From positions 72,623 to 136,622 of the forward strand of contig KQ965791.1 of the NCBI GenBank assembly GCA_001574975.1: DNA of 64,000 nt. Direction: 5' to 3'. The translations under genes were made by a program, and so were the position numbers. Positions 1 to 64,000 of this stretch are shown in pieces. The stretch comes from Gonapodya prolifera JEL478. Taxonomy: Eukaryota; Monoblepharomycota; Monoblepharidomycetes; Monoblepharidales; Gonapodyaceae. Position 1 is the first letter of the stretch, and each line of letters starts with the position of its first letter. The notes beneath the pieces are model-generated. The model made no database searches. It saw only the letters and a list, made by a program, of their open reading frames with translations, and was not told the DNA's origin.

Positions 1-1783
1 TCCCTCCTCAAGCATCAAATTCTCCTTCGTGTCAGTTCCGTCCTCCGAAATATCTGCCACCTGCACATCTCCCGTAACCAAGTTGGCATCGCGGTCCTCG
101 ACACCAATGGAGATGGTCACAATGAGGGCGACGACTGTGAATGCGATGAAGATGGCTTGGGTGAGCGCGTAGTTGGGCACGGAGCCCCCCTTGTAGTCAC
201 CTTTGGGAAGTTGGGAAAGTGCCGAAGGTCATTTGAAAGAATCAAACGGCGCATGTGGTGATCGACTCACGGGTTGGGTAGTTGTCTGCAATAGCCGCCT
301 CGATCTGCGCACTTGCCGCACTGATCATGTTCCCCGTGTTGTACATCAAACCCGGGAATGTCGCTCTGATCGACGGTGGCGAGATCTCGGTCAAGTACGA
401 GGGAACGCATCCCCACGCGCCCTGAACGAAGAACTGCATCGCGAAGCCGGCACCCTGGATCCCGGCTTTGCTGGAGGAGAACGCCCACGGGTAGATGAGG
501 ACGCCCGCGCAGAAAGCCGAGAAGATGATCGCACGGCGGCGGCCAAAGTACTGGCCCAGGAAGCCGATGAGAGTGCCCCCGATGATGGCGCCGGTGGAGC
601 TGATGGCGACGGTGGCGGCTTTGTCGGAAGAAGAGTAGCCGAGTTGTTTGGTGATGTAGGTGGGGAAGAGATCCTTGCGACACCATGTGGTGAGAAACGT
701 GGATGAAGGGTGCAGATTATGTCGAGAGATGAAGCTTCGCATACCTGACTCCCGTGCGAGAAGAAGTTGAAGAAAGTCATCAACAAGATGCAGTAGATAG
801 CACGGGGCCAGTACAGTTTCATGGTGATGCCCAGATCAGCAAGGAAGTTGGAGTGCGTCGCGGCGCGGCGCTTCTCTTGGTTCTGGTACGCCTCGCTCTC
901 CGGGACCAAGAATCGAATAACAATGATGAGAACGGCCGGGAAGCACCCGATGTAGAAGAGGGCGCGCCAGTTGCTGGGATAGTACATGTAAACGAGAGAA
1001 AAGAGACCCGAGGAGATGAGGTTTCCGGTGGCATAACCTTGCTGCAGGATGCCGGAGAAGAGACCACGGCATTCGGCGGGAATGGCTTCCATGGCGAGGG
1101 AGGCACCGAGACCCCATTCACCTCCCATTGCTGAGTGGTCGCATTCAGATCGTGTGCCAGTTGGTCGGTCGAAAATTGTTGCCGAAGCTCCTCAGAAGTG
1201 GCACTCACCGATTCCAAAGAGACTTCGCACAACCAAAAAGCTCGCAAAGTTGGGACAGAAACCAGTGGCGAGTTCGAGAATCGAATACATCTGATTGAGA
1301 GACGGGACCACAATCAAACCAAGTCTCGCGCCTCGGGGAGCAATGAACAAGACTTACAATGACGTTAATCATCAAAGGATATCGTCGCCCCCACTTGTCC
1401 CCAGCAAGACCGAAAATGAGTGCTCCCACGGGTCTCAGCAGCAGCGTGAGGGTGATGGCACTTGTGACGGCGCTGTCGCTAGTTCCGAACTCCTTGGAGA
1501 TGTCGGAGACGGCCAGAGTGAGAAGAAAGTAGTCCATAGCGTCAAGGGCCCATCCGAGAAAAGCCTGCGCCAGCAAAGGGAGAAGATGTTCAGTTGCACT
1601 TTCGATGGCCAGCAAGCGCCAACTAAGTGATATATTTACCGCCGTGAAGACCACCCATTGTTTCGGTGAAAGTTTAGAAAGCAATGCAATAGGGCTCTCT
1701 GGCTTCCGTATAGGCTCCGTGACAAGTTTTTTCAGTGCGACTTTGGCGTTCTTGAGCGAAATAGTGCTCTCGCGGGCCGACAT
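1..1783 (-). CDS. JEN1: Jen1-type monocarboxylate/proton symporter (MFS), 3' end cut by window
   Basis: Major facilitator plasma-membrane transporter for lactate, pyruvate or related carboxylates. Exons read from the sequence are 1783-1640, 1564-1358, 1290-1209, 1130-745, 673-271 and 200 to beyond position 1; all junctions keep frame. The start MSARES was chosen because the upstream extension begins only with a non-ATG codon. The Jen-family signature N-x-x-S/T-H-x-S/T-Q-D-x-x-x-T is present exactly as NFFSHGSQDLFPT, split by the intron 744-674. MFS motif A-like GDKWGRR follows the second membrane segment, and GGEWGLG matches the fourth-helix motif of the family. The last visible residues form a hydrophilic, probably cytosolic tail (DGTDTKENLMLEEG), so only a few codons should be missing. 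Substrate within the carboxylate group cannot be read from sequence. No frame breaks are seen. Confidence 0.9.
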
Positions 1784-2811
1784 CTGGTCGTTGGACCAAA
1801 ATCGAGCAGCGTTTGGATTGAGCAGGCGATCTAGACGTCGTGAGGATGCGGAAAGAAAACGGTTAGGCGAGTTTGGAACGGGTCCGGTAACAGATTCACT
1901 ACACGTCGCGAACACTTGCCTTCTGCAGGATAGACTGAATCGACTGCGATAACAGAAGATGACTTCAACCGTCCGCTCGGCAGACTCACAAAGACTTTTG
2001 CGGTGGGTTCGGTCGGTTTTAAGGGGGAGAGGGGCGTGACGTCCTTATATTGAGATCCTCTCGCGCGCCAAGACAATCCTGCCTTGGCAAACAGCTCATG
2101 TCCCGCTGCGTGTTCATCGGGAGCTAATTAGCATTGCCCCAAATGCATTTACACTATAGTCATTATTATCGCTCGATTTTCATGTTCACTGTAGTCCCGT
2201 GCGGCGTGCTTGTTACATTTGAGGTCGGCTGACTGTGCTCCGATTCGATTGCAGACCAACCTGTAAGGTCAAGAGAAAACCGAGCGACCCGCTTTGAGCT
2301 AGCGTCATACATACGCAACGAGTGACCTTCCGACTCAAAGCTCAATGAAATGAGGTTTTGTCTCCCACTCAGGATCATGAGTCATATTGATATTGACGGG
2401 GGGCATCACTCTCCACAGACTTTGAGTTGCACACCTAATTAAACACTAGTGATTCGCGAAAAACGCTTTGCGGCTCTCGTCCATTACCTTGTGCACCTGA
2501 CGCCACGTTCTCCAGAGAAAAACTGTCGTCGACGGCAACATAAACTCCCGGCGTCCCTCATGAAACTTGCAGTGATGATTCGGCGTATTTCCCCACAAAC
2601 ACAAGTAGGCCGAAAGTTATTTTTGAAGGTGGGTCCAAGTATAATAACGATCACACAAGATATTTCAGAGAAGCCCCGAGGAGCCCAAAATTATTTGCGT
2701 CGCCACCGCTACCAAAGTTCTTGTGGCGCATGGCAGCTGTTAGAGTTATCAGAACAGGACTGAAGAAGCGGCTGATGTCGACCTTCTTGAAGGCGCGAAG
2801 GATTCCTCACT
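1784..2811. other. intergenic, upstream of the transporter
   Basis: This stretch should hold the promoter of the minus-strand transporter. ORFs on both strands are short, overlap each other and match nothing I recognise. No RNA gene or clear repeat is seen. Confidence 0.5.
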
Positions 2812-2976
2812 CAGGGCTTTCGCGGAGTTCCAGCGGGCACACTGTTGGAGCTTTGGAACACCGAAAGCGTCCAGGAAGAAGACGACGAATGAATTCTGGA
2901 GAAATTGAATAAACGGCTGTTTGTGAGTTGCAAGGATGACCTCTGTAGAGGCCTGAAGGAATAGACTCGGTCGAAA
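2812..2976 (+). pseudogene. relic of a MYND-finger gene 3' end
   Basis: About 165 bp align by eye to the 3' end of the MYND gene at 4.0-4.2 kb. Shared landmarks are the AGCGGGCACACTG segment encoding the finger's last helix, GTGAATGAATTC or its equivalent at the stop, and the downstream GGATGACCTCT(G/A)(T/C)AGAG and AGACTCGGTCG segments in the 3' flank. The zinc ligands and upstream coding sequence are gone. Because the non-coding 3' flank is shared, this looks like a DNA-level segmental copy rather than a retrocopy. Confidence 0.65.
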
Positions 2977-3285
2977 TTTGAAGTAGATTTTGGTGTTGTG
3001 GAAGCTTGCCGGTAATTTGCTGTGAGGGGAAGTGGGGGGTGAATTTTGTGAAGTTTGCATGACCGAAGCACAGATACATAACCATCCTTTGATTCAATCT
3101 CCTGCTCGCTCCGATTGAAATTCAAACCCGTTTGCTGGTCTACATGGAGGATGTATCGCGATGTGATGAACTTGTGGAGCTGATGAGTCCCGAGAGGATG
3201 GATTTGGGAATGCAGGCAGCTGTGAACTGAAGCATTTTCGGTTCCAGATAAACCCGTACAATACGAGGAAGTAGCAGGTAGCGGA
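2977..3285. other. intergenic spacer between MYND relic and MYND gene
   Basis: Nothing recognisable. Open frames on the minus strand across it have no family features. Confidence 0.4.
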
Positions 3286-4115
3286 ATGACCGCCAGCGAG
3301 CGAATATTGGTGCTCCCTAGTACCAAAACGGCGAGGTCACAAAGCGAAAGGTCATCAGTCGTCTCTTTGCAAGTGCATATGGGAGGTATATGGCGCGACA
3401 TTGCTTTCCGACTGTATCAACCTAAGCTTCGCATCGACGAAAGGGAACATTTTGCCGTCATATGCCAGCAATCCCGTGCACTTTGCCGGATACTATTGCA
3501 ACCTTCCCTGAAATTACTCCCGCAATTCATTGACACCATTGCGCAGACGATCTCGAGATGCCCTCCCTCACAGAAGAAAAAGGACACACACAAAAGTGCA
3601 GAAACTGGCATTAAGTGTCTCAACCACATGCTACACAGTAGGGCGAGGCTCTTATCGCCTGATATCAGTTGTGAAGCTGCGACATACTTTGCAAGTGTCG
3701 CAAGACGACATGCTTGGTTTTATCCTACTCTGAAGGAGCTGCTCCTCTTTGCAGCGAGGAACACACCCTGGACAACAAAACTAGAGAAGCAGTACTTGTG
3801 TACTGCCTTTGCGAAGCTTTCATACGGCAGCAGCACAACTTGCGGATTCCTCTTACGGAATATGTCACAGGCATTCCGCTTGACTGCAGGAAAGAACTCC
3901 GTTTACTATGGAAGATATGGAAAGAACTAGATGTCGAGTCTGTGTGTGCCGCAACTGGGTGCACAAACCTGGCACCCACAAAAGAGTGCGACCGGTGTCA
4001 CATCACGATGTACCGCAATGCAGAGTGTCAGCGGGCACACTGGAAGCTGCACAAACCGGTTTGTCGAGAGGATCTCTGGAGCATTGAAGGCGTTAAGGTT
4101 GAAGAAGGTGAATGA
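3286..4115 (+). pseudogene. MYND zinc-finger gene with a frameshift
   Basis: The N-terminal part reads in one frame from ATG 3286 (helical segment with RLYQPKLRIDEREHF) through YPTLKELLLFAARN. The homologous continuation LDNKTREAVLVYCLCEAF lies in another frame, so a small indel near 3755-3775 separates them; comparison with the copy at 13.6 kb shows these belong to one protein. The C-terminus holds the MYND finger: C-x4-C, then C-D-R-C, then ECQRAHWKLHKPVC. The ligand that normally follows the aromatic residue (Y-C-S) is Arg here (MYRNAEC), so one zinc ligand is missing. MYND fingers mediate protein-protein contacts in many eukaryotic regulators; no other domain is recognised. A sequencing error could explain the frameshift but not the lost cysteine. 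Confidence 0.65.
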
Positions 4116-4728
4116 ATTCCGAGGCTAAAGTTCGTCGTGAAGATTTGGAAGGATGACCTCTACAGAGGGCTGAAGGAATGGACTCGGTCGTAAGTCTAAG
4201 AGGATTACTGGAAGCATTGTACCCTGCCGTTATTGGGGGTATGTAGCTTTTGCTGAACTGAATGAGTGATTTTCATCATTAATTCTGAACGACCTTTGCT
4301 TCTGGTTTTATAGTTGATCCTGCATTAGAAGTTCTCGCAATTAATCTTTCGAGAAAACGTGTACAGAATCGCACTCTCTCTCGTTCACGCAATTGCTCTT
4401 GACTTTAACTTTTAATTCATGGGTTTTTTGTTAGGTCAAACGCGATGGTTACGGTCACCAGAATGAGTGTGGCGGGATGGGTGGCAAAACTGTCTCCACC
4501 TGTCACCATCCAATCTTCGAGCAGATGTTACCGTCTTCTTCACGGGTAAAGCACGATGCACACTTACATTTATTGCAAACAAGCCTGGACCCGATCAAAA
4601 GTCTTCTGATGGCTGCCTGAGGATGTCAGACATCAAAACTCGCTTGGACCATCCATCCCTCATAACTGTGCGATCGGTCGAGCGAAACGTTCTTCTTCTT
4701 CAATCCCCGCAATCGGATCTGGCTCTTC
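4116..4728. other. intergenic between MYND gene and TmcB-like gene
   Basis: The first 80 bp share the 3' flank repeated at the 2.8 kb relic. The rest probably carries the promoter of the gene starting at 4729; nothing else is recognised. Confidence 0.4.
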
Positions 4729-7700
4729 ATGTCCAACGCGTCGAGTGATGAACCCTCGTCGTCGAATCTGGAGCTTCCCAACTCCAAGCTACGGCAGCAA
4801 GCGGTACTCGAATCAGCTGTGATGGATAACTCTAGCAACGATGTTACTGCCGCCACGAAAGTCAACAACGATCGAGCGGATGCAGCGAGTCGGAATGTGT
4901 GGGCAGCGAAACGCAAACTCGAACGGGAAAAGGCGAATCTGCATCGATCGCGCCTTCAGGTGACGATATTTCAAGTTCTGCACTCCATGGTGACAGGTGA
5001 GCCACCCCACCTCGCTTTCCAAAGTCGTCCGTGGGCTGTTAACACAACATCTACTACCCACTCGAATAAGGAAATGAAATGCACTGGAGACTTGCCTTTC
5101 CCCTCTTGGCGTTCGAAGACATGCAAATGCTGTACTATTGCTGGCACCCTGGTCACAGGTATGTTGAAAGTACCCGTCAGCATATTTTTTGGAAGTGTGA
5201 AGAATAAACCATTACTCAATAGCTTCCCCGGAATGCCGAGTTGGATACATTACATATGGAACCCTTTGATTCTACGACCAGAATCTTACGAGCAGTTTCT
5301 TATTATCTTTGGTGTTGCTATGGGGATAGGTACGTCGACTTGAGACCTCTACTGAACCCTGAGCTATTGAAGCTTCATTTCGGGAAGTTACGGTGCTTGT
5401 TGGGACTGTCATTTTCTGCGCTATTTCGTTCTCGAGTGGGAAGTTCAAATACATATTTCCACTCAATGTTCTTCGAGCTGGTACTCTCTTGGCGGTTGGT
5501 ATTCTCAACATTCGTGGGTATCCCTTTCTGAACATCCGCGAGGGTTTCCACTAAGTAGACACATGACTCTTTGTGCTAGCCATCGCGGAAGTGTTTATAA
5601 CAGTCTTGCATTGCGAGAATGGGGCCATCTCCTTGTACCCTGCAGTGACATGCTACTCGTCCATCGCGCATCTAATCCCGTTTATTCTTGCTGGTAGGTC
5701 ACCTCGTTCGCAATCATCGCAATTTGTTCTGAATCGGTGTTCTGAATTTATTCAGTGATCGGTCTCCTGCTCTTCGTTCCGTACGCCTTGTCGCTCTCTT
5801 ATATTTACGTTGATGGTAATCCAAAGAGTCCCAAGAACGTGATGACCCGCTCCAATGGTCGAACGGATATGCTTTATCTTGCTATCAAGCTTACGGTTGT
5901 GTTCGTCTGGGAGTTCGCTTCCTCTTCCAGTACAAAATTGGCTGTTCTTGTACCTTGCCTGTTGATTTTGACAAAGGAGATCGTACACAAGCAGCCGTTC
6001 CACAATGAAATTTTGCAGATGATTAGATCGGGAATGCTCATGGCAGCCACACTCTCAGTGAGTTTTAACGAACATAAGTATTGTGGCACAATATATTTTA
6101 CGGATCTCATGAATGTTAAGGCAACGGTCGCTTTAATTTCTGAAATAGCCGCACCTAGTGACAGTATTCTTCCTTTTGCACTACTCTGCGCGGCGCTCAT
6201 TGCCGGGTTTGCTGGCGGTGCCGTTTTAAATAACCTTGTGCTTCGCTGGATCACAGTTCGAGTCTATGATCGATTTCAAAAGCGTGTAAGAACAATGCAC
6301 AAAGCCGATGTCGGAGTCGTGAGCTTCGCAGCTCTACCGCAACTTGGCCTTAAGGGAAGGGCTTTTGAAATGCGAAATGACCCGACTGCTGTGCTAGGAA
6401 CACTATCCGAAGACATTAGGAAGCTTACGTCGGAAAGATCACACGTGGATGTGAGTGAAGAATTGAATGTGTGCTCATTCGCCGTTCTGTAATGATCTAT
6501 TTGATGGACCTATCTGTAAAGCCTCCCATGTTTGAATCACCACACGAAGTTGAAGTTAGTTTCGCAATTCGGCGTGATGTTGGGATATTGAACTGACCAG
6601 TTCGCGTTTCACTCTCAAGCTTGCTTGTCGCTTTGTCCGATACTCAAAAAATCCCCGATCCCTTCTCCTCATGCGAGAGATCTTTGAAGCCGCGTTTCTC
6701 CAGTATCCGAAGGATGGCTATGTGCACATTCAAGCTGCGCTCTATCTTCTATCTTTTGGAGCAGAGACCACAATGATGCTACACCCGGAAGAAACAAATG
6801 CAGAAAAGGTACGTAGCCATCAAATTGCTGTTTCGACTTGTTTTGAATCGGTATCCTGCACCATTAAAGGCGGAGGAAATCTTGTTCAAAATTTTGTCAT
6901 TGAAGACATCGTTTGATGTTCAGTTCTTAACGTTTGCTGCTGAGAAAGAGATTGAGCAATCGAGAAAAGTGAGCTTCTGCCATGATAGAAGTGTTCTACA
7001 TTTCCGGAATCTCCTCTTCCCTCATTCAGAGTCGTGAAGTGATGAAAAGCGATTTAAACGTTTCTAGGTTTGTTCACTTTACCATGTGGTCTTGCCTCAC
7101 AACTAACGCTGACTTGAGTTTACGTTCCATTTTTGGCGTCAGTTATGTCGAGGTTTTGAGGTTTGTGTTGCGATCATTGTGAACGAAAGTCGAAATGCAG
7201 AGCTGACTTATTCTCGACATAAAGTCAAGAGAAATATGCGAAAGGTGAGATTTTTCTTGGATATGCTCTCGGCAATGCCGCAAAAGTCTACATATTCCCA
7301 CAGCACATCACCTCGAAACACTTTTACAACTTAAGGCATTTTGGACCATTGTGCGACGCGCTACAACGTCAAAGGACTATCTTTTATATCCCAATTATCT
7401 GTCCGGTATCGCGTCTTCGACGATGATGTGCTCTGAAAGCTACAGAAAAATTCTCGAGCGATTTCCAAAGTCCAAGGTCAGAGATGATGTTTTTTCATCC
7501 AATCATTGGCTGATTTTCCATTATTTTCTAACGAGGGAAGATGGCTCTACGGCTTTACTCTCAGTTTCACAGTGTGGTATTGACAGATGCAGAAGAGGCA
7601 AGGAGGCTGCTGACCCTCGCTGATGGTAAGATTGATGACTGGGACCTACACATTGATGATTGATGGTACAACTGAACTTCTTTTTACCCATCAAGAACTC

Positions 7701-10700
7701 GAAGACACTGCAAATGCGAGTACATTGAGTGCTACGCTTGAGAGTTCTCCCAGCGCCATCGAAATGCAATTTGAAATGAAAGACACTGAAAGAAGTCCTT
7801 CCACGGAATTTACCCCGGAGGATAGTCCACATGGTCCTAACGTTTCGAAGTATAGCATATCAGTTCCACACCCCGACGAAAACATGGCTCCAGTTCCAGT
7901 TATGGAGGAAGTTGTGAGGCATAGATCAAGCCGAAAAGCAACAAGCTCTCATGGTTCGAGCACCAGTGAAGGCCGTGAGGCCCGACGTGCAAGAGTAATG
8001 CGCATGGAATTCACTCGAAGGATTAAGGTACATATTTTGTTTTGTGAGACGTTCCTCAATTGCTGACATTTCCCGGCGATTACTGTGAAGTCTGTACCTC
8101 AAACCTATAGTCGTCGCCTTCAAGTCATTATGGTCATCATTGGCGCTACAATTGTTTTTGCGCTGGCATACTCCAACATCGTGTTCAGAACTTGTATGTA
8201 TTGTTGTGGGAAGGCGATATTGAACACCTCTGACCATTACTGAACAGTGGATGATGCTGCTTCCGAGTTTCTTTTGACAACTGACATCGGTCGGATCGGA
8301 ATAGCGCTATGTCAAGGAGCTCGTTTGATGGGATACTGGGCAAGCAAGGGAAACGCGGAGCAGTACCAAAAGTGGAAGACTGAACTGCAAAAATACCACA
8401 ACATCTTTGCCACTACTGCTATGCCATATCTGAATGGTCAAAGTGATATGGAAGATGTTGTTGCGGCTGTTCTGGTGTTTGATGAAGTGACGACGTCTTC
8501 AGGACGGACATATCCTCACTTGAAGATGATGAATCAATATGAACTTGCCTCCAACGCCTTAGAGGCAGCCCAAAGCCTATTATTGGAAGGTACGTTGAAA
8601 GTGAGCCATGGAGGCAACATATGAAGTTGAACTCACGTCTCATTACATCAGACATGATGTATTTTCAGAGGATTTCTCCTTCAGATGATCGAAGGATGCG
8701 GTTTTTGGTTGATAATGTTAGAACTATTGGACGTAGTTTGTTTGGTAAGCGATGAATCAGCTTACATACGGACTTTACTAAAGGGGAATGTTGAAGAGGT
8801 TAACATCGTTGGGGAGTCAAATTGTGAGGCGTTCAGTCATCGAAACCTTCTATAAGACTCTGGTTTCTCATCCTCGTTTATTCTAAAGTCCTTTCATCGA
8901 CGAACACCCAGCTTCTTACACTTTATGTGAGTCCATTGGTTATGTATTACGTACGAAGTTTGGGTCTTTAACAGACACATACAATCGAAGGCTCTACTTG
9001 TTCTGCAAGGAATATGTGTCATTGCTCTCGGCATATTTGTGTTCTATCCTTTGCTCACAGGAACTCATAGATTACAAGTAAGGCCTTTAACATGCTTCGC
9101 GCACTCTTCTTCTCCTCATTTCTTCTCGTAGCTCCGTTATTTGAAGTATATCCGTCATCTTCCAAAAAAGGTCCCAGACGAGATCCTATTATCTATCGAT
9201 GAACAACTCGAGTTCCTACAAACAGATGATGGTGTAAAATTACCTTCCAATATTGGACAGGTGAGGAAATCGAGCGCTTTGCTATCGTGATATGACAGAT
9301 TTTGAAGGTGATCGCACATGGTGTGCTTTGCGAAACTACTTTAGGATGGGCCGCGGAGCAGTCGGCGTTGGAAAGTGGCGCTCAATTTTTCAACTTCTTT
9401 GATAGCAATCGCAATCTTTTCAATTGCGGTGCTTGTGCCGATATTACTAAGACTGCCCATCAATGAACAGTACGTCAAGGTAGGCAAGGTAACCACGGTC
9501 CACGATCCTCTTGCTGAGTCCAGTCACGAAATTCATAGATCGTGAATTACACTGGATCTGGAAGGAAGTATCACTGTCGAGAGATCCGTGTGTTTGCATA
9601 CGAGGTCAGTTCTGGATTTGCAATTCGAAAGATCAATTTTTTATTTCCGGGACAGGTCCTCTTGGGTGATCATGCAACCTGGCCATACGGAGTTCCAGAG
9701 ATGTATTTGGAAGAAAGGTGAGACTTTGAGCTCAGGTAAAAAGGTGCTTTAAGATTCACGTGTGTTTTTGGCGACTGGGACGTCCAGTATCAACGCTTTA
9801 GAGGATCTGCAGCGGAACACTGTCACTGGACATGGGCAATTAGAAATCCCCCCAAGTACCTCTATGGATATCATTTCTTCGGTAACAGAGACAACGTGAG
9901 TGATAAACGCCCCTCCCCCAAAAAGAGTTGTCGCCAGTCTTGACTCTTATGTCGAATCAAATCGCAGAGGTTGCCAAGTTGCTTCATGTGACCCGAATTC
10001 CAGATACTACAATGCATCCATTGGTTTGTTTCACCCCATCGTTTCGCGGCACGAAGTACGACTTCACATGGCAGTAACATTCCCATTTTTAAAGGGGTTA
10101 CATATGAATCCGTCAGGCGACCAATCGACAATCAAGTGAGTTATTGGTGGTATGAGAGTATTTCGTGTGGTCTCATCAATCTGCAAAATTCCCTAAGATG
10201 AATGATTACATCAAAACAGCACGATCATTTTTGGCACTTAATGGCCTGCGGGCGACCGAAAACTTTGCTGATGATCGTTTGCTTAACCTTGAGAATTCAT
10301 GGCAAGATATGTGAGCTAAGCTGGAGGCGTAAGTTGCGATTCGTAGTTACGATACTTTTACCTGGCAGTCTTGGGGCATTGGTCAAAATCGACAACCTTA
10401 TTCTGGTAAGATGAAAAGCGTCTATTCTCACTTTGGCAATATAATATCGACATGAAACTGCAGAACGTGTTCATCCCTTCTGGAAACATGCAGGCACAAG
10501 CAGCATCCGAGGCTATTTTTGCAATCGCCCTCGTGGTCGTGGCAGCGCTTTACTCGCTCAATTTTCGGCGAATGCTTCGTGAGACTGAACATGAGATGGA
10601 AGCCATGGTCAACCTCCTCCACAGTGAGTGTCTCCGTCAACGTTTTCAGGGAAACAAGCATTCAATCAGCAAAATTTCAGTGATACCTGCCCATGCTGTT

Positions 10701-10775
10701 AATGCCAATGCAAAACTTTCACGGCTCATCCAGTCTGGGGGAATTTTTCTTAATGATGACGACGATGGCAATTGA
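4729..10775 (+). CDS. TmcB-like multi-pass membrane protein, many exons
   Basis: A single gene of many short exons is the best reading of this 6 kb. It starts MSNASSDEPSS and runs through a basic helix (NVWAAKRKLEREKANL). Successive exons then encode hydrophobic segments (for example VTVLVGTVIFCAISFSSG, PAVTCYSSIAHLIPFIL, VIGLLLFVPYALSLSYIYV and FALLCAALIAGFAGGAVL). A cytosolic stretch with half-TPR-like repeats follows (REIFEAAFLQYPKDGYVHIQ; SYRKILERFPKSK near 7440), then a Ser/Thr-rich linker at 7.7-8.0 kb and a second membrane half (RLQVIMVIIGATIVFALAYS; ALLVLQGICVIALGIFVFYP; FSTSLIAIAIFSIAVLVPIL; AIFAIALVVVAALYSL). It ends in an acidic tail, stop at 10773-10775. Membrane half, alpha-solenoid repeats, membrane half is the layout of TmcB-like proteins, which are abundant in chytrids; their function is not established. 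Some 5' and 9.7-10.4 kb exon borders remain uncertain. Confidence 0.6.
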
Positions 10776-11738
10776 TGAGGAAAGCAATTCGCTGTATTTC
10801 ATTCAAAAAGAATGAAAGAACCAATCCTTGTTTTCCGAAGGATGTATAATTATTTTAATTGCATCAGGTGCACATTCCGATCTGGGATCAGTTGACATTC
10901 GAATTTCTTTTGCTTGTACACGAGATTTGGCGTTTGGCACGTGGAGAAGTTAGAATAGCAAAAAGGGATGACATTCGTTACAATTGAACACTGCTTACTA
11001 CAGTTAATTGAATTGATTGTACGGCAAAGATCTTACTAGCCAATTATTTGATGCACTGATATTCGAGTACATGTAATAGTACCAGCCAGATGAATACAAA
11101 ACGACTACGATTCATTCAGAAACGTTCACCCGGACCGTCCTCGTCTCGAGATGTTGGTTTACGGGCCGTTAGTCACCATTCCATGGGAAGCGCCGGCGTC
11201 CCGCGCCTTATTACCGTCGAGGTCCTTCTCGCAGGAGAAATCGGGCGCTCGCAATGCCTCACTGCCGTTCGGACGTCCCGCCAGCCCGGAATCGCGGTGT
11301 GTCAGGCGGGACCCGCAATTTCACCTCCCCAACTGTATTTCCACCATCACGTCGAACTCCACATCCGATACATTGGAACAAACCACATACCGGTCGCCTC
11401 AGTGAATCGTCTGATGTTGATGGCAGGAAACCAGTTGCAAAGAACGCAATCCAGTGGTCGCCGCCCAAGGGATGGTCTGGCCATCCATCACGATCCTTTT
11501 GAGGTGCTCGGTGGAAAGATGGCTCTCGATTTCCGTCGGCGACGAGGTTTTCCGGTGATGTCGCGAAAATGTGTAAAAGGAACAAATGGTTTGGGGGTGA
11601 GACCAAAAACACGGTATAATTTTGCAGTGTTTCAAGTCATTCAATTCATCGGGCGCTCGCCCGCACATTATGACGTTCCAGGTTCGCAAACTCCTCAATT
11701 TCGTGGCATCGCGCTGGAGAGTCTCGAATGAAACATCA
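10776..11738. other. intergenic with overlapping unassigned ORFs
   Basis: From about 11090 to 11740 both strands stay open for 80-210 codons, but no frame has family motifs and the minus-strand frame overlaps the F-box start. This may be a decayed gene; none is called. Confidence 0.35.
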
Positions 11739-13419
11739 ATGCCGAAGCCATCAATCTCAGACATCCCAAATGAACTCGTGGCGTTGATACACTTACTCCT
11801 TCCTCCCCGAGTGTACTATGGAGTAGCACCCCGTGTGTGCAAGAGGTGGAACTCTACTACGCTGACGCTTTTAGGCAGAAAGAGGATTCCTGTCGGGGTT
11901 GTGTTTCATCTCATGCCAAGAGTCTGAGTTCGAAGGTACACACAGTACAGCGGACGTGTACTACAAGCTGCTCTGCAAGCTTTTACTGTTGCCGACATTC
12001 CGAGAACTCTCGTTCGCAATATCTGAAGTTCCCAGGTTGCCACAATCGCGTTATTCTTCAAACGAGTCAATTACTGCAACTTGCGCCGTCGTCCTCCCTT
12101 ACTCGGCATTACTGGACTTGTCAGCGACAGAAAACGATACACTTGAAGCGCACACTAACAGAAAGCTGTTGGAGTGGGAGCGACCGACTCGTTTTCGGGC
12201 ACCTCTCGAATTCCACAAGTACGGCTCGTGCTGAGGGCGTCGGCACTGAAAGCTCATTGGTGAGTTGCTCCTTGGAATTAATTTTTGTCGTTGAGGTGAC
12301 TGCGAATCACAAATGCCTGTCAAAATCCCAGGCCAGAAGTCGATCGATCAGATCTTCCGTCGGCCTCGCATTAACCTACCTGACAAGACCACTCGTGGAG
12401 CCGCTTCAGCCAAAAACACTCACCATAACGGCCTCATCACTTACAACACTCGCGTCTCATATGGGTACTGGCACTGCCAAGCAGATTCTCATGCTTGATG
12501 TGCTGGGAGGGTGGCTGACTGACCTTGACCTTGTTCGGGATGTTTTCACACAACTCCCGAACGTTTGTCACCTCAAATTCGGCTTAGACTTTGCTCTCCA
12601 TCCCCCTTGCCTTCCTGACATTGTTACTGCGCTCCAGATGGTGTCTCCGTCTGCCCGGTGACACATCAGCTCTCTCGATTTCTCGAAGGCTATTTCAAAA
12701 CCCGGCACTTCTGGACACCCGTATTTTCTCGCAGAGCTGCGCTTCTTGTGTGATCTGCTCCCAAACCTCAGCGACATCGGTGTTATCGGCGGCACTGTCA
12801 AGTGGATAGACTTCTTCATCTGGAATGATCCACATAGCGATCCAGGTGCTTCAGATGGAAGTAGGCCCTTCTGCATTCACCCACATGTGGCTCATCTCAC
12901 CGTGGACCTGATCAACCTCCCGAGCGACATTATTGATCCGATGTACAACATACCCGACGATCTATCGATTTTCTCTTCACGTCGGCACTAGATCATCTCA
13001 TCCACGTCCGCACCTTGTACACTTACTTCCCTTCTCTTCGTATCCTCACCCTGGTTGTGGGTGAAGCCCACTCTTGGAGACTTGATCTGATGCGACAGCT
13101 TAAGAAGAACAAGAAACCATGTCAAGAACCGGCTCTGGTCGAGTGCGCGGACTTTCTTGACGCAATTGCGGTGAAGGAGACAAGTTTTGCTGGAGAAGGG
13201 TGGGATATTGCATCGGAGATGGGGTTAAAAGAGTTCCCGACGTTCCTCATTTGGGCGGCGAGGTTTCTCAGAGAGCTGCGCAAGAGGTCTGAGGTGTTTG
13301 GGAAGGTGGTAGTTGGTGTGGATATCACTCAAGATACAAAATTTAAATGTCAGAGTTTGATGTTCCGTTTGGATCCCGGTGTGGATCATGCAAAAGTGAT
13401 TGTCGAGCTTGTAGTGTAG
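11739..13419 (+). pseudogene. F-box / leucine-rich gene, frame-broken
   Basis: ATG 11739 opens an F-box: SDIPNELVALIHLLLPP, then VAPRVCKRWNSTTL. F-box proteins bring substrates to SCF ubiquitin ligases through Skp1. Downstream, protein-like sequence continues but hops between frames: YYKLLCKLLLLPTFRELSFAI in one frame (near 11960), then DVLGGWLTDLDLVRDVFTQL (near 12500), then RFLCDLLPNLSDIGVIGGTV (near 12740), then YFPSLRILTLVVGEAHSW (from 13018) to a stop at 13419. The periodic Leu-rich segments resemble degenerate leucine-rich repeats. Some hops might be introns, but several lack convincing splice sites, so I read it as broken by indels or as poorly sequenced. The broken MYND gene directly downstream supports decay here. 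Confidence 0.55.
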
Positions 13420-13549
13420 GCGGAACAAGTTTTCAGACAATCGCTTTTTGCAAAACCTTCCCAGCAACGGTAAAGTGGGGTTAGTAATCATTCACAGAAG
13501 AATGACGCAAACAACAATGCAGACATTAACCTCTCCAATCTTCTCCACG

Positions 13550-14001
13550 TTGTAATGAGACTCTAACCGCCCGATGTCTGCCTAGAAACGGCGACCTACT
13601 TTGCACCGGTCGCAAAAAGAATGCCCGGTTTATCCTGCTCTGAAGGAGGTACTTCAAATCGTTTTCAGGAAGAAAGATAATCTTTACGACAAAACCGAGA
13701 ATGCATTGTATTATTACTGCCTCTGCGAAAACGCCATCCAACAGCGGCACAGCTTGAAGCTCCCTCTCGCAAAGTCTGTCATACACATAATTCTGGAAGA
13801 AATGGAAAGAAGATGACGTTGAGTCCGTGTGTGGCGCGGCTTGGTGCACAAATTTGGCGCCCATGAAGAAGTGCGTGCGGTGTCACATTACCATCCACTG
13901 CAACGTGGAATGCCAGCGGGCACACTGGAAGCTCCACAAGCCCGTCTGTAGAGAGGATTTTCTGGGACGTGGAAGGCGTCAAGCTGGAAAAGGGCGAATG
14001 A
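13550..14001 (+). pseudogene. second MYND zinc-finger gene copy, truncated and frameshifted
   Basis: Homologous to the gene at 3.3-4.1 kb: ATYFAPVAKR, then YPALKEVLQIVFRKKDNLYD and YYYCLCENAIQQRHSLKLPL. Near 13780-13815 the alignment needs a deletion of about 30 bp and a frame change before WKEDDVESVCGAAWC. The finger itself keeps all expected ligands: C-x4-C, C-V-R-C, HCNVEC and HWKLHKPVC. The longer N-terminal region of the 3.3 kb copy is missing. It is a paralogue that retains a better finger than the longer copy but has lost the start. Confidence 0.6.
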
Positions 14002-14370
14002 ACTCCGAGGAGGTGTTGGGTGGTGTCTGCACTTTCGAATTATTTGGCAGATGGACAAAAGACGTTGATAGACTTTGGACCGTCATGCCATTGATGTTCC
14101 GAGTGAGAAATCTAGCCACAATTGGATAATGCTACTTTGAATCATTTTGCGCATTCAAAAACTACCTAAAATGTGCAAATCCTTCTATGACACCCCCGCC
14201 ATTCCCCGTTTACCCCATTCCCCATCCCAAACTTAACCACTTCCCTTCTCTCTCAACCAACTTCACGCCTTCCCTCGTTCCTCAATCTTCGTTCCCCTTC
14301 CACGGTAACACNCCCTTCACTCCCACAACCACCCCACCACCACCCACTCCCCCCTCTCCCACACCCGACA

Positions 14371-15469
14371 TCACGCCTTCCGCATCATCAAATACACCGT
14401 CTGCCCCTTGGAGACTCCCGAGAAGTACCGCGGAGGGCCTTCGATGGACATGAGCAAGCCGCCGTAGGAGATGAGGAGGGAGCTGTGGGTTCAACGCGTG
14501 GATATGAGGTACAGGGCGGAGGTAGTGTCGCGAGACAGCGGCTCCTCTGAATTCGGATGAAGTGAATCCACGGCTGTCCATCCAACCACGACTGCGTCGA
14601 TCCACGCTCCCCCGAGTTCCCCCTCCGCCCCTGCAAATGAGAAACCATTTCAATGTCATTCCCTCCTTGGACTTCCCCGCCTCCGCATGATGTTCTAGCC
14701 ACCCTTTCGCCTCCATCAGAGAAACACGCTCCACGTCGGACGCTTCGCCCAAGGCTGACTGAAGTCCCCACCTCCCTTCGAGACGTAGCATCTATACTTC
14801 ATCTCCAGTATAGAAGTACGCCCCGCAGAGAAGCTTCCCTCAGTTGCTTCGATCAAAGGAAATACGCCTTGTTGAGAAACTTCCCCTCTGTCAGAGGAAA
14901 TCCGCTCCGCTTGAATATTCACCTCGCCTCCGACACTCAGACTCCTCGGGCCTCTGGACTTTGCTCGAAAGACCTCGAGCTCGTGACTCTTGCTGCACGC
15001 ATGACCGAGACTCACACTCGATCCTTCCCGGCGTCCTCAAACTTGAACACCCTCCCGCCCATCACGTAGTCGTAATCGTCCGCGAGGGTCTTCCTGTCTC
15101 CCTTCCCGACATCCCGCCACGCCTGCGACGGATCCGACGCATACGAGGACCCTGACGACGACCCAGCCGCGACGAGGGAGTGGGCAAGAGCGAGTGAGTA
15201 GTCGTCGCCGGGCTTGACGGGGTATATCTCGGTGTTGACGTCGATGGAGACGTCCAGGTCCGAATCCTTTGTGCGGCCGGAGATGCGGGAGACTGGTGAT
15301 GGTGAGGGATGGGGTTGTCGTGGTGGAGTGGTGGAGTGAGCCGACTCTTTTGGTTTCTCCCGTCAGACTGGGAAGGGAAGACAGCACCTCTGTCGAACTT
15401 CTTCCCGTCCTTGTCCAGCGCATCCACGTGCAGCGTCTCTCGCAGGAAAACAGCGCCCTTTGCAGACAT
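14371..15469 (-). CDS. RPB8: RNA polymerases I, II and III common subunit RPABC3 (Rpb8)
   Basis: Shared small subunit of the three nuclear RNA polymerases; its OB-fold-like double barrel binds the edge of the largest subunit. Three exons, 15469-15388, 15292-15016 and 14482-14371, join in frame to 156 codons, close to the usual 145-150. Family landmarks appear in order: LDKDGKKFDRVSR (residues about 18-30), DVNTEIYPVKPGDDYSLALA, DYDYVMGGRVFKFE, and the C-terminal SYGGLLMSIEGPPRYFSG followed by KGQTVYLMMRKA. A Ser/Gly-rich loop around GSSSGSSY replaces the variable loop of other species. The second intron is long for this locus (533 bp). The gene is divergent from guanylate kinase, so the two may share a promoter region at 15.5-15.9 kb. 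One ambiguous base lies just 3' of the stop, at 14312. Confidence 0.9.
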
Positions 15470-15892
15470 AGCGAGCACTGATTGTAGAATGAACAACTCT
15501 CTCGTTCCTCTGCTGCGGTCACCAAAGACGAATGCCACGATTCTTGTGTCGCGCTTCTCTTGCCACTCGCATCTCACGCATGGCATCGCAGGCTGGACAC
15601 GTCGCGGGCGCATCAGTTGCAGATGCGGGTGTCGCCAAGGATGGGGTCGCCGCGACTGGTGTGTGGGGAAGCAGCAACGACGCGATGGAATGGCGTGCTC
15701 ACTGTCATTCTATTCCATACATCGACGGCTCAATCGCTCGGTTGCTGCTCTGCCAACTCTCTCTCTCGTAATACTCCATCACTCCACAACCCTCGCCGCC
15801 ACATGGAATCGCAAACTCGCATCTGTCAAACCAAATACCATGGCTCTTCCTCTCCTCCAAATGAACAAATGAACCATATCCCACTCCGACAG
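15470..15892. other. divergent promoter region between RPB8 and guanylate kinase
   Basis: About 420 bp between two head-to-head housekeeping genes. It must also contain the unresolved first exon of guanylate kinase. No clear TATA box or other regulatory motif is called. Confidence 0.4.
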
Positions 15893-17143
15893 AACACAAA
15901 CCACCACTCGTACTCTCCGGGCCCTCGGGCTGCGGCAAAAGCACCCTGCTCAAGCTTCTCTTTGACAGGTACCCTAACCGGTTCGGATTCTCCGTGTCTC
16001 GTGAGTTGCCAAAGATTGAGATGATCAATGAGAGGCGGGTGTACTATGCGAGGGGAGGGAGGAAGCGTGAAAGGGAGGAAGCGTGAAAGAGTTGAAGGGG
16101 ATCTCGCCACCACTCAGAATGTCGAAGAACACGTCGATCAGAACGGTCAAGGAGGACATTGCCGGTATTCGGATAGCGATGCGGCTGCTGCATAAAAAGG
16201 ACCTGCAGATTCGCGGTCGGACCTGGCATGGAAACTATGTGGACTCTTCCACTCAATCAAATCAATCCAAACCCACCACCTTACCACCTCCTCACCCCCC
16301 GTCTCCCACAGACACGACCCGCTCCCCCCGCCCCGGGGAAACCCCCGACGTCTCCTACCACTACGTCTCCCCCGACCTTTTCCAATCGCTCGTCGACGCC
16401 GAGTGAGTGCATCGATATCGATCTCTTTTCAACGTGAAAATGCTCACTCAAAAAATCGTTCTTGTTCTCAGCGCCTTCATCGAACACGCCACGTTCTCCG
16501 GAAACCGGTACGGCACTTCCAAGGCCGCCGTCCAGCGCGTGTTCGACAAGGGCAGGATATGCGTGCTGGATATTGACTTGCAGGGCGTCAAGAGTGTTAA
16601 GGAGAGGGGACTGGGCGCCAAGTTTGTGTTTGTGAAGCCGCCGAGTATGGAGGTAAGTGGTGCGGGTGGAAAGAAGGTTGATGGTCGGTTTGTTGGTTTG
16701 ATGTGCTCTGATCGAATTGGGCTTGATCGTTATGTCCGTTTTTTTTTTGTTACTCATGTTGTGCCGTCTTTTCCTGTGCTTCTTGTCGCGAACGGATTTT
16801 TCTGTCGTTCCTCTCTCTTTCTTTCCTTACTTTCTTTCTCCCTCTTTTTCTTTCTCTCTATCGCTCTCTTTCTTTCTCTTTTCCTTTCTTTTCTCATTCC
16901 CACACCCCACCCCACCAGATCCTCGAAACCCGCCTCCGCAGCCGCGGGACCGAAACCGAGTCCGCAATCCAAGCCCGCCTGGCCGCATCGCGTGCCGAAC
17001 TCGAATACGCCGCACAACCGGGTGCGCACGACCTTGTGCTCGTCAACGATAACCTGGAACGAGCGTTGGGAGAGCTCGTGGCATTTATTGAGGGGGTGTA
17101 TGGTGCGCTGAAGGGGGGGGAGGCGGTGGTGTTGGATGATTAG
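15893..17143 (+). CDS. GUK1: guanylate kinase (GMP to GDP), first exon unresolved
   Basis: Cytosolic nucleotide kinase that phosphorylates GMP or dGMP with ATP. Exons 15893-16000, 16312-16402, 16472-16652 and 16919-17143 stay in frame. The P-loop GPSGCGKST is followed by [22 protein letters not shown] (GMP-binding), [16 protein letters not shown], the catalytic-core [15 protein letters not shown], and the lid [15 protein letters not shown]. The end matches the family ([19 protein letters not shown]) with a short Gly-rich tail. The frame entering the first listed exon has no ATG and needs two bases from upstream, so a tiny first exon lies before an acceptor at 15892; I could not place it. The last intron (16653-16918) is rich in CT. 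Confidence 0.85.
16802..16900 (+). repeat. TC-rich polypyrimidine low-complexity tract in an intron
   Basis: Nearly uninterrupted pyrimidines with repeated TTTC/CTCT units inside the last intron of guanylate kinase. It lies just upstream of the acceptor at 16918 and is an oversized polypyrimidine tract. Confidence 0.8.
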
Positions 17144-17657
17144 AGCTGGTGGAAAGAATGGGGGATTGGGAAGGGGGATGGGTGGACTTTTGATGCTCGT
17201 GTAGACTTTGGACTTTGTGTACAACATTGCGATTTATTCCCGTGCACGGCGCGGCACGGTGCGGTGGCATCATGCGTTGTCGCTGACACTGCCCTTCTCC
17301 CCTCCGTCCCCACGCTCCACCCCGCGCCCCACCTCCACCCGACGAGGCACCAAGCTGGCGAGCGAGACAAGTAGCGCCGAAAGTGGCGGCAAGTCGGGGG
17401 ATGGGAAAGTCCACGTGAGTGAGGCGCTTGCGCGTGCGAGGTTGTTTGGTAACGTTTCGTGGTGCTTTCAGCCCGAGGGAACGGCGGGACAAGTCCGTGG
17501 GAAAAAGGGGTGGTCCAAGTGGTGTAGAATACTGTGATTTAAAATCAATTTTATTTCATTCAGTTTCGCTTGAGCAAAGACCCTTTATGCGAGCGGCGCA
17601 AAAGCGGGTAATCAACGCACCGAGCGGCCCTGTCCCCCATACACTGCAATGACATCG
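17144..17657. other. intergenic downstream of guanylate kinase
   Basis: GC-rich sequence with overlapping low-complexity ORFs (Gly/Arg or Pro/Ser) on both strands. No family match. Confidence 0.4.
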
Positions 17658-18034
17658 TCAACCGCGGCAGCAGGAGCGAGGCTCGTGAAGGCCAGCGAAA
17701 AACCCAAGATTGCGCTGGTGGTGAGGATGTCGTCGTTTCGTCTGATGGGGAGAAGTACCTGACAATCGGCCCGGAATGTGATCATCCCTGGCTTCAATGC
17801 GACGCGGTGCAAGACGGGCGGAGCGTCCGGAATCGTGAGTGTACCTCGCAGACAGCTTGCGCCTCGTCAACAAGCTCTGATGGCTCCTCCTTCGTCTTCA
17901 CTGTCATCCAAACCTGTACCTACCTGACCGCAAAACAAGGGTCGCGCAACCACCCCTAACCTCTGTACTTCCCCCATGTTCAGATTCAACACATCGTCAA
18001 ACATTGCCGCAAACGTTTCTCGGATTGCAACCAT
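17658..18034 (-). CDS. possible small hypothetical protein with several introns
   Basis: ATG at 18034 follows a T-run and opens MVAIRETFAAMFDDVLNLNMGEVQRLGVV, a plausible amphipathic helix. Donor and acceptor pairs can be placed (GTAGGT after CGGTCAG near 17928; acceptors near 17873) so that segments such as LVDEAQAVCE and PGMITFRADCQ join in frame, ending at 17658; an alternative last exon ends near 17612. The product would be only about 70-100 residues. I recognise no family. Codon-phase agreement at the splice sites is the only support. Confidence 0.3.
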
Positions 18035-18656
18035 TTTTTTTTTTGCGTCTCAAGACTGATACCACGTCCACCCCTTCCCACCACCCCTCTTTTATATGGA
18101 TCATTCTGTCGGATAAGCTCAGCCTCTGATTCACTAGATCTCCAATTGCCGCTGCTCAGCCACCCTGAACAAATTAGTCAACAAAAGTACAGAACCTGGG
18201 ATGCCTCTGGGGAAGCTCATGATGCCGGTTCTGATGACGATGACGGTGCAGCTATTAGGGTTTGATAGATAGGGTTTGGTAGATTTGCTGTGACGTGTTG
18301 TGAGGCGCTAAGAGGAAGAGATGGTAGGGCGTGAGGGATATGAAACGGGAGAGAAACAGTTACTTCTGTGCTCTTTTTGGATTGATCTGACAAATAGATG
18401 TGTGTGCAAACAAACTCTAACGATTTCAAAGATCAAATCACGTACACAGATCACATTTGTGATCTTTCAAGGATACAAAGTGAGTGCGGAAAATCAGAAT
18501 TTATTGAAGATCACAAGCGTGATCGGAGAACCCGAGGTGGCAGCAGCACCGATCGCGAGGTGGTGTTTTGCAGATCAGATCAAGGAAAGGGCGCAGCCAT
18601 GATTTTCCGGTGGCGTTTTCGTTTTCAAATAAATAGCCCACCTGCCTCACATACCA
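18035..18656 (+). promoter_or_regulatory. AT-rich 5' region with GATCAC palindromes
   Basis: Upstream of the orphan gene at 18657. It contains the inverted repeat AGATCACATTTGTGATCT at 18448-18465 (8-bp arms, 2-bp spacer) and a second GATCAC-aagc-GTGATC at 18509-18524. The same motif recurs in each intergenic gap to 23.3 kb. Its role (operator-like site, or end of a mobile unit) is inference. Confidence 0.5.
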
Positions 18657-19730
18657 ATGACCAACGACACCGAAATGACACACTCAAACACCTCTGTCTA
18701 TCTCTACGCTATAAACCTTACCGTCCCTGAGCTTGTCAAAGCTATTGAGGTGTCCCTTCCTTGGATTTCCTCATGAACCACTTTTGCGCCCAATTTCCCC
18801 TAAAACCGAAGGCCGATAGGGACAAAATTTACTCATTCGTTGGCAAAGACAGATCGACGCAGGTTTCCCTCGGAACCATATCAGACTTCGAGACCGTGCT
18901 TTTTTTAAGCATTTTCTCATTGACGATTGATGAGATCGTTGGAGTCGCAGATGTACTTAATTTGAAATTCGGCACAGGGCTCAAATCCGCAAAAGCTCAC
19001 GAATTGTGGACACATGTCAAAAGTGACCTGAAGAAGAGCAAACACGTCTTCAAAAAGGTGTATGAGACAATGATTGTGGGACATGCCCCAAACTCGAAGG
19101 ATGTAGCTTTTTGGGAACTAAGGGATCTGCTTCCAATTGAGGTCAGTGACTTTTGAATGTGGACATGGAAGTGACGTTTTCTTACACTGATTGATCTAGG
19201 TTACGCAACCAAACCTACCAAGTGAACCAACCAAACGCTACAGACCAGCGAAGCCATCTCCATTGAGGCATGCAACTTATTGTCTGACTGACTCAGACTC
19301 AGACTCAGAAAACGATACCCTTAGCGTGAACTCGTCTGAAAGGGGTAATCAACAACCCAGCGAACTGGTCCAGTTGGCAGGGGGCGTTTGGTCAGACGAC
19401 GAGGAAGAAGATGTTATTCCCCCACCACCCAAAGACAACGTCTCTGCACCCATCGAGGTCATTCGACCAAGAACACCAGTCCCCGATTATCCACCATCCC
19501 CAGTAGTCTCTGCAGAATCCATTTATCCAACACTTGACGTCTTTCCTGTTATTACATTTGATAAACCCAGGCAGAGACCTCGAAAGGCAACCCAGACCCG
19601 GGTTTCCCCCACAACTATTTCCAAAGTTTCGATGAGACAACGCAAACCAGAGATTGTAAAAACCGTAGAAGTTGAAATTGTAGAGAGACGTCGTCCAGGA
19701 GATTATACACGTAAAAACTACATAATATAG
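18657..19730 (+). CDS. orphan 317-residue protein with acidic, proline-rich tail
   Basis: Exons 18657-18749, 18812-19141 and 19200-19730 join in phase 0, both times after a GAG codon, giving 317 residues. The first half is a compact, mixed hydrophobic and charged domain (SDFETVLFLSIFSLTIDEIV; LWTHVKSDLKKSKHVFKKVY). The second half is disordered: TDSDSDSENDTLS near residue 170, then VWSDDEEEDVIPPPP, then Ser/Pro-rich sequence and a basic stretch with RQRPRKATQTR and RQRKPE. An acidic patch followed by basic clusters suggests a nuclear or chromatin-associated protein, but this is inference; I do not recognise the family. Introns are only 62 and 58 bp, and flanks carry GATCAC palindromes. Confidence 0.6.
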
Positions 19731-20215
19731 TTGGGATGGTTAATATATAAATATATTAGTACTCCTTTCATGTAACGTCAAAGTGGGAAGCTGGGTTCCC
19801 CTTTTCTATTTACTATAAATGTGTTCCACGATTATATCGCCACTTCTACAATTTATACTGTTCAGGATAATGATTTAGAGATCTGAGATCTGATATGTGA
19901 TCTGTGAAAAAGTGAGATATTTCTGTGTTCACGAAGACATGAGAGAAGATGAAAACTCGGACCCATTTGGAGATCACAAGTGTGCTACATGATCTGTGAT
20001 CCGTGATCTATACAACAAATCGATAGAGCGTGCGTACCTCAAACACAACCGGAGGATCGCAAAATGACCTACAGGAACAGCAGCAGCAGCAGTATAAGCA
20101 CCATTACTCATTCCAGTAGCCGCCGATAAAGCGACTACGCTAGCTTCGGCAACTCTGGCAGCTCCCGTATTTCTAAAGGGGAGGGCAATTTTTTTTCTTC
20201 CAGCTCCAGACCAAT
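19731..20215 (+). promoter_or_regulatory. AT-rich gap with clustered GATC(A/T)-type repeats
   Basis: Between about 19875 and 20010 there are at least six GATCT/GATCAC/GTGATC words, including GATCTGTGATCCGTGATC near 19993-20010. This is the second cluster of the island. The stretch from 20040 to 20215 has short interlocking ORFs only. Confidence 0.5.
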
Positions 20216-20978
20216 ATGTCACTTATTCAACAACTTGCTTTTGTGTCTATGACTGTTTCACCATACGCAGCATCTAACCGAGAATCCAAACCAAATATGG
20301 GAAAGGAGGTTGAAAAACAACTTGCGCGTGACAAGCGTAGGCAAGAGAACGCCAAAAAAAGAATGCCTGGGAGAGTATTCGGTTATCGTGGAGAACGTGA
20401 AAATCGATTTACTTTGGAGAATATTCAATGACGTGAAGAAATGGGCGCAGTGGCAGCCCTTTTTGAACGATTCGTTCACTTCGAGCACAAACAAAGCAAT
20501 CCAACTTCAAGATGGTGCAAAAATAACACGACCGTGGATTCTTGGAGGTGAACCTTCGTACTCAAAAATCAAACTATATAATCGTGGGTTCTCATTTGTA
20601 GAATCGATCGAAACAAGCGTTATAGGTGTTGAAGCGGAACTGAGATGGTCTCTTCAGCCTTGATTTGATATGCAAAAAAATCATTGAACAAACACCCCAA
20701 TACAGATACATATCGAATTGAAAGGGCGTGGATGTTTACTTTTCATGTATAAAGAGGAGTTGTTGGGTCGTTTTGGTGACCCCATCAGAGGAAACGTCGC
20801 AAATCTTATCGAACGTGCTCGCCTGTTGGAAGACACAGGTGATACGGCACTTGCCATAGAAACGCTGGATCATCCCTTGCGGGAAAAAGAACGGAGAGAA
20901 TCTGAAACAATGTCCAAAGCGCCTCCATCACAAGGAAAATCCATAAACATGCGGTGTTTTTGTGATCATGATGACTGA
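20216..20978 (+). CDS. putative START/SRPBCC-like protein, exon structure uncertain
   Basis: ATG 20216 opens MSLIQQLAFVSMTVS. The core lies in another frame: YSVIVENVKIDLLWRIFNDV then KKWAQWQPFLNDSF, followed by beta-strand-like DGAKITRPWILGG and SKIKLYNRGFSFVESIET. The start 'strand, V-x-x-x-W-x-x-x-x-D, W-x-x-W-x-P-F' resembles SRPBCC (Bet v1/START-like) hydrophobic-ligand proteins. The C-terminal helix typical of the fold would be GNVANLIERARLLEDTG at 20791-20841, in an exon starting at about 20706. No canonical donor joins the second and third pieces without crossing the stop at 20661-20663, so either a non-canonical intron exists or the gene is damaged. No function can be assigned. It lies between two GATCAC clusters. 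Confidence 0.4.
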
Positions 20979-21883
20979 TTTTGCATTTGTGAGACTTTGC
21001 TTGATCAGGATGGGACTCATGTTCCTTTCTAGATGAATTTTGAAAAATGAGATTTATTTTAAAGTGGAAGTGACTTACAGCGTTAGTCATAAATAGTGTA
21101 ACTAGATAGTCTAATTCACTACTTAAACCCACTGTCGGGGGTTCCCCATACCTTGGTTCCATCGACCTCCACGTCGCAATCTGACCAACAATGGATCCAA
21201 TAGGAGTGTATTGACTTCAAGAAAGTCATAACCTGGATGCTCTCGATAGCGCCGCACCAATTTAACCGGCCTCACTCCATTGTGCGAGTTCCCGAAAAGC
21301 CAAGCAGATCAAATATTCAGCGCAGCACAAACGTCCCTGTTCCAGTAGGTCTGGTATCAGGCATATATATCTCTTGATATGCAAAATCTTGTTTCCGTCA
21401 ATGTGTACATACTGACAACATCTTTGGAACTCCATCATGATAGCATTTGTTGCACTCTTGACTGGTTTTGTTGTGATTATGAGGCGACAGTCAAGAGTAC
21501 AATGTTGACACTTTTCAAAATCAAAAATCACAGATCACCACTGGGATCTTCCAAAAGTGTCATAAATTCTAGAAGAAATCTCGAATACCTTTTTCAATTT
21601 ATGCTGTGGAGATTTTCTTTAAGTCCGATCTGTGGCGCACCCGCATTCTCCCGAGCTCGTTTTCGTTTTAGAATTGTGGCGGTGTTAGCTCCTCCCAATT
21701 TTAAACCCCCAACCTCACTCCCAACCCTAGTTCGCTCTCTCAACCATCACGTGAGCCTCTCGCCAGCCTTGATTTTTCCATCGTCCAATAGCATTCACAA
21801 GGATAACGATTGTAACGTTCCACCACGGATTTGGGCATACAGAGGAATCAAACGATCCTAGCTTCTTCCACCTCCAACAAAAA
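20979..21883. other. intergenic between START-like and Sel1 genes
   Basis: AT-rich. It contains AATCACAGATCACC-type words near 21525, the third GATCAC cluster. The end supplies the 5' region of the Sel1 gene. Confidence 0.45.
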
Positions 21884-22436
21884 ATGGAACAAGACAAAGT
21901 CCATACTCACGAAATGGCACTCAAAGCAATGTTTTCACTCGTACGTGTTGTTGATTATCCGTCGCTAAACACTGACGAACATGTGCTTTCAGTCATGGGG
22001 CGTGAAGGAGGACAAGGAGGAGGCCTTGAAGTGGGTGAGAAAATCCGCCGACCAGGGTGATGTAGACTCGCAGATCTTTCTTGGGAACTCGCTCAAAGAC
22101 GGCGGCGGCGACTACTCCGAGGCGGTGAATTGGTTCAGGAAAGCCGCGGACCAGGGGTACGCTGATGGGCAATACCACCTCGCTCTATCTTATGAAGATG
22201 GTGAGGGCGTGCAGAAGGATGACTCTGAGGCGGTGAAGTGGTTCAGGAAAGCGGCCGACCAGGGTCACGCTACGAGTCAGTACAATCTCGGATGGATGCT
22301 CTTGGTGGGGTGTGGCGTGCAGAAGGATGAGGAGGAGGCCGTGAAGTGGCTCAGAAAAGCCGCCGAACAGGGTCAATCAGACGCACAGTCCGACTTGTAC
22401 GAACTCGGCCTGGGTGGGTTCCAGAAGACCAGTTGA
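21884..22436 (+). CDS. Sel1-like repeat (SLR/TPR) protein, 166 residues
   Basis: Exon 21884-21940 (MEQDKVHTHEMALKAMFSL) is joined through a 52-bp intron to exon 21993-22436. Three to four consecutive Sel1-like repeats of about 36 residues follow: EEALKWVRKSADQGDVDSQ, SEAVNWFRKAADQGYADGQY, SEAVKWFRKAADQGHATSQY and EEAVKWLRKAAEQGQSDAQ. Each has the A-x-x-W-x-R-K-A-A-x-Q-G core, and the second to third and third to fourth are linked by the G-V-Q-K-D turn. Such alpha-solenoids are scaffolds, for example in ERAD (Hrd3) and chitin synthase activation (Skt5); this one is too short for either and has no signal peptide or membrane segment. Its repeats are nearly uniform, suggesting recent internal duplication. 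The coding part is visibly more GC-rich than its flanks. Confidence 0.8.
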
Positions 22437-23320
22437 TAGTAGGAGTAGTGCAAAGTAAAAAACTGATAGTCAATATGAGAACTGGAGCGAGATGCAAACG
22501 ATGACGACTATTTCATATGACCATCAACACTTTGATCATCTCTAATTTCCATCACGAGAACTTTCAGCGCCTTTGAAATGGCAGGTCGTCAAAAGATTGT
22601 ATGTGAAACTTCCGGACACTTTCAGAGATCACATCACAGATGATCTACTGCAATCTTGCAGTAGCTTTTTGTGGTGGTAAATTGTAGATATAGCGCCTAT
22701 TTTGAAACCTCCACTCTGTACAGATCGCACAAAATGGATTTCCCTTGAAGTTCAATGGCTAACTATGGCCGACGCCTCTGATGTTTTTGAGCGAAAACGC
22801 TCATGTAGATACGAGCCGCGGCTCATATACCAGGTTGAAGGCAAATAAATGGATGCCACAGCATCCCTTTTTCCTCGTTGGTGAAAAAGCTCAACGCCTT
22901 GGTTTTCGGCTTGTTAATTTTAGCTCATAGAGGCATAAGAAAAAAAGTCGCAATGCAAACATTTTTCAGATCCATCTCTACGTCCACGTAAAAAATCACA
23001 AAATGTGACGAGTTGTTTGTTTCGATTCATTCAAAAACCACCCAGATTTGTGCTAAAGTTCATTTTGCCCAGAACCTGTAATTCGAAATAGAATGGAAAA
23101 TTCATTTTTCTATTACGACACTTGGATTTCGTGCAAAAATGTGCAAAATGTCTCAACCGATTAAATCGGGGAAACGGTGGTCAAAAATAACGATAATATC
23201 TTGACCTTTCGTTCTTTGATCCTATCATAAGAACAAAAGAGTAAGACAGTACATCATTGATCCAAGATTAAAAGATCACTGATCTTCTCACTGGATCATG
23301 ATCCGCATTTTCCTATGACC
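22437..23320. other. AT-rich spacer with palindromes, no gene
   Basis: Contains GATCACATCACAGATGATC near 22624 and a perfect 9-bp-arm hairpin, CTACTGCAATCTTGCAGTAG, at about 22646-22665. A last cluster sits near 23270-23310 (GATCACTGATC and GGATCATGATCC). No ORF with coding character is seen. Confidence 0.5.
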
Positions 23321-25000
23321 AACGCTGTAACATGAAGAGTATTTCTATTTAGACCAAAGTCCATCTTGGCATGCACAGCGAGCACCGTATCTCGACAGGA
23401 GAGCTTGGAAACGTATGTATGTAAGAGAAATGGGTTGAGGCGGCGTGGGGGAGTCGTTTGTGTTAGTGAAGGGACAAAGGTCTGATGACGTGTCACACCC
23501 CTGTACATCCCATGTTTCGCCCAGCTCTTTGATCACACGTAGCAATCTCAGTCGCGCTCTGCAAAATTAAAGACGTTGGTAGCTAAGTGACCTGTGTCCA
23601 CCTCAAACAACTTCAAGAAGAAAAAGCGATTAAACTTCCTCTATTCTCGCTATGCGCAGCGAGCCGAGAGGAGAGCTTGCAAAATGTATTTTTTAATACA
23701 AAGGAGTTGTGTCGGTGGGGAGTGGGGAGTGGCGAATGGGAAGTGGGGAGTGAAAATGGGGGGTATGATAAAGGCGTTTTGAAGTTGCGAGACTGTTGCC
23801 GACAAAATCGTCAACCACAGTCCATACGTGACGATTGGAGACGTGTCCTGCAAAAAAAAAGAAACTGCCGTTTGGTCTGCGCCGTGTCGCCTCTATCGTC
23901 GGTCGCCCAGCTCACGTATCACTGGCGACACTTCCTCCTTCGCTTCACCCTAGCGAGTCACGACAATACCACCTGCCTCGCGCAGACACCTTGCTCGCAA
24001 CTTAAATTTATTTGCTCCGTCCCTGCACACTTGTCAAAGGAGCAGGAGTCGCAAGTGACAAAGGATGGACAACGGGATGACATGCACCTAGGTGATGAGC
24101 GTCACCTTCAACTCCACTCTCCAGTCTCCACCCATTGAAAAACATTATCAACCTCCCAATATTCTCGCCACACTGGTCACACCATGACGAGAGGTTGCAA
24201 AAATAAACTTTCTCTGTTTTCTCACCGTGCGCAGCCAGCAAAGGGGAGCGCTTGTAAACGTAATTTTGTAGAAATGGGGTGAGGCGGTTGGTGAGTGGGA
24301 TTCGCGAGTGATATGGGGGGACAAAGGTGTCGACATCCGGCGATTCTGAAATCTATTCAGCACAGTGTTTCAATTACTTGAAGTAATTACTGCTGCGAAC
24401 TGCAAAATCATTTATATTTGGCTTCTAGTTGACCTGCATCCACCTCAACAACTTCTTCACGCAAGCAGTCATAAATCTTAAACTCCCTCTATTTTCACTA
24501 TACACGGCGAGCCGAGACAAGAGCTTGGCAACGCATATAATTTGTACGTAAAAGAAAGGGTTTGAGGCGGCTTGGGGTTGGGAACCCGTGTGATGAAAGG
24601 TGGACAAAGGGATGTCGCGAGTCAAGGGTTATAAAGGCGTGATGACGTAACCAACACAGTTCCGATTCCAGGATTCAAGGCTTCGTGGTCAGTACGTGGA
24701 TTCAAACACGTGTAGTAACTAAAACCGCGTACTTCAAAAGAACGAGATATGGGTCCGCCCCGGTTCTCGTTATCAGTCATCGGAAAACCAATCCACAAGA
24801 CCCGACACAACTTCCTCCTTCACTTGCGACATCACGACACAATCACCTGCCTCGCGCAGACACTTGGCAGGCGCTTTTCCGATTTCACGCAATTACCTCG
24901 TACCTCGCATCTCGCACCGTCTTCGCATATACTCACAAAGGAGTGTCTTCGCCCGTCTTGGCATCTTCGCCGCACAAGGAAGGGTGACTGCGCCACATGA
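23320..25000. repeat. diverged tandem repeat, two units of about 0.85 kb
   Basis: Landmarks recur at offsets of 830-875 bp. An 85-bp core (CAGCGAGC... GAGAGCTTGG... TTGAGGCGGC) near 23365 reappears near 24222; its variant near 23655 reappears near 24493. CTGCAAAATTA/CTGCAAAATCA before CCACCTCAA-CAACTTC occurs near 23564 and 24396, and ACCTGCCTCGCGCAGACAC near 23971 and 24845. Each unit therefore holds two related cores. A palindrome AATTACTTGAAGTAATT lies at 24372-24388. No coding content is recognised; the block ends just before the deacetylase gene. Confidence 0.6.
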
Positions 25001-25114
25001 ATGGGCACTGGGGTATATCTAGCGAACGTTTTTGCCAGTCTCGATCCGAACCGTCAAAGGAACCCTCAGTAAAGAGTCTTCATGACTGGATACAACATCG
25101 TTCCGTACCCAGCA

Positions 25115-28100
25115 ATGAGGACCACACACCGACATAACAATCGAAGAGCGAATCACACGCTGACTCTCCTCTCCCCATCAACCACCGCCTTTGCTCTCGT
25201 CGCTCTCGTCGCCATGGTTCTAGCACCGATCCCGCTCGCCCACGCACAAACTCAGACACCCACGCAGCTCTGCTCGCAATTACAGGCAACGTACGGATGT
25301 GTGTACCCGCAGAGCACGGGGACTGAAGCGTGAGTTGGTCTTGGCGGGGCGAGGGGTGTCTTCGCCGATCACGACTTCGGAGGTGAATAACAAAGGATGC
25401 CCGCACCCCCCCCCCCCCCGCACCGCAGCACATGGGGCAAGCTCACCAACCCAACGATCCAAACGCAATGGACATCCAACGACTGCGACACGCTGACGGA
25501 CAACGACAGCATCATATGCCCAAACTTGGCTTCTGCGTACGGGATCTCTGTCGTCAAAGGGGCTGTAGCGAGTTGGGGGACGATTACGCAGTACACGGCG
25601 GCGTGGAGCTACTGGAATAGCAGTGATTGCGCGTCGGTGAGTGGCTGGCTTCTTGTGTGGTGTGAGTGCGTGGGCTGGGTGGGTGACTCAGCACCCCCTG
25701 CTGCTAGTTGATCCCAGCGACATCCTCGTCCTCGTCCCGTGCCATAACGACAACGACGACCGTGCGTGCCGTCACGACAACGACGACCGTGCGTGCCGTC
25801 ACGACGACGACGACCGTGCGTGCCATCACGACTACGGTGACGACCACCCGGAATGCGGCAACGACGACTACAGCAGCTGCTGCATCTTCACCGACAAACA
25901 CGCGCACATCCACAGCGTCGCCCATCAACCAGAGCGCCGTATCGACGCTCAACACGTTCAAGATCGCGAATCGCGTGCTGCTCATCTCGATCACCGGTGG
26001 AACGTATGAAGGTGCGGTGGTCTTCACTTCCCTGTCTCATCGGCACCTCTCTAACTTCTCTTCTCCCATCTCCCTTCTCCTCCTTATCCCTTTCCTCTTC
26101 ACCCAGCCGCCCCAATCGCCGGTCTCAAAGCATACGCCATCCCCTACACCCTCTCAATCGGCTTACCCTCGTCCCTCGTCGACGCTCAGGGTAGACCGCT
26201 GTACAGCCTCGTCGTGTTCGCGACCTCGGCGGCTGTCACCGCCTTGACGGCTCCTCAAGTCAAGCTCGTAAGTCCTTCTGTCCTTATCATTTTGTTCCGA
26301 CGGACCACCAACCCCCCCATCCGATTAGCTCGAAACCTACGAATCAACATACCGCGTCCGCCGCGTCGTGCTGGGCACCTTCCCCTCTCCCACCGACGGG
26401 ACGGCCGCTGTCGGGGCGGGAACAGGAACCACCGAGGCGGTTTCCCTGGACTCCACCTTCGCAGCACTTGCGGGATTGAAGACCTCGGGGGCCGTGGATA
26501 CGAGTGGGTGAGTTTTTTGGGGGGGGGNNNNNNNNNNNNNNNNNNNNNNNNNNNNNNNNNNNNNNNNNNNNNNNNNNNNNNNNNNNNNNNNNNNNNNNNN
26601 NNNNNNNNNNNNNNNNNNNNNNNNNNNNNNNNNNNNNNNNNNNNNNNNNNNNNNNNNNNNNNNNNNNNNNNNNNNNNNNNNNNNNNNNNNNNNNNNNNNN
26701 NNNNNNNNNNNNNNNNNNNNNNNNNNNNNNNNNNNNNNNNNNNNNNNNNNNNNNNNNNNNNNNNNNNNNNNNNNNNNNNNNNNNNNNNNNNNNNNNNNNG
26801 GGGGAGGAAGTCTCGACGAAGACACTAACACTGACGCCCCCCCATTAAGGTCACCTACCTCCCTCCTCCTGAACCACGTCTGGATCGCATGGGGCACGCG
26901 CGGAGTCTTCCAGGGGAATCGGAGGGTGGTATTGCAGTGTCAGGTGGATGATGTGCTGTGAGTCTTTCCTGTTCCAACACTTCCCGTCTGGGACGACGCG
27001 GCAGTTCCCGGTTCCCGGCGCACAAAGAAGGCAGAAGGCAGAACTCACGCGGTTTTTGGTTTCCCAACCCGCAACCCTCAACCCCGCAACCTTCATCCAC
27101 CCTCCGTCTCGTTCATCTCACCCCCCCTCATTCCCACCACCCCCGACCCAGTCTGGGCACCGAAAATTACTTCGACGCCAACAAGATCTTCCGCATCCGC
27201 GCCGAGGACTTGCAGCAGATCTACGCGTGGCAGGATGATTTGAATACGCGGTTGCCCGCTGGTGCGTACTACTCCCTCTTCGGGGTTTCGGGGCGGAAGA
27301 GGAAGGCTGACATTTGTTTTGGTGGCGCATTGTAGGATCAGCGTTCAAGCTTGAGTTCGCGTTCAACGGTGAGTTTCTCCCATGTCACGGATGCAATTCT
27401 CAATCACTCACCCCCACCACGTCAACGTCTCAGGAAACGGCATTCTCGAAAACGCGAGCTCGCCGCTGCTTATCAACGTCAACACCGGTACGTGTTTTGG
27501 CCTTGCCTTGCCTAATTCCCTTCCCTTCCCCTTCTCGCATCGTGATTCGCCTTCACTTCCCCACGACCCTTCCTCCCCACCCCGCACCCACCACAGAATC
27601 AACCGTCGCCCTTGACTACAAGAAAGTTCCCGGCACGGGCACTAACCGTTGGCCCGCCTCTTTCTCCACCGCATGGACCGGTCTTACTGCCGGTGAGTTT
27701 GCTTCGTTCTCCCCACCCGCGAAGTTAGACTGGTTTAACGCAGTGTTGGTGTGGAAATAAAAGACCCCCTGTTCGCCTTCCTGACGGCATCCCAGGCGAA
27801 CCAGAACCGCGTCAATTGGGTCACGCATACGTTCACGCACGAGAACTTGGACGACGCTACCACGTGAGTTTGTATCGTACGGGGGTTTGGGTCTGTGGCG
27901 CTCGAACTGATAACGTTTGGACTCGCGCGGGGGACAGGTACGACGTCACGTGCGAGATCCAGACGAATGTCAAGATGGCTCAGCAGCTGGGACTTGTCGG
28001 GAAGGCATGGTGGTCGCCAAACTCCATCGTCACGCCCCAGATTTCCGGTACGTTGTCTCCTCCATTCCTTCCTTCCTCCCTTCCTCCCGTCCCTCCTTCT

Positions 28101-29233
28101 GCCGTCTCACCATCACCCCCTCCCACCCCCACACAGGCCTCTTCAACGGCGACACCCTCGCCGCGCTCACCGCACAAGGGCTGACCACGGCCGTCGGGGA
28201 CAACTCGCGCGCCAACCTCGTACCCGCCGACAAGTACCAGTTCTGGCGGTCCAACACCAGCACGTCGAATTACAACGGGTACACCGTGATCCCCCGATCC
28301 CCGACAGAGGTGTACTACACTTCGGATACGGTGGACCAGAACGTGCAGATTTATAATACGATTTATGGGACCCAGGTGAGTTTGGTTTGGGGGTTGGGCG
28401 GAGGGTTGGGGAAGGGCATAGTGGACTGAAGTTGCGACTTTAAAAGCTTGGAACGTCGACCTGGGCTCAAATTTTGGAGCGCGAGAACGCGAGGGTCATT
28501 CCAATGCTGTTGGGTTTCAGACACGACCCGCACATGTGAGTTGTGGCCCTCTACTTCGGGTGGGAAATTCAAACTGACGATGTGTGGGATATAGGTTCCA
28601 CCAGGCCAACTTGAGGAACATCGACCAGGTAAGGCGGCCGCCCCGTTTCCCCAACACGCTTTGACTCACATTGACTTCCCCTTCGCCCAAAGCCCTCCGT
28701 AACTATCGGCTCCAAAACTGGCCGCCTGTCGATTCTGCAGCAGTGGGTCGAGAACGTGCTTGCCAAGTACACTAGCTTGGTGTCGTGGCCGGTGCAGAGG
28801 TGAGTGTAGAGTTGGAAAAGTCAAGATATCGTCGCTGACAATTGAAAATATTCGGGACGATAGCATGCGGATGGACGACTTGGCTGTTTTGTACCGGTGA
28901 GCCTCGAACCTCCGAGCAGGCACTTTTCACGTCATGCACACGACTGACATCGTACTGCACCCGTGACCACCAATCTTCAGCGACCGCCTCGCCCGTGAAA
29001 CCTGCTCCATCAGCACCTCCTTCACCGTCACGTCCAGCGTACTCACCACCATTTCCATCTCAACCGTCAACGCATGCAAGGTCGGCGTCACGCTTCCTCT
29101 CGGGTCCATTCCCAGCGGCACGGGCCCGTGGACTACGGAGAAGATCGGCAACGAACCCATGACGGTGTGGGTCAACATGGCGGCAGGATCGACTGCGAGC
29201 ATTCCGTTGACGGGAGGGGTTGCGTGGGCGTAG
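25115..29233 (+). CDS. agd3: secreted Agd3-like polysaccharide deacetylase (CE18 type), interrupted by an N gap
   Basis: Likely deacetylates an amino-sugar exopolysaccharide at the cell surface, as Agd3 does for galactosaminogalactan in Aspergillus. ATG 25115 gives a basic N-terminus and a hydrophobic core, LVALVAMVLAPIPLAHAQ, a signal peptide. A Cys-containing module (SDCASLIP) and a Ser/Thr linker with 9-residue repeats follow. A beta-rich domain comes next, broken by the N gap 26528-26799. The deacetylase core has CQVDDVLLGTENYF (catalytic Asp pair, exon ending near 26957), VNWVTHTFTHENLDDAT (metal-binding H-T-F-T-H, near 27820), a long exon with AQGLTTAVGDNSRANLVP, and FHQANLRNIDQ (near 28595). 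The end is GGVAWA, stop 29231-29233. At least a dozen short introns. No GPI-anchor signal is seen at the end. The natural substrate in this organism is unknown. Confidence 0.8.
25740..25850 (+). repeat. 27-bp tandem repeat in the deacetylase linker
   Basis: About four copies of a 27-bp unit encode TTTTTVRAV-type nonapeptides. The product is a Thr/Val-rich, probably O-mannosylated spacer between the N-terminal module and the enzyme domain. Unit identity is high, so copy number may vary between strains. Confidence 0.8.
26528..26799. other. assembly gap (272 N)
   Basis: Unknown bases flanked on both sides by G runs. It falls in the middle of the Agd3-like gene, after LKTSGAVDTSG and before TSLLLNHVWIAWGTRG. 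Confidence 0.99.
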
Positions 29234-29473
29234 ACTGGAGACGTTTCGAGCCGTTGCCATTGGGAGATTCTTCACTCTACTGGTTGCACGCGGCGAACTT
29301 TTTTCTAGACACACTCATCAGTTTTTGAAAATAACTTTCTTGTAACACTGAGTCAACTGTAAAATAATAACCAACAACGATTTTGCTTTGAAATCTTATC
29401 GCTCATCGTTGCTGCTGTGGCCTCACCCTCAACTTCAGTCGGCTTCAAACTTCCCGACTCAAACACAGACACG

Positions 29474-30734
29474 ATGGCACCCAAGTACACGCCCCCGACA
29501 GCCAAAGAGGTACGACTCGTCCTCATCTACCAATCAATCCCACTATTCCTACGTTTCACCGCGCGGCATGATAGCTCGCCGAGTACAACACTGCATTCTA
29601 CGCACTCCTTCACGAGACCGCCAAGCGGGACGGGAATCTCGTGGGGAGAATACCCCTCGTGACAAAACAGGACGCGGATCCGTTGCAGAGGAAGCTACTC
29701 GAGAACACGGAGGCTGATGGAAGGCCAGTCGGTGTTGGTGAGCGGAGTTGTCTGAAAAGGGAAGTTGAAGCGAGTGCTAACGAGCACCACACCGTGGTGC
29801 GTACATAGGGCCGACGACAAGTGAGTTGCAAGAGACATCCGAAAAACAATGAATCCAAGCTGTGACACTCGACCCGACCCAAGTGTTCATGCAGAACCTG
29901 GAGCTCAGCAACCTCTTCAGTCAAGTTTTGCACTACATCAACTTGAAGAGTACACTTGCGGCGAGGCATAAGGAGGTATGTTGCTAACGTTGGAACTATT
30001 CGACTCTCTCACGAACACTGACAACTTCTGGCGTTCAGATCGCGATTTTGCTCACAGCGCGTGAGTTCCGTGCATGCCGTGGCGATAGCAAGGTTTAATA
30101 AACTGATTTCGATGACAGGATTCTGGTCTTCTGATTTCGAGTGGTGAGTGATTGACGAGCTAGAACCAAAGAAAGTAACGTATTGCAAACCCCACAGTAC
30201 ATTCACATCCATAGGTACGGTGAGCACTCGCATCCTTTCTCGATTCTCCTTGTCGTGATGAGGCTCAACTATCTCGCCAGCTCACGCCCCTGCTGCTCGC
30301 CTTGCTGGAGTGTCCGAAGCTGCGATCGAAGCCATCAGGCAAGGCCGCACACCACCAGCAGGGTCCCTCAGGGATGACGAAAGGCCTCTGTATGAGCTGG
30401 TATGGCAACTGTTGAATAACAAGAGGGTCGATGAGTAAGTGTGACCGGAAATGGGTGCGCCTTGCCAAAGATTTTGGAGAATTTGACAATGGAAATCTTG
30501 TCTTGCAAAAGCGCAACATTCAAGCAATGTATGGAGGTCTACGGTTCCGTGACGCTCTTCGAGACCATTGTTATCACCGCTTATTATTGGTGAGGTTTTC
30601 GACAAGGTAGTACAGTTTCACAAAGACTTGCAAGTTGACGTTCTTTCCCCCGCTGCAGTATGGTATCTCTCTGCCTCAACCTGGACGAGCTTCCATTGCC
30701 GCCAGGAGCGAAGGATACGCTACCAAAGCTTTGA
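29474..30734 (+). CDS. carboxymuconolactone decarboxylase-like (CMD) family protein
   Basis: Helical protein of the AhpD/CMD superfamily. ATG 29474 begins MAPKYTPPTAKE; seven or more short exons follow. Family landmarks in order: FALLHETAKR-like N-terminal helix (AFYALLHETAKRDG), LVGRIPLVT, IAILLTAR, FWSSDFEWYIHI (the W-x-x-x-x-E-W-x-x-H core), AHAPAARLAGVSEAAIEAIR with G-R-T-P-P, DDERPLYELVWQLLNNKRV, and the final YGSVTLFETIVITAYYCMVS with ELPLPPGAKDTLPKL. The redox C-x-x-C of AhpD is absent, so it groups with decarboxylase-like or uncharacterised members. Substrate is unknown. It follows the deacetylase on the same strand by 240 bp; no functional link is evident. Confidence 0.8.
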
Positions 30735-32661
30735 TCCTTCACCATGACCAAATATTGAAAGCCACTAAAGCAACAGTTCTACAATTTGAACAAGAAACGA
30801 TCTGAAAGTTTGAAAAATCGTGTAAAATTCCCAGGTTCGAAGTTCCGAAGGAGTGGAAGACCGTGGAGTGTAAAAAACCAGTGATGTGACAGGTTCCCAA
30901 CTGACACGGGTCACTGCCGAAGCGGCAGTCAGCGGAATAGAGTGGATGCACTAATTCAGAGGTGAAAGTCATCCAGGAGCAGAAGTATCGGACCTACTGT
31001 GGTAGAAACCCATTCGCAGTCCATAAAGGCTCTTACTAACTCCATCATCCACAAAATTTTATAGCACCATGAAACAGTGGCTATAGGAGTGTGTGCTCCG
31101 ATGTGCGGCGGCGACCGATGGCCTCGCCAGTCGGCTAGATTCATGGACCACTCTCTTTGGGTTGTTGGACAACACGATCGGAGAGAATTGGAGTCGGTAA
31201 ACTTGCTTTACACGGTATCGGTGATATCGGTGATGCTATTCCAGCACAAATCAGGCGATCGGATGTCGTAAAGTATTGAAATGGTCGTCGCGATTGACGT
31301 CCTTCCGGCACCATGTTCCACACCAGCGACGCGGTAGCGACTCTCGAATTTTCCATAAAGTGAAAAGTAAGAGCCATCTCACATGCGCACGTTAGTTTTT
31401 ATTTCTGAATTCAAATGTCGTACGGTCGGAGCTCGAACAATGTGATATTCGAGCACCTTTTTGACCCTCAGTCTCGCACATGATCTCCAATGAGGACAAC
31501 GTATTGATTGCAAGCTTTTACGAGAGGGCTGCTGACCGCTCGACCCTTACTTCGAGTTCATAGTCTCAGTGCATGAGTTCAGAACACTTTTTCTCCTGAA
31601 AACCATTTGCTCATCGCGTTGTGTTGGGGGCCCTTTCCGTCTGGTTAGCAGTTCGTTGACCGCTGCAGGTGTCGTCACACAATCAAGGGTGATCCAGTAA
31701 CAGCCGCGCTTCATGTCGGAAGGATCAAACATACTTCCGAGGACCTGTTTTTCCGCTGCAACGCTCAAGCGACACATCCACAGATTCCACGCTGAGGTTA
31801 TGTCCTCAACCACGTTCGCTCCATACTCAACTCCGGCATGATACCATTCTCATTGAATCAACTCAACCTCTTCCGCGCTATCATCATCGCCGCGGCCAAG
31901 GACGAAACGCGATGTGTCGGAAACTACCACTTCGGCAATTGGAAGGAGTACTGTAGACAGATGCCATATATACTGGTTCCAGTAATATTCTGAAATTTGA
32001 AATGTATTTCACGTAATACCTCCTTGCCATTTGCAAAGTCGGGCCTTGTGCTCACCTGTAGCGAATCACGTCACCACGTCATCATCGTAACTGCAAAAGT
32101 TCTAATCTACCTCTCCACGCAGAGCAAGCGCTCTTGCTAACATAGTATCGTTCGGACACCTTTTCGGCCGTGACTTCGACGTGGCGTGAGGCAGGGGGAC
32201 GTTGCCGACACGAGCTATGGGAAGCGACCGCTTCCTACATACAGTTGAAGCACAAATGACTCATGCATCCGTCTTGGAAGGCAACACGCCAACGTCTATG
32301 GTCATTCGGTCGTGGATTTACTGTGATACAAATCACCACACCGGGCAAGAAATCTGCTGTGATTTGCCGGGCAAGTGGTTGTGTCGAGGGAGAGCAGTTC
32401 ATAGGTTTTCACCATGTCTCCTCGCGCAAGTAAAAGTGACACGACGCTCGTGAGGTCAGCCAGAAGTCCGCGAGACGGCAAGACGGCGAGACTGCAGAGA
32501 GACTAAATCTGTCGTGTATTATCCGCGGCACGGCAGACTCCATATTTACCAAGCTTGTCCGAGGTTTGCAAGGAGTTCAAGGGCCACAGCAACCGAGACC
32601 AAAGGATCCTCATTTTTGCAGACGGACGTGAATCGAAGCCCCAAACCCTCCCTTAATTCGG
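30735..32661. other. intergenic, no recognised gene
   Basis: About 1.9 kb with scattered short ORFs. The best is a minus-strand frame at 31547-31813 of 88 codons, with no recognisable motif. No repeats or RNA genes are evident. Confidence 0.45.
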
Positions 32662-34723
32662 ATGGCCGCCCAAACACAGGAAGCATCCACGGCACCTGCC
32701 ATCGACGACCCGGCAACGACTCTGGACCAACTTATCTCGCAAGCCCGACCGACAAAGTCGAAATTGGGGAGGTACAGGAAGCTTTCGGACAAAGCATCTG
32801 TCTTTGTCAGTCCGATTACGTTAGGTTCGTGGTGCTGTGGCGATTGACGGCGCAATTGAAATGATATCCCTCATGCGACTGAGCGACGAGTATGTTCGTT
32901 CAACAGGCACGATGACGTTCGGCCAAGGTACGCTTGCTTTTGCGAAATAAAAGAGAGAAGTGCCGCCACAGTGATGGATTCTGTCTTATCGGTGCAAAGC
33001 TTGGGATGCGGCGTTTGGAACTTGTCCCAAAGATGAAGCCGAGAAGATATTCAATTACTACGTTGACGTGGGTGACGTTCAAGAAAATTTTGCAATTCGT
33101 CCTTTGATTCGAAGATTTTGGTGTGCGAAGATGGGTGGGAACATCATCGATACAGCGATTCAGTCAGTAAGCCAGATCATCGTGAAGCAAACCTTAGTTG
33201 CAGAAAGGTCAACTGAAGCTTACACCTTTATACAGCTACCAAAACGGAGAGTCGGAGACGTGGCTAGGCGTATTCATGGCCAAGAGGGGATGCCGTGATT
33301 CGCTTGTCGTCGCCACCAAGTTTTCTGGTCTCGTGAAAGACGGCTTCCACGACGTCAACAATGAGGGAAACGCGAGGAAAAACATGATACTGAGCATTGA
33401 GAGGAGGTGAGAGCGACGACGTTCATTCCTCACCCGTCGGCCAGTGAACAAAGATAACAAAACCAAAACTCTCCCCTCATTAGTCTGAAACGCCTTCAGA
33501 CCACATACATCGACATATACTACATCCACGTAAGTCCACCGTAAAAGCACTTCCATAAAGTAGCTTTTTCACGAGGGTAACCGTCGACAGTACTGGACAT
33601 ATCTCGCGTCACCTGAGGAAGTGATGTCGACATTCCACTCCCTCGTCATGCAAGGAAAGGTCCTCTACCCCGCCATCTCAGATGCGCCCGCTTGGGTGGT
33701 TGCGAAGGCAAATATGCTCGCGGAGCAAAAGGGATGGACGCCGTTTGTGTTGTATCAGGGTCAGGTGGGTCGGTATTCTGTCCGCCAATGAAATGCGAGA
33801 CACTTCATGACGTTTTCACAGTACAATCCTGGGACACGGGACTTGGAGCGGGAAGTGCTGTGAGCAAAAAGCAAAAGCTGCCGTTTCTCGAAAGCGTCAG
33901 ACTGAGTAGTGTAATTGGACCATATCTTTAAGGCCCATGTGCCTCGATTTTGGAATGACTGTCACGCCTTGGGGTGTCATGGGTGGTGGTAAGGTCAGTG
34001 AAGTCATACCTTACGGCACTTTAGGAACTCTCCGACAAAAAATTCGGTACTCTAGTACACAGGAAAGTACAAGCGTGGAGATACCGACAAAGAAAAAGGG
34101 TCTCGCAGTGTGGTAAAAATGACGGAGAAGGTGGGTGACCGTTATGCAATAAAATTCAACGCTAGAACAATCTTGAATCGTATACAGGACTTCGAGATAA
34201 CTGCAGTGTTGGAACGGATTGCACTTAAACATCAATGTTCTTCGAGCCAAGGTGGGCATCCGAATTACATGCCTCACTACCATTGATAACTGGTTTGTTT
34301 GTCATGTGCCTGGACATCTTAACGGCATCACAAAAGTATGCATAGCGTGGGTTTTGGCACAGAGAAGAATCAACACCGTCATTCTGGGACAAAGAACCCT
34401 CAAACAACTTCAGGTGAGAATATGAGGTTCGCCTTCGAATACCTGCGTATCTTATTCAAAGGGTTTGTAAAACAGGACAACATCGCTGCCCTCGATGTCG
34501 ATCTGGACAAAGAAGACCTTGCAGCAATTGGTGACGTCACCGCGTTTGATGTTGGGTTCCCGCACAACTTCCTCGGTGAGGGCTGCAGCTTTGAGCCTTA
34601 GCGAGATGAGTCTGAAATCCATCTCACTTCCCCCAAGGTGGCACGCGGTGGGAAGAGATTCGAACATCCAAAATGGCGAGCAAGGTTTGGGACGAACTAG
34701 CTCCGACAGTAACATCCAAATGA
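32662..34723 (+). CDS. aldo-keto reductase, aryl-alcohol dehydrogenase (AAD) type
   Basis: NADPH-dependent oxidoreductase of the AKR9/AAD kind, acting on aldehydes or ketones in the cytosol. ATG 32662; about eleven exons. In order: VSPITLG joined to TMTFGQAWDAAFG, TCPKDEAEKIFNYYVD, GGNIIDTAIHYQNGESETWLG (catalytic Asp and Tyr), DSLVVATKFSG (catalytic Lys), LKRLQTTYIDIYYIH (catalytic His), VLYPAISDAPAWVVAKAN, PMCLDFGMTVTPWGVMGGG, and the nucleotide-binding end AWVLAQRRINTVILGQRTLKQL. All four catalytic residues are present once introns are removed. The last exon is reached by splicing from NFLG at about 34576 to GTRWEEIRTSKMA, stop 34721-34723; without that intron the frame would stop at 34601. 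The gene appears intact. Confidence 0.8.
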
Positions 34724-35257
34724 ACTAATAACATAGCCATGTTCAATGTATCAAGGCTTGAAAAAAAAGCAGTACAAATGTTTTAGACCGATTGTTTCGC
34801 CAGAAAATAAGTGATATATGTGCGCTCTCGACGAGAAAGCTTGTTCCTCCAACCCCATGAGGTCACTAAAAAGTTGCGACAGGTCATCTGAAACATGATG
34901 ATGGCTCAGAAAAATGTCCCTTTCAGGCCTGCGTACTGGTATTTCGTGTTATTTGATCTTTGGGTCAAGACATGATTATATCCTATATATAACCACTTTT
35001 GCGTACCATCTGCTTGACTCATAGTCAGCGGTTTGTCACTTGGACGACGTCGCATTGCACGGTGAAGGACTAGTTGCGAAATGTGTCCAGTTGACGTTTT
35101 TGCGACCGGGACAAACACCCTTTCACAAAAAAAAAAGTTGTAACGTCATTACTACAATCAACTGGGAATTCCACTTGGTTTCACTCATTATCAAACCAAT
35201 CTTCCGCTCCAAAAGCTCAGCTTCAACGTACTGCGTCAAATCGCAAAACAAATTACT
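34724..35257. other. intergenic between convergent genes
   Basis: Separates the 3' ends of the reductase (plus) and the DUF2306 gene (minus). Nothing recognised apart from an A10 run near 35130. Confidence 0.45.
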
Positions 35258-36521
35258 TCACTCCTCCTTCCCCTTCCCCTTCCCATTCTTACTCCCCACC
35301 CATCCAACCTTCCTTGCAAAAGCCCATCCCCAAATCTCCGCCACCACGATCGCGCCCACGACGTTGACCCAGAATGAGAAGCCTAGGGTTGTGGTGTATC
35401 GCGATACGCCGGTCGCTGGGTTGATGGCGTAGTTGGGGATGTGAAAAGAAGGGAAGATGGTGTTGGGTGGTGAGAATGGCCCACGAATGCAATTGGGCCG
35501 GCATGAAACTCACTATCCCTCAGCCACGGAATCCGATTTGCTAGAGCGAGGGTTAGAATGAAGGAGTACCGTATTGCCGGGATGGTGGTCAAGAAGATGG
35601 CCGTCTTGGTCACTGTCGCGTCGACATCGCGATTTATCACCGCATAATATCAGAATGTACCGAGATGGTCAGCAAGTAGAGAGTGCAAACGCCGTGGTAT
35701 AAATGAGAAAGCTCACGGTGGTATTGATGTACTTTCACGTTCGCACCACGCGTGGTCCCCGGTGGTGGCGAGACAAGGGCGAGGTAGCCCTTGAGAGCGT
35801 TGTAGGCTGGATACCCACCGATAAGCATTGCGAATGGTACCTGATCGTCAAGACAGCGAACAGTATGAGGGCACTGGAAGGCACCGTCCAGCACGGTGCC
35901 GGGGACGGACGACCCACCTTTTCCGCTTGAGGCAAGATCCGTGAGGCCATCACGAGCTGTACGCCCGTCACGATCACGGGAACGAGGCTACCGAGAAGGA
36001 TGCGACCTGTCCAGCGGTGTACGGCGGGGTATTTGGTGCGGAGAGTTTTGTTGAACTGAGATATCCGAGCGGGACGTGCGTGAGATGCAGAGCATGAGAC
36101 AGTGGATTTAAGAGAATTGAACGAGAGCAAAGGAGCGCCAACACGTACTTGGAAAGCGGAGAGTAGACCCCACGGAATCTGACTCGCGGCATGCACGAGA
36201 AAGACAAGCTTGACCTGCCCGTAACCGCCATACACCAATTCTGAGTACTGCAAGTTACGTCGGGAACATCATCACCATATCGCCAGTGCCAATTATCATG
36301 TCCGTGTCGCACAAACCATGCGCGCATCCTCTGCTCGCGTCCCTGCCACTTCTGCCAGTGCGGTGAATCCGTCGTGTATTTTCTGCATCGATTGGGCGTC
36401 GCCCCTTGCGAAGTCGCCCAGATCGTTCATGATGGAGGTTGGTGTGGTTGTGAGCTGGTAGGAGAGCCATGAGAGCGCGTTCAGCGATGTGGCGAGTGCA
36501 GAGGGGAGAACGGAAACCATT
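35258..36521 (-). CDS. DUF2306 multi-pass membrane protein
   Basis: ATG 36521 (MVSVLPSALATSLNALSWLSY); an upstream ATG would add a Cys-rich, poorly conserved extension and is less likely. Hydrophobic segments include LVFLVHAASQIPWGLLSAF, then the family signature of Arg-Thr-Lys-Tyr-Pro and HRWTGR (TKYPAVHRWTGRILLGSL), VPVIVTGVQLVMASRIL, a middle segment (YNALKGYLALV), IPAIRYSFILTLALANRI and the last helix SFWVNVVGAIVVAEIWGWAF. A basic Gly-Lys-rich tail ends at 35258. DUF2306 proteins are predicted four- to six-helix membrane proteins of unknown function, distantly like cytochrome-b561-type bundles; the His in H-R-x-x-G-R is the conserved one. Five or more short introns. Confidence 0.7.
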
Positions 36522-36770
36522 GATGCTGTTGGTAGGAGGGGACGCGAGCGATTGATGGGAAGCGAGAATCGTTCAATGCAAGCCGATTGTGGACACGTCT
36601 TCCTCTGACGCAAGTTGCGCAGACACGTGTCCGCGCATTCTCGGGGACACGTAACCGTGGACAATGACGTTCTGCCGAAGTCCCTTGGTTTTACACAAAC
36701 CGTTCATCCAGTTGACGGTTTTTCGCAACATGGGCAAAGCTTTGAGGAAACCCGATGTGATATACTATTA

Positions 36771-39700
36771 TTATTTTGCATCCCACCTACTCCTCCGCTT
36801 CTCACCATCCCCATTCGCAGACCCTCCACCACATCCACTGCCACCAGTCCATGATGTCGATGAGCCCTCGTTCGAGGACGCTTTCTGGAATCTTGACATA
36901 CCAGGCGGCTTCCCACCAGACGCCCCACCGATGGCACCTGCCCCTCCCGTCCATGACGTCGACGACCCTTCCACCGAGGACGCCTTGGCGAACATCATTC
37001 CTCCACCACCCCCCGCTCCCCCCGTGAGGGCTGCAGGCGGCGCTCCAGCTCCAGCCTTGTGGAAGCTCTGCCCGAACGTCTTGGAAAAGGTCATCCCGCC
37101 CACAGACACGCCGCCTCCCGTGGTCGCAACAGGTGTTCTATTAGACCCAGTCCCACCCCCTCCATGAATCCGCTCCCACGGTCTCTGCGGGTCGGCCACT
37201 CCTGCTCCACCATCACCCCCTCCTATCCCAATGCCCGACCTCCCACCGCCGACGCCACCTCCACGCCCTCCACCGCGGCCCCGTCCTCGGCCTCCGCGAG
37301 CTCGTCCTCGCGAGCCATCGCGGAAGGATCGGAACCTGGGATTCCGCATCGCGAGTGCCATGAGTTGGGGTGATACTTGCTGACCGGCTTGTTCGAGGTT
37401 GCGCACGAGGTCCGAGGCAAAGCGGTCCTCTAGAAGTATTTGCAGTTGAGTATAGGAGCAAGGAATGAGAAGATTTAGAATGTCACATCTGCGCTAACCT
37501 CAACACCAAAGGAGGTACAACTCACCCTTTTCCGTTAAAATCGTCCACGCCGTCCCCTTGACACCCGCCCTACCCGTTCTCCCCACTCGATGCACATGGG
37601 CCTCAATATCCCTCGCCGCGTCATAATTCACCACCGTCTTGACACCCGGCACGTCCAACCCCCTCGCCGCCACATCCGTCGCCACCAACAGCTTGACCGT
37701 TCCCTTCCTAAACACCGAAATAGCGCTATCCCGCTCNCGCTGGTCGTGGTCGCCATGGATCGACACGCACGAGAAGCTCGCCCTTGTCAGCGCANNNNNN
37801 NNNNNNNNNNNNNNNNNNNNNNNNNNNNNNNNNNNNNNNNNNNNNNNNNNNNNNNNNNNNNNNNNNNNNNNNNNNNNNNNNNNNNNNNNNNNNNNNNNNN
37901 NNNNNNNNNNNNNNNNNNNNNNNNNNNNNNNNNNNNNNNNNNNNNNNNNNNNNNNNNNNNNNNNNNNNNNNNNNNNNNNNNNNNNNNNNNNNNNNNNNNN
38001 NNNNNNNNNNNNNNNNNNNNNNNNNNNNNNNNNNNNNNNNNNNNNNNNNNNNNNNNNNNNNNNNNNNNNNNNNNNNNNNNNNNNNNNNNNNNNNNNNNNN
38101 NNNNNNNNNNNNNNNNNNNNNNNNNNNNNNNNNNNNNNNNNNNNNNNNNNNNNNGTCGCTTTCATGCGGAGGAGGTCGATCAGGCGACCTGGGGTGGCCA
38201 CGAGGATGGTGGGTGGGGTGGNCGAGCGGAGTTCTTTGAATTGGGAGTGCTTGTCGGCGCCGCCGGCGATGACGCTTCGTGTTGGCGAGTGGTGAGGAGA
38301 GGAGCAGTGATGGGTTGACATGACGCTCAATACGGCGACGATGTCAACTGTAAACCCACCTGACACCCATCTCCAACGCACTCGCGAACTTCTTCGCCTC
38401 CGTACCAACCTGCCCCGCCAGTTCCCTCGTCGGAACCAACACCAATCCAACCGGCCCCTCACCCTTCTCGACCCATCTCTGATCCGTCGCATGCACACAC
38501 ATCGGGAGGAGGTACGCCGCGGTCTTCCCGGACCCCGTCTTGGCTAGTCCGATGAGATCCCGGCCTTGCAGCGCCACGGGAGTCGCGCAGGCTTGGATGG
38601 GCGTGGGCGTGCTGTACCCGTGGCGCCGTACGGCGGAGAGGAGAGCCGAGGGGAGGTTGAGGTGGGCGAAGGCGGTGGCGGGGCGGGGTGGGGAGGGGCC
38701 CGTGATGGTGGCGTGGAGGGAGGATAGTGTGGCAGATACTTGGGCGGGTGTGAGGCGGGTGAGGTCGGGGTGCTTCAAGGAGGTGGAAGAGACTTGTGGC
38801 CACCATTCAAACTTGGGATTCGATTAGAAAATACTCACCTCCTCGTAGAAATCCTTGCCAATCTCTTCATACTCCATTTTCGAGTGGTCAATCTTCGGTA
38901 ACACAGAGTCCCAGTCGTCCTTCTTGCCCCTCTTCATTGGTGGACCTTTCATGAGCTCGTCGTCCGAATCCACCGCTCCACCCGCCCTTCTGGCCGCTTC
39001 ACGCTCGTCAATCAGTTTTGCTGTGGCGTACACTTCTTCGTCCGAATCCACGTCTTCTCGGCGGGTCGTTACATCACCTCTGAGGCGGATCAAGTTCAGG
39101 ATTAGATATTCGAAGATACAACAAGTGCTATATCAACTCACCCTCCCTTCCCTACTTCCACGCCCCGCTCTCTCATCCACTCAACATAATCCTCCAAATC
39201 ATCTTCCTGGTCCAACCGCTCTGGCTGGTCCGGCTTCGACTTTGCGCGAGTCTCCTCTTGCTGAATGTCCTTCTGCAACCCAGCCATAAACGAGTCCAGT
39301 TCGTCCTCGTCCTCGTCTTCAGGTCCAGTTGTGGCATTCGCGGGGTCGTATTCTTCCTCTGCAGGCTCCTTTGGCGGTGGTTGGACGTGTCCAATCGGTC
39401 GACTCGCGGGGACACTCCCTTTCTGCCCGCTGGCCGGCCCTGCCTTGACGAACGAGCTTGCCATCGACGCATTCTTGCTGAGCAAGTTTCGGACCCGCGA
39501 CGAGGCAAACCCTTCGTCGTCCAGGTCCCCAACCGCGTCGTCGTCGTCCTCGTCCTTGACCCAAGACGGTGTCTCACTTCCCTTCCCCACATCGTCGTCA
39601 TCATCGTTGAGTCGCGGTATTTTCCTCTTGGGCGCCTCCCTGGGCCGCTCGTCGTCGTCGTCGTCGAACCAGCTCTGCTGCCGCGTCTCCTCCCTCTCGC

Positions 39701-39794
39701 TGTCGCCTTTCCGCTTCACCCCCGCCGACGCCGTATTCGTTGCTCCGCTCAGTTTGAATCCGATGCTGAAGCCGCCCCGTGAACTCGGTTTCAT
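36771..39794 (-). CDS. DDX42: DEAD-box RNA helicase, DDX42 type, with N gap
   Basis: ATP-dependent RNA helicase related to human DDX42 (SF3b125), a nuclear pre-mRNA splicing factor. The N-terminus is acidic and basic by turns ([29 protein letters not shown]), with the DDX42-specific [18 protein letters not shown] just before the core. Core motifs: Q-motif YSTPTPIQ, motif I AKTGSGKT, Ia PTRELA, Ib [18 protein letters not shown] and [12 protein letters not shown]. Motifs II (DEAD) and III fall in the N gap 37795-38154, whose length, about 120 codons, fits the expected spacing. [21 protein letters not shown] and the C-terminal KRRSRWD match DDX42; between them lies an RGG-type arm ([13 protein letters not shown]) and repeated SSTSWTGG units. 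Two single-base ambiguities (37737, 38222) affect coding positions. Confidence 0.88.
37795..38154. other. assembly gap (360 N) in the helicase gene
   Basis: Hides the coding region for helicase motifs II and III. Flanking exons read in one frame if the gap is exactly as drawn. Confidence 0.99.
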
Positions 39795-42700
39795 TGTGTG
39801 GTGATGCTGTGGTCACGTTGTTCGCTTACTCTCAAAAACTCTTTGTTTGTTTTTGAAACACCTCGAGCGTAGATAGTAGCAAAAAGACTTTATCCTACGT
39901 GATACGTGATAGTCAAATTGCTAAGTTACTGGTACTAGAGAATCGACCTCACGGACCGTTGGAAGCAAGTTAGCATGCAGGGTGCGTGGGGGAGTTTGTT
40001 CGGCAGTTATCACCGGGCCCATGGCCTCCTTTATCGCGGCTTTCGAGTCGGCGTTCTTGGTCGGGCAATGGAGCTGCTGGAGTTGGGTCATGCGTGCGAG
40101 GGCGATCGTACAAGAGAACATTTCGGGGCGGGGAAAGTTCTCTGGGAGACACTCACTCATGGAGCTGGGGAACGCCATGACGAAAAGGGCAACCATCAGT
40201 AAGATGAGGGTATAGCCTGAACGCGAAGAAGTGTGGCATGAGAAAGGTGATCTGTCTGATCATAGAGTCGTAGAACAGATTCGTGAGAGCTGATGATAGT
40301 ATTGAAGCGTGGACAGATACGTTCGTTGTATGTACGGATGTCTCCCCTGTCTCTCCTTCTGGTATTTGTAAAGTAAGGCCTTTAAAACTTAGGTCCTTTT
40401 TTTTTTTGCCAAACTGGCTGCAGGTGGGGAACCTGGATCAACAATTCAAGGTCCGAACATCCCATTCACACGCGTTAGAGACAGGAGACAGCCACCGGAG
40501 CCCCAAGCGCGCCGGGTTACCTCAGGGTTTGTCCGTTTGATGGTACAGACGGTGCGCGAAGGCGAACTGGTGGGAGGCAGGTCCCATGATCAGGACACTA
40601 CCCCTGTTATTTTTGTGAGATCCAGAGCAAGTATTTTGAGATGAACTCTATTTTTTTGCCTTTTGCTTCCACCACTTCGAACATTGCCGCACCACCACCG
40701 GCAATGCGCACGGCTCCGCCGCGAACGTACCCCCACTCCGACGGTATTTTTTTTGGTCGACTTCGGACTCGAAGAACACGTTACAGAGAGAAGAATGGAT
40801 AACTTTTACGGGACTTTCTCCTGGTATGAAGTCCACAAAAGGATGCCTCCTCAGCGGGCCGTGTTTTGGGAGACGAGGGTGTAGAAATATCGAAACACTT
40901 GACAGAGGAAAGAACAGTAAAAGACCGAGTTAATGGCTGCAAATGAATGTCGTGGACTGCGCCTCCGTGCTTCTACCCTGATCCTCTGTACGTTACATAA
41001 CTGCCAGTAAACTGTCAGGCTCGATTCCGTGCCCGCCGTTGGTATCAACGCTACTCGTGGATTGCTCACATCGTAGAATGTCAGAATTAGTAGGATGAAA
41101 AGAGGAAGCCTAACGCAAATTTGAAGTTTGAATTGTGAGGAGCAACTCAAATGTTCACTTGGACTAGCCTGAACCCAGACAGGGGTTGCAACGACGTGGA
41201 ACCACAAATATCCCATGACGCAACAATGTTGAACGTTAATGCGACATCTGGATATATCCGAGGGCGAAAGCAATATGATAGGAGTGGAATATGTGGGGTA
41301 TCGTTTTCAATAAGTCATCTGAGCGCTGCCAGAAACATTCTCAATAGATCAGTCCTCAGCTGGGACGATGGTTCTAATCACGACAATTGACGGTAGTCCC
41401 CAAAATACCACATGTTTCCTCATAAGGCTCTGCAAGTTCTGCGTCAAAAAAGTTTGGCTCATGTTCAAGCTCAAACAGACGTTATGTACCCGGCAACAAT
41501 CAAGGTGACCTGTGGCTCTTGCATAAAATCTTGAAGGCTTATTGAGCAACAACTGACACGGTCGAAAATTCCCACGGTCGCTATCTCTCTAGATCAGTCA
41601 GGCTCAGTGATAAATATAAACAGCAACGCTTGTGCCAAAAGTTTTAAGCGCCTTTACTAGCGAATTCAAGCAGATTAATTTGAGCAACGACACGTGTTAC
41701 AGAACTGTGCCTGCTCAAAGATGCGGCGCTGCACTTGTGGTTAGGTCATGCGCGAGGTTAAGTCCCTGAGGCAAATAGCTCTGCAGGTCTGTTGTTCTGG
41801 TCACCAAGTTAAAGACTGAGCCAGTTTATCCCACAGAACAAAAATTCAAGTGGTCTGGTGTGCTCAGGAACAGCTCCAATGCAATAAAAGTGGGAGGTGG
41901 GAAGTCATTACGTGAATCACGGCACATCATGACTCAAAGAAGTGTTCAAGCTTCGCTTCACGATTCAAAAGGTAGGTGAAAGGTGCATTCTGAGCTCCAA
42001 GGTCTGGGAAAATTTGGTGACGTCACGCAACCTGCACACGGACAAAGTAGCGACGGCGGCTACCACAAACGTTACGACGGCTGGAAGCACAACCTCCCAA
42101 ATATCGGGAGAATGGGGAAGCATAATTTAATTGGTCCCTGGCTTCAAGACGAGCAAAAGTTGAATTCACTCCGCAAAAATATCAATCATTACACTTCATC
42201 CACGAAGACTCTCCTCGGCAATCTTCAACAAACTCCCTCCCGTTACTGTCCAATGTCCACTTTTCTAACTCCACCACTGGAGATTGCGGGAAGAGCACAA
42301 AAAGGGAGCAAAAGTGGGCTCAAGACTGCGAACATATTTCGGACCACCAAAAGCAATGCCATTCTCGCTCCCCATACTCTTAGCTCTCAGTGCTTCAGAT
42401 GATTAATGACATCATCCGGAAACCGAGGCTCAAAACTGTGTAGTACAGTGGAGGACTCTGCAAGAACCGCCACCTGAGCTCTGCTACTGCTCCCTTTCAA
42501 ATTTAGCTCGGACAACTGAGCGGATCCAATGCAAGTGATGACATCACAACCGTAAGCGATTTCCGGAGCTCTCCGCTGAGGAGTGAAGCACTAGTAGTGC
42601 ACAAAGTACGATATAAGCAAAGAACCTTTTGCTTGGTGTTTTGTGCCCGTTTGCAGTTTGCACACGTTGCATCAAAAGGATAGACGCTACGATTGCAGAT

Positions 42701-43462
42701 TGCACGCCACACGAGCACAAAGCGACAAGCCCCATGACTTAAGCAGTGATGACCTTAGCGGTACACATTTTGTGCATCACATGAAGGCGCTCAAAAGATC
42801 TGGGGTAATCGACTTTACAGCAAAAATCAATTCTATTTGTTGAATGAGGATGGTCATAAGGTCACGATACGCTTCGAGGAAAAAGATGAAAGCCAGCTTA
42901 TGTCGCGGAGTCGAAATTCTAGAATTTGAGTCACGCTCAGAGAAATGGTGGAAGGGTTCCTTATCACAGTTTCGGAGGTCGGACAATGGGATGAGATGAC
43001 ATGGAACATTGAAGCACGAGCAGATCATCACTAAGACTGTCACTGAACCGTTTATTTTCCATGAGGTGGCAGCGTTCCGAAGTTCATAATGCGTCGTTGC
43101 ATTTGAACATTAGTTAGGCAGCCACCAGACAGATTGCGCGGAAGCCGAACCACAACGAAAGCTGCGCAAGACCCAAAGGGAAAGTTCCAAACACCTTCCG
43201 TTTTTGTTTAATGTTGACGTCTGACAAAATCCACCGACGAAGGGGGAGATTTTCCTCCGCAAAGAGGGTTCAGAACTCAGTGCAGACGTATTTCATAACT
43301 CCAAAAGCAGTGCGCAACCAACTAATGAGTCTTCGCCCTCTTTCTGCAGATACCTAACGAATTCGTCTTTCGAAAAGGAAGGCTCAAAAACGTATAGGTG
43401 GGGCGGTCAAGAACTAGAGCAAGCGATGACTAAGCTAACTCCCTTTCCCTTCCTCGCTATGC
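39795..43462. other. gene-poor region with diverged repeats
   Basis: No confident gene. A minus-strand frame around 40216-39921 (GYTLILLMVALFVMAFPSS, one hydrophobic helix) could be an exon of a small membrane protein, preceded by a usable acceptor near 40216, but no start exon was found. Segments 42140-42440 and 42520-42800 have diverged copies further right (near 43200-43400 and 45505-45880). No tRNA is seen. Confidence 0.45.
42520..42800 (+). repeat. dispersed repeat, copy 1
   Basis: Shares ordered landmarks with 45505-45880: AAGTGATGACATCACA/AAGCGATGACGCAATCACAG, then CACGCCACACGAGC/CACACCACACGAGC with ACGACAAGC-like sequence, then CTTAGCGGTAC(A/G)CAT and TGAAGGCGC(T/C)(C/T)AAAA. Same orientation. 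Not coding in any recognised frame. Confidence 0.5.
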
Positions 43463-44182
43463 TCAGTGCACTCCCCGCTGGAGATGACGTCTTCCCAGCC
43501 ACACCGAGTTGGCATGCAGGAGTTTGAAACGTTGCGAACACCTCAGACGCCTGGAAGAGAGGACGGTGTAGGGTAAAAATTGGTGAAAGACGGCGCGAAT
43601 GCGTGCTGCACGGCGGAATGAAGTGCGAGAAGGGATGCGTGGTCTGGAAACGTACATCCTGTCAGATCCAGCATTTGTAGCGTGGTCCTCGAGTCTCTGT
43701 TCGCTGTTGAAATATGGGATTGTCGTGGATTCTCCTGACGCCGGCGGGATCCACGAAATGCCAACGGATTCAAACAGCACCATGGCGAGTCGTTGAACTC
43801 TGATAAAGGTGCAGTTCCGGAACGTGGCCGAGAGGATGTTGGGCCAGAGGACACACTGCACGGTGAATGTGGAAATCTGACTCGAGTCTTTGACCAACAC
43901 CGTCTGAATGCCGGAAACGAAGTGTTTTCGGGCTGCCGCGAAGGGTTCCCCCTGTTGGTGGGTGACAAGCCTGGCAGCCTTGTTGAGGGCTTTGGTGAAG
44001 GCAGCTTCCGTCATGTTTGGGCTGTCACGGAAGACGAGTTGCGTCCACAGTTGCTGCGATGCTGCGATTGCGTCGCGGAGAGTGCTGCCGGTGCAAGCCA
44101 TGCGCAGGATGTCTGGAGTTGGAAGAAGCGAGATGATGCGAAGTTGGAGTTCGACGGGGAAGAAGTCAAAGCGAGTGGACAT
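43463..44182 (-). pseudogene. F-box / LRR gene, frameshifted and short
   Basis: ATG 44182 opens an F-box directly at the N-terminus: FDFFPVELQLRIISLLPTP then DILRMACTGSTLRDAI and SQQLWTQLVF. The following helix and first LRR-like segments read on (VQCVLWPNILSATFRNCTF). Near 43695 the recognisable repeat moves to the neighbouring frame, TTLQMLDLTGCTFPDHASLL, which runs to 43543, while the first frame continues as non-homologous sequence to 43463. A single small indel explains both. The protein would be far shorter than typical fungal F-box/LRR proteins even if joined, so it is probably a decayed copy. Confidence 0.6.
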
Positions 44183-46090
44183 GCTCGATGGGGTGGAGGA
44201 TGCTGGAGTGGCCGCGGACTGGAGCGAAAGGTGTTGCCGAAGTTTGCAACAAGTTGAACAGGTTTATCCGAAAACCGCAATATGGCTTCTTCGTTCTGTG
44301 CGACGAAAGTCTGTTTGCATGTCAATTTACCGTTTTCAGAAGCGTGGTACTGCGAGTACTGCTAATACGAATCAATTTCATTGAAGTTACAAGTGGTTGG
44401 TCATACCACTGCAGCGTAGGGCATTACGTCATACCCTGATGTCTGTTTGGTTCTCTGTGACGCTCAGCGCACGTAGGATTACCCAAAGCAAAAATTAGAA
44501 ATCATCTCAATCCTCGAAGCGACGTTCACCAGTCGTCCCTAGACCAAACGAATTGATTTTCCTTCCGTGTACATACTGCACTTGAGCTTCCGCCGGATTC
44601 GAAAATAAAGTTTCGCTATCCAGACGGTTGTACTTCAACTTTTAGTTTTATGTAGATCCCCTCAGCATGACTGAGCTCATTTATTGGGATTAAATGGATT
44701 AAGCTCCATCTCTGCGCTGGATAAAGATTAAATTTGTTTGCTAGTACGTATGATCTTTGTCCGCTAATTGACAATCGATCTACCATCCACACTGCAATAC
44801 TTCTAACGTCAATGTTGCAACTATTAGACACCAAACAAAAGAAGTTGAAACGCTAGGTCTAAGCTCGAATTCAGCTTATGGGCAAATGCGCAAGCAAAAC
44901 ATTTTGAAATTTGGCAATGCCGGGAGGCATTTTATTCTGTTGAAAGAGCCCATGGGAAGCTGTGACATGTAAACAAGGCAGTATGTTCTATGTATGTCCT
45001 GCAAACGTATACCTCTTCGATCAAAAATATTTTGCCTCGGGAAATGTGGACCACAATACTCGTGATTGAGGAACTAAGTCGACGGTGAGGCTAAAAATCA
45101 CAATTGGTGGCATATTATGCAGAAATCAGAGATTAACATTCAGGATGTCACAGTGATGAACCTTGATCAGGTACCGTAAGCATATGGTTCGCCGCGGATG
45201 ATGCCAAGGGCCACTAAAAGTCACGTGCAAATGGAGTCCGACATAAAAAAAGCAAGAAGGATCGAAGCTTCGATGTATTCTGAGCGAGTGAAAACTACAA
45301 TTTAATGGCAAATATTCAAGGCAATCAAAAGGAAGCGTTCAATGCGGCAAGGGTGGCTGTAATGACGAAGTCAACAGCCGCAACGAGTGGCCCGCTTTGA
45401 GTACACAAAATCTCAAAGCGCCGATGTGCTCTGTGCAAAACCCCTTTTATCCTAATGTCAGACACGCGTCAAAGATTCTTGATCTGCGCCGAAATTCCAA
45501 CCAAAGTGTGCAAGCGATGACGCAATCACAGCAGTGAATGATCATAGAGCTGAGTGACAAAGCGCCCAGCAGTGCGAGAAGTTTAAAAATAAAGAGTGTC
45601 TTCTTTGTTAGTCTGAATGTATTCTCCCACGTAGCATGGAAATCTACGCACAAGAGCGTCCCACTTCAGCTTGCACACCACACGAGCGCAACAACGACGA
45701 CAAGCTCCACTTTCGGCGGAGTACACTGTACAGTTGCATAAATAAAGATAACGGATGGAACACCGTGTGGGCTGCGGTATTACATGGGACTCGGTATCAT
45801 TGTTGGTTCCCAGCGAAGCAATGAGCGATCTTAGCGGTACGCATATCAGCCGCATCGCGTGAAGGCGCCTAAAAATCGATTTGCTCGTTTCGTCTACCTT
45901 GGACAAAACAATTGCAATCTAAACGTTCCATGCCAAATTGGTACACATGTACGCCACTATCACCTTAACTAATAGACATTGTAGTGTTCGCTAACACTCA
46001 CGACAGTCCGGTACTTCTTCCCATTCTCAAACCAATTTCCTTAACATCAGCTTTCCTTCGTCCTGCAAGCCATTATGTGCTCACCCCTTT
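44183..46090. other. gene-poor stretch between F-box relic and VAC8
   Basis: AT-rich. Only the second copy of the dispersed repeat (45505-45880) is recognised. Short ORFs without family features elsewhere. Confidence 0.45.
45505..45880 (+). repeat. dispersed repeat, copy 2
   Basis: Counterpart of 42520-42800, longer by about 100 bp because of extra sequence between the CACACGAGC and CTTAGCGGTAC landmarks (about 45720-45825). Strongly diverged, so an old duplication. Confidence 0.5.
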
Positions 46091-48881
46091 TCACCGCGCC
46101 GAACTCCCTTGCTGGCTCTGGCCGTTCGAACTCCCAGTCGCTGTTGCAGTGCTTCCAGCTGCATCCCGCCATGCCTTGACCCGCTCAACAACCCCTCTCG
46201 CGAGTTCACCAATCTCTTCCACCTCTTCCAAGTCCACCTGATCATCACCTTCACCTCCGTTCCGCGCCCGCTCCTCTTTGACGGCACGCACAGCCTCCTC
46301 CACCCTCTCGACGAGCGTCGCGAACATTTCGGGAAGCTCAGACACACCCACGAGTTTGGCCACGTCCGGATCTCCTCCAACCAGTAGCTGCCCAACCGTC
46401 CACCCTGCCACATGCCACCCAACGGCGTCGTCGCCCTCCACAAATCGGGCAAGGTACTCTCGTACGCCGTCCCAGTTGCGGGCAAACCATAACGCGTGCC
46501 CCGCTGTCGCAGATCCCGTGCCCGAAGCAAGATTGCCCAGCGCTGACGCGGCGTTGAGTTGGAGTTGAGGAGGGAACATGGGAGAGGTGAGGGCCAGGAG
46601 TGTGAGTGGGAGCGGGGTTGAGAAAATGAGGGATTTGGTGGTTTCTGCCGAGGGGAGGTCGATTCATAAACACGTCTGAAATTCTACCCGCAAAAAACAC
46701 ACACTCACCGTTCAGTCCAATCACCGCCACACAAGCCGCTCCCTCGGCAACCACACTAACTCCCGCCGCCCTCCCACCAACGCCCGCCACAACCTGCGCG
46801 ATCTTATCCACCGCACCGGCTTTTGAAATCTCCTCCGCATGCGACCCCGCCAAATTCCGCAACGTCGAGAGCGCGTGACATGCGATCTCCTCCTGCAGTG
46901 CTGTAGCTGCGGCTCCTGCTCCTCCTCCCGGCGCGCCTGGTTCCTGCGGAGGCAGGCCCCACCCGACCAGCTCAACCAAAACAGGAAGGAACCCTCCGCT
47001 GACGATCTCCCCCTCGTTGTCCGCGTGGATCGACAGGTTGCGCACGAGTGCCACACCGGCACTCACAGCAGCCGCGTCGCCGCGTGTGACGGCCCCCCGG
47101 AGCTGTTTGAGAAGGGGTGATAGAGCGCCTCGAGACACGATAAGTGGCTGGAAGGAGGGGTCGGAGGCGAGGTTACGCAGGGCCAGGGTGGATTGAACAG
47201 AGAGCTTGGGAGAGGGGGAGGACAGGAGGGTGACGAGGTGGGGGACAAGACGAGGCTCAGCTGCGAGGCGGGGACGGTTGGCGGCTGGTAGTTGCGAGGG
47301 TAAGATGAGTGGCGGGTACGTCTCTCTTTTACGTTGTCCCACGGATAAAACTCAACTCACCGTCAACCGCCAGATTACTCAACCCCGTAACCACATAATA
47401 TACCACCTCGCTATCCGAGCTCCCCAGCAGCGCCACCATGACGGGCACCGCACCGGCGCGGACAAGTTCGGCCCGGTGCGACTCGGAGTGCGTCATGTTG
47501 AGAAGCGCACCCGCGGCGTTGCGTGATACACGGAGGTCTCGCGACCGAGCAAGACGGACAAGCGGGGCGAGCGCGGCGGAGTGGGAGATGAGGTGGCGGG
47601 TGGATTCTGGTTGGTTAGAGCGCCGGGGGAACAGGGGGCGGCGGCAAGAGGGGCTTGCGTCACATCCATCACCGCGCTAGGTAAGTACGAGGGACTCACC
47701 ATGAGTAGCCAAATTTGTAATGCACCCGACAGCGTTACACTGAACCTCGACGTTGCTGGACTGCATCAGCCGGACAAGGGGGTCTAGGGCACCGACTTCG
47801 ACGATGAGGAGCTTGTTGTGCGCTTGGTGGTCGCATGCGGGTTGCGAGGAAGTGTGAAATATTGGGGAAGTTGGGAGCGGGGAATGAAGGGCGAATGTCA
47901 GGAGTGGTAAATTCTGGTGAAGTCGCTCCGAGGAGGAGACCCAGTGGTACGTCCATCCTCGCCCAGTTCCTCTGACATTAGAAGCTCGCAGTCCTTGGTT
48001 CGCCTCACCAGGAACACCAAGTCCGTGTTTAACCCCGCGATCCGAAACTTTCGCTTGAGTTATACTCACGTTCTACCGCCAAGTTACCAAGCGCCGCCGC
48101 ACTGGCGCGTTGTACTTCCGAATCATTCGATTGAAGAAGGTAGAGGAGAGGTTCGAGGGCGGTACGGGTGAGGAGGGGTACATCTAGAAATCGGGCAAAG
48201 CAATGTGAGACGTTGTCAAAATCCGTGGTATGACGATCGAAAGTCATTCCTCTTGGTCGAATCAAACTCAGCGCCACTTCGCAAATCAAGCCTCGCCCTC
48301 CACTCCCCTCCCGGTTCTTCCCTCTCCAATCACACCACTGTGACTGACCTTTCTCAGTAACTTCCGCAAACGCCAGCGCCGCGGACCGCTTCAAGTCGAC
48401 ATTATCCGAGTACGCCAGAGTAGATACCGCACGGAGTTGGTCTCCTTGGAAAAATGACGGGCCGGCGGGTTGGGCTAGAGTTCAATGGAAGTGCGGGGTA
48501 AGTGATATGAAGTCGAAAATGAGACTGAACTCCCACGAGCAACAAACATGAAAGCGCCCGAAGAATGTTTCATTGTGTCCCGGAGGTTGGAGCTCCAGCA
48601 GGTTGGCCAACCATGGCGATTCCCTTTCACCGCCTCCTGCAAAACGACGTCCCGACAGGCACCAAACGTCCCACCCGCCACTTCCACAGCCCACCACAGC
48701 CGCAATATCGACACTCACATTCCAGGTAGTGGAGCAAATCCGCCACAGCCTCCCGTTCGTTCTCGGCGAGCAGTGGCTCGTACAGTCCCTGTCTCGCCCG
48801 TTTTTGAGAGTCCCAGCACGAAAACGCCGACTCAAAGCAAGCGAACACAGAGTTGAGACAGGATGTCACCGCCGCTGCCAT
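46091..48881 (-). CDS. VAC8: vacuolar armadillo-repeat protein Vac8
   Basis: Armadillo scaffold on the vacuole membrane needed for inheritance, fusion, nucleus-vacuole junctions and selective autophagy in yeast. ATG 48881 gives [18 protein letters not shown], three Cys in a hydrophobic setting suited to palmitoylation, then [16 protein letters not shown], a Vac8 landmark. Armadillo repeats follow: [33 protein letters not shown] with [97 protein letters not shown] and [14 protein letters not shown]. The last repeats carry an extra Pro/Gly loop ([11 protein letters not shown]). The C-terminus is Gln/Ser-rich. Eight or so short introns. Unlike yeast Vac8, residue 2 is Ala, not the myristoylated Gly. 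Confidence 0.92.
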
Positions 48882-49409
48882 CTTTGCCAGACTTTTGTGG
48901 TGGTATTATGTGGACAGCTCCTGAGGGCGTTGTTGTGGGAGGGCCGGGGCACGAATCACACCAAAACGTCTGTGACGTGCACCACGGGGAGTGCAAGGTT
49001 GTGATGATCGGTGGGGGCGAGCGTATCGGTTAAAGTGTGGGGAGGGTCACCACCTTCTTCGACACAAAATATGTGGCAAAAGGTTGTGTGCACTGAGCCG
49101 GGAAACAATGCCGGGAAACAATGTCTTTTACCACTTTGGTTGTATCACTTTGATTCATGTTATTTAGAGTTCCTCGTGAATCACTCTGACTACATATTTA
49201 CGGAATTAAGTATTAATCTTATATGAGTTTTATCAATGTAGAACACGACGTTTGTTGTCACAAAAATTCGTGGTTTGATGATTGTAAGGCATGTAGTGAA
49301 ATGTAGTCCTCAGTTCAACACGGAAGGATTTCTCAATATCCTACTAACGGTTCCACTTCCCGCGAACATCTGCCGTCCCACGCGTGGAAGAATCGATTCT
49401 TAAGCACAG
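48882..49409. other. intergenic between VAC8 and an F-box gene
   Basis: Divergent promoter region. Nothing else recognised; the direct repeat GGGAAACAATG occurs twice at about 49101-49122. Confidence 0.4.
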
Positions 49410-51046
49410 ATGCCCAAGAAAGTCGCATCGGCCCTTTTAACAGGCGTCCCCCCAACTGGGACTAACCGAATATCCGACTCATCTCCATACACGACTAACG
49501 AGGCGACAGCTCCCCCTTCACATGACCCGCACACACTCTGCGATCTCCCCATCGAACTTCTGCACCGTATCATTCGCTCTCTGCCTCCAAAACCTGTGTT
49601 CTCAGTCCTACCTCTTCTTTCTCGAGGATTCAACGCGGTTGCGCGGTCTGCTATACCTGGATGCCCGCACGGTGAAATAACTGTGGAGTGTGCAATCGCA
49701 TTGCAACAGCTTGGTGTAAGCAGCAGCTAGGACAAAGCATCAGAACCGGAGGTGCCAGATGGGGATGGCACCATCCGATTGGGTCGAAATGCAAAGAACG
49801 ACTCGGTCTTTCTATGGCTGCCCGAGCTCTCTGTGGCGCGTGTCCAGGATATGAACACCGGTTGGAGAAATGTCTGGGCATCTTGCCTTGCTGTGGTAAA
49901 CATTAACTTGAACGCGCCCGATCTGACGTACCTCACTCAAAGCGCGGACCTCATGCCAATCGTCTTGCGAAATCTTGGCTGCGAAAAAGGTCGTTCCGGA
50001 CTTCTGAAAGAGCGTTGCGTGGATCTCAGTATCGCTGGGATGTATTTGTGCGGGAGGGAGAATTTCCGACATCACGAAGAGAGTACTGGCTGACTTCGCC
50101 AACAATCAGATAAATCTCAAGACTGTTTACCTCTCATCCCTTCATGCGGCACCAGCTGTATCCCAAATTTTGTACTTCATTGGATGGACCACGGGAGTGG
50201 ATTGTCGAATGGAAAAATGTACAAATCGTTACTCTCAGGGGGTACCAAATGCTGTGCATTATGTGTGTCAAGTCCATAGTATTGTGTCCTCACTGAAAAC
50301 GTTTCCTGAGGCAACGGCCTGTCATGGAATAGTCATATCCAACTTCGACGTCCTGGAAGTCATCGAAGCATGGGTTGATCTCGAGAGGAGGTCTCGCGTG
50401 AAGACTGTTCTTTTATCCACGCATGACATTGAAGTTATGGGGTCATCTGTCCTAGATGACTGGCCGTAGTGTCTCTTCTATTTGCTTTCCGCGTTCCCAA
50501 AGGTCTCGAAGTTTGGGGTGGTACTCTTGGCTCTTCAAGTCATCTTTACGACGAAGATTTGTCCCGTCAAATGGGTATCCAGGACATTCTACAGTTATCT
50601 TCCTATGCCTCGAATGTCTCCATGTTGAAATCCAATCCTCGAGCCATAACTTTGGGGTGCCTTTGCCAGATGACCTGCGTGAAACCGTGGCCTGGATCTC
50701 CGACGCTCTCCAAACCTGGATCACATACCTTCGAGTCCTTCTTGTGGTGGAAACTGGAGCGGCAAGCTCTGAGACACAATGCTGTCGGGAGGCAGTTGAC
50801 CACGCAATGGAGATCCTGCGGGCGCTGCTTCGTGCGGCGCCTCAAAGCAAATGTCGTTTGAAGTTGACAGCAGTGGAATACCGCGTGAAATTGCTGTGCC
50901 CCGAAGATGCAGCACTAGTGGATGATACAGATGGCGCCGTCATTAGCTGGGGTCAAGAAACGATGGACATGTTGCGAGAACGGCTGATCGAATGGGTTTT
51001 GGAAACGAAGACTTCCAAGTTGATTGATCGCACGCTCGACGGATAG
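49410..51046 (+). CDS. F-box protein, probably broken by indels
   Basis: ATG 49410; F-box near residues 45-80: CDLPIELLHRIIRSLPPKP then SVLPLLSRGFNAVARS. A plausible intron from 49714 (GTGTAAG) joins to VPDGDGTIRLGRNAK and FLWLPELSVARVQDMN. After about 50060 the sequence must change frame (to ISDITKRVLADFANNQ, then VYLSSLHAAPAVSQILYF), and again near 50465 (to the segment ending in RETVAWISDALQTWITYL and MEILRALLRAAPQSK). Several of these shifts lack splice sites, so either the gene is decaying or the draft has indel errors. The C-terminal helices probably form an LRR-like or other substrate-binding region; the target is unknown. Confidence 0.5.
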
Positions 51047-53687
51047 ACTTCTGAGGCTTTTGAGGGAGTTCGCTAATTACATAATACACCACTCTTCATT
51101 TGTTTCTGTTAATTTCTAAGAGACAATTCAGCTGACATGCATCAATGGTTGGTATTCAAAACCGTAGTGTGGGAGTGATCAGAAAGTGTAGCGACCGCTT
51201 CCCTTGGAATCTGAATCTCGATGAATAGCTCACAGGTTAACGAAAAAGCTCACCATCGTGGACTGCGCCACCAAGCCAACAGACTGTTGCAAAGCAAGGT
51301 GGTCGCAATTCCCCAAAACAGAGTAGAGACCACGATGACGTGATCCGGACAAGATTCAATTTTACAGCGAGATGGAGATGGACATTTAGTTCGTATATGT
51401 CAATGTGCTGTTGTGCCTGATGTACTCGTGATGATAGGCTTACAAGTTCAGCTCCGCGACTTTAGAAACCTGTCTGGGAGTTGACAAGCGGCGCAGCTGA
51501 CAAAAACGATGTGCAGAGACCGCAAAACATTCCAGTCGCGTTTTTAGTTGAATCTCAAGTGTGCGCGTGGAGCGGGGAGGGGGGGGGGGGGGGTTTAGTG
51601 AACGTTGTATTGGGGCTTAATGTGTGCGTTCATCAAAAGGCTCGATACGATGCGTGCATCGTCATACTGATGCAACATGACGTACTGCAAAGAAGGACTT
51701 TAATGACAACTTCCGCCACCCTATTGATTTTTCATGGCCGGAAACACTCACTAACCACCACAGTGCCCCAAGGGAGGTCAAGCATGTATCCCACATCCTA
51801 GAAATGGCATCCAACAGATACATCCAGCATTTCGACATTTTCACCACGAGGGGAAGACGCTGATTGTTTCAAAGGAAAGTTCCATACGAACCAAGAAGAG
51901 TCTGCGATGCCAAAAAAAAAAAAAAAAAAAAACCGGCACGGCACGGCATCACTGCTCTCCTCGAATCGTATGGCACCCAGATTCAAGTTGTGCGAGCCGA
52001 GTGCCACCTCGAGCGAGAATACTTTGGCGGGGAAGTTTGGAACGTCTGCACCACGTCGAATTGAGCGTGGTCGCAGAGAAATAGAACGCAGTGACCGAAA
52101 TAGAAGACGGCGACAGAACATCGAATGGAGTTGGATGGAGGCGAGCCAACGAGAGGGGCGGAAACAAGCTTGAGTCTTCTGGAGCGCCAGTTTTCGGACA
52201 GTGGAGCATTCCTTTAGGGAACGATTCGCCGAAACGAAACAAAAACTCTCCACAGAGGAACACGCGCATGTTTGTGCCTACGGATGCTCGACGCTTGAGT
52301 GGGTGTGGTGTCTCCGAGTCAGCGAGGCGGGGCCGCAGCAAGTGTCCGCCCGTTGTTCTCCCTTTCCCCTCGCATCAATGCCTTGGAAAGGCAGTTTTCT
52401 TACGGTGGGACAAAATGAAATGGGGACGAAATCCTGCCACGTAGCGAGGCGTCGCAACTGCCAAGTAATGCACGTACATACGTACAGGGCGGGAACAGCC
52501 AATAATTGAGCGCCGAGAGTGGGTGGAGCAATGCAATCTACCGGCGAAGCTTCGCTCCGCTGGCACAATCGTGGAAGTAGTCGTGCATATACGACGAGAA
52601 CGTTGGTCGCGTTCAAAACGGGAACTCGCACAAGGACTATGCGTGCGCTAAAGGAACAGTAAATATAAGTCCTTCCGGTAATCCCTTCGCCTCACCGTTA
52701 TACCACGCCGCACCGTCTACAGTGCAAACCCCCCGGTTATGGAGGTGCTCCTCCTTGCCTTGCTTACAGTGACGCTGCTACAAATTTCATCGTATGACCC
52801 GCGGTGGTTGTCAATTAATCTGATGTTTCGGCGTCAATGAGGAATCGATATCAATACACCCACGACCAGTTCACTGTGAAATCGTAAGAAGTTGAGCTAC
52901 AGTCTAAAATGATATTCTGCTGCATGATGCACTGACGAGGCGGCGAATCAAGGCGAGACAAAAAAAAGGTGACGGGACGAAGTGATAAACGAGTGCGGTT
53001 GGTGGAAGGAAAAGTCCCTTCCGTGCTAATAGAGAACAGTAGGTCCCTGGCTGAGAATACACCTTTGCAAGCGCGGTGGACTCCGTGCGATACTTTGCTG
53101 AAACGCAAGGCGATCGACGGGAGTCCCAAATGTAGGAGAAGGCTGATCGAGGGTGGAACAGCCAGCACACGTCCGTCAATGGAAAGATAGAATTGGTATC
53201 AGTCTCTTTTTTTTTTGCAGTTCACAAGCGGAGAATCACCTCAAGCGACGCCATCTGGCACGGAGGCAACCCTGACGTCACCTTGCCCGAGGTCGCAGAA
53301 CCAGTGGGGACTCGAAAACGAGGAAAGGAGGAATAAAACGACCAATGCATACATAATGGTGTGCGGTGTGCGGTTGTTTACGTCAAATGCATCGAGGCGA
53401 GAAGACAAAGCAGGGTCAAGACTCCGCTTTCCCTTCGCGCAATGGTTTTCTTTGGTAAACCTCTCGCACAAGCGGAGCAAAAAACAGAAAGGACGCAATG
53501 CGTGCGCTTGTCTATCTGCTGTTAGATGTGTAGTGTGCGACCAGGAGGGCCGCAGTTAGAAGTAAAGATGCGATATCACGTGGGTCGTTGTAGGTCCCTC
53601 AAACTTCCGGATCAGTAATCAAGACAACGGATTCACTGAGTTTAAAAGATAGCAAAAAAACAAAATTCAAAATGCAACCAATCAGAC
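51047..53687. other. intergenic with homopolymer tracts
   Basis: Holds a G15 run (51579-51593), an A21 run (51912-51932) and a T9 run near 53210. Open frames of up to 150 codons on both strands at 51.8-52.6 kb look non-coding (Arg/Ser-rich mirror frames). The A21 run could be the scar of a retroposed tail, but no body was recognised next to it. Confidence 0.4.
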
Positions 53688-54777
53688 TCAAAGCTTGGTC
53701 CTCCCATCCACCAGCGCTCTGACCTGCTCCACCTTGACCGCCTCAACAACTTCACCCTTAACACTCCCCATCGCAATCCTCTCAAAAACCCTCCCGAACT
53801 CTGACGACTTCATCTGCCATTCCTGGCTCGGTTCGACGCCCGGCTGATCCATGTCGACCCGCACCCCGATCCGGAGCTCGTTGACCCGGAGAGGCGTGGA
53901 CGCCGTTTGGAAGATCAGGTGTTGGGTGAGTGAGCGGAGGAAGAGTTGGGAAAGGCCTGTGATGCCCGTGCCCTGGTAGGGTGGGAAATGGGGTGGGAGA
54001 TGCGTGGTGATGTTGACGTCAGTTGGGAGAAGGAATAGGAGAAGATGTACGTTGACTCACTAGATTATCAGCTGCCATCCCTGTGACCACTGTGTAGCTT
54101 GGGTTGCTGTCCCGCTTCAGAAGGTACTTTGCCACAGCGTTATATACCACTGACGTTGAATTTCGTCCGTAAGGAGCAATTGAGCAAAGGACGGACCTCG
54201 CGAGTTCCCTCCACATCATCAGCGACTCACCAAAGTGTGTCTCGTAATTCGCGTCCATGGCCTTCCTGTACAGACTGTAGTCGATTGCGTCGAAGTTGGG
54301 TGCCTTATTCCAGCATAAATCAGCCCCATAAGTACGAAAATATTTGATTCCACAAGACCTCCTGACCCCCTTTGTGCACTCACCTGCCACCACGGCCCAC
54401 TCGAACTGACAACATGGTCCAACTTTCCCTCAAATCTCTCCTCGACGATTTTGGCCACCGCTTCCGCGCCCTTGGGCGTGCCGACGTCCGTCACGACAGG
54501 AATCAAGTGATCCGGCTCGTATATGGCCTGTGTCCGGGCGAGGAAATCGACAAGCTTGGTCGTCCCTTCGGGAGTGCGCGTGGGTGCGATGACGTGTGAG
54601 CCGGAGAGGAGGAATGCTCTGAGGGGAAGGTGGTGGTGAGACGTCGTGTCATGACCGCACCATGCGGCAGCTTGGAGGAGATAGATTATGGATCTGATCA
54701 AGCACTCACCGAACAGCGCCAGCACCGATGTTTCCCGATGCGCCTAGGACGAGAACCACTCTGTTCTTGAGCGACAT
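53688..54777 (-). CDS. atypical short-chain dehydrogenase/reductase (SDR)
   Basis: NAD(P)-dependent oxidoreductase of a fungal atypical SDR group. ATG 54777: MSLKNRVVLVLGASGNIGAGAVR carries the Rossmann nucleotide-binding glycines (G-A-S-G-N-I-G). Next exons: AFLLSGSHVIAPTRTPEGT, LIPVVTDVGTPKGAEAVA, LDHVVSSSGPWWQ (the N-A-G-like strand is S-S-G), YSLYRKAMDANYETHF and SNPSYTVVTGMAADNL. The last exon, ending RALVDGRTKL at 53688, holds a C-terminal beta-hairpin (LRVNELRIGVRVD). A classical Y-x-x-x-K pair is not obvious (Y-N-A-V-A-K has one extra residue), so catalytic activity is uncertain. Four or five short introns. Divergent from the F-box gene at 55.6 kb. Confidence 0.75.
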
Positions 54778-55596
54778 GGTGTCGTGCGTGTGTGTTTGGT
54801 GCGTGTTTTTCGGGTTTTGCGCGTGATTCCCGGAAGCTTTGCGAGCGGTCGAGCGGCGATGGGCGAGAGAGGGGAAGTTTTAAGGCACTGCGCGCGATTT
54901 GATTACGGATGGAATCGGTTGCGCAATTTGTTCGCGCTTGGGCGGGTAAATGTGCTCGACCCGGCAGATTAGCAAACTTTACCAAACTTCTTTTTTGCAC
55001 TCGTGAGGGCATTGCTTGTGACAGCGGCCTACACGAATACATGCACGAACGTTCGTGATGGGCGCTTTATCGATCGCGCAGGCATCGGACATGACAGGCT
55101 CAGAGCAAGGGACGAAGGCCGCAACTGCAGTCACCACGAAAGGAAACAGAACAGCCGCCTCCAGGATTCACGACTCTCCGATTGGCGGTCTCCACCCACC
55201 AAAACCATCCCACCGGAGCATCATCGACTAAAGCACAGAAATCGATGGTAAATATCTGGAGAAAGACGTCGCAAAGCTCATCCGAGTGGCACAGCCCGGT
55301 GGCGACATCCTGGCAAACCGGATCCACCGAGGACCACTTTTCTCTCCTCTCCGTACACTCCTCCACTCGAGATACAGCCCCGCTCCAGCCGATTGAACAG
55401 AGGGAAAGCAGATGTTGCGAAATCGGTTCGTTGTTCGATGCCTGTATTGTTGTATTGTCCAACAAATTCGGGCTTATCAAGTGTCAACCACGATTTCGCC
55501 AGCCAGCCCGAGGTTCGAAAATCTACCAGGGACGGCCCCGCTAAACCAACAGTCACAGTTGCTCCTGAGAAATATTTTGGCAACAAACCTTCACGT
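54778..55596. other. divergent upstream region, SDR and F-box gene
   Basis: Open frames continue through part of it (55393-55596 in frame with the F-box gene, but without ATG at the far end). No further gene called. Confidence 0.4.
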
Positions 55597-56449
55597 ATGG
55601 GACCAGCTCGCGTCAATGGGAATCGGCCTACAAAATTCCATCTATCCGTCTCGAACGATGCACAGATCCCCGATTTCCACCGAAGTAGTGGTCGACAACT
55701 TCTAAAATGCGTCCAGCAAGGTGGTTGCAGAAAGTCCCGCCCTCCACACACCCGTAAAAAGGCACCCCGCCTGCCCCCAGAAGTTCTCTGCCTCATTTTT
55801 CGGGATTTTGAGGCAGGTCACGTCTTCTCACGGTTGGCAGCAGTGTGCAGATCTTGGCGCGAAACAGCCGAGGTTTTGATGTGGAAGGATCGGAGACCGG
55901 CAATAAGCATTGATGTTGATATACTTGATGGCCGTCTTTTCGAAATCCACCGTACGGATGGAAAGAGTGATCTACCTGGATACAACGTGCTCACTGCTCA
56001 TCACACCGTGTCACATCTAATTCACGGGAGTGATCCAGTCTGCACGGAATCTCGAATTCGTCGCTTGGACGACCTCCGGGTTGAGGTCCTTGTACACCCA
56101 CACGAGAAAACCCGCACGTCGTTTTTCACTCTCGAGGAACAAGACACCCTTCTCGTCTCCCATCTTCCGGCGCACACGCAAAGCAGCCTGTTCAGAATTT
56201 CAAGAGCTGAATGAGCCTTTGAAGGTGGTCCCGGAATACGTACCGTGCAGTCTGTGTGCACACCTATCTCTGTACTACAAGCCTCCAAGCCCTGGCGAGA
56301 CAGAGGTGTTGACGGCAGAAGACATTGAGGAATTAGTATGTCGCACCTTAGAGCAACGGCAAGGAGCCGCCTCAATGTGTGGGATTGATATGCTTACCCT
56401 CCGCTATGCGCCACCTGAACATGTAACCAACCATTGTGTTGTATGTTAG
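55597..56449 (+). CDS. F-box protein
   Basis: ATG 55597 (MGPARVNGNRPTKF) is chosen because the more 5' in-frame codons start from TTG; an ATG at 55438 is also possible. The F-box reads APRLPPEVLCLIFRDFEAG then HVFSRLAAVCRSWRETAEV and MWKDRRPAIS. The frame continues with VSHLIHGSDPVCTESRIRRL to a stop at 56214. The neighbouring frame carries protein-like NEPLKVVPEYVPCSLCAHLS and GETEVLTAEDIEELV to a stop at 56449, so an intron or frameshift near 56190-56215 is needed to join them. The gene is shorter than complete F-box/LRR proteins; the downstream domain is not recognised. Confidence 0.5.
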
Positions 56450-56873
56450 GTCAAACACTTTCCTGTCTCGAGAGGCATATAGAGCGTCAATCAGTCTGGC
56501 GCGATCGAAAAGTAAACTGATGACGTTCGACACGCGAGTTCCGGATCATTTGTGGTGCATCTTACTGGATACCACACGAGATTAGCCAAAATTCCTTCAT
56601 CCTTTTTTTGTGCTGGTGCAATTGAGCGTTGACACGTGGAAATTAGTAGTATCAACCCCAAACATCTACATTTTGGGAAAACGTAATAGCCACCCTAATA
56701 GTATGGAAAGTTGATCGAACTGTGCAAGCAAGCGATTCCAGGAACTAAGATTTTGAATATCAACCTCAGATGGATTTGGCCGAACTGCTTATAAAGTTGA
56801 CAGTCACCTCCGTAGACTTGAAAATTGAAATCTTCTTACAATTTCGAACGAGCTTAGGGTCTCTCGTTCTGTT
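56450..56873. other. intergenic, nothing recognised
   Basis: No gene, repeat or RNA seen. Confidence 0.4.
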
Positions 56874-57070
56874 GTGGCTTGTGCACCGTTTCCAGATACC
56901 GCGGATTGTTGGCAAAGTGCAAACGTCCCAGACCCCAGCCAGCTTTTTACCCCGCCGAACCAGTGCCATGCACCCCTTGTCCTAAGGGTCCGCAGACCCT
57001 CCATCCTTTCTTCACGGTCTTCGACCTCCCCCGAGTGTATGAGAGAGGTCGGCTGCGTGCAACAACTCCA
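56874..57070 (-). pseudogene. relic of the DNAJC3-like gene (TPR exon fragment)
   Basis: Plus-strand sequence aligns to 62395-62520, inside the co-chaperone gene's TPR coding region. Shared blocks include CCAGCCAGCTTTTTAC/CTGCCAGTTTCTTAC, TGCCATGCACCCCTTGT/TGCCTTGCACCACTTGT, GGTCCGCAGACCCTCC/CCGCCCGCAGACCCTCC and TTCGACCTCCCCCGA in both. In the intact gene this codes for [18 protein letters not shown]. Indels and stops break the reading frame. It lies about 5.5 kb from the source, in the same orientation. Confidence 0.7.
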
Positions 57071-57934
57071 CTTCAGTACATCTCATTGCATCATCATAAT
57101 TCATACCGATACCGCGCGTACCAACAAAAGGCTTCAAAATTGTCGACTTAAGCAACTCCGCCAGTCTTATTGGATGAGTCACGTCCTGACATCATTTTCA
57201 CCGGCGACCGTAAGAGACGTTCAGCGTCCAGCACAGTCAACGCATTCCAAAACGATTTCAAGCACTTGAATATTTTCGAGAAGACGGAGAAGATCTAAGT
57301 GTGATCGTGAAAATAATCTCCTCAAGCTTTAGGCTAAGATATTCGAGCATCGCTTCGATTGAGCTTTATGGCATTCGTGGCAGGCATCACAAGTGCTCAA
57401 CTAGGGTCAGTTGTTGTGATATCGCCGAAAAACATATCGGAAAGTGCTAACGTGGACGCGGAGAGTGAAAATAAAACAATTTTGAAATGACGTTAGTCGA
57501 CAAATCCATGGAAGCCGAGGACTTTTCGCTCGATCAGCGTGTGGCTTGGCCAAGCGTTCGTTTCGAGAACGTCTCGCCCAAATAGAGAACAAAAAGCGTG
57601 TGAAGACAGGTCGGCCACAAGGGGAGGGGATGTGCGAAAGTGTTCGCAAAAGTGTCACGCAAAGATTGTCAGAAAAGGAGAGCGATGCAATGTCATGACC
57701 GTCCGGAGTACGAAGGCACTTCTAATAAGAGTTAGGTCGACTGAAAGAGAGTGTGGAGTGTTGCAGTTGTGGAGCGCATGCGGCGCAATTTCCAAGAATA
57801 AATTATCGCCCCTTCAAATTCAGACGCAGAATCCCTTTACGATGAAAGAAAATAGAAAATCAGTTGAAAAACCCCCTGCAGTTGTTTCCTCGCCACTGTT
57901 GAGTTTAGCCGTTTGACCTCCCCAAGTCCAGACC
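57071..57934. other. intergenic upstream of the HD-oxygenase gene
   Basis: No recognised gene. Short antisense ORFs only. Confidence 0.4.
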
Positions 57935-59761
57935 ATGTCGTGCGCGATTCCCCCTCTCCTGATCGCGGAAACCGAGCGATTCGTGAAGGGTGAGCTGGCA
58001 TCAGTCGACGGGGTGCGTTTCTGCTGGTTCTCCCTCGCTCGCTTCCTTCATCTCTGCTCGCAATCGCCCATATTACCGCCAGTCGCACGACTTCAGCCAC
58101 ATCGACCGCGTACGGAGAGTCGCACTGGACATCGGAAAGGCCGAGGAAGCTGACTTGGCCATCGTCGAGTTAGCTGCTTTGCTGCACGATGTCAAGGACT
58201 ACAAGTACTCGGGATCAGAAGAAGCCGGACCCGCGGCTGTGAAGGATTTCCTTCAACGCAAGGAGTGTCCCGCGGACGTGGTGTCCGCCGTTGTCCAAAT
58301 CGTAGAAGGAATAGGGTTCAAGAAATCCCTTCCCACCTCGTCCTCCCCAAACGGAACCCAATCAAAACCATCCGCCCCCACCCCGTCCCTCGAACTCGCC
58401 GTAGTCCAAGACGCCGACCGCCTCGACGCCATCGGGGCCATTGGGATCGCCCGATGCTTCACATTCGGCGGAGCTCGACATCGACCCATCTTGGAACACG
58501 GCGACGGCCCACGCAACTCGGGAACGCTCACTGCGGATCAGTACAGTAACAAGTCGCGCCGGTCTACCGTGGCACACTTCTTCGACAAGCTCCTCCTGCT
58601 CAAGGACCGCATGAACACGTGTCAAGGTCGCCGTATCGCCCTGGAGCGGCACTCCTACATGTTGGACTTTCTGAGCACAATCGGGCCAGAACTCGGCGCG
58701 GGTGACCTTTCCTCGCCATACCGTATCCCCATCGTTGACTTATCCCTCCCCGACGCACCCTCCCGCCTCGTCACCGCATGCCGCACCTGGGGCTCCTTTG
58801 TCGCCATCAACGGCGGCGTCCCTACCTCGTACCAGTCCGACCTGCTCTCTCTCGCCCGTGCCTTCTTCTCTCTCGACAACGCAACGAAAAGGACTCTCGA
58901 CGTTGGCCAGAGCGGGGTTGCATGGCGCGGTTACGTGCCTCCCGGAGTGGAGTCCATGGACGGCAAGATGGAGCTCAAAGAGGGCCTGTATGTTGGGCCT
59001 GAACACGGACCTGAGCACCCACGTGTCAAAGCCAGCACACCCTTTTACGGACCAAACCAGTTCCCCGACACTACCCTACCCGGTCTCCGACCCGCGGCTT
59101 TGAACTATATTGAAGCAGTAACAGACTTGGGCGGACGGTTCATGGACCTCCTCTCCATCGGACTCGGTCTCCCCACCCAAACCCTACGCGAAGCATTTAA
59201 ACACGACGACCCAGTTACTCTCCTGGGGTTGTTCTCATACCCGCCTGCGAGGAAGGTCACGAAGACGGGGACTGGGGAGCATACAGATTATGGTCTGTGG
59301 ACTATAATCTCTGCAGACGCGTCGGGGATGGCGTATTGGAATGAGGAGGTCGGAGTGTGGGGAGAGGTTCCGCATATTCCTGGATCGATCGTGAGTCTCT
59401 TCACCTGCTTTACCTCTTGGCTCCTTATGGTCCATATTGTGCTTGCGTCATCTGACCCCCCGCCGCACCCCTCCGTCCTAAGATCTGCAACGTCGGAGAC
59501 CTCCTCGACCGCGCCACGCACGGCCTCCTTCCCTCCCCTCCTCACCGCGTCCTCAACCTATCCCCGCACACCCGCATCGCGATCCCACTCTTCTTTGACC
59601 CCTCCTGGAGCACCGAGGTGACACCACTGCCTCTCCCACCATCCCTGCTTGGGGAAGCCGCTGATCCAAAACGAAGAGCAGCTGCCGAAAAGAGATGGGC
59701 GGGGACGAGTGTTGGGGAGATGAAAGGAAAGTATGCTGCGTTTTTGACGAGGAATGGGTAG
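57935..59761 (+). CDS. fused HD-domain phosphohydrolase and 2-oxoglutarate/Fe(II) oxygenase
   Basis: One polypeptide of 554 residues from exons 57935-58012, 58083-59390 and 59484 less one base (59483)-59761; all junctions are phase 0. Residues 1-230 are a YedJ/YpgQ-type HD phosphohydrolase: SHDFSHIDRV (H28, H32), LLHDVKD (H61-D62), the insertion-flanked VVQDADRLDAIGAIGIARCF (D136 onward), and HFFDKLLLLKDRMNT. Such enzymes hydrolyse nucleotide phosphates. Residues from about 239 are an isopenicillin-N-synthase-like oxygenase: YRIPIVDLS, WRGYVPPGVESMDGKMELKE, LLGLFSYPP, GTGEHTDYGLWTIIS (iron ligands H426 and D428), GDLLDRATHGLLPSPPHRVL (H483) and R493 for 2-oxoglutarate. Both halves lie in the uninterrupted second exon, so the fusion is not a splicing guess. 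Both keep their metal ligands. Substrates are unknown. Confidence 0.85.
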
Positions 59762-61547
59762 AAGGTGGTTAGGATGTAGTTGAGGATTAGGACTAGTGCT
59801 GCAGAGATTACGGAAATAGCGTGTATTAGGACGGCTTTTGCGACTGGAGGAAGTACCAAAATATTTTCATTTCTTATTGAATTATGAAGTATTATGTCGG
59901 CTTTGATATAAATATAACCCCGCTCCAACCAACGATCTGACCCTGTTGCAGCACACTCGCAAATTGCATCCCACATTACATCGTTTTGATACGTGACAAA
60001 ATTTTTTCCTTTCACTCACGAGCTTCTGAACGCTGACACCGCTTCACCAACTTTGGCTGACGAAAGTTTTGACGCTTAATTTTTGAAGCTTTGACGTGCG
60101 CTTTGTGGAAATGCGCAGTTTAAAGCGTCAACTTTTGCTCGGTCTGCTGTTTGCAAAAACGGAGCAGTGGTGAACCGTGATACAGCAGGTAGTGATGAGT
60201 GACGACATCAGCAAAGTGAACCTGACTACACCGCTGCGCCAAGCTCATCAACACCACATGGAGGGTGCGATGTATGCCAAGCTTCTCTGATTCATTTTGT
60301 GTCGACCTATGGTGATCTTTTTGTCTTCGCACACACTACTATTATCCGGCAAGCGGGGTAGCGAGAATAATCATTCAACGCAAATTTTTGTGCCATTGTT
60401 TTTCCGCCAGTAGAAGATCTCAGCGAATGATCATAGGATTGTAAAAGGTTACGTGTGGAAGATGTCACTCCAGACACGTCCCTCCCATTTTGTCGACTAT
60501 GCAGTATTGCTCATTATATTGCTGCATCATCCCGTTGAAGCTCCATTCCATGGGTCCAATCAGTGAATATTCACTGTATGCACTACATAATGGTACTTTT
60601 GTTCTGTACGCGAGTGAGTTTTTGTTTGTGAGTGGCTGCGGTGTAATTCTGGCGCGCGAGGTGCTTTTGCGCATCTGAGCCCTGAGGATGACACAGGTTA
60701 AGCTCCTCTCTTAACTGTTCTTGGGTGTCTTGTCAGAAGGTGCTCTTGGGCAAAGAACCGATGCCGATAGATTGAGAAACTGCTTGCCGGTGACAAAACA
60801 AAAGCATAAGGTTCTGTTTTTTCCATGAGTGGGGATGGGAAAGGTATGGATTAGTCGAAGCTATATATCTACGATTTACACGAGTTTGCTGGTTTCCAAT
60901 GGGACGAGTGAATTAAGCACAGCTGAAGGTGATCAATATGAGATGATAAGGCCTTTTAGAGCGCTTTGGGTTTGTTACATTGATGTAGCAAGGTCCCAAG
61001 GTTTCACCTTGGTGTGACATCCTTTTACATGGCGGCCATTTTCATGCACCATACTCCTGCACCTCACGCCTGAAAATGTGGCGTCTCCAGAAGAACGTCT
61101 GGGGCCACACAGTGTCATGAAAGGTTAGGCCTGACCAATATTCACTAATCCTGTTGAGTGCCTCCCACGCTGATATTCTGTGATCCGGACTCCATTCTTC
61201 GTCTTCATTTTTGGGAAGCTAGTGTACAAGGCCATCAAAAATGGCCTAATCGCATTCACATCCACTCATGAACAAGGACGCGAATGGGTTTTGCTTTGCA
61301 CGACGAATATGATGCTCTCTGATAGCTAATGAGTCAGATCTTTCATGTTTCAGAGCTCAGCCTCATTTTCAAATATAGACTGGACGAGCGGGTATCCAAG
61401 AGCGTGAATGGTAATCTCGTATGTGAGGAATGAGCAGAGGATCTTCTTCATCAGTTTACAAGAACACATCAGACAAATCTTTGCGAATGTTTCATCCAGT
61501 ATTGGTTTACGATTTCCACCCTCACACCCTTCGAAACCCACTTCCTC
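59762..61547. other. intergenic between convergent genes, with small inverted repeats
   Basis: No gene. Inverted repeats: GAAAGTTTTGACGCTT near 60063 with GCAAAAGTTGACGCTTT in reverse near 60122; GCCATTTTCA near 61034 with TGAAAATGTGGC near 61072; and GGCCAT-caaaa-ATGGCC at 61231-61247, which could form a hairpin. Confidence 0.45.
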
Positions 61548-63554
61548 TCACCCAAACTTAAACTGGAATCTCGTGCCCTCTGGGAACCCCTGGGCGAACG
61601 GGAATCCACCTCCCTGGAAGAAGGGATGGTGGAACCCGCCCGCGCCCTGTTGGGACGCGGGATCGTTGGGGTCGTCACCGGAGTCGTACCGTTGGCGGAG
61701 TTCTGATGGGTTCCGGTGTGGTGTTTCAAATGATGCGTTCGAAATTGTGGAGAACAACAAGAACGTACCGTCGTTGACAAGGACTTCATACGCTGCGTTA
61801 AGCTCCTGCATCTTCTTTTCAATTGCGACACGCGCTTCTCCCTCAGCGTCGTCGTTTTTGTCTGGGTGGTACTTCTGGGCAAGCTTGCGGTACGCCTTTT
61901 TGATCTCCTTCTTGCTCGCGGTGCGCTGATACCCGAAACGCAACATTGTAAGAAGATCATAGTTCACCTCCACAGATGCTCAAAACTCACCGCAACCCCA
62001 AGAATTTTATAATAGTCCCTGCGCTTCGCCATCTTCTCCGCCTGCTGTGCCCTGCGCATTCCGTCCTGCGCCCTACCATCCTGCCCACCACCGACCTCAT
62101 TGGCCTTGGAGAAGTCACGCATGGCGCCCTCGTAGTCCTCCGCCAACATCCTCGCCTCGCCAAGGTCCACTAACGTGTCCACGGTGGGAGGATCCGCAGC
62201 TGCGGCGACTGAGGCGCACGAGGTGACGGCGAGTTCGGCTTCGCGTGCCTTGAGGGATGATGTGCACAAGGCGGCGTTCAGGCGAAGAGACAGTGCGGGC
62301 GATTTGGCGGCCGAGACGTCCGTCTTTGCGGCCACGGCAGCGTCAACAGCCGCCTTGTGGTTTTCCGCAGCGGAAAATTCAGTGATCTTGGCGAAGGTCC
62401 CTGCCAGTTTCTTACAGCGCCGGAACATTGCCTTGCACCACTTGTGCTCCGGGTCCGCCCGCAGACCCTCCTTCACGGCCTTGAGTGCGGCTTCGACCTC
62501 CCCCGACTGCACAAGGGCCTCACCGAGCTGAGCGGCAAGGTCGACGTCGTCGGGAGAGAGCACGGCCGCCCGAGAGAGGTCGGCTGCGGCGCGTTGGGGG
62601 TTGGAGAGGAGTGTGTGGGCTTGCGCACGAAGTCGGCGAGAGGGGAGGTGGTTCGGGTGTTGGGTGAGGAGGTCGTCCAGGAGGGGGAGAGCGCTAGCGG
62701 CGTCGGGGGGTTTCGAGGTGAGGAGGCGTTGGGCGGTGGGGAAGTTGGAGCGCGAGGTGGGAATGGTGGCGAGCTGGATTGTGATGGAAGGATAGTAAAT
62801 GGTCACAGTGACGTGTTTAGGAGCGCGAAGTTTGGTAGCTGTTTTTGAATTCGACGAATGGAACTTACCATCTCGTCGACTTCAGCATCGGGATTACGGA
62901 TCCTGCATTCCTTCAAATCCCGCTCCGCAGAGTCAAAGTCCCCGTCCAGAAACTCCAATCGAGCCTTTTGTTGAAGGGCTTGAAGCATGTCTGGCTTCAG
63001 CTCGAGAACTTTGGAGAAGTCGGCGAGGGCTGGTCGTGGACGGTTCCTGTATTAAGGGAAATTTGAATCGCCAAATCAGCTTCGTTGAAGATGTTACAGA
63101 GCTTACAGTTGTGCATATAGGGCGGCCCTTCGAAAATACGTGAGATACGTCTTCGGCTCTTGGGCTGTTCATTCAGGTTGGGTCGGAGGAGGCAGTCGGA
63201 TTGAACAACAACATTACGCTACATGAGCACAGTCATTCTGACAAGAGCACATATGAACACACCTATCGCTGCTCCATAGTTCTCCAGCGCGGCAGCGTAA
63301 TCTCCAGCCGCCGCCGCCTCCTGCGCCTTCTGAACGAGTTGCTGGACCGACAGAGCGTTGACGGAGCCCGTCGCGGCGAGCACAGAGAGCGCAGAGGATA
63401 AGAAACACAGAAAGAAGGCGAGAATGCTGATTTGCGAGTGGCGGCGATTTGTGATTGGTGCGTGGTGGGTGGCGAACGATGGGGGCTTCCGTCGCAATCG
63501 AGGAGGTATGTCGCCAGCGACGCGGTTGGCGGACATCTCGAGGACGAGAACCAT
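61548..63554 (-). CDS. DNAJC3: ER-luminal TPR/J-domain co-chaperone (DNAJC3/P58-IPK type)
   Basis: Co-chaperone that binds unfolded clients through TPRs and passes them to the ER Hsp70 through its J domain. ATG 63554; a hydrophobic N-terminal segment, [19 protein letters not shown], acts as a signal sequence or anchor. TPR units: [100 protein letters not shown] and [18 protein letters not shown]. The J domain reads DYYKILGVA, then [20 protein letters not shown] with the HPD motif intact, AYEVLVND and [15 protein letters not shown] Gly/Phe-rich tail ends FQFKFG. This architecture, TPRs first and J domain last with a signal sequence, is specific to DNAJC3. No KDEL-like retention signal is present. 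Several introns, at 61.7-61.8, 61.95-62.0, 62.8 and 63.05-63.2 kb among others. Confidence 0.9.
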
Positions 63555-64000
63555 TGCGCGCAGTGCTCCTGCTCAGAGACACGCGTGGGTGCAGCGTCGG
63601 ATCAAGAGCGAACAGGCACGAACAATCAGGAAGGATTGCCAGCTGCTCTCGTGGCTGTGCCACAATTACTGTGGCAACTCACCAACTCGGCTTCACGTTG
63701 ATTGTATGACAAGCCCACAATCTAAAATTGTCTCGACACAAGCCTACAGGTATCTTGAATCGACTGCTGTTCTTATGCTTTTTGGACCGACGTGTCCACC
63801 AAACTTCTGACTGCCATTAGAGGTTCGAATCGTGTCTGCCAATGGATGTGCATCTTTGCACTGAACGCTAACCGTACCCGAGCGCAGTCGGGGCGGCAAC
63901 CAACGACCGACCATTCGAAAAACCCCGGCCCTGAGATCTTTGTCCACCATAGAAATGAGCACCACATCCCACACAGAGCACTGCCACGCAATAAGCATCC
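63555..64000. other. upstream region of the co-chaperone, nothing further
   Basis: Promoter side of the minus-strand co-chaperone. GGTTCGAATC-like sequence near 63824 resembles a tRNA T-loop, but no cloverleaf can be folded around it. Confidence 0.4.

Follow-up and report, generated by a model that had tools for sequence, protein, structure and literature searches.

A probable bifunctional fusion of a YpgQ-type HD hydrolase and a PaIPNS/EFE-like Fe(II)/2-oxoglutarate oxygenase in Gonapodya prolifera

Does a single gene of Gonapodya prolifera JEL478 encode an enzyme in which an HD-domain hydrolase is joined to a 2-oxoglutarate (2OG)/Fe(II) oxygenase, and if so, what might the two halves do together? 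The gene lies in a 64,000-nucleotide stretch of DNA (contig KQ965791.1, positions 72,623 to 136,622; here called the window). A sequence-only reading of this DNA had proposed that one uninterrupted exon carries the end of a YedJ-type HD domain and the start of an oxygenase resembling isopenicillin N synthase (IPNS), that both halves keep their metal ligands, and that the two act on the same nucleotide-like or phosphorylated metabolite, for example by dephosphorylation followed by oxidation. The present analysis indicates that the fusion is real and probably a bifunctional enzyme, with qualifications for both of its halves.

The fusion gene occupies positions 57935–59761 of the forward strand and consists of three exons separated by two GT-AG introns; its spliced product has 554 amino acids (Table 1). 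Both domains lie in a single reading frame. The coordinates proposed earlier for the joining exon (exon 2) proved exact, and it crosses the junction without a stop codon; reading in its frame meets no stop between 57987 and 59619–59621, past the end of the exon. Only three Pfam models match the product at E-values up to 1, all of them above their curated cut-offs: HD (PF01966, 7.8e-06), DIOX_N (PF14226, 1.5e-20) and 2OG-FeII_Oxy (PF03171, residues 410–502, 7.9e-13). Together with the PDB matches given below, they bear out the families previously named, YedJ-type HD and IPNS-like 2OG oxygenase. The window contains one copy of each half, and all other matches within it have E-values of at least 0.08.

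Table 1. Features of the fusion gene, in window coordinates; residue numbers refer to the spliced product
Feature	Coordinates	Strand	Remarks
Exon 1	57935..58012	+	Residues 1-26, N-terminus of HD half; start ATG context GACCATGT
Intron 1	58013..58082	+	70 nt, GT-AG
Exon 2	58083..59390	+	436 codons, residues 27-462: most of HD half, the linker, DIOX_N and the beginning of the 2OG oxygenase
Intron 2	59391..59482	+	92 nt, GT-AG
Exon 3	59483..59761	+	Residues 463-554 and stop; H483 (third Fe ligand), R493, A495
HD domain core	58086..58430	+	PF01966, residues 30-142; H28, H32, H61, D62, D136, D138
Predicted inter-domain linker	58683..58718	+	Residues 227-238, pLDDT < 50 in model
DIOX_N domain	58725..59069	+	PF14226, residues 241-355
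G408 codon	59226..59228	+	Site of Arg in best 80 bacterial relatives (EFE Arg171/Anc357 Arg181)
H426-T-D428	59280..59288	+	Two Fe(II) ligands, by alignment

Similarity to HD proteins stops at around residues 230–234 and DIOX_N begins at residue 241. Only about 10 codons separate the two homologies, and there is therefore no room for a normal intergenic stretch between two genes. Third-position G+C is high through the junction (0.76 in codons 211–260 and 0.82 in codons 241–290), and neither AATAAA nor ATTAAA occurs in exon 2. A single donor of the GTRNGY form is present in this exon, at 58988 within the oxygenase; looser GTNNGN sites lie close to the junction at 58661 and 58835. No intron of 45–160 nt combining a strong donor, an acceptor and a branch site was found in exon 2; because the branch-site test would also miss intron 1, the evidence against a hidden intron comes from the donors. 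Met219, the sole Met between residues 204 and 317, has a poor start context. A scan of the junction for bacterial promoters and terminators, which means little in a eukaryote, found nothing.

Several other open reading frames (ORFs) were recognized in the window. Those nearest the fusion gene include an F-box-like ORF at 55252–56211 (+), approximately 1.7 kb upstream (a second is at 43466–44263 (-)), and Armadillo-repeat ORFs and a TPR-repeat ORF that flank the gene on either side (46341–48481 (-) and 61967–62881 (-)). An ORF with a partial guanylate kinase domain (PF00625, 2e-18), a nucleotide enzyme, lies at 16407–17108 (+), around 41 kb from the fusion gene. Further away are an ORF at 27914–28426 (+) that matches the Agd3 deacetylase domain (PF25115, 8.2e-19), which we take to be an exopolysaccharide-deacetylase family of fungi and which, like the short introns, agrees with a fungal origin of the DNA; a DEAD-box RNA helicase ORF at 37503–38543 (-), closest to DDX42 in a PDB sequence search (1e-36); and two ORFs at 394–2044 (-), perhaps exons of one transporter gene, with matches to MFS/sugar transporter models that for the second ORF do not reach the curated cut-offs.

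A structure model was calculated for exon 2 alone from a trimmed, unpaired alignment of 35 HD and 45 oxygenase rows. Both halves are folded in the model (mean pLDDT 84.4, pTM 0.55). Nineteen residues have a pLDDT below 50, and the sole run of three or more such residues, exon residues 201–212, is the predicted linker. The low pTM combined with two well-folded halves fits a predicted arrangement in which a short, flexible tether connects two separate units; because the alignment was unpaired, the model says nothing firm about contact between the halves. When the PDB was searched with this model by Foldseek, Anc357 and PaIPNS ranked first and YedJ/YpgQ-type chains appeared from rank 5, and none of the 50 matches listed (of 278) aligned over both halves.

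Alignments identify the N-terminal half as a YedJ/YpgQ-type mononuclear hydrolase domain. It has nine PDB matches at E-values up to 1, eight of which are HD hydrolases of the YedJ/YpgQ group, among them 3b57 (6e-35), Bacillus subtilis YpgQ (5dqv, 3e-25) and Escherichia coli YedJ (3gw7, 1e-13); the ninth, a cement protein at 0.21, was dismissed as noise. The NCBIfam yedJ model scores 74.2 bits over residues 14–231. This is far below its equivalog cut-off of 286 bits, and the HD half is thus a relative of yedJ and not an equivalog. The best 30 Bacteroidota HD homologues are 43–49% identical to it. YpgQ (5DQV, 5DQW and 5IHY) and YedJ (3GW7) have the HD domain in common with the window protein, but their chains (211 and 239 residues) have no second domain, and they differ from the window protein in that the latter carries a Ser/Pro-rich insert at around residues 109–127.

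Hydrolases of this type are marked by Mn-dependent (d)NTP pyrophosphohydrolase activity and a homodimeric form. YpgQ, a (d)NTP pyrophosphohydrolase, is the only member of its subfamily with a biochemical characterisation according to a 2020 review (PMC8177086); it has four mononuclear Mn ligands (H29, H58, D59 and D124) and the substrate residues H25, which contacts phosphate, R136, F140 and H158. In our alignment, in which the chain numbering runs six above that of YpgQ, the ligands correspond to H32, H61, D62 and D138 of the window protein and the substrate residues to H28, R150, F154 and H191. All eight of the metal and active-site residues named in the review are kept. The HD ligands listed in the sequence-only reading (H28, H32, H61, D62 and D136) are all present as letters and the claim holds in substance, but the fourth ligand is D138 rather than D136, which is the first Asp of a D-A-D motif two residues before it, and H28 is the phosphate-contact His. 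The same review gives dinuclear HD enzymes, HD oxygenases among them, a six-residue motif, H...HD...H...H...D. No His occurs in residues 63–137 of the HD half, and this diiron motif is consequently absent. If YpgQ is the guide, the reaction would be release of pyrophosphate and not the dephosphorylation suggested before.

The C-terminal half, by the same kind of comparison, belongs to the PaIPNS/EFE-like branch of Fe(II)/2OG oxygenases. Its nearest solved chains are Anc357, a reconstructed ancestor of the ethylene-forming enzyme (EFE) lineage (9ovh, 1.4e-70, 44% identity), and PaIPNS of Pseudomonas aeruginosa (6jyv, 8e-60, 42% identity). Bit scores are 206–241 for the PaIPNS branch, compared with only 71–94 for TraH, SpoC and TropC, which share the oxygenase fold. 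A genome scan with a three-row alignment that included 9ovh and 6jyv gave at least 588 pattern matches, of which at least 526 were confirmed; the best 80 of these, all bacterial and 35–42% identical to the window oxygenase, formed the comparison set. The three Fe ligands of the HxD...H motif (H426, D428 and H483, as listed earlier) and R493, the Arg for the C5 carboxylate of 2OG, are common to the window protein and all 80 relatives.

The earlier statement that both halves keep their metal ligands is thus true, but it is incomplete, since a second-sphere Arg that EFE needs for activity is Gly here. Position 408, which aligns with Arg181 of Anc357 (printed chain numbered two below the numbering of its paper) and Arg171 of EFE, is Arg in 80/80 of the best relatives and Gly in the window protein. 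At position 495, likewise, Ser in 80/80 is replaced by Ala, and the RxS motif becomes RxA; the two scan patterns span other positions, so neither the Arg nor the Ser was forced by the scan. In EFE, R171 contacts the C1 carboxylate of 2OG as well as L-Arg, and the R171A mutant is inactive (PMC11025135). The RxA motif is not disqualifying, because EFE itself has Ala279 at the Ser position (R277/A279; PMC12329707) and TraH carries RYA there in our alignment. Activity of the oxygenase half is not assured, because G408 replaces an Arg whose loss inactivates EFE: either substrate or 2OG binding would have to differ, or activity would be impaired. L-Arg is an unlikely substrate, because the protein lacks the Arg by which it is positioned. 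At the 116 columns conserved in at least 90% of the best 80 relatives, the window protein agrees in 76 and differs in 40, six of the latter being gap columns close to its C-terminus. PaIPNS and Anc357 have Fe ligands as in the window protein, but their chains (339 and 332 residues) are without an HD domain and have Arg and RxS in place of Gly and RxA. The PK2 EFE is similar to the window oxygenase in its fold and RxA motif, whereas it has Arg171 against Gly408 and around 20% identity in the fold match. Isopenicillin N synthase proper cyclises ACV and uses no 2OG. PaIPNS, the nearest natural relative with a solved structure, does not bind ACV, and no function is known for it (PMC12329707).

A fungal protein that unites a 2OG oxygenase with an enzyme of the HD superfamily has already been published. 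PhoF of Fonsecaea multimorphosa is a fusion of PhnY, a 2OG oxygenase, with PhnZ, an HD-domain enzyme, and both of its activities belong to one pathway, according to PMC10574752. The likeness to the window protein, a single fungal chain that contains both a 2OG/Fe oxygenase and a domain of the HD superfamily, is limited by differences in both halves. PhnZ is a mixed-valent diiron oxygenase, whereas the HD half here is of the mononuclear YpgQ type; and the window oxygenase is a PF14226/PF03171 protein, unlike the PhnY half of PhoF. The PhyH (PF05721) and NCBIfam phosphonate-HD models, which we take to stand for PhnY and PhnZ, had no match in the window protein at E-values up to 1. The window fusion is therefore, by its domain matches, related to PhoF and distinct in both halves. 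An HD plus DIOX_N/2OG-FeII_Oxy fusion was described in no title or opening abstract that we found in the open-licence literature; the earlier impression that this combination was unfamiliar stood to that extent, but it left PhoF unmentioned. The cordycepin enzyme Cns2 (an HDc phosphohydrolase) was weighed as a further comparison by description alone.

In bacteria, there is no clear link between the two halves. No HD homologue (E-value up to 0.1) was found at the 80 best oxygenase loci, 1.38 Mb in total, and no oxygenase relative (E-value up to 1) at 41 HD loci (L001–L009 and L090–L121), most of which have flanks of only around 1.5–3 kb. Two of nine genomes tested from the 80 with the oxygenase have an HD homologue. 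Of 198 Bacteroidota genomes, 74 carry the HD gene and 26 a 2OG match at 1e-10, just one of the latter being close; 14 carry both (Fisher p 0.08). One of these 14 genomes, G012, has the pair close together, with match starts 2.4 kb apart; approximately 0.02 within 3 kb would be expected by chance, so this adjacency speaks for a link. In a 60-genome sample of its genus, 55 genomes have both genes, which share a contig in 38 of them (2.4–37 kb apart) and lie on separate contigs in the other 17; apart from the 2.4-kb pair, the distance on one contig is 11.7–37 kb in 37 genomes. The oxygenase of this genus is only 26–30% identical to that of the window, and we regard the G012 adjacency as genus-level synteny of a distant oxygenase and as weak support for a real link. 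The neighbours of the oxygenase at 36 of the 80 loci (132 ORFs, by simple ORF calling with ORFs >900 amino acids skipped) give no functional hint: no recurrent partner emerges, the most frequent Pfam family occurring in at most three of the 132 ORFs and the most frequent NCBIfam family in at most two. Taken together, the bacterial data decide neither for nor against a common pathway for both halves. The metabolite proposed in the sequence-only reading is reasonable for the HD half, given the eight YpgQ residues, but the same metabolite for both halves is unproven, and the bacterial neighbourhoods give it no clear support.

In the close Bacteroidota pair (locus L122, 5197–8482), the YedJ-type HD gene and the distant 2OG oxygenase gene are on the same strand, and the ORF between them resembles, by eye, an RNA methyltransferase. 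Viral contigs contained nine HD relatives, and four oxygenase pattern matches of which none was an oxygenase relative. One of the two loci on viral contig IMGVR_UViG_2718218029_000001, L009, has an in-frame stop in its HD-homologue stretch (3001–3600).

Starting from what is directly observed, namely the gene structure, the domain membership, the letters at ligand and active-site positions and the low-confidence linker of the model, we infer activity of both halves, a nucleotide substrate and a common pathway. The explanation to which we give about an even chance is one bifunctional chain, in which a YpgQ-type hydrolase and a PaIPNS/EFE-branch oxygenase are tethered and serve a shared pathway. 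The N-terminal half would be a mononuclear HD hydrolase, its metal probably Mn2+, that most likely cleaves a purine-nucleotide-like triphosphate to the monophosphate and pyrophosphate; the nucleotide substrate is suggested by analogy, because it is taken from YpgQ. The C-terminal half would be an Fe(II)/2OG oxygenase acting on another small molecule or on one further downstream. The two would be tethered by a short flexible linker and would work in one pathway, with hydrolysis either before or after oxidation; a shared pathway is the simplest reason for fusing tethered halves. Against this reading count G408, the lack of clear linkage in bacteria and the single sequence in which the fusion was seen. 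A more specific version, which we put forward tentatively and think rather unlikely, is a two-step enzyme in which a nucleotide-like triphosphate is hydrolysed and its product is then oxidised, and in which adaptation to a new substrate has cost the oxygenase its EFE-type Arg.

The strongest counter-reading is that the two activities are independent and merely co-expressed on one chain, a nucleotide house-cleaning HD enzyme with an unrelated oxygenase and no shared substrate. We consider this doubtful, though it deserves serious attention: the poorly ordered linker of the model may fit it, as do the empty 80 oxygenase loci and the Bacteroidota co-occurrence of 14 in 198 genomes. Fusions in a single frame usually reflect a shared pathway, which counts against independent halves, and the close pair in one Bacteroidota genome exceeds the chance expectation, although its oxygenase is distant. 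PhoF, whose fused activities share one pathway (PMC10574752), points the same way. Ranked next, and clearly less probable, is the idea that substrate oxidation has been lost and that the oxygenase half has become a sensor of 2OG, iron or O2 regulating the HD hydrolase. Gly at position 408 where all 80 best relatives have Arg, the inactivity of EFE R171A (PMC11025135) and the 40 of 116 conserved columns that differ argue for such a sensor, whereas retention of all three Fe ligands and of the 2OG-C5 Arg argues against it, and RxA at 493–495 is also found in EFE (Ala279; PMC12329707) and, by alignment, in TraH.

It is very improbable that two adjacent genes were wrongly joined in the assembly or gene model. 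The fusion of an HD domain with this kind of 2OG oxygenase was seen in one sequence only, which would fit such an artefact, but so exact a mis-join by chance is unlikely given some 10 codons between the homologies, an open frame and continuous coding composition, and the poor start context of Met219 counts against it as well. Least probable of all, to the point that we give it almost no weight, is an organophosphonate-degrading PhnY plus PhnZ fusion of the PhoF kind. The overall idea is alike, a fungal 2OG oxygenase with an HD-domain protein (PMC10574752), but the HD half, with no His between D62 and D138, has no diiron motif, neither phosphonate-related model matches, and none of the nine chains that the HD half matches in the PDB at E-values up to 1 is named PhnZ.

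The preferred reading of one bifunctional chain bears on both protein families. In neither family has the biological role been settled, to judge from the sources on PaIPNS (PMC12329707) and the YpgQ subfamily (PMC8177086). With the halves naturally fused, fewer substrates need to be considered for each, because the product of one half becomes a candidate substrate of the other. If the two-step version were true, the enzyme would have a role in the synthesis of nucleoside-derived metabolites or in the clearance of damaged nucleotides in fungi. Beside PhoF, the window protein would be a second case in fungi of a 2OG oxygenase joined to an HD-domain metalloenzyme, here a hydrolase.
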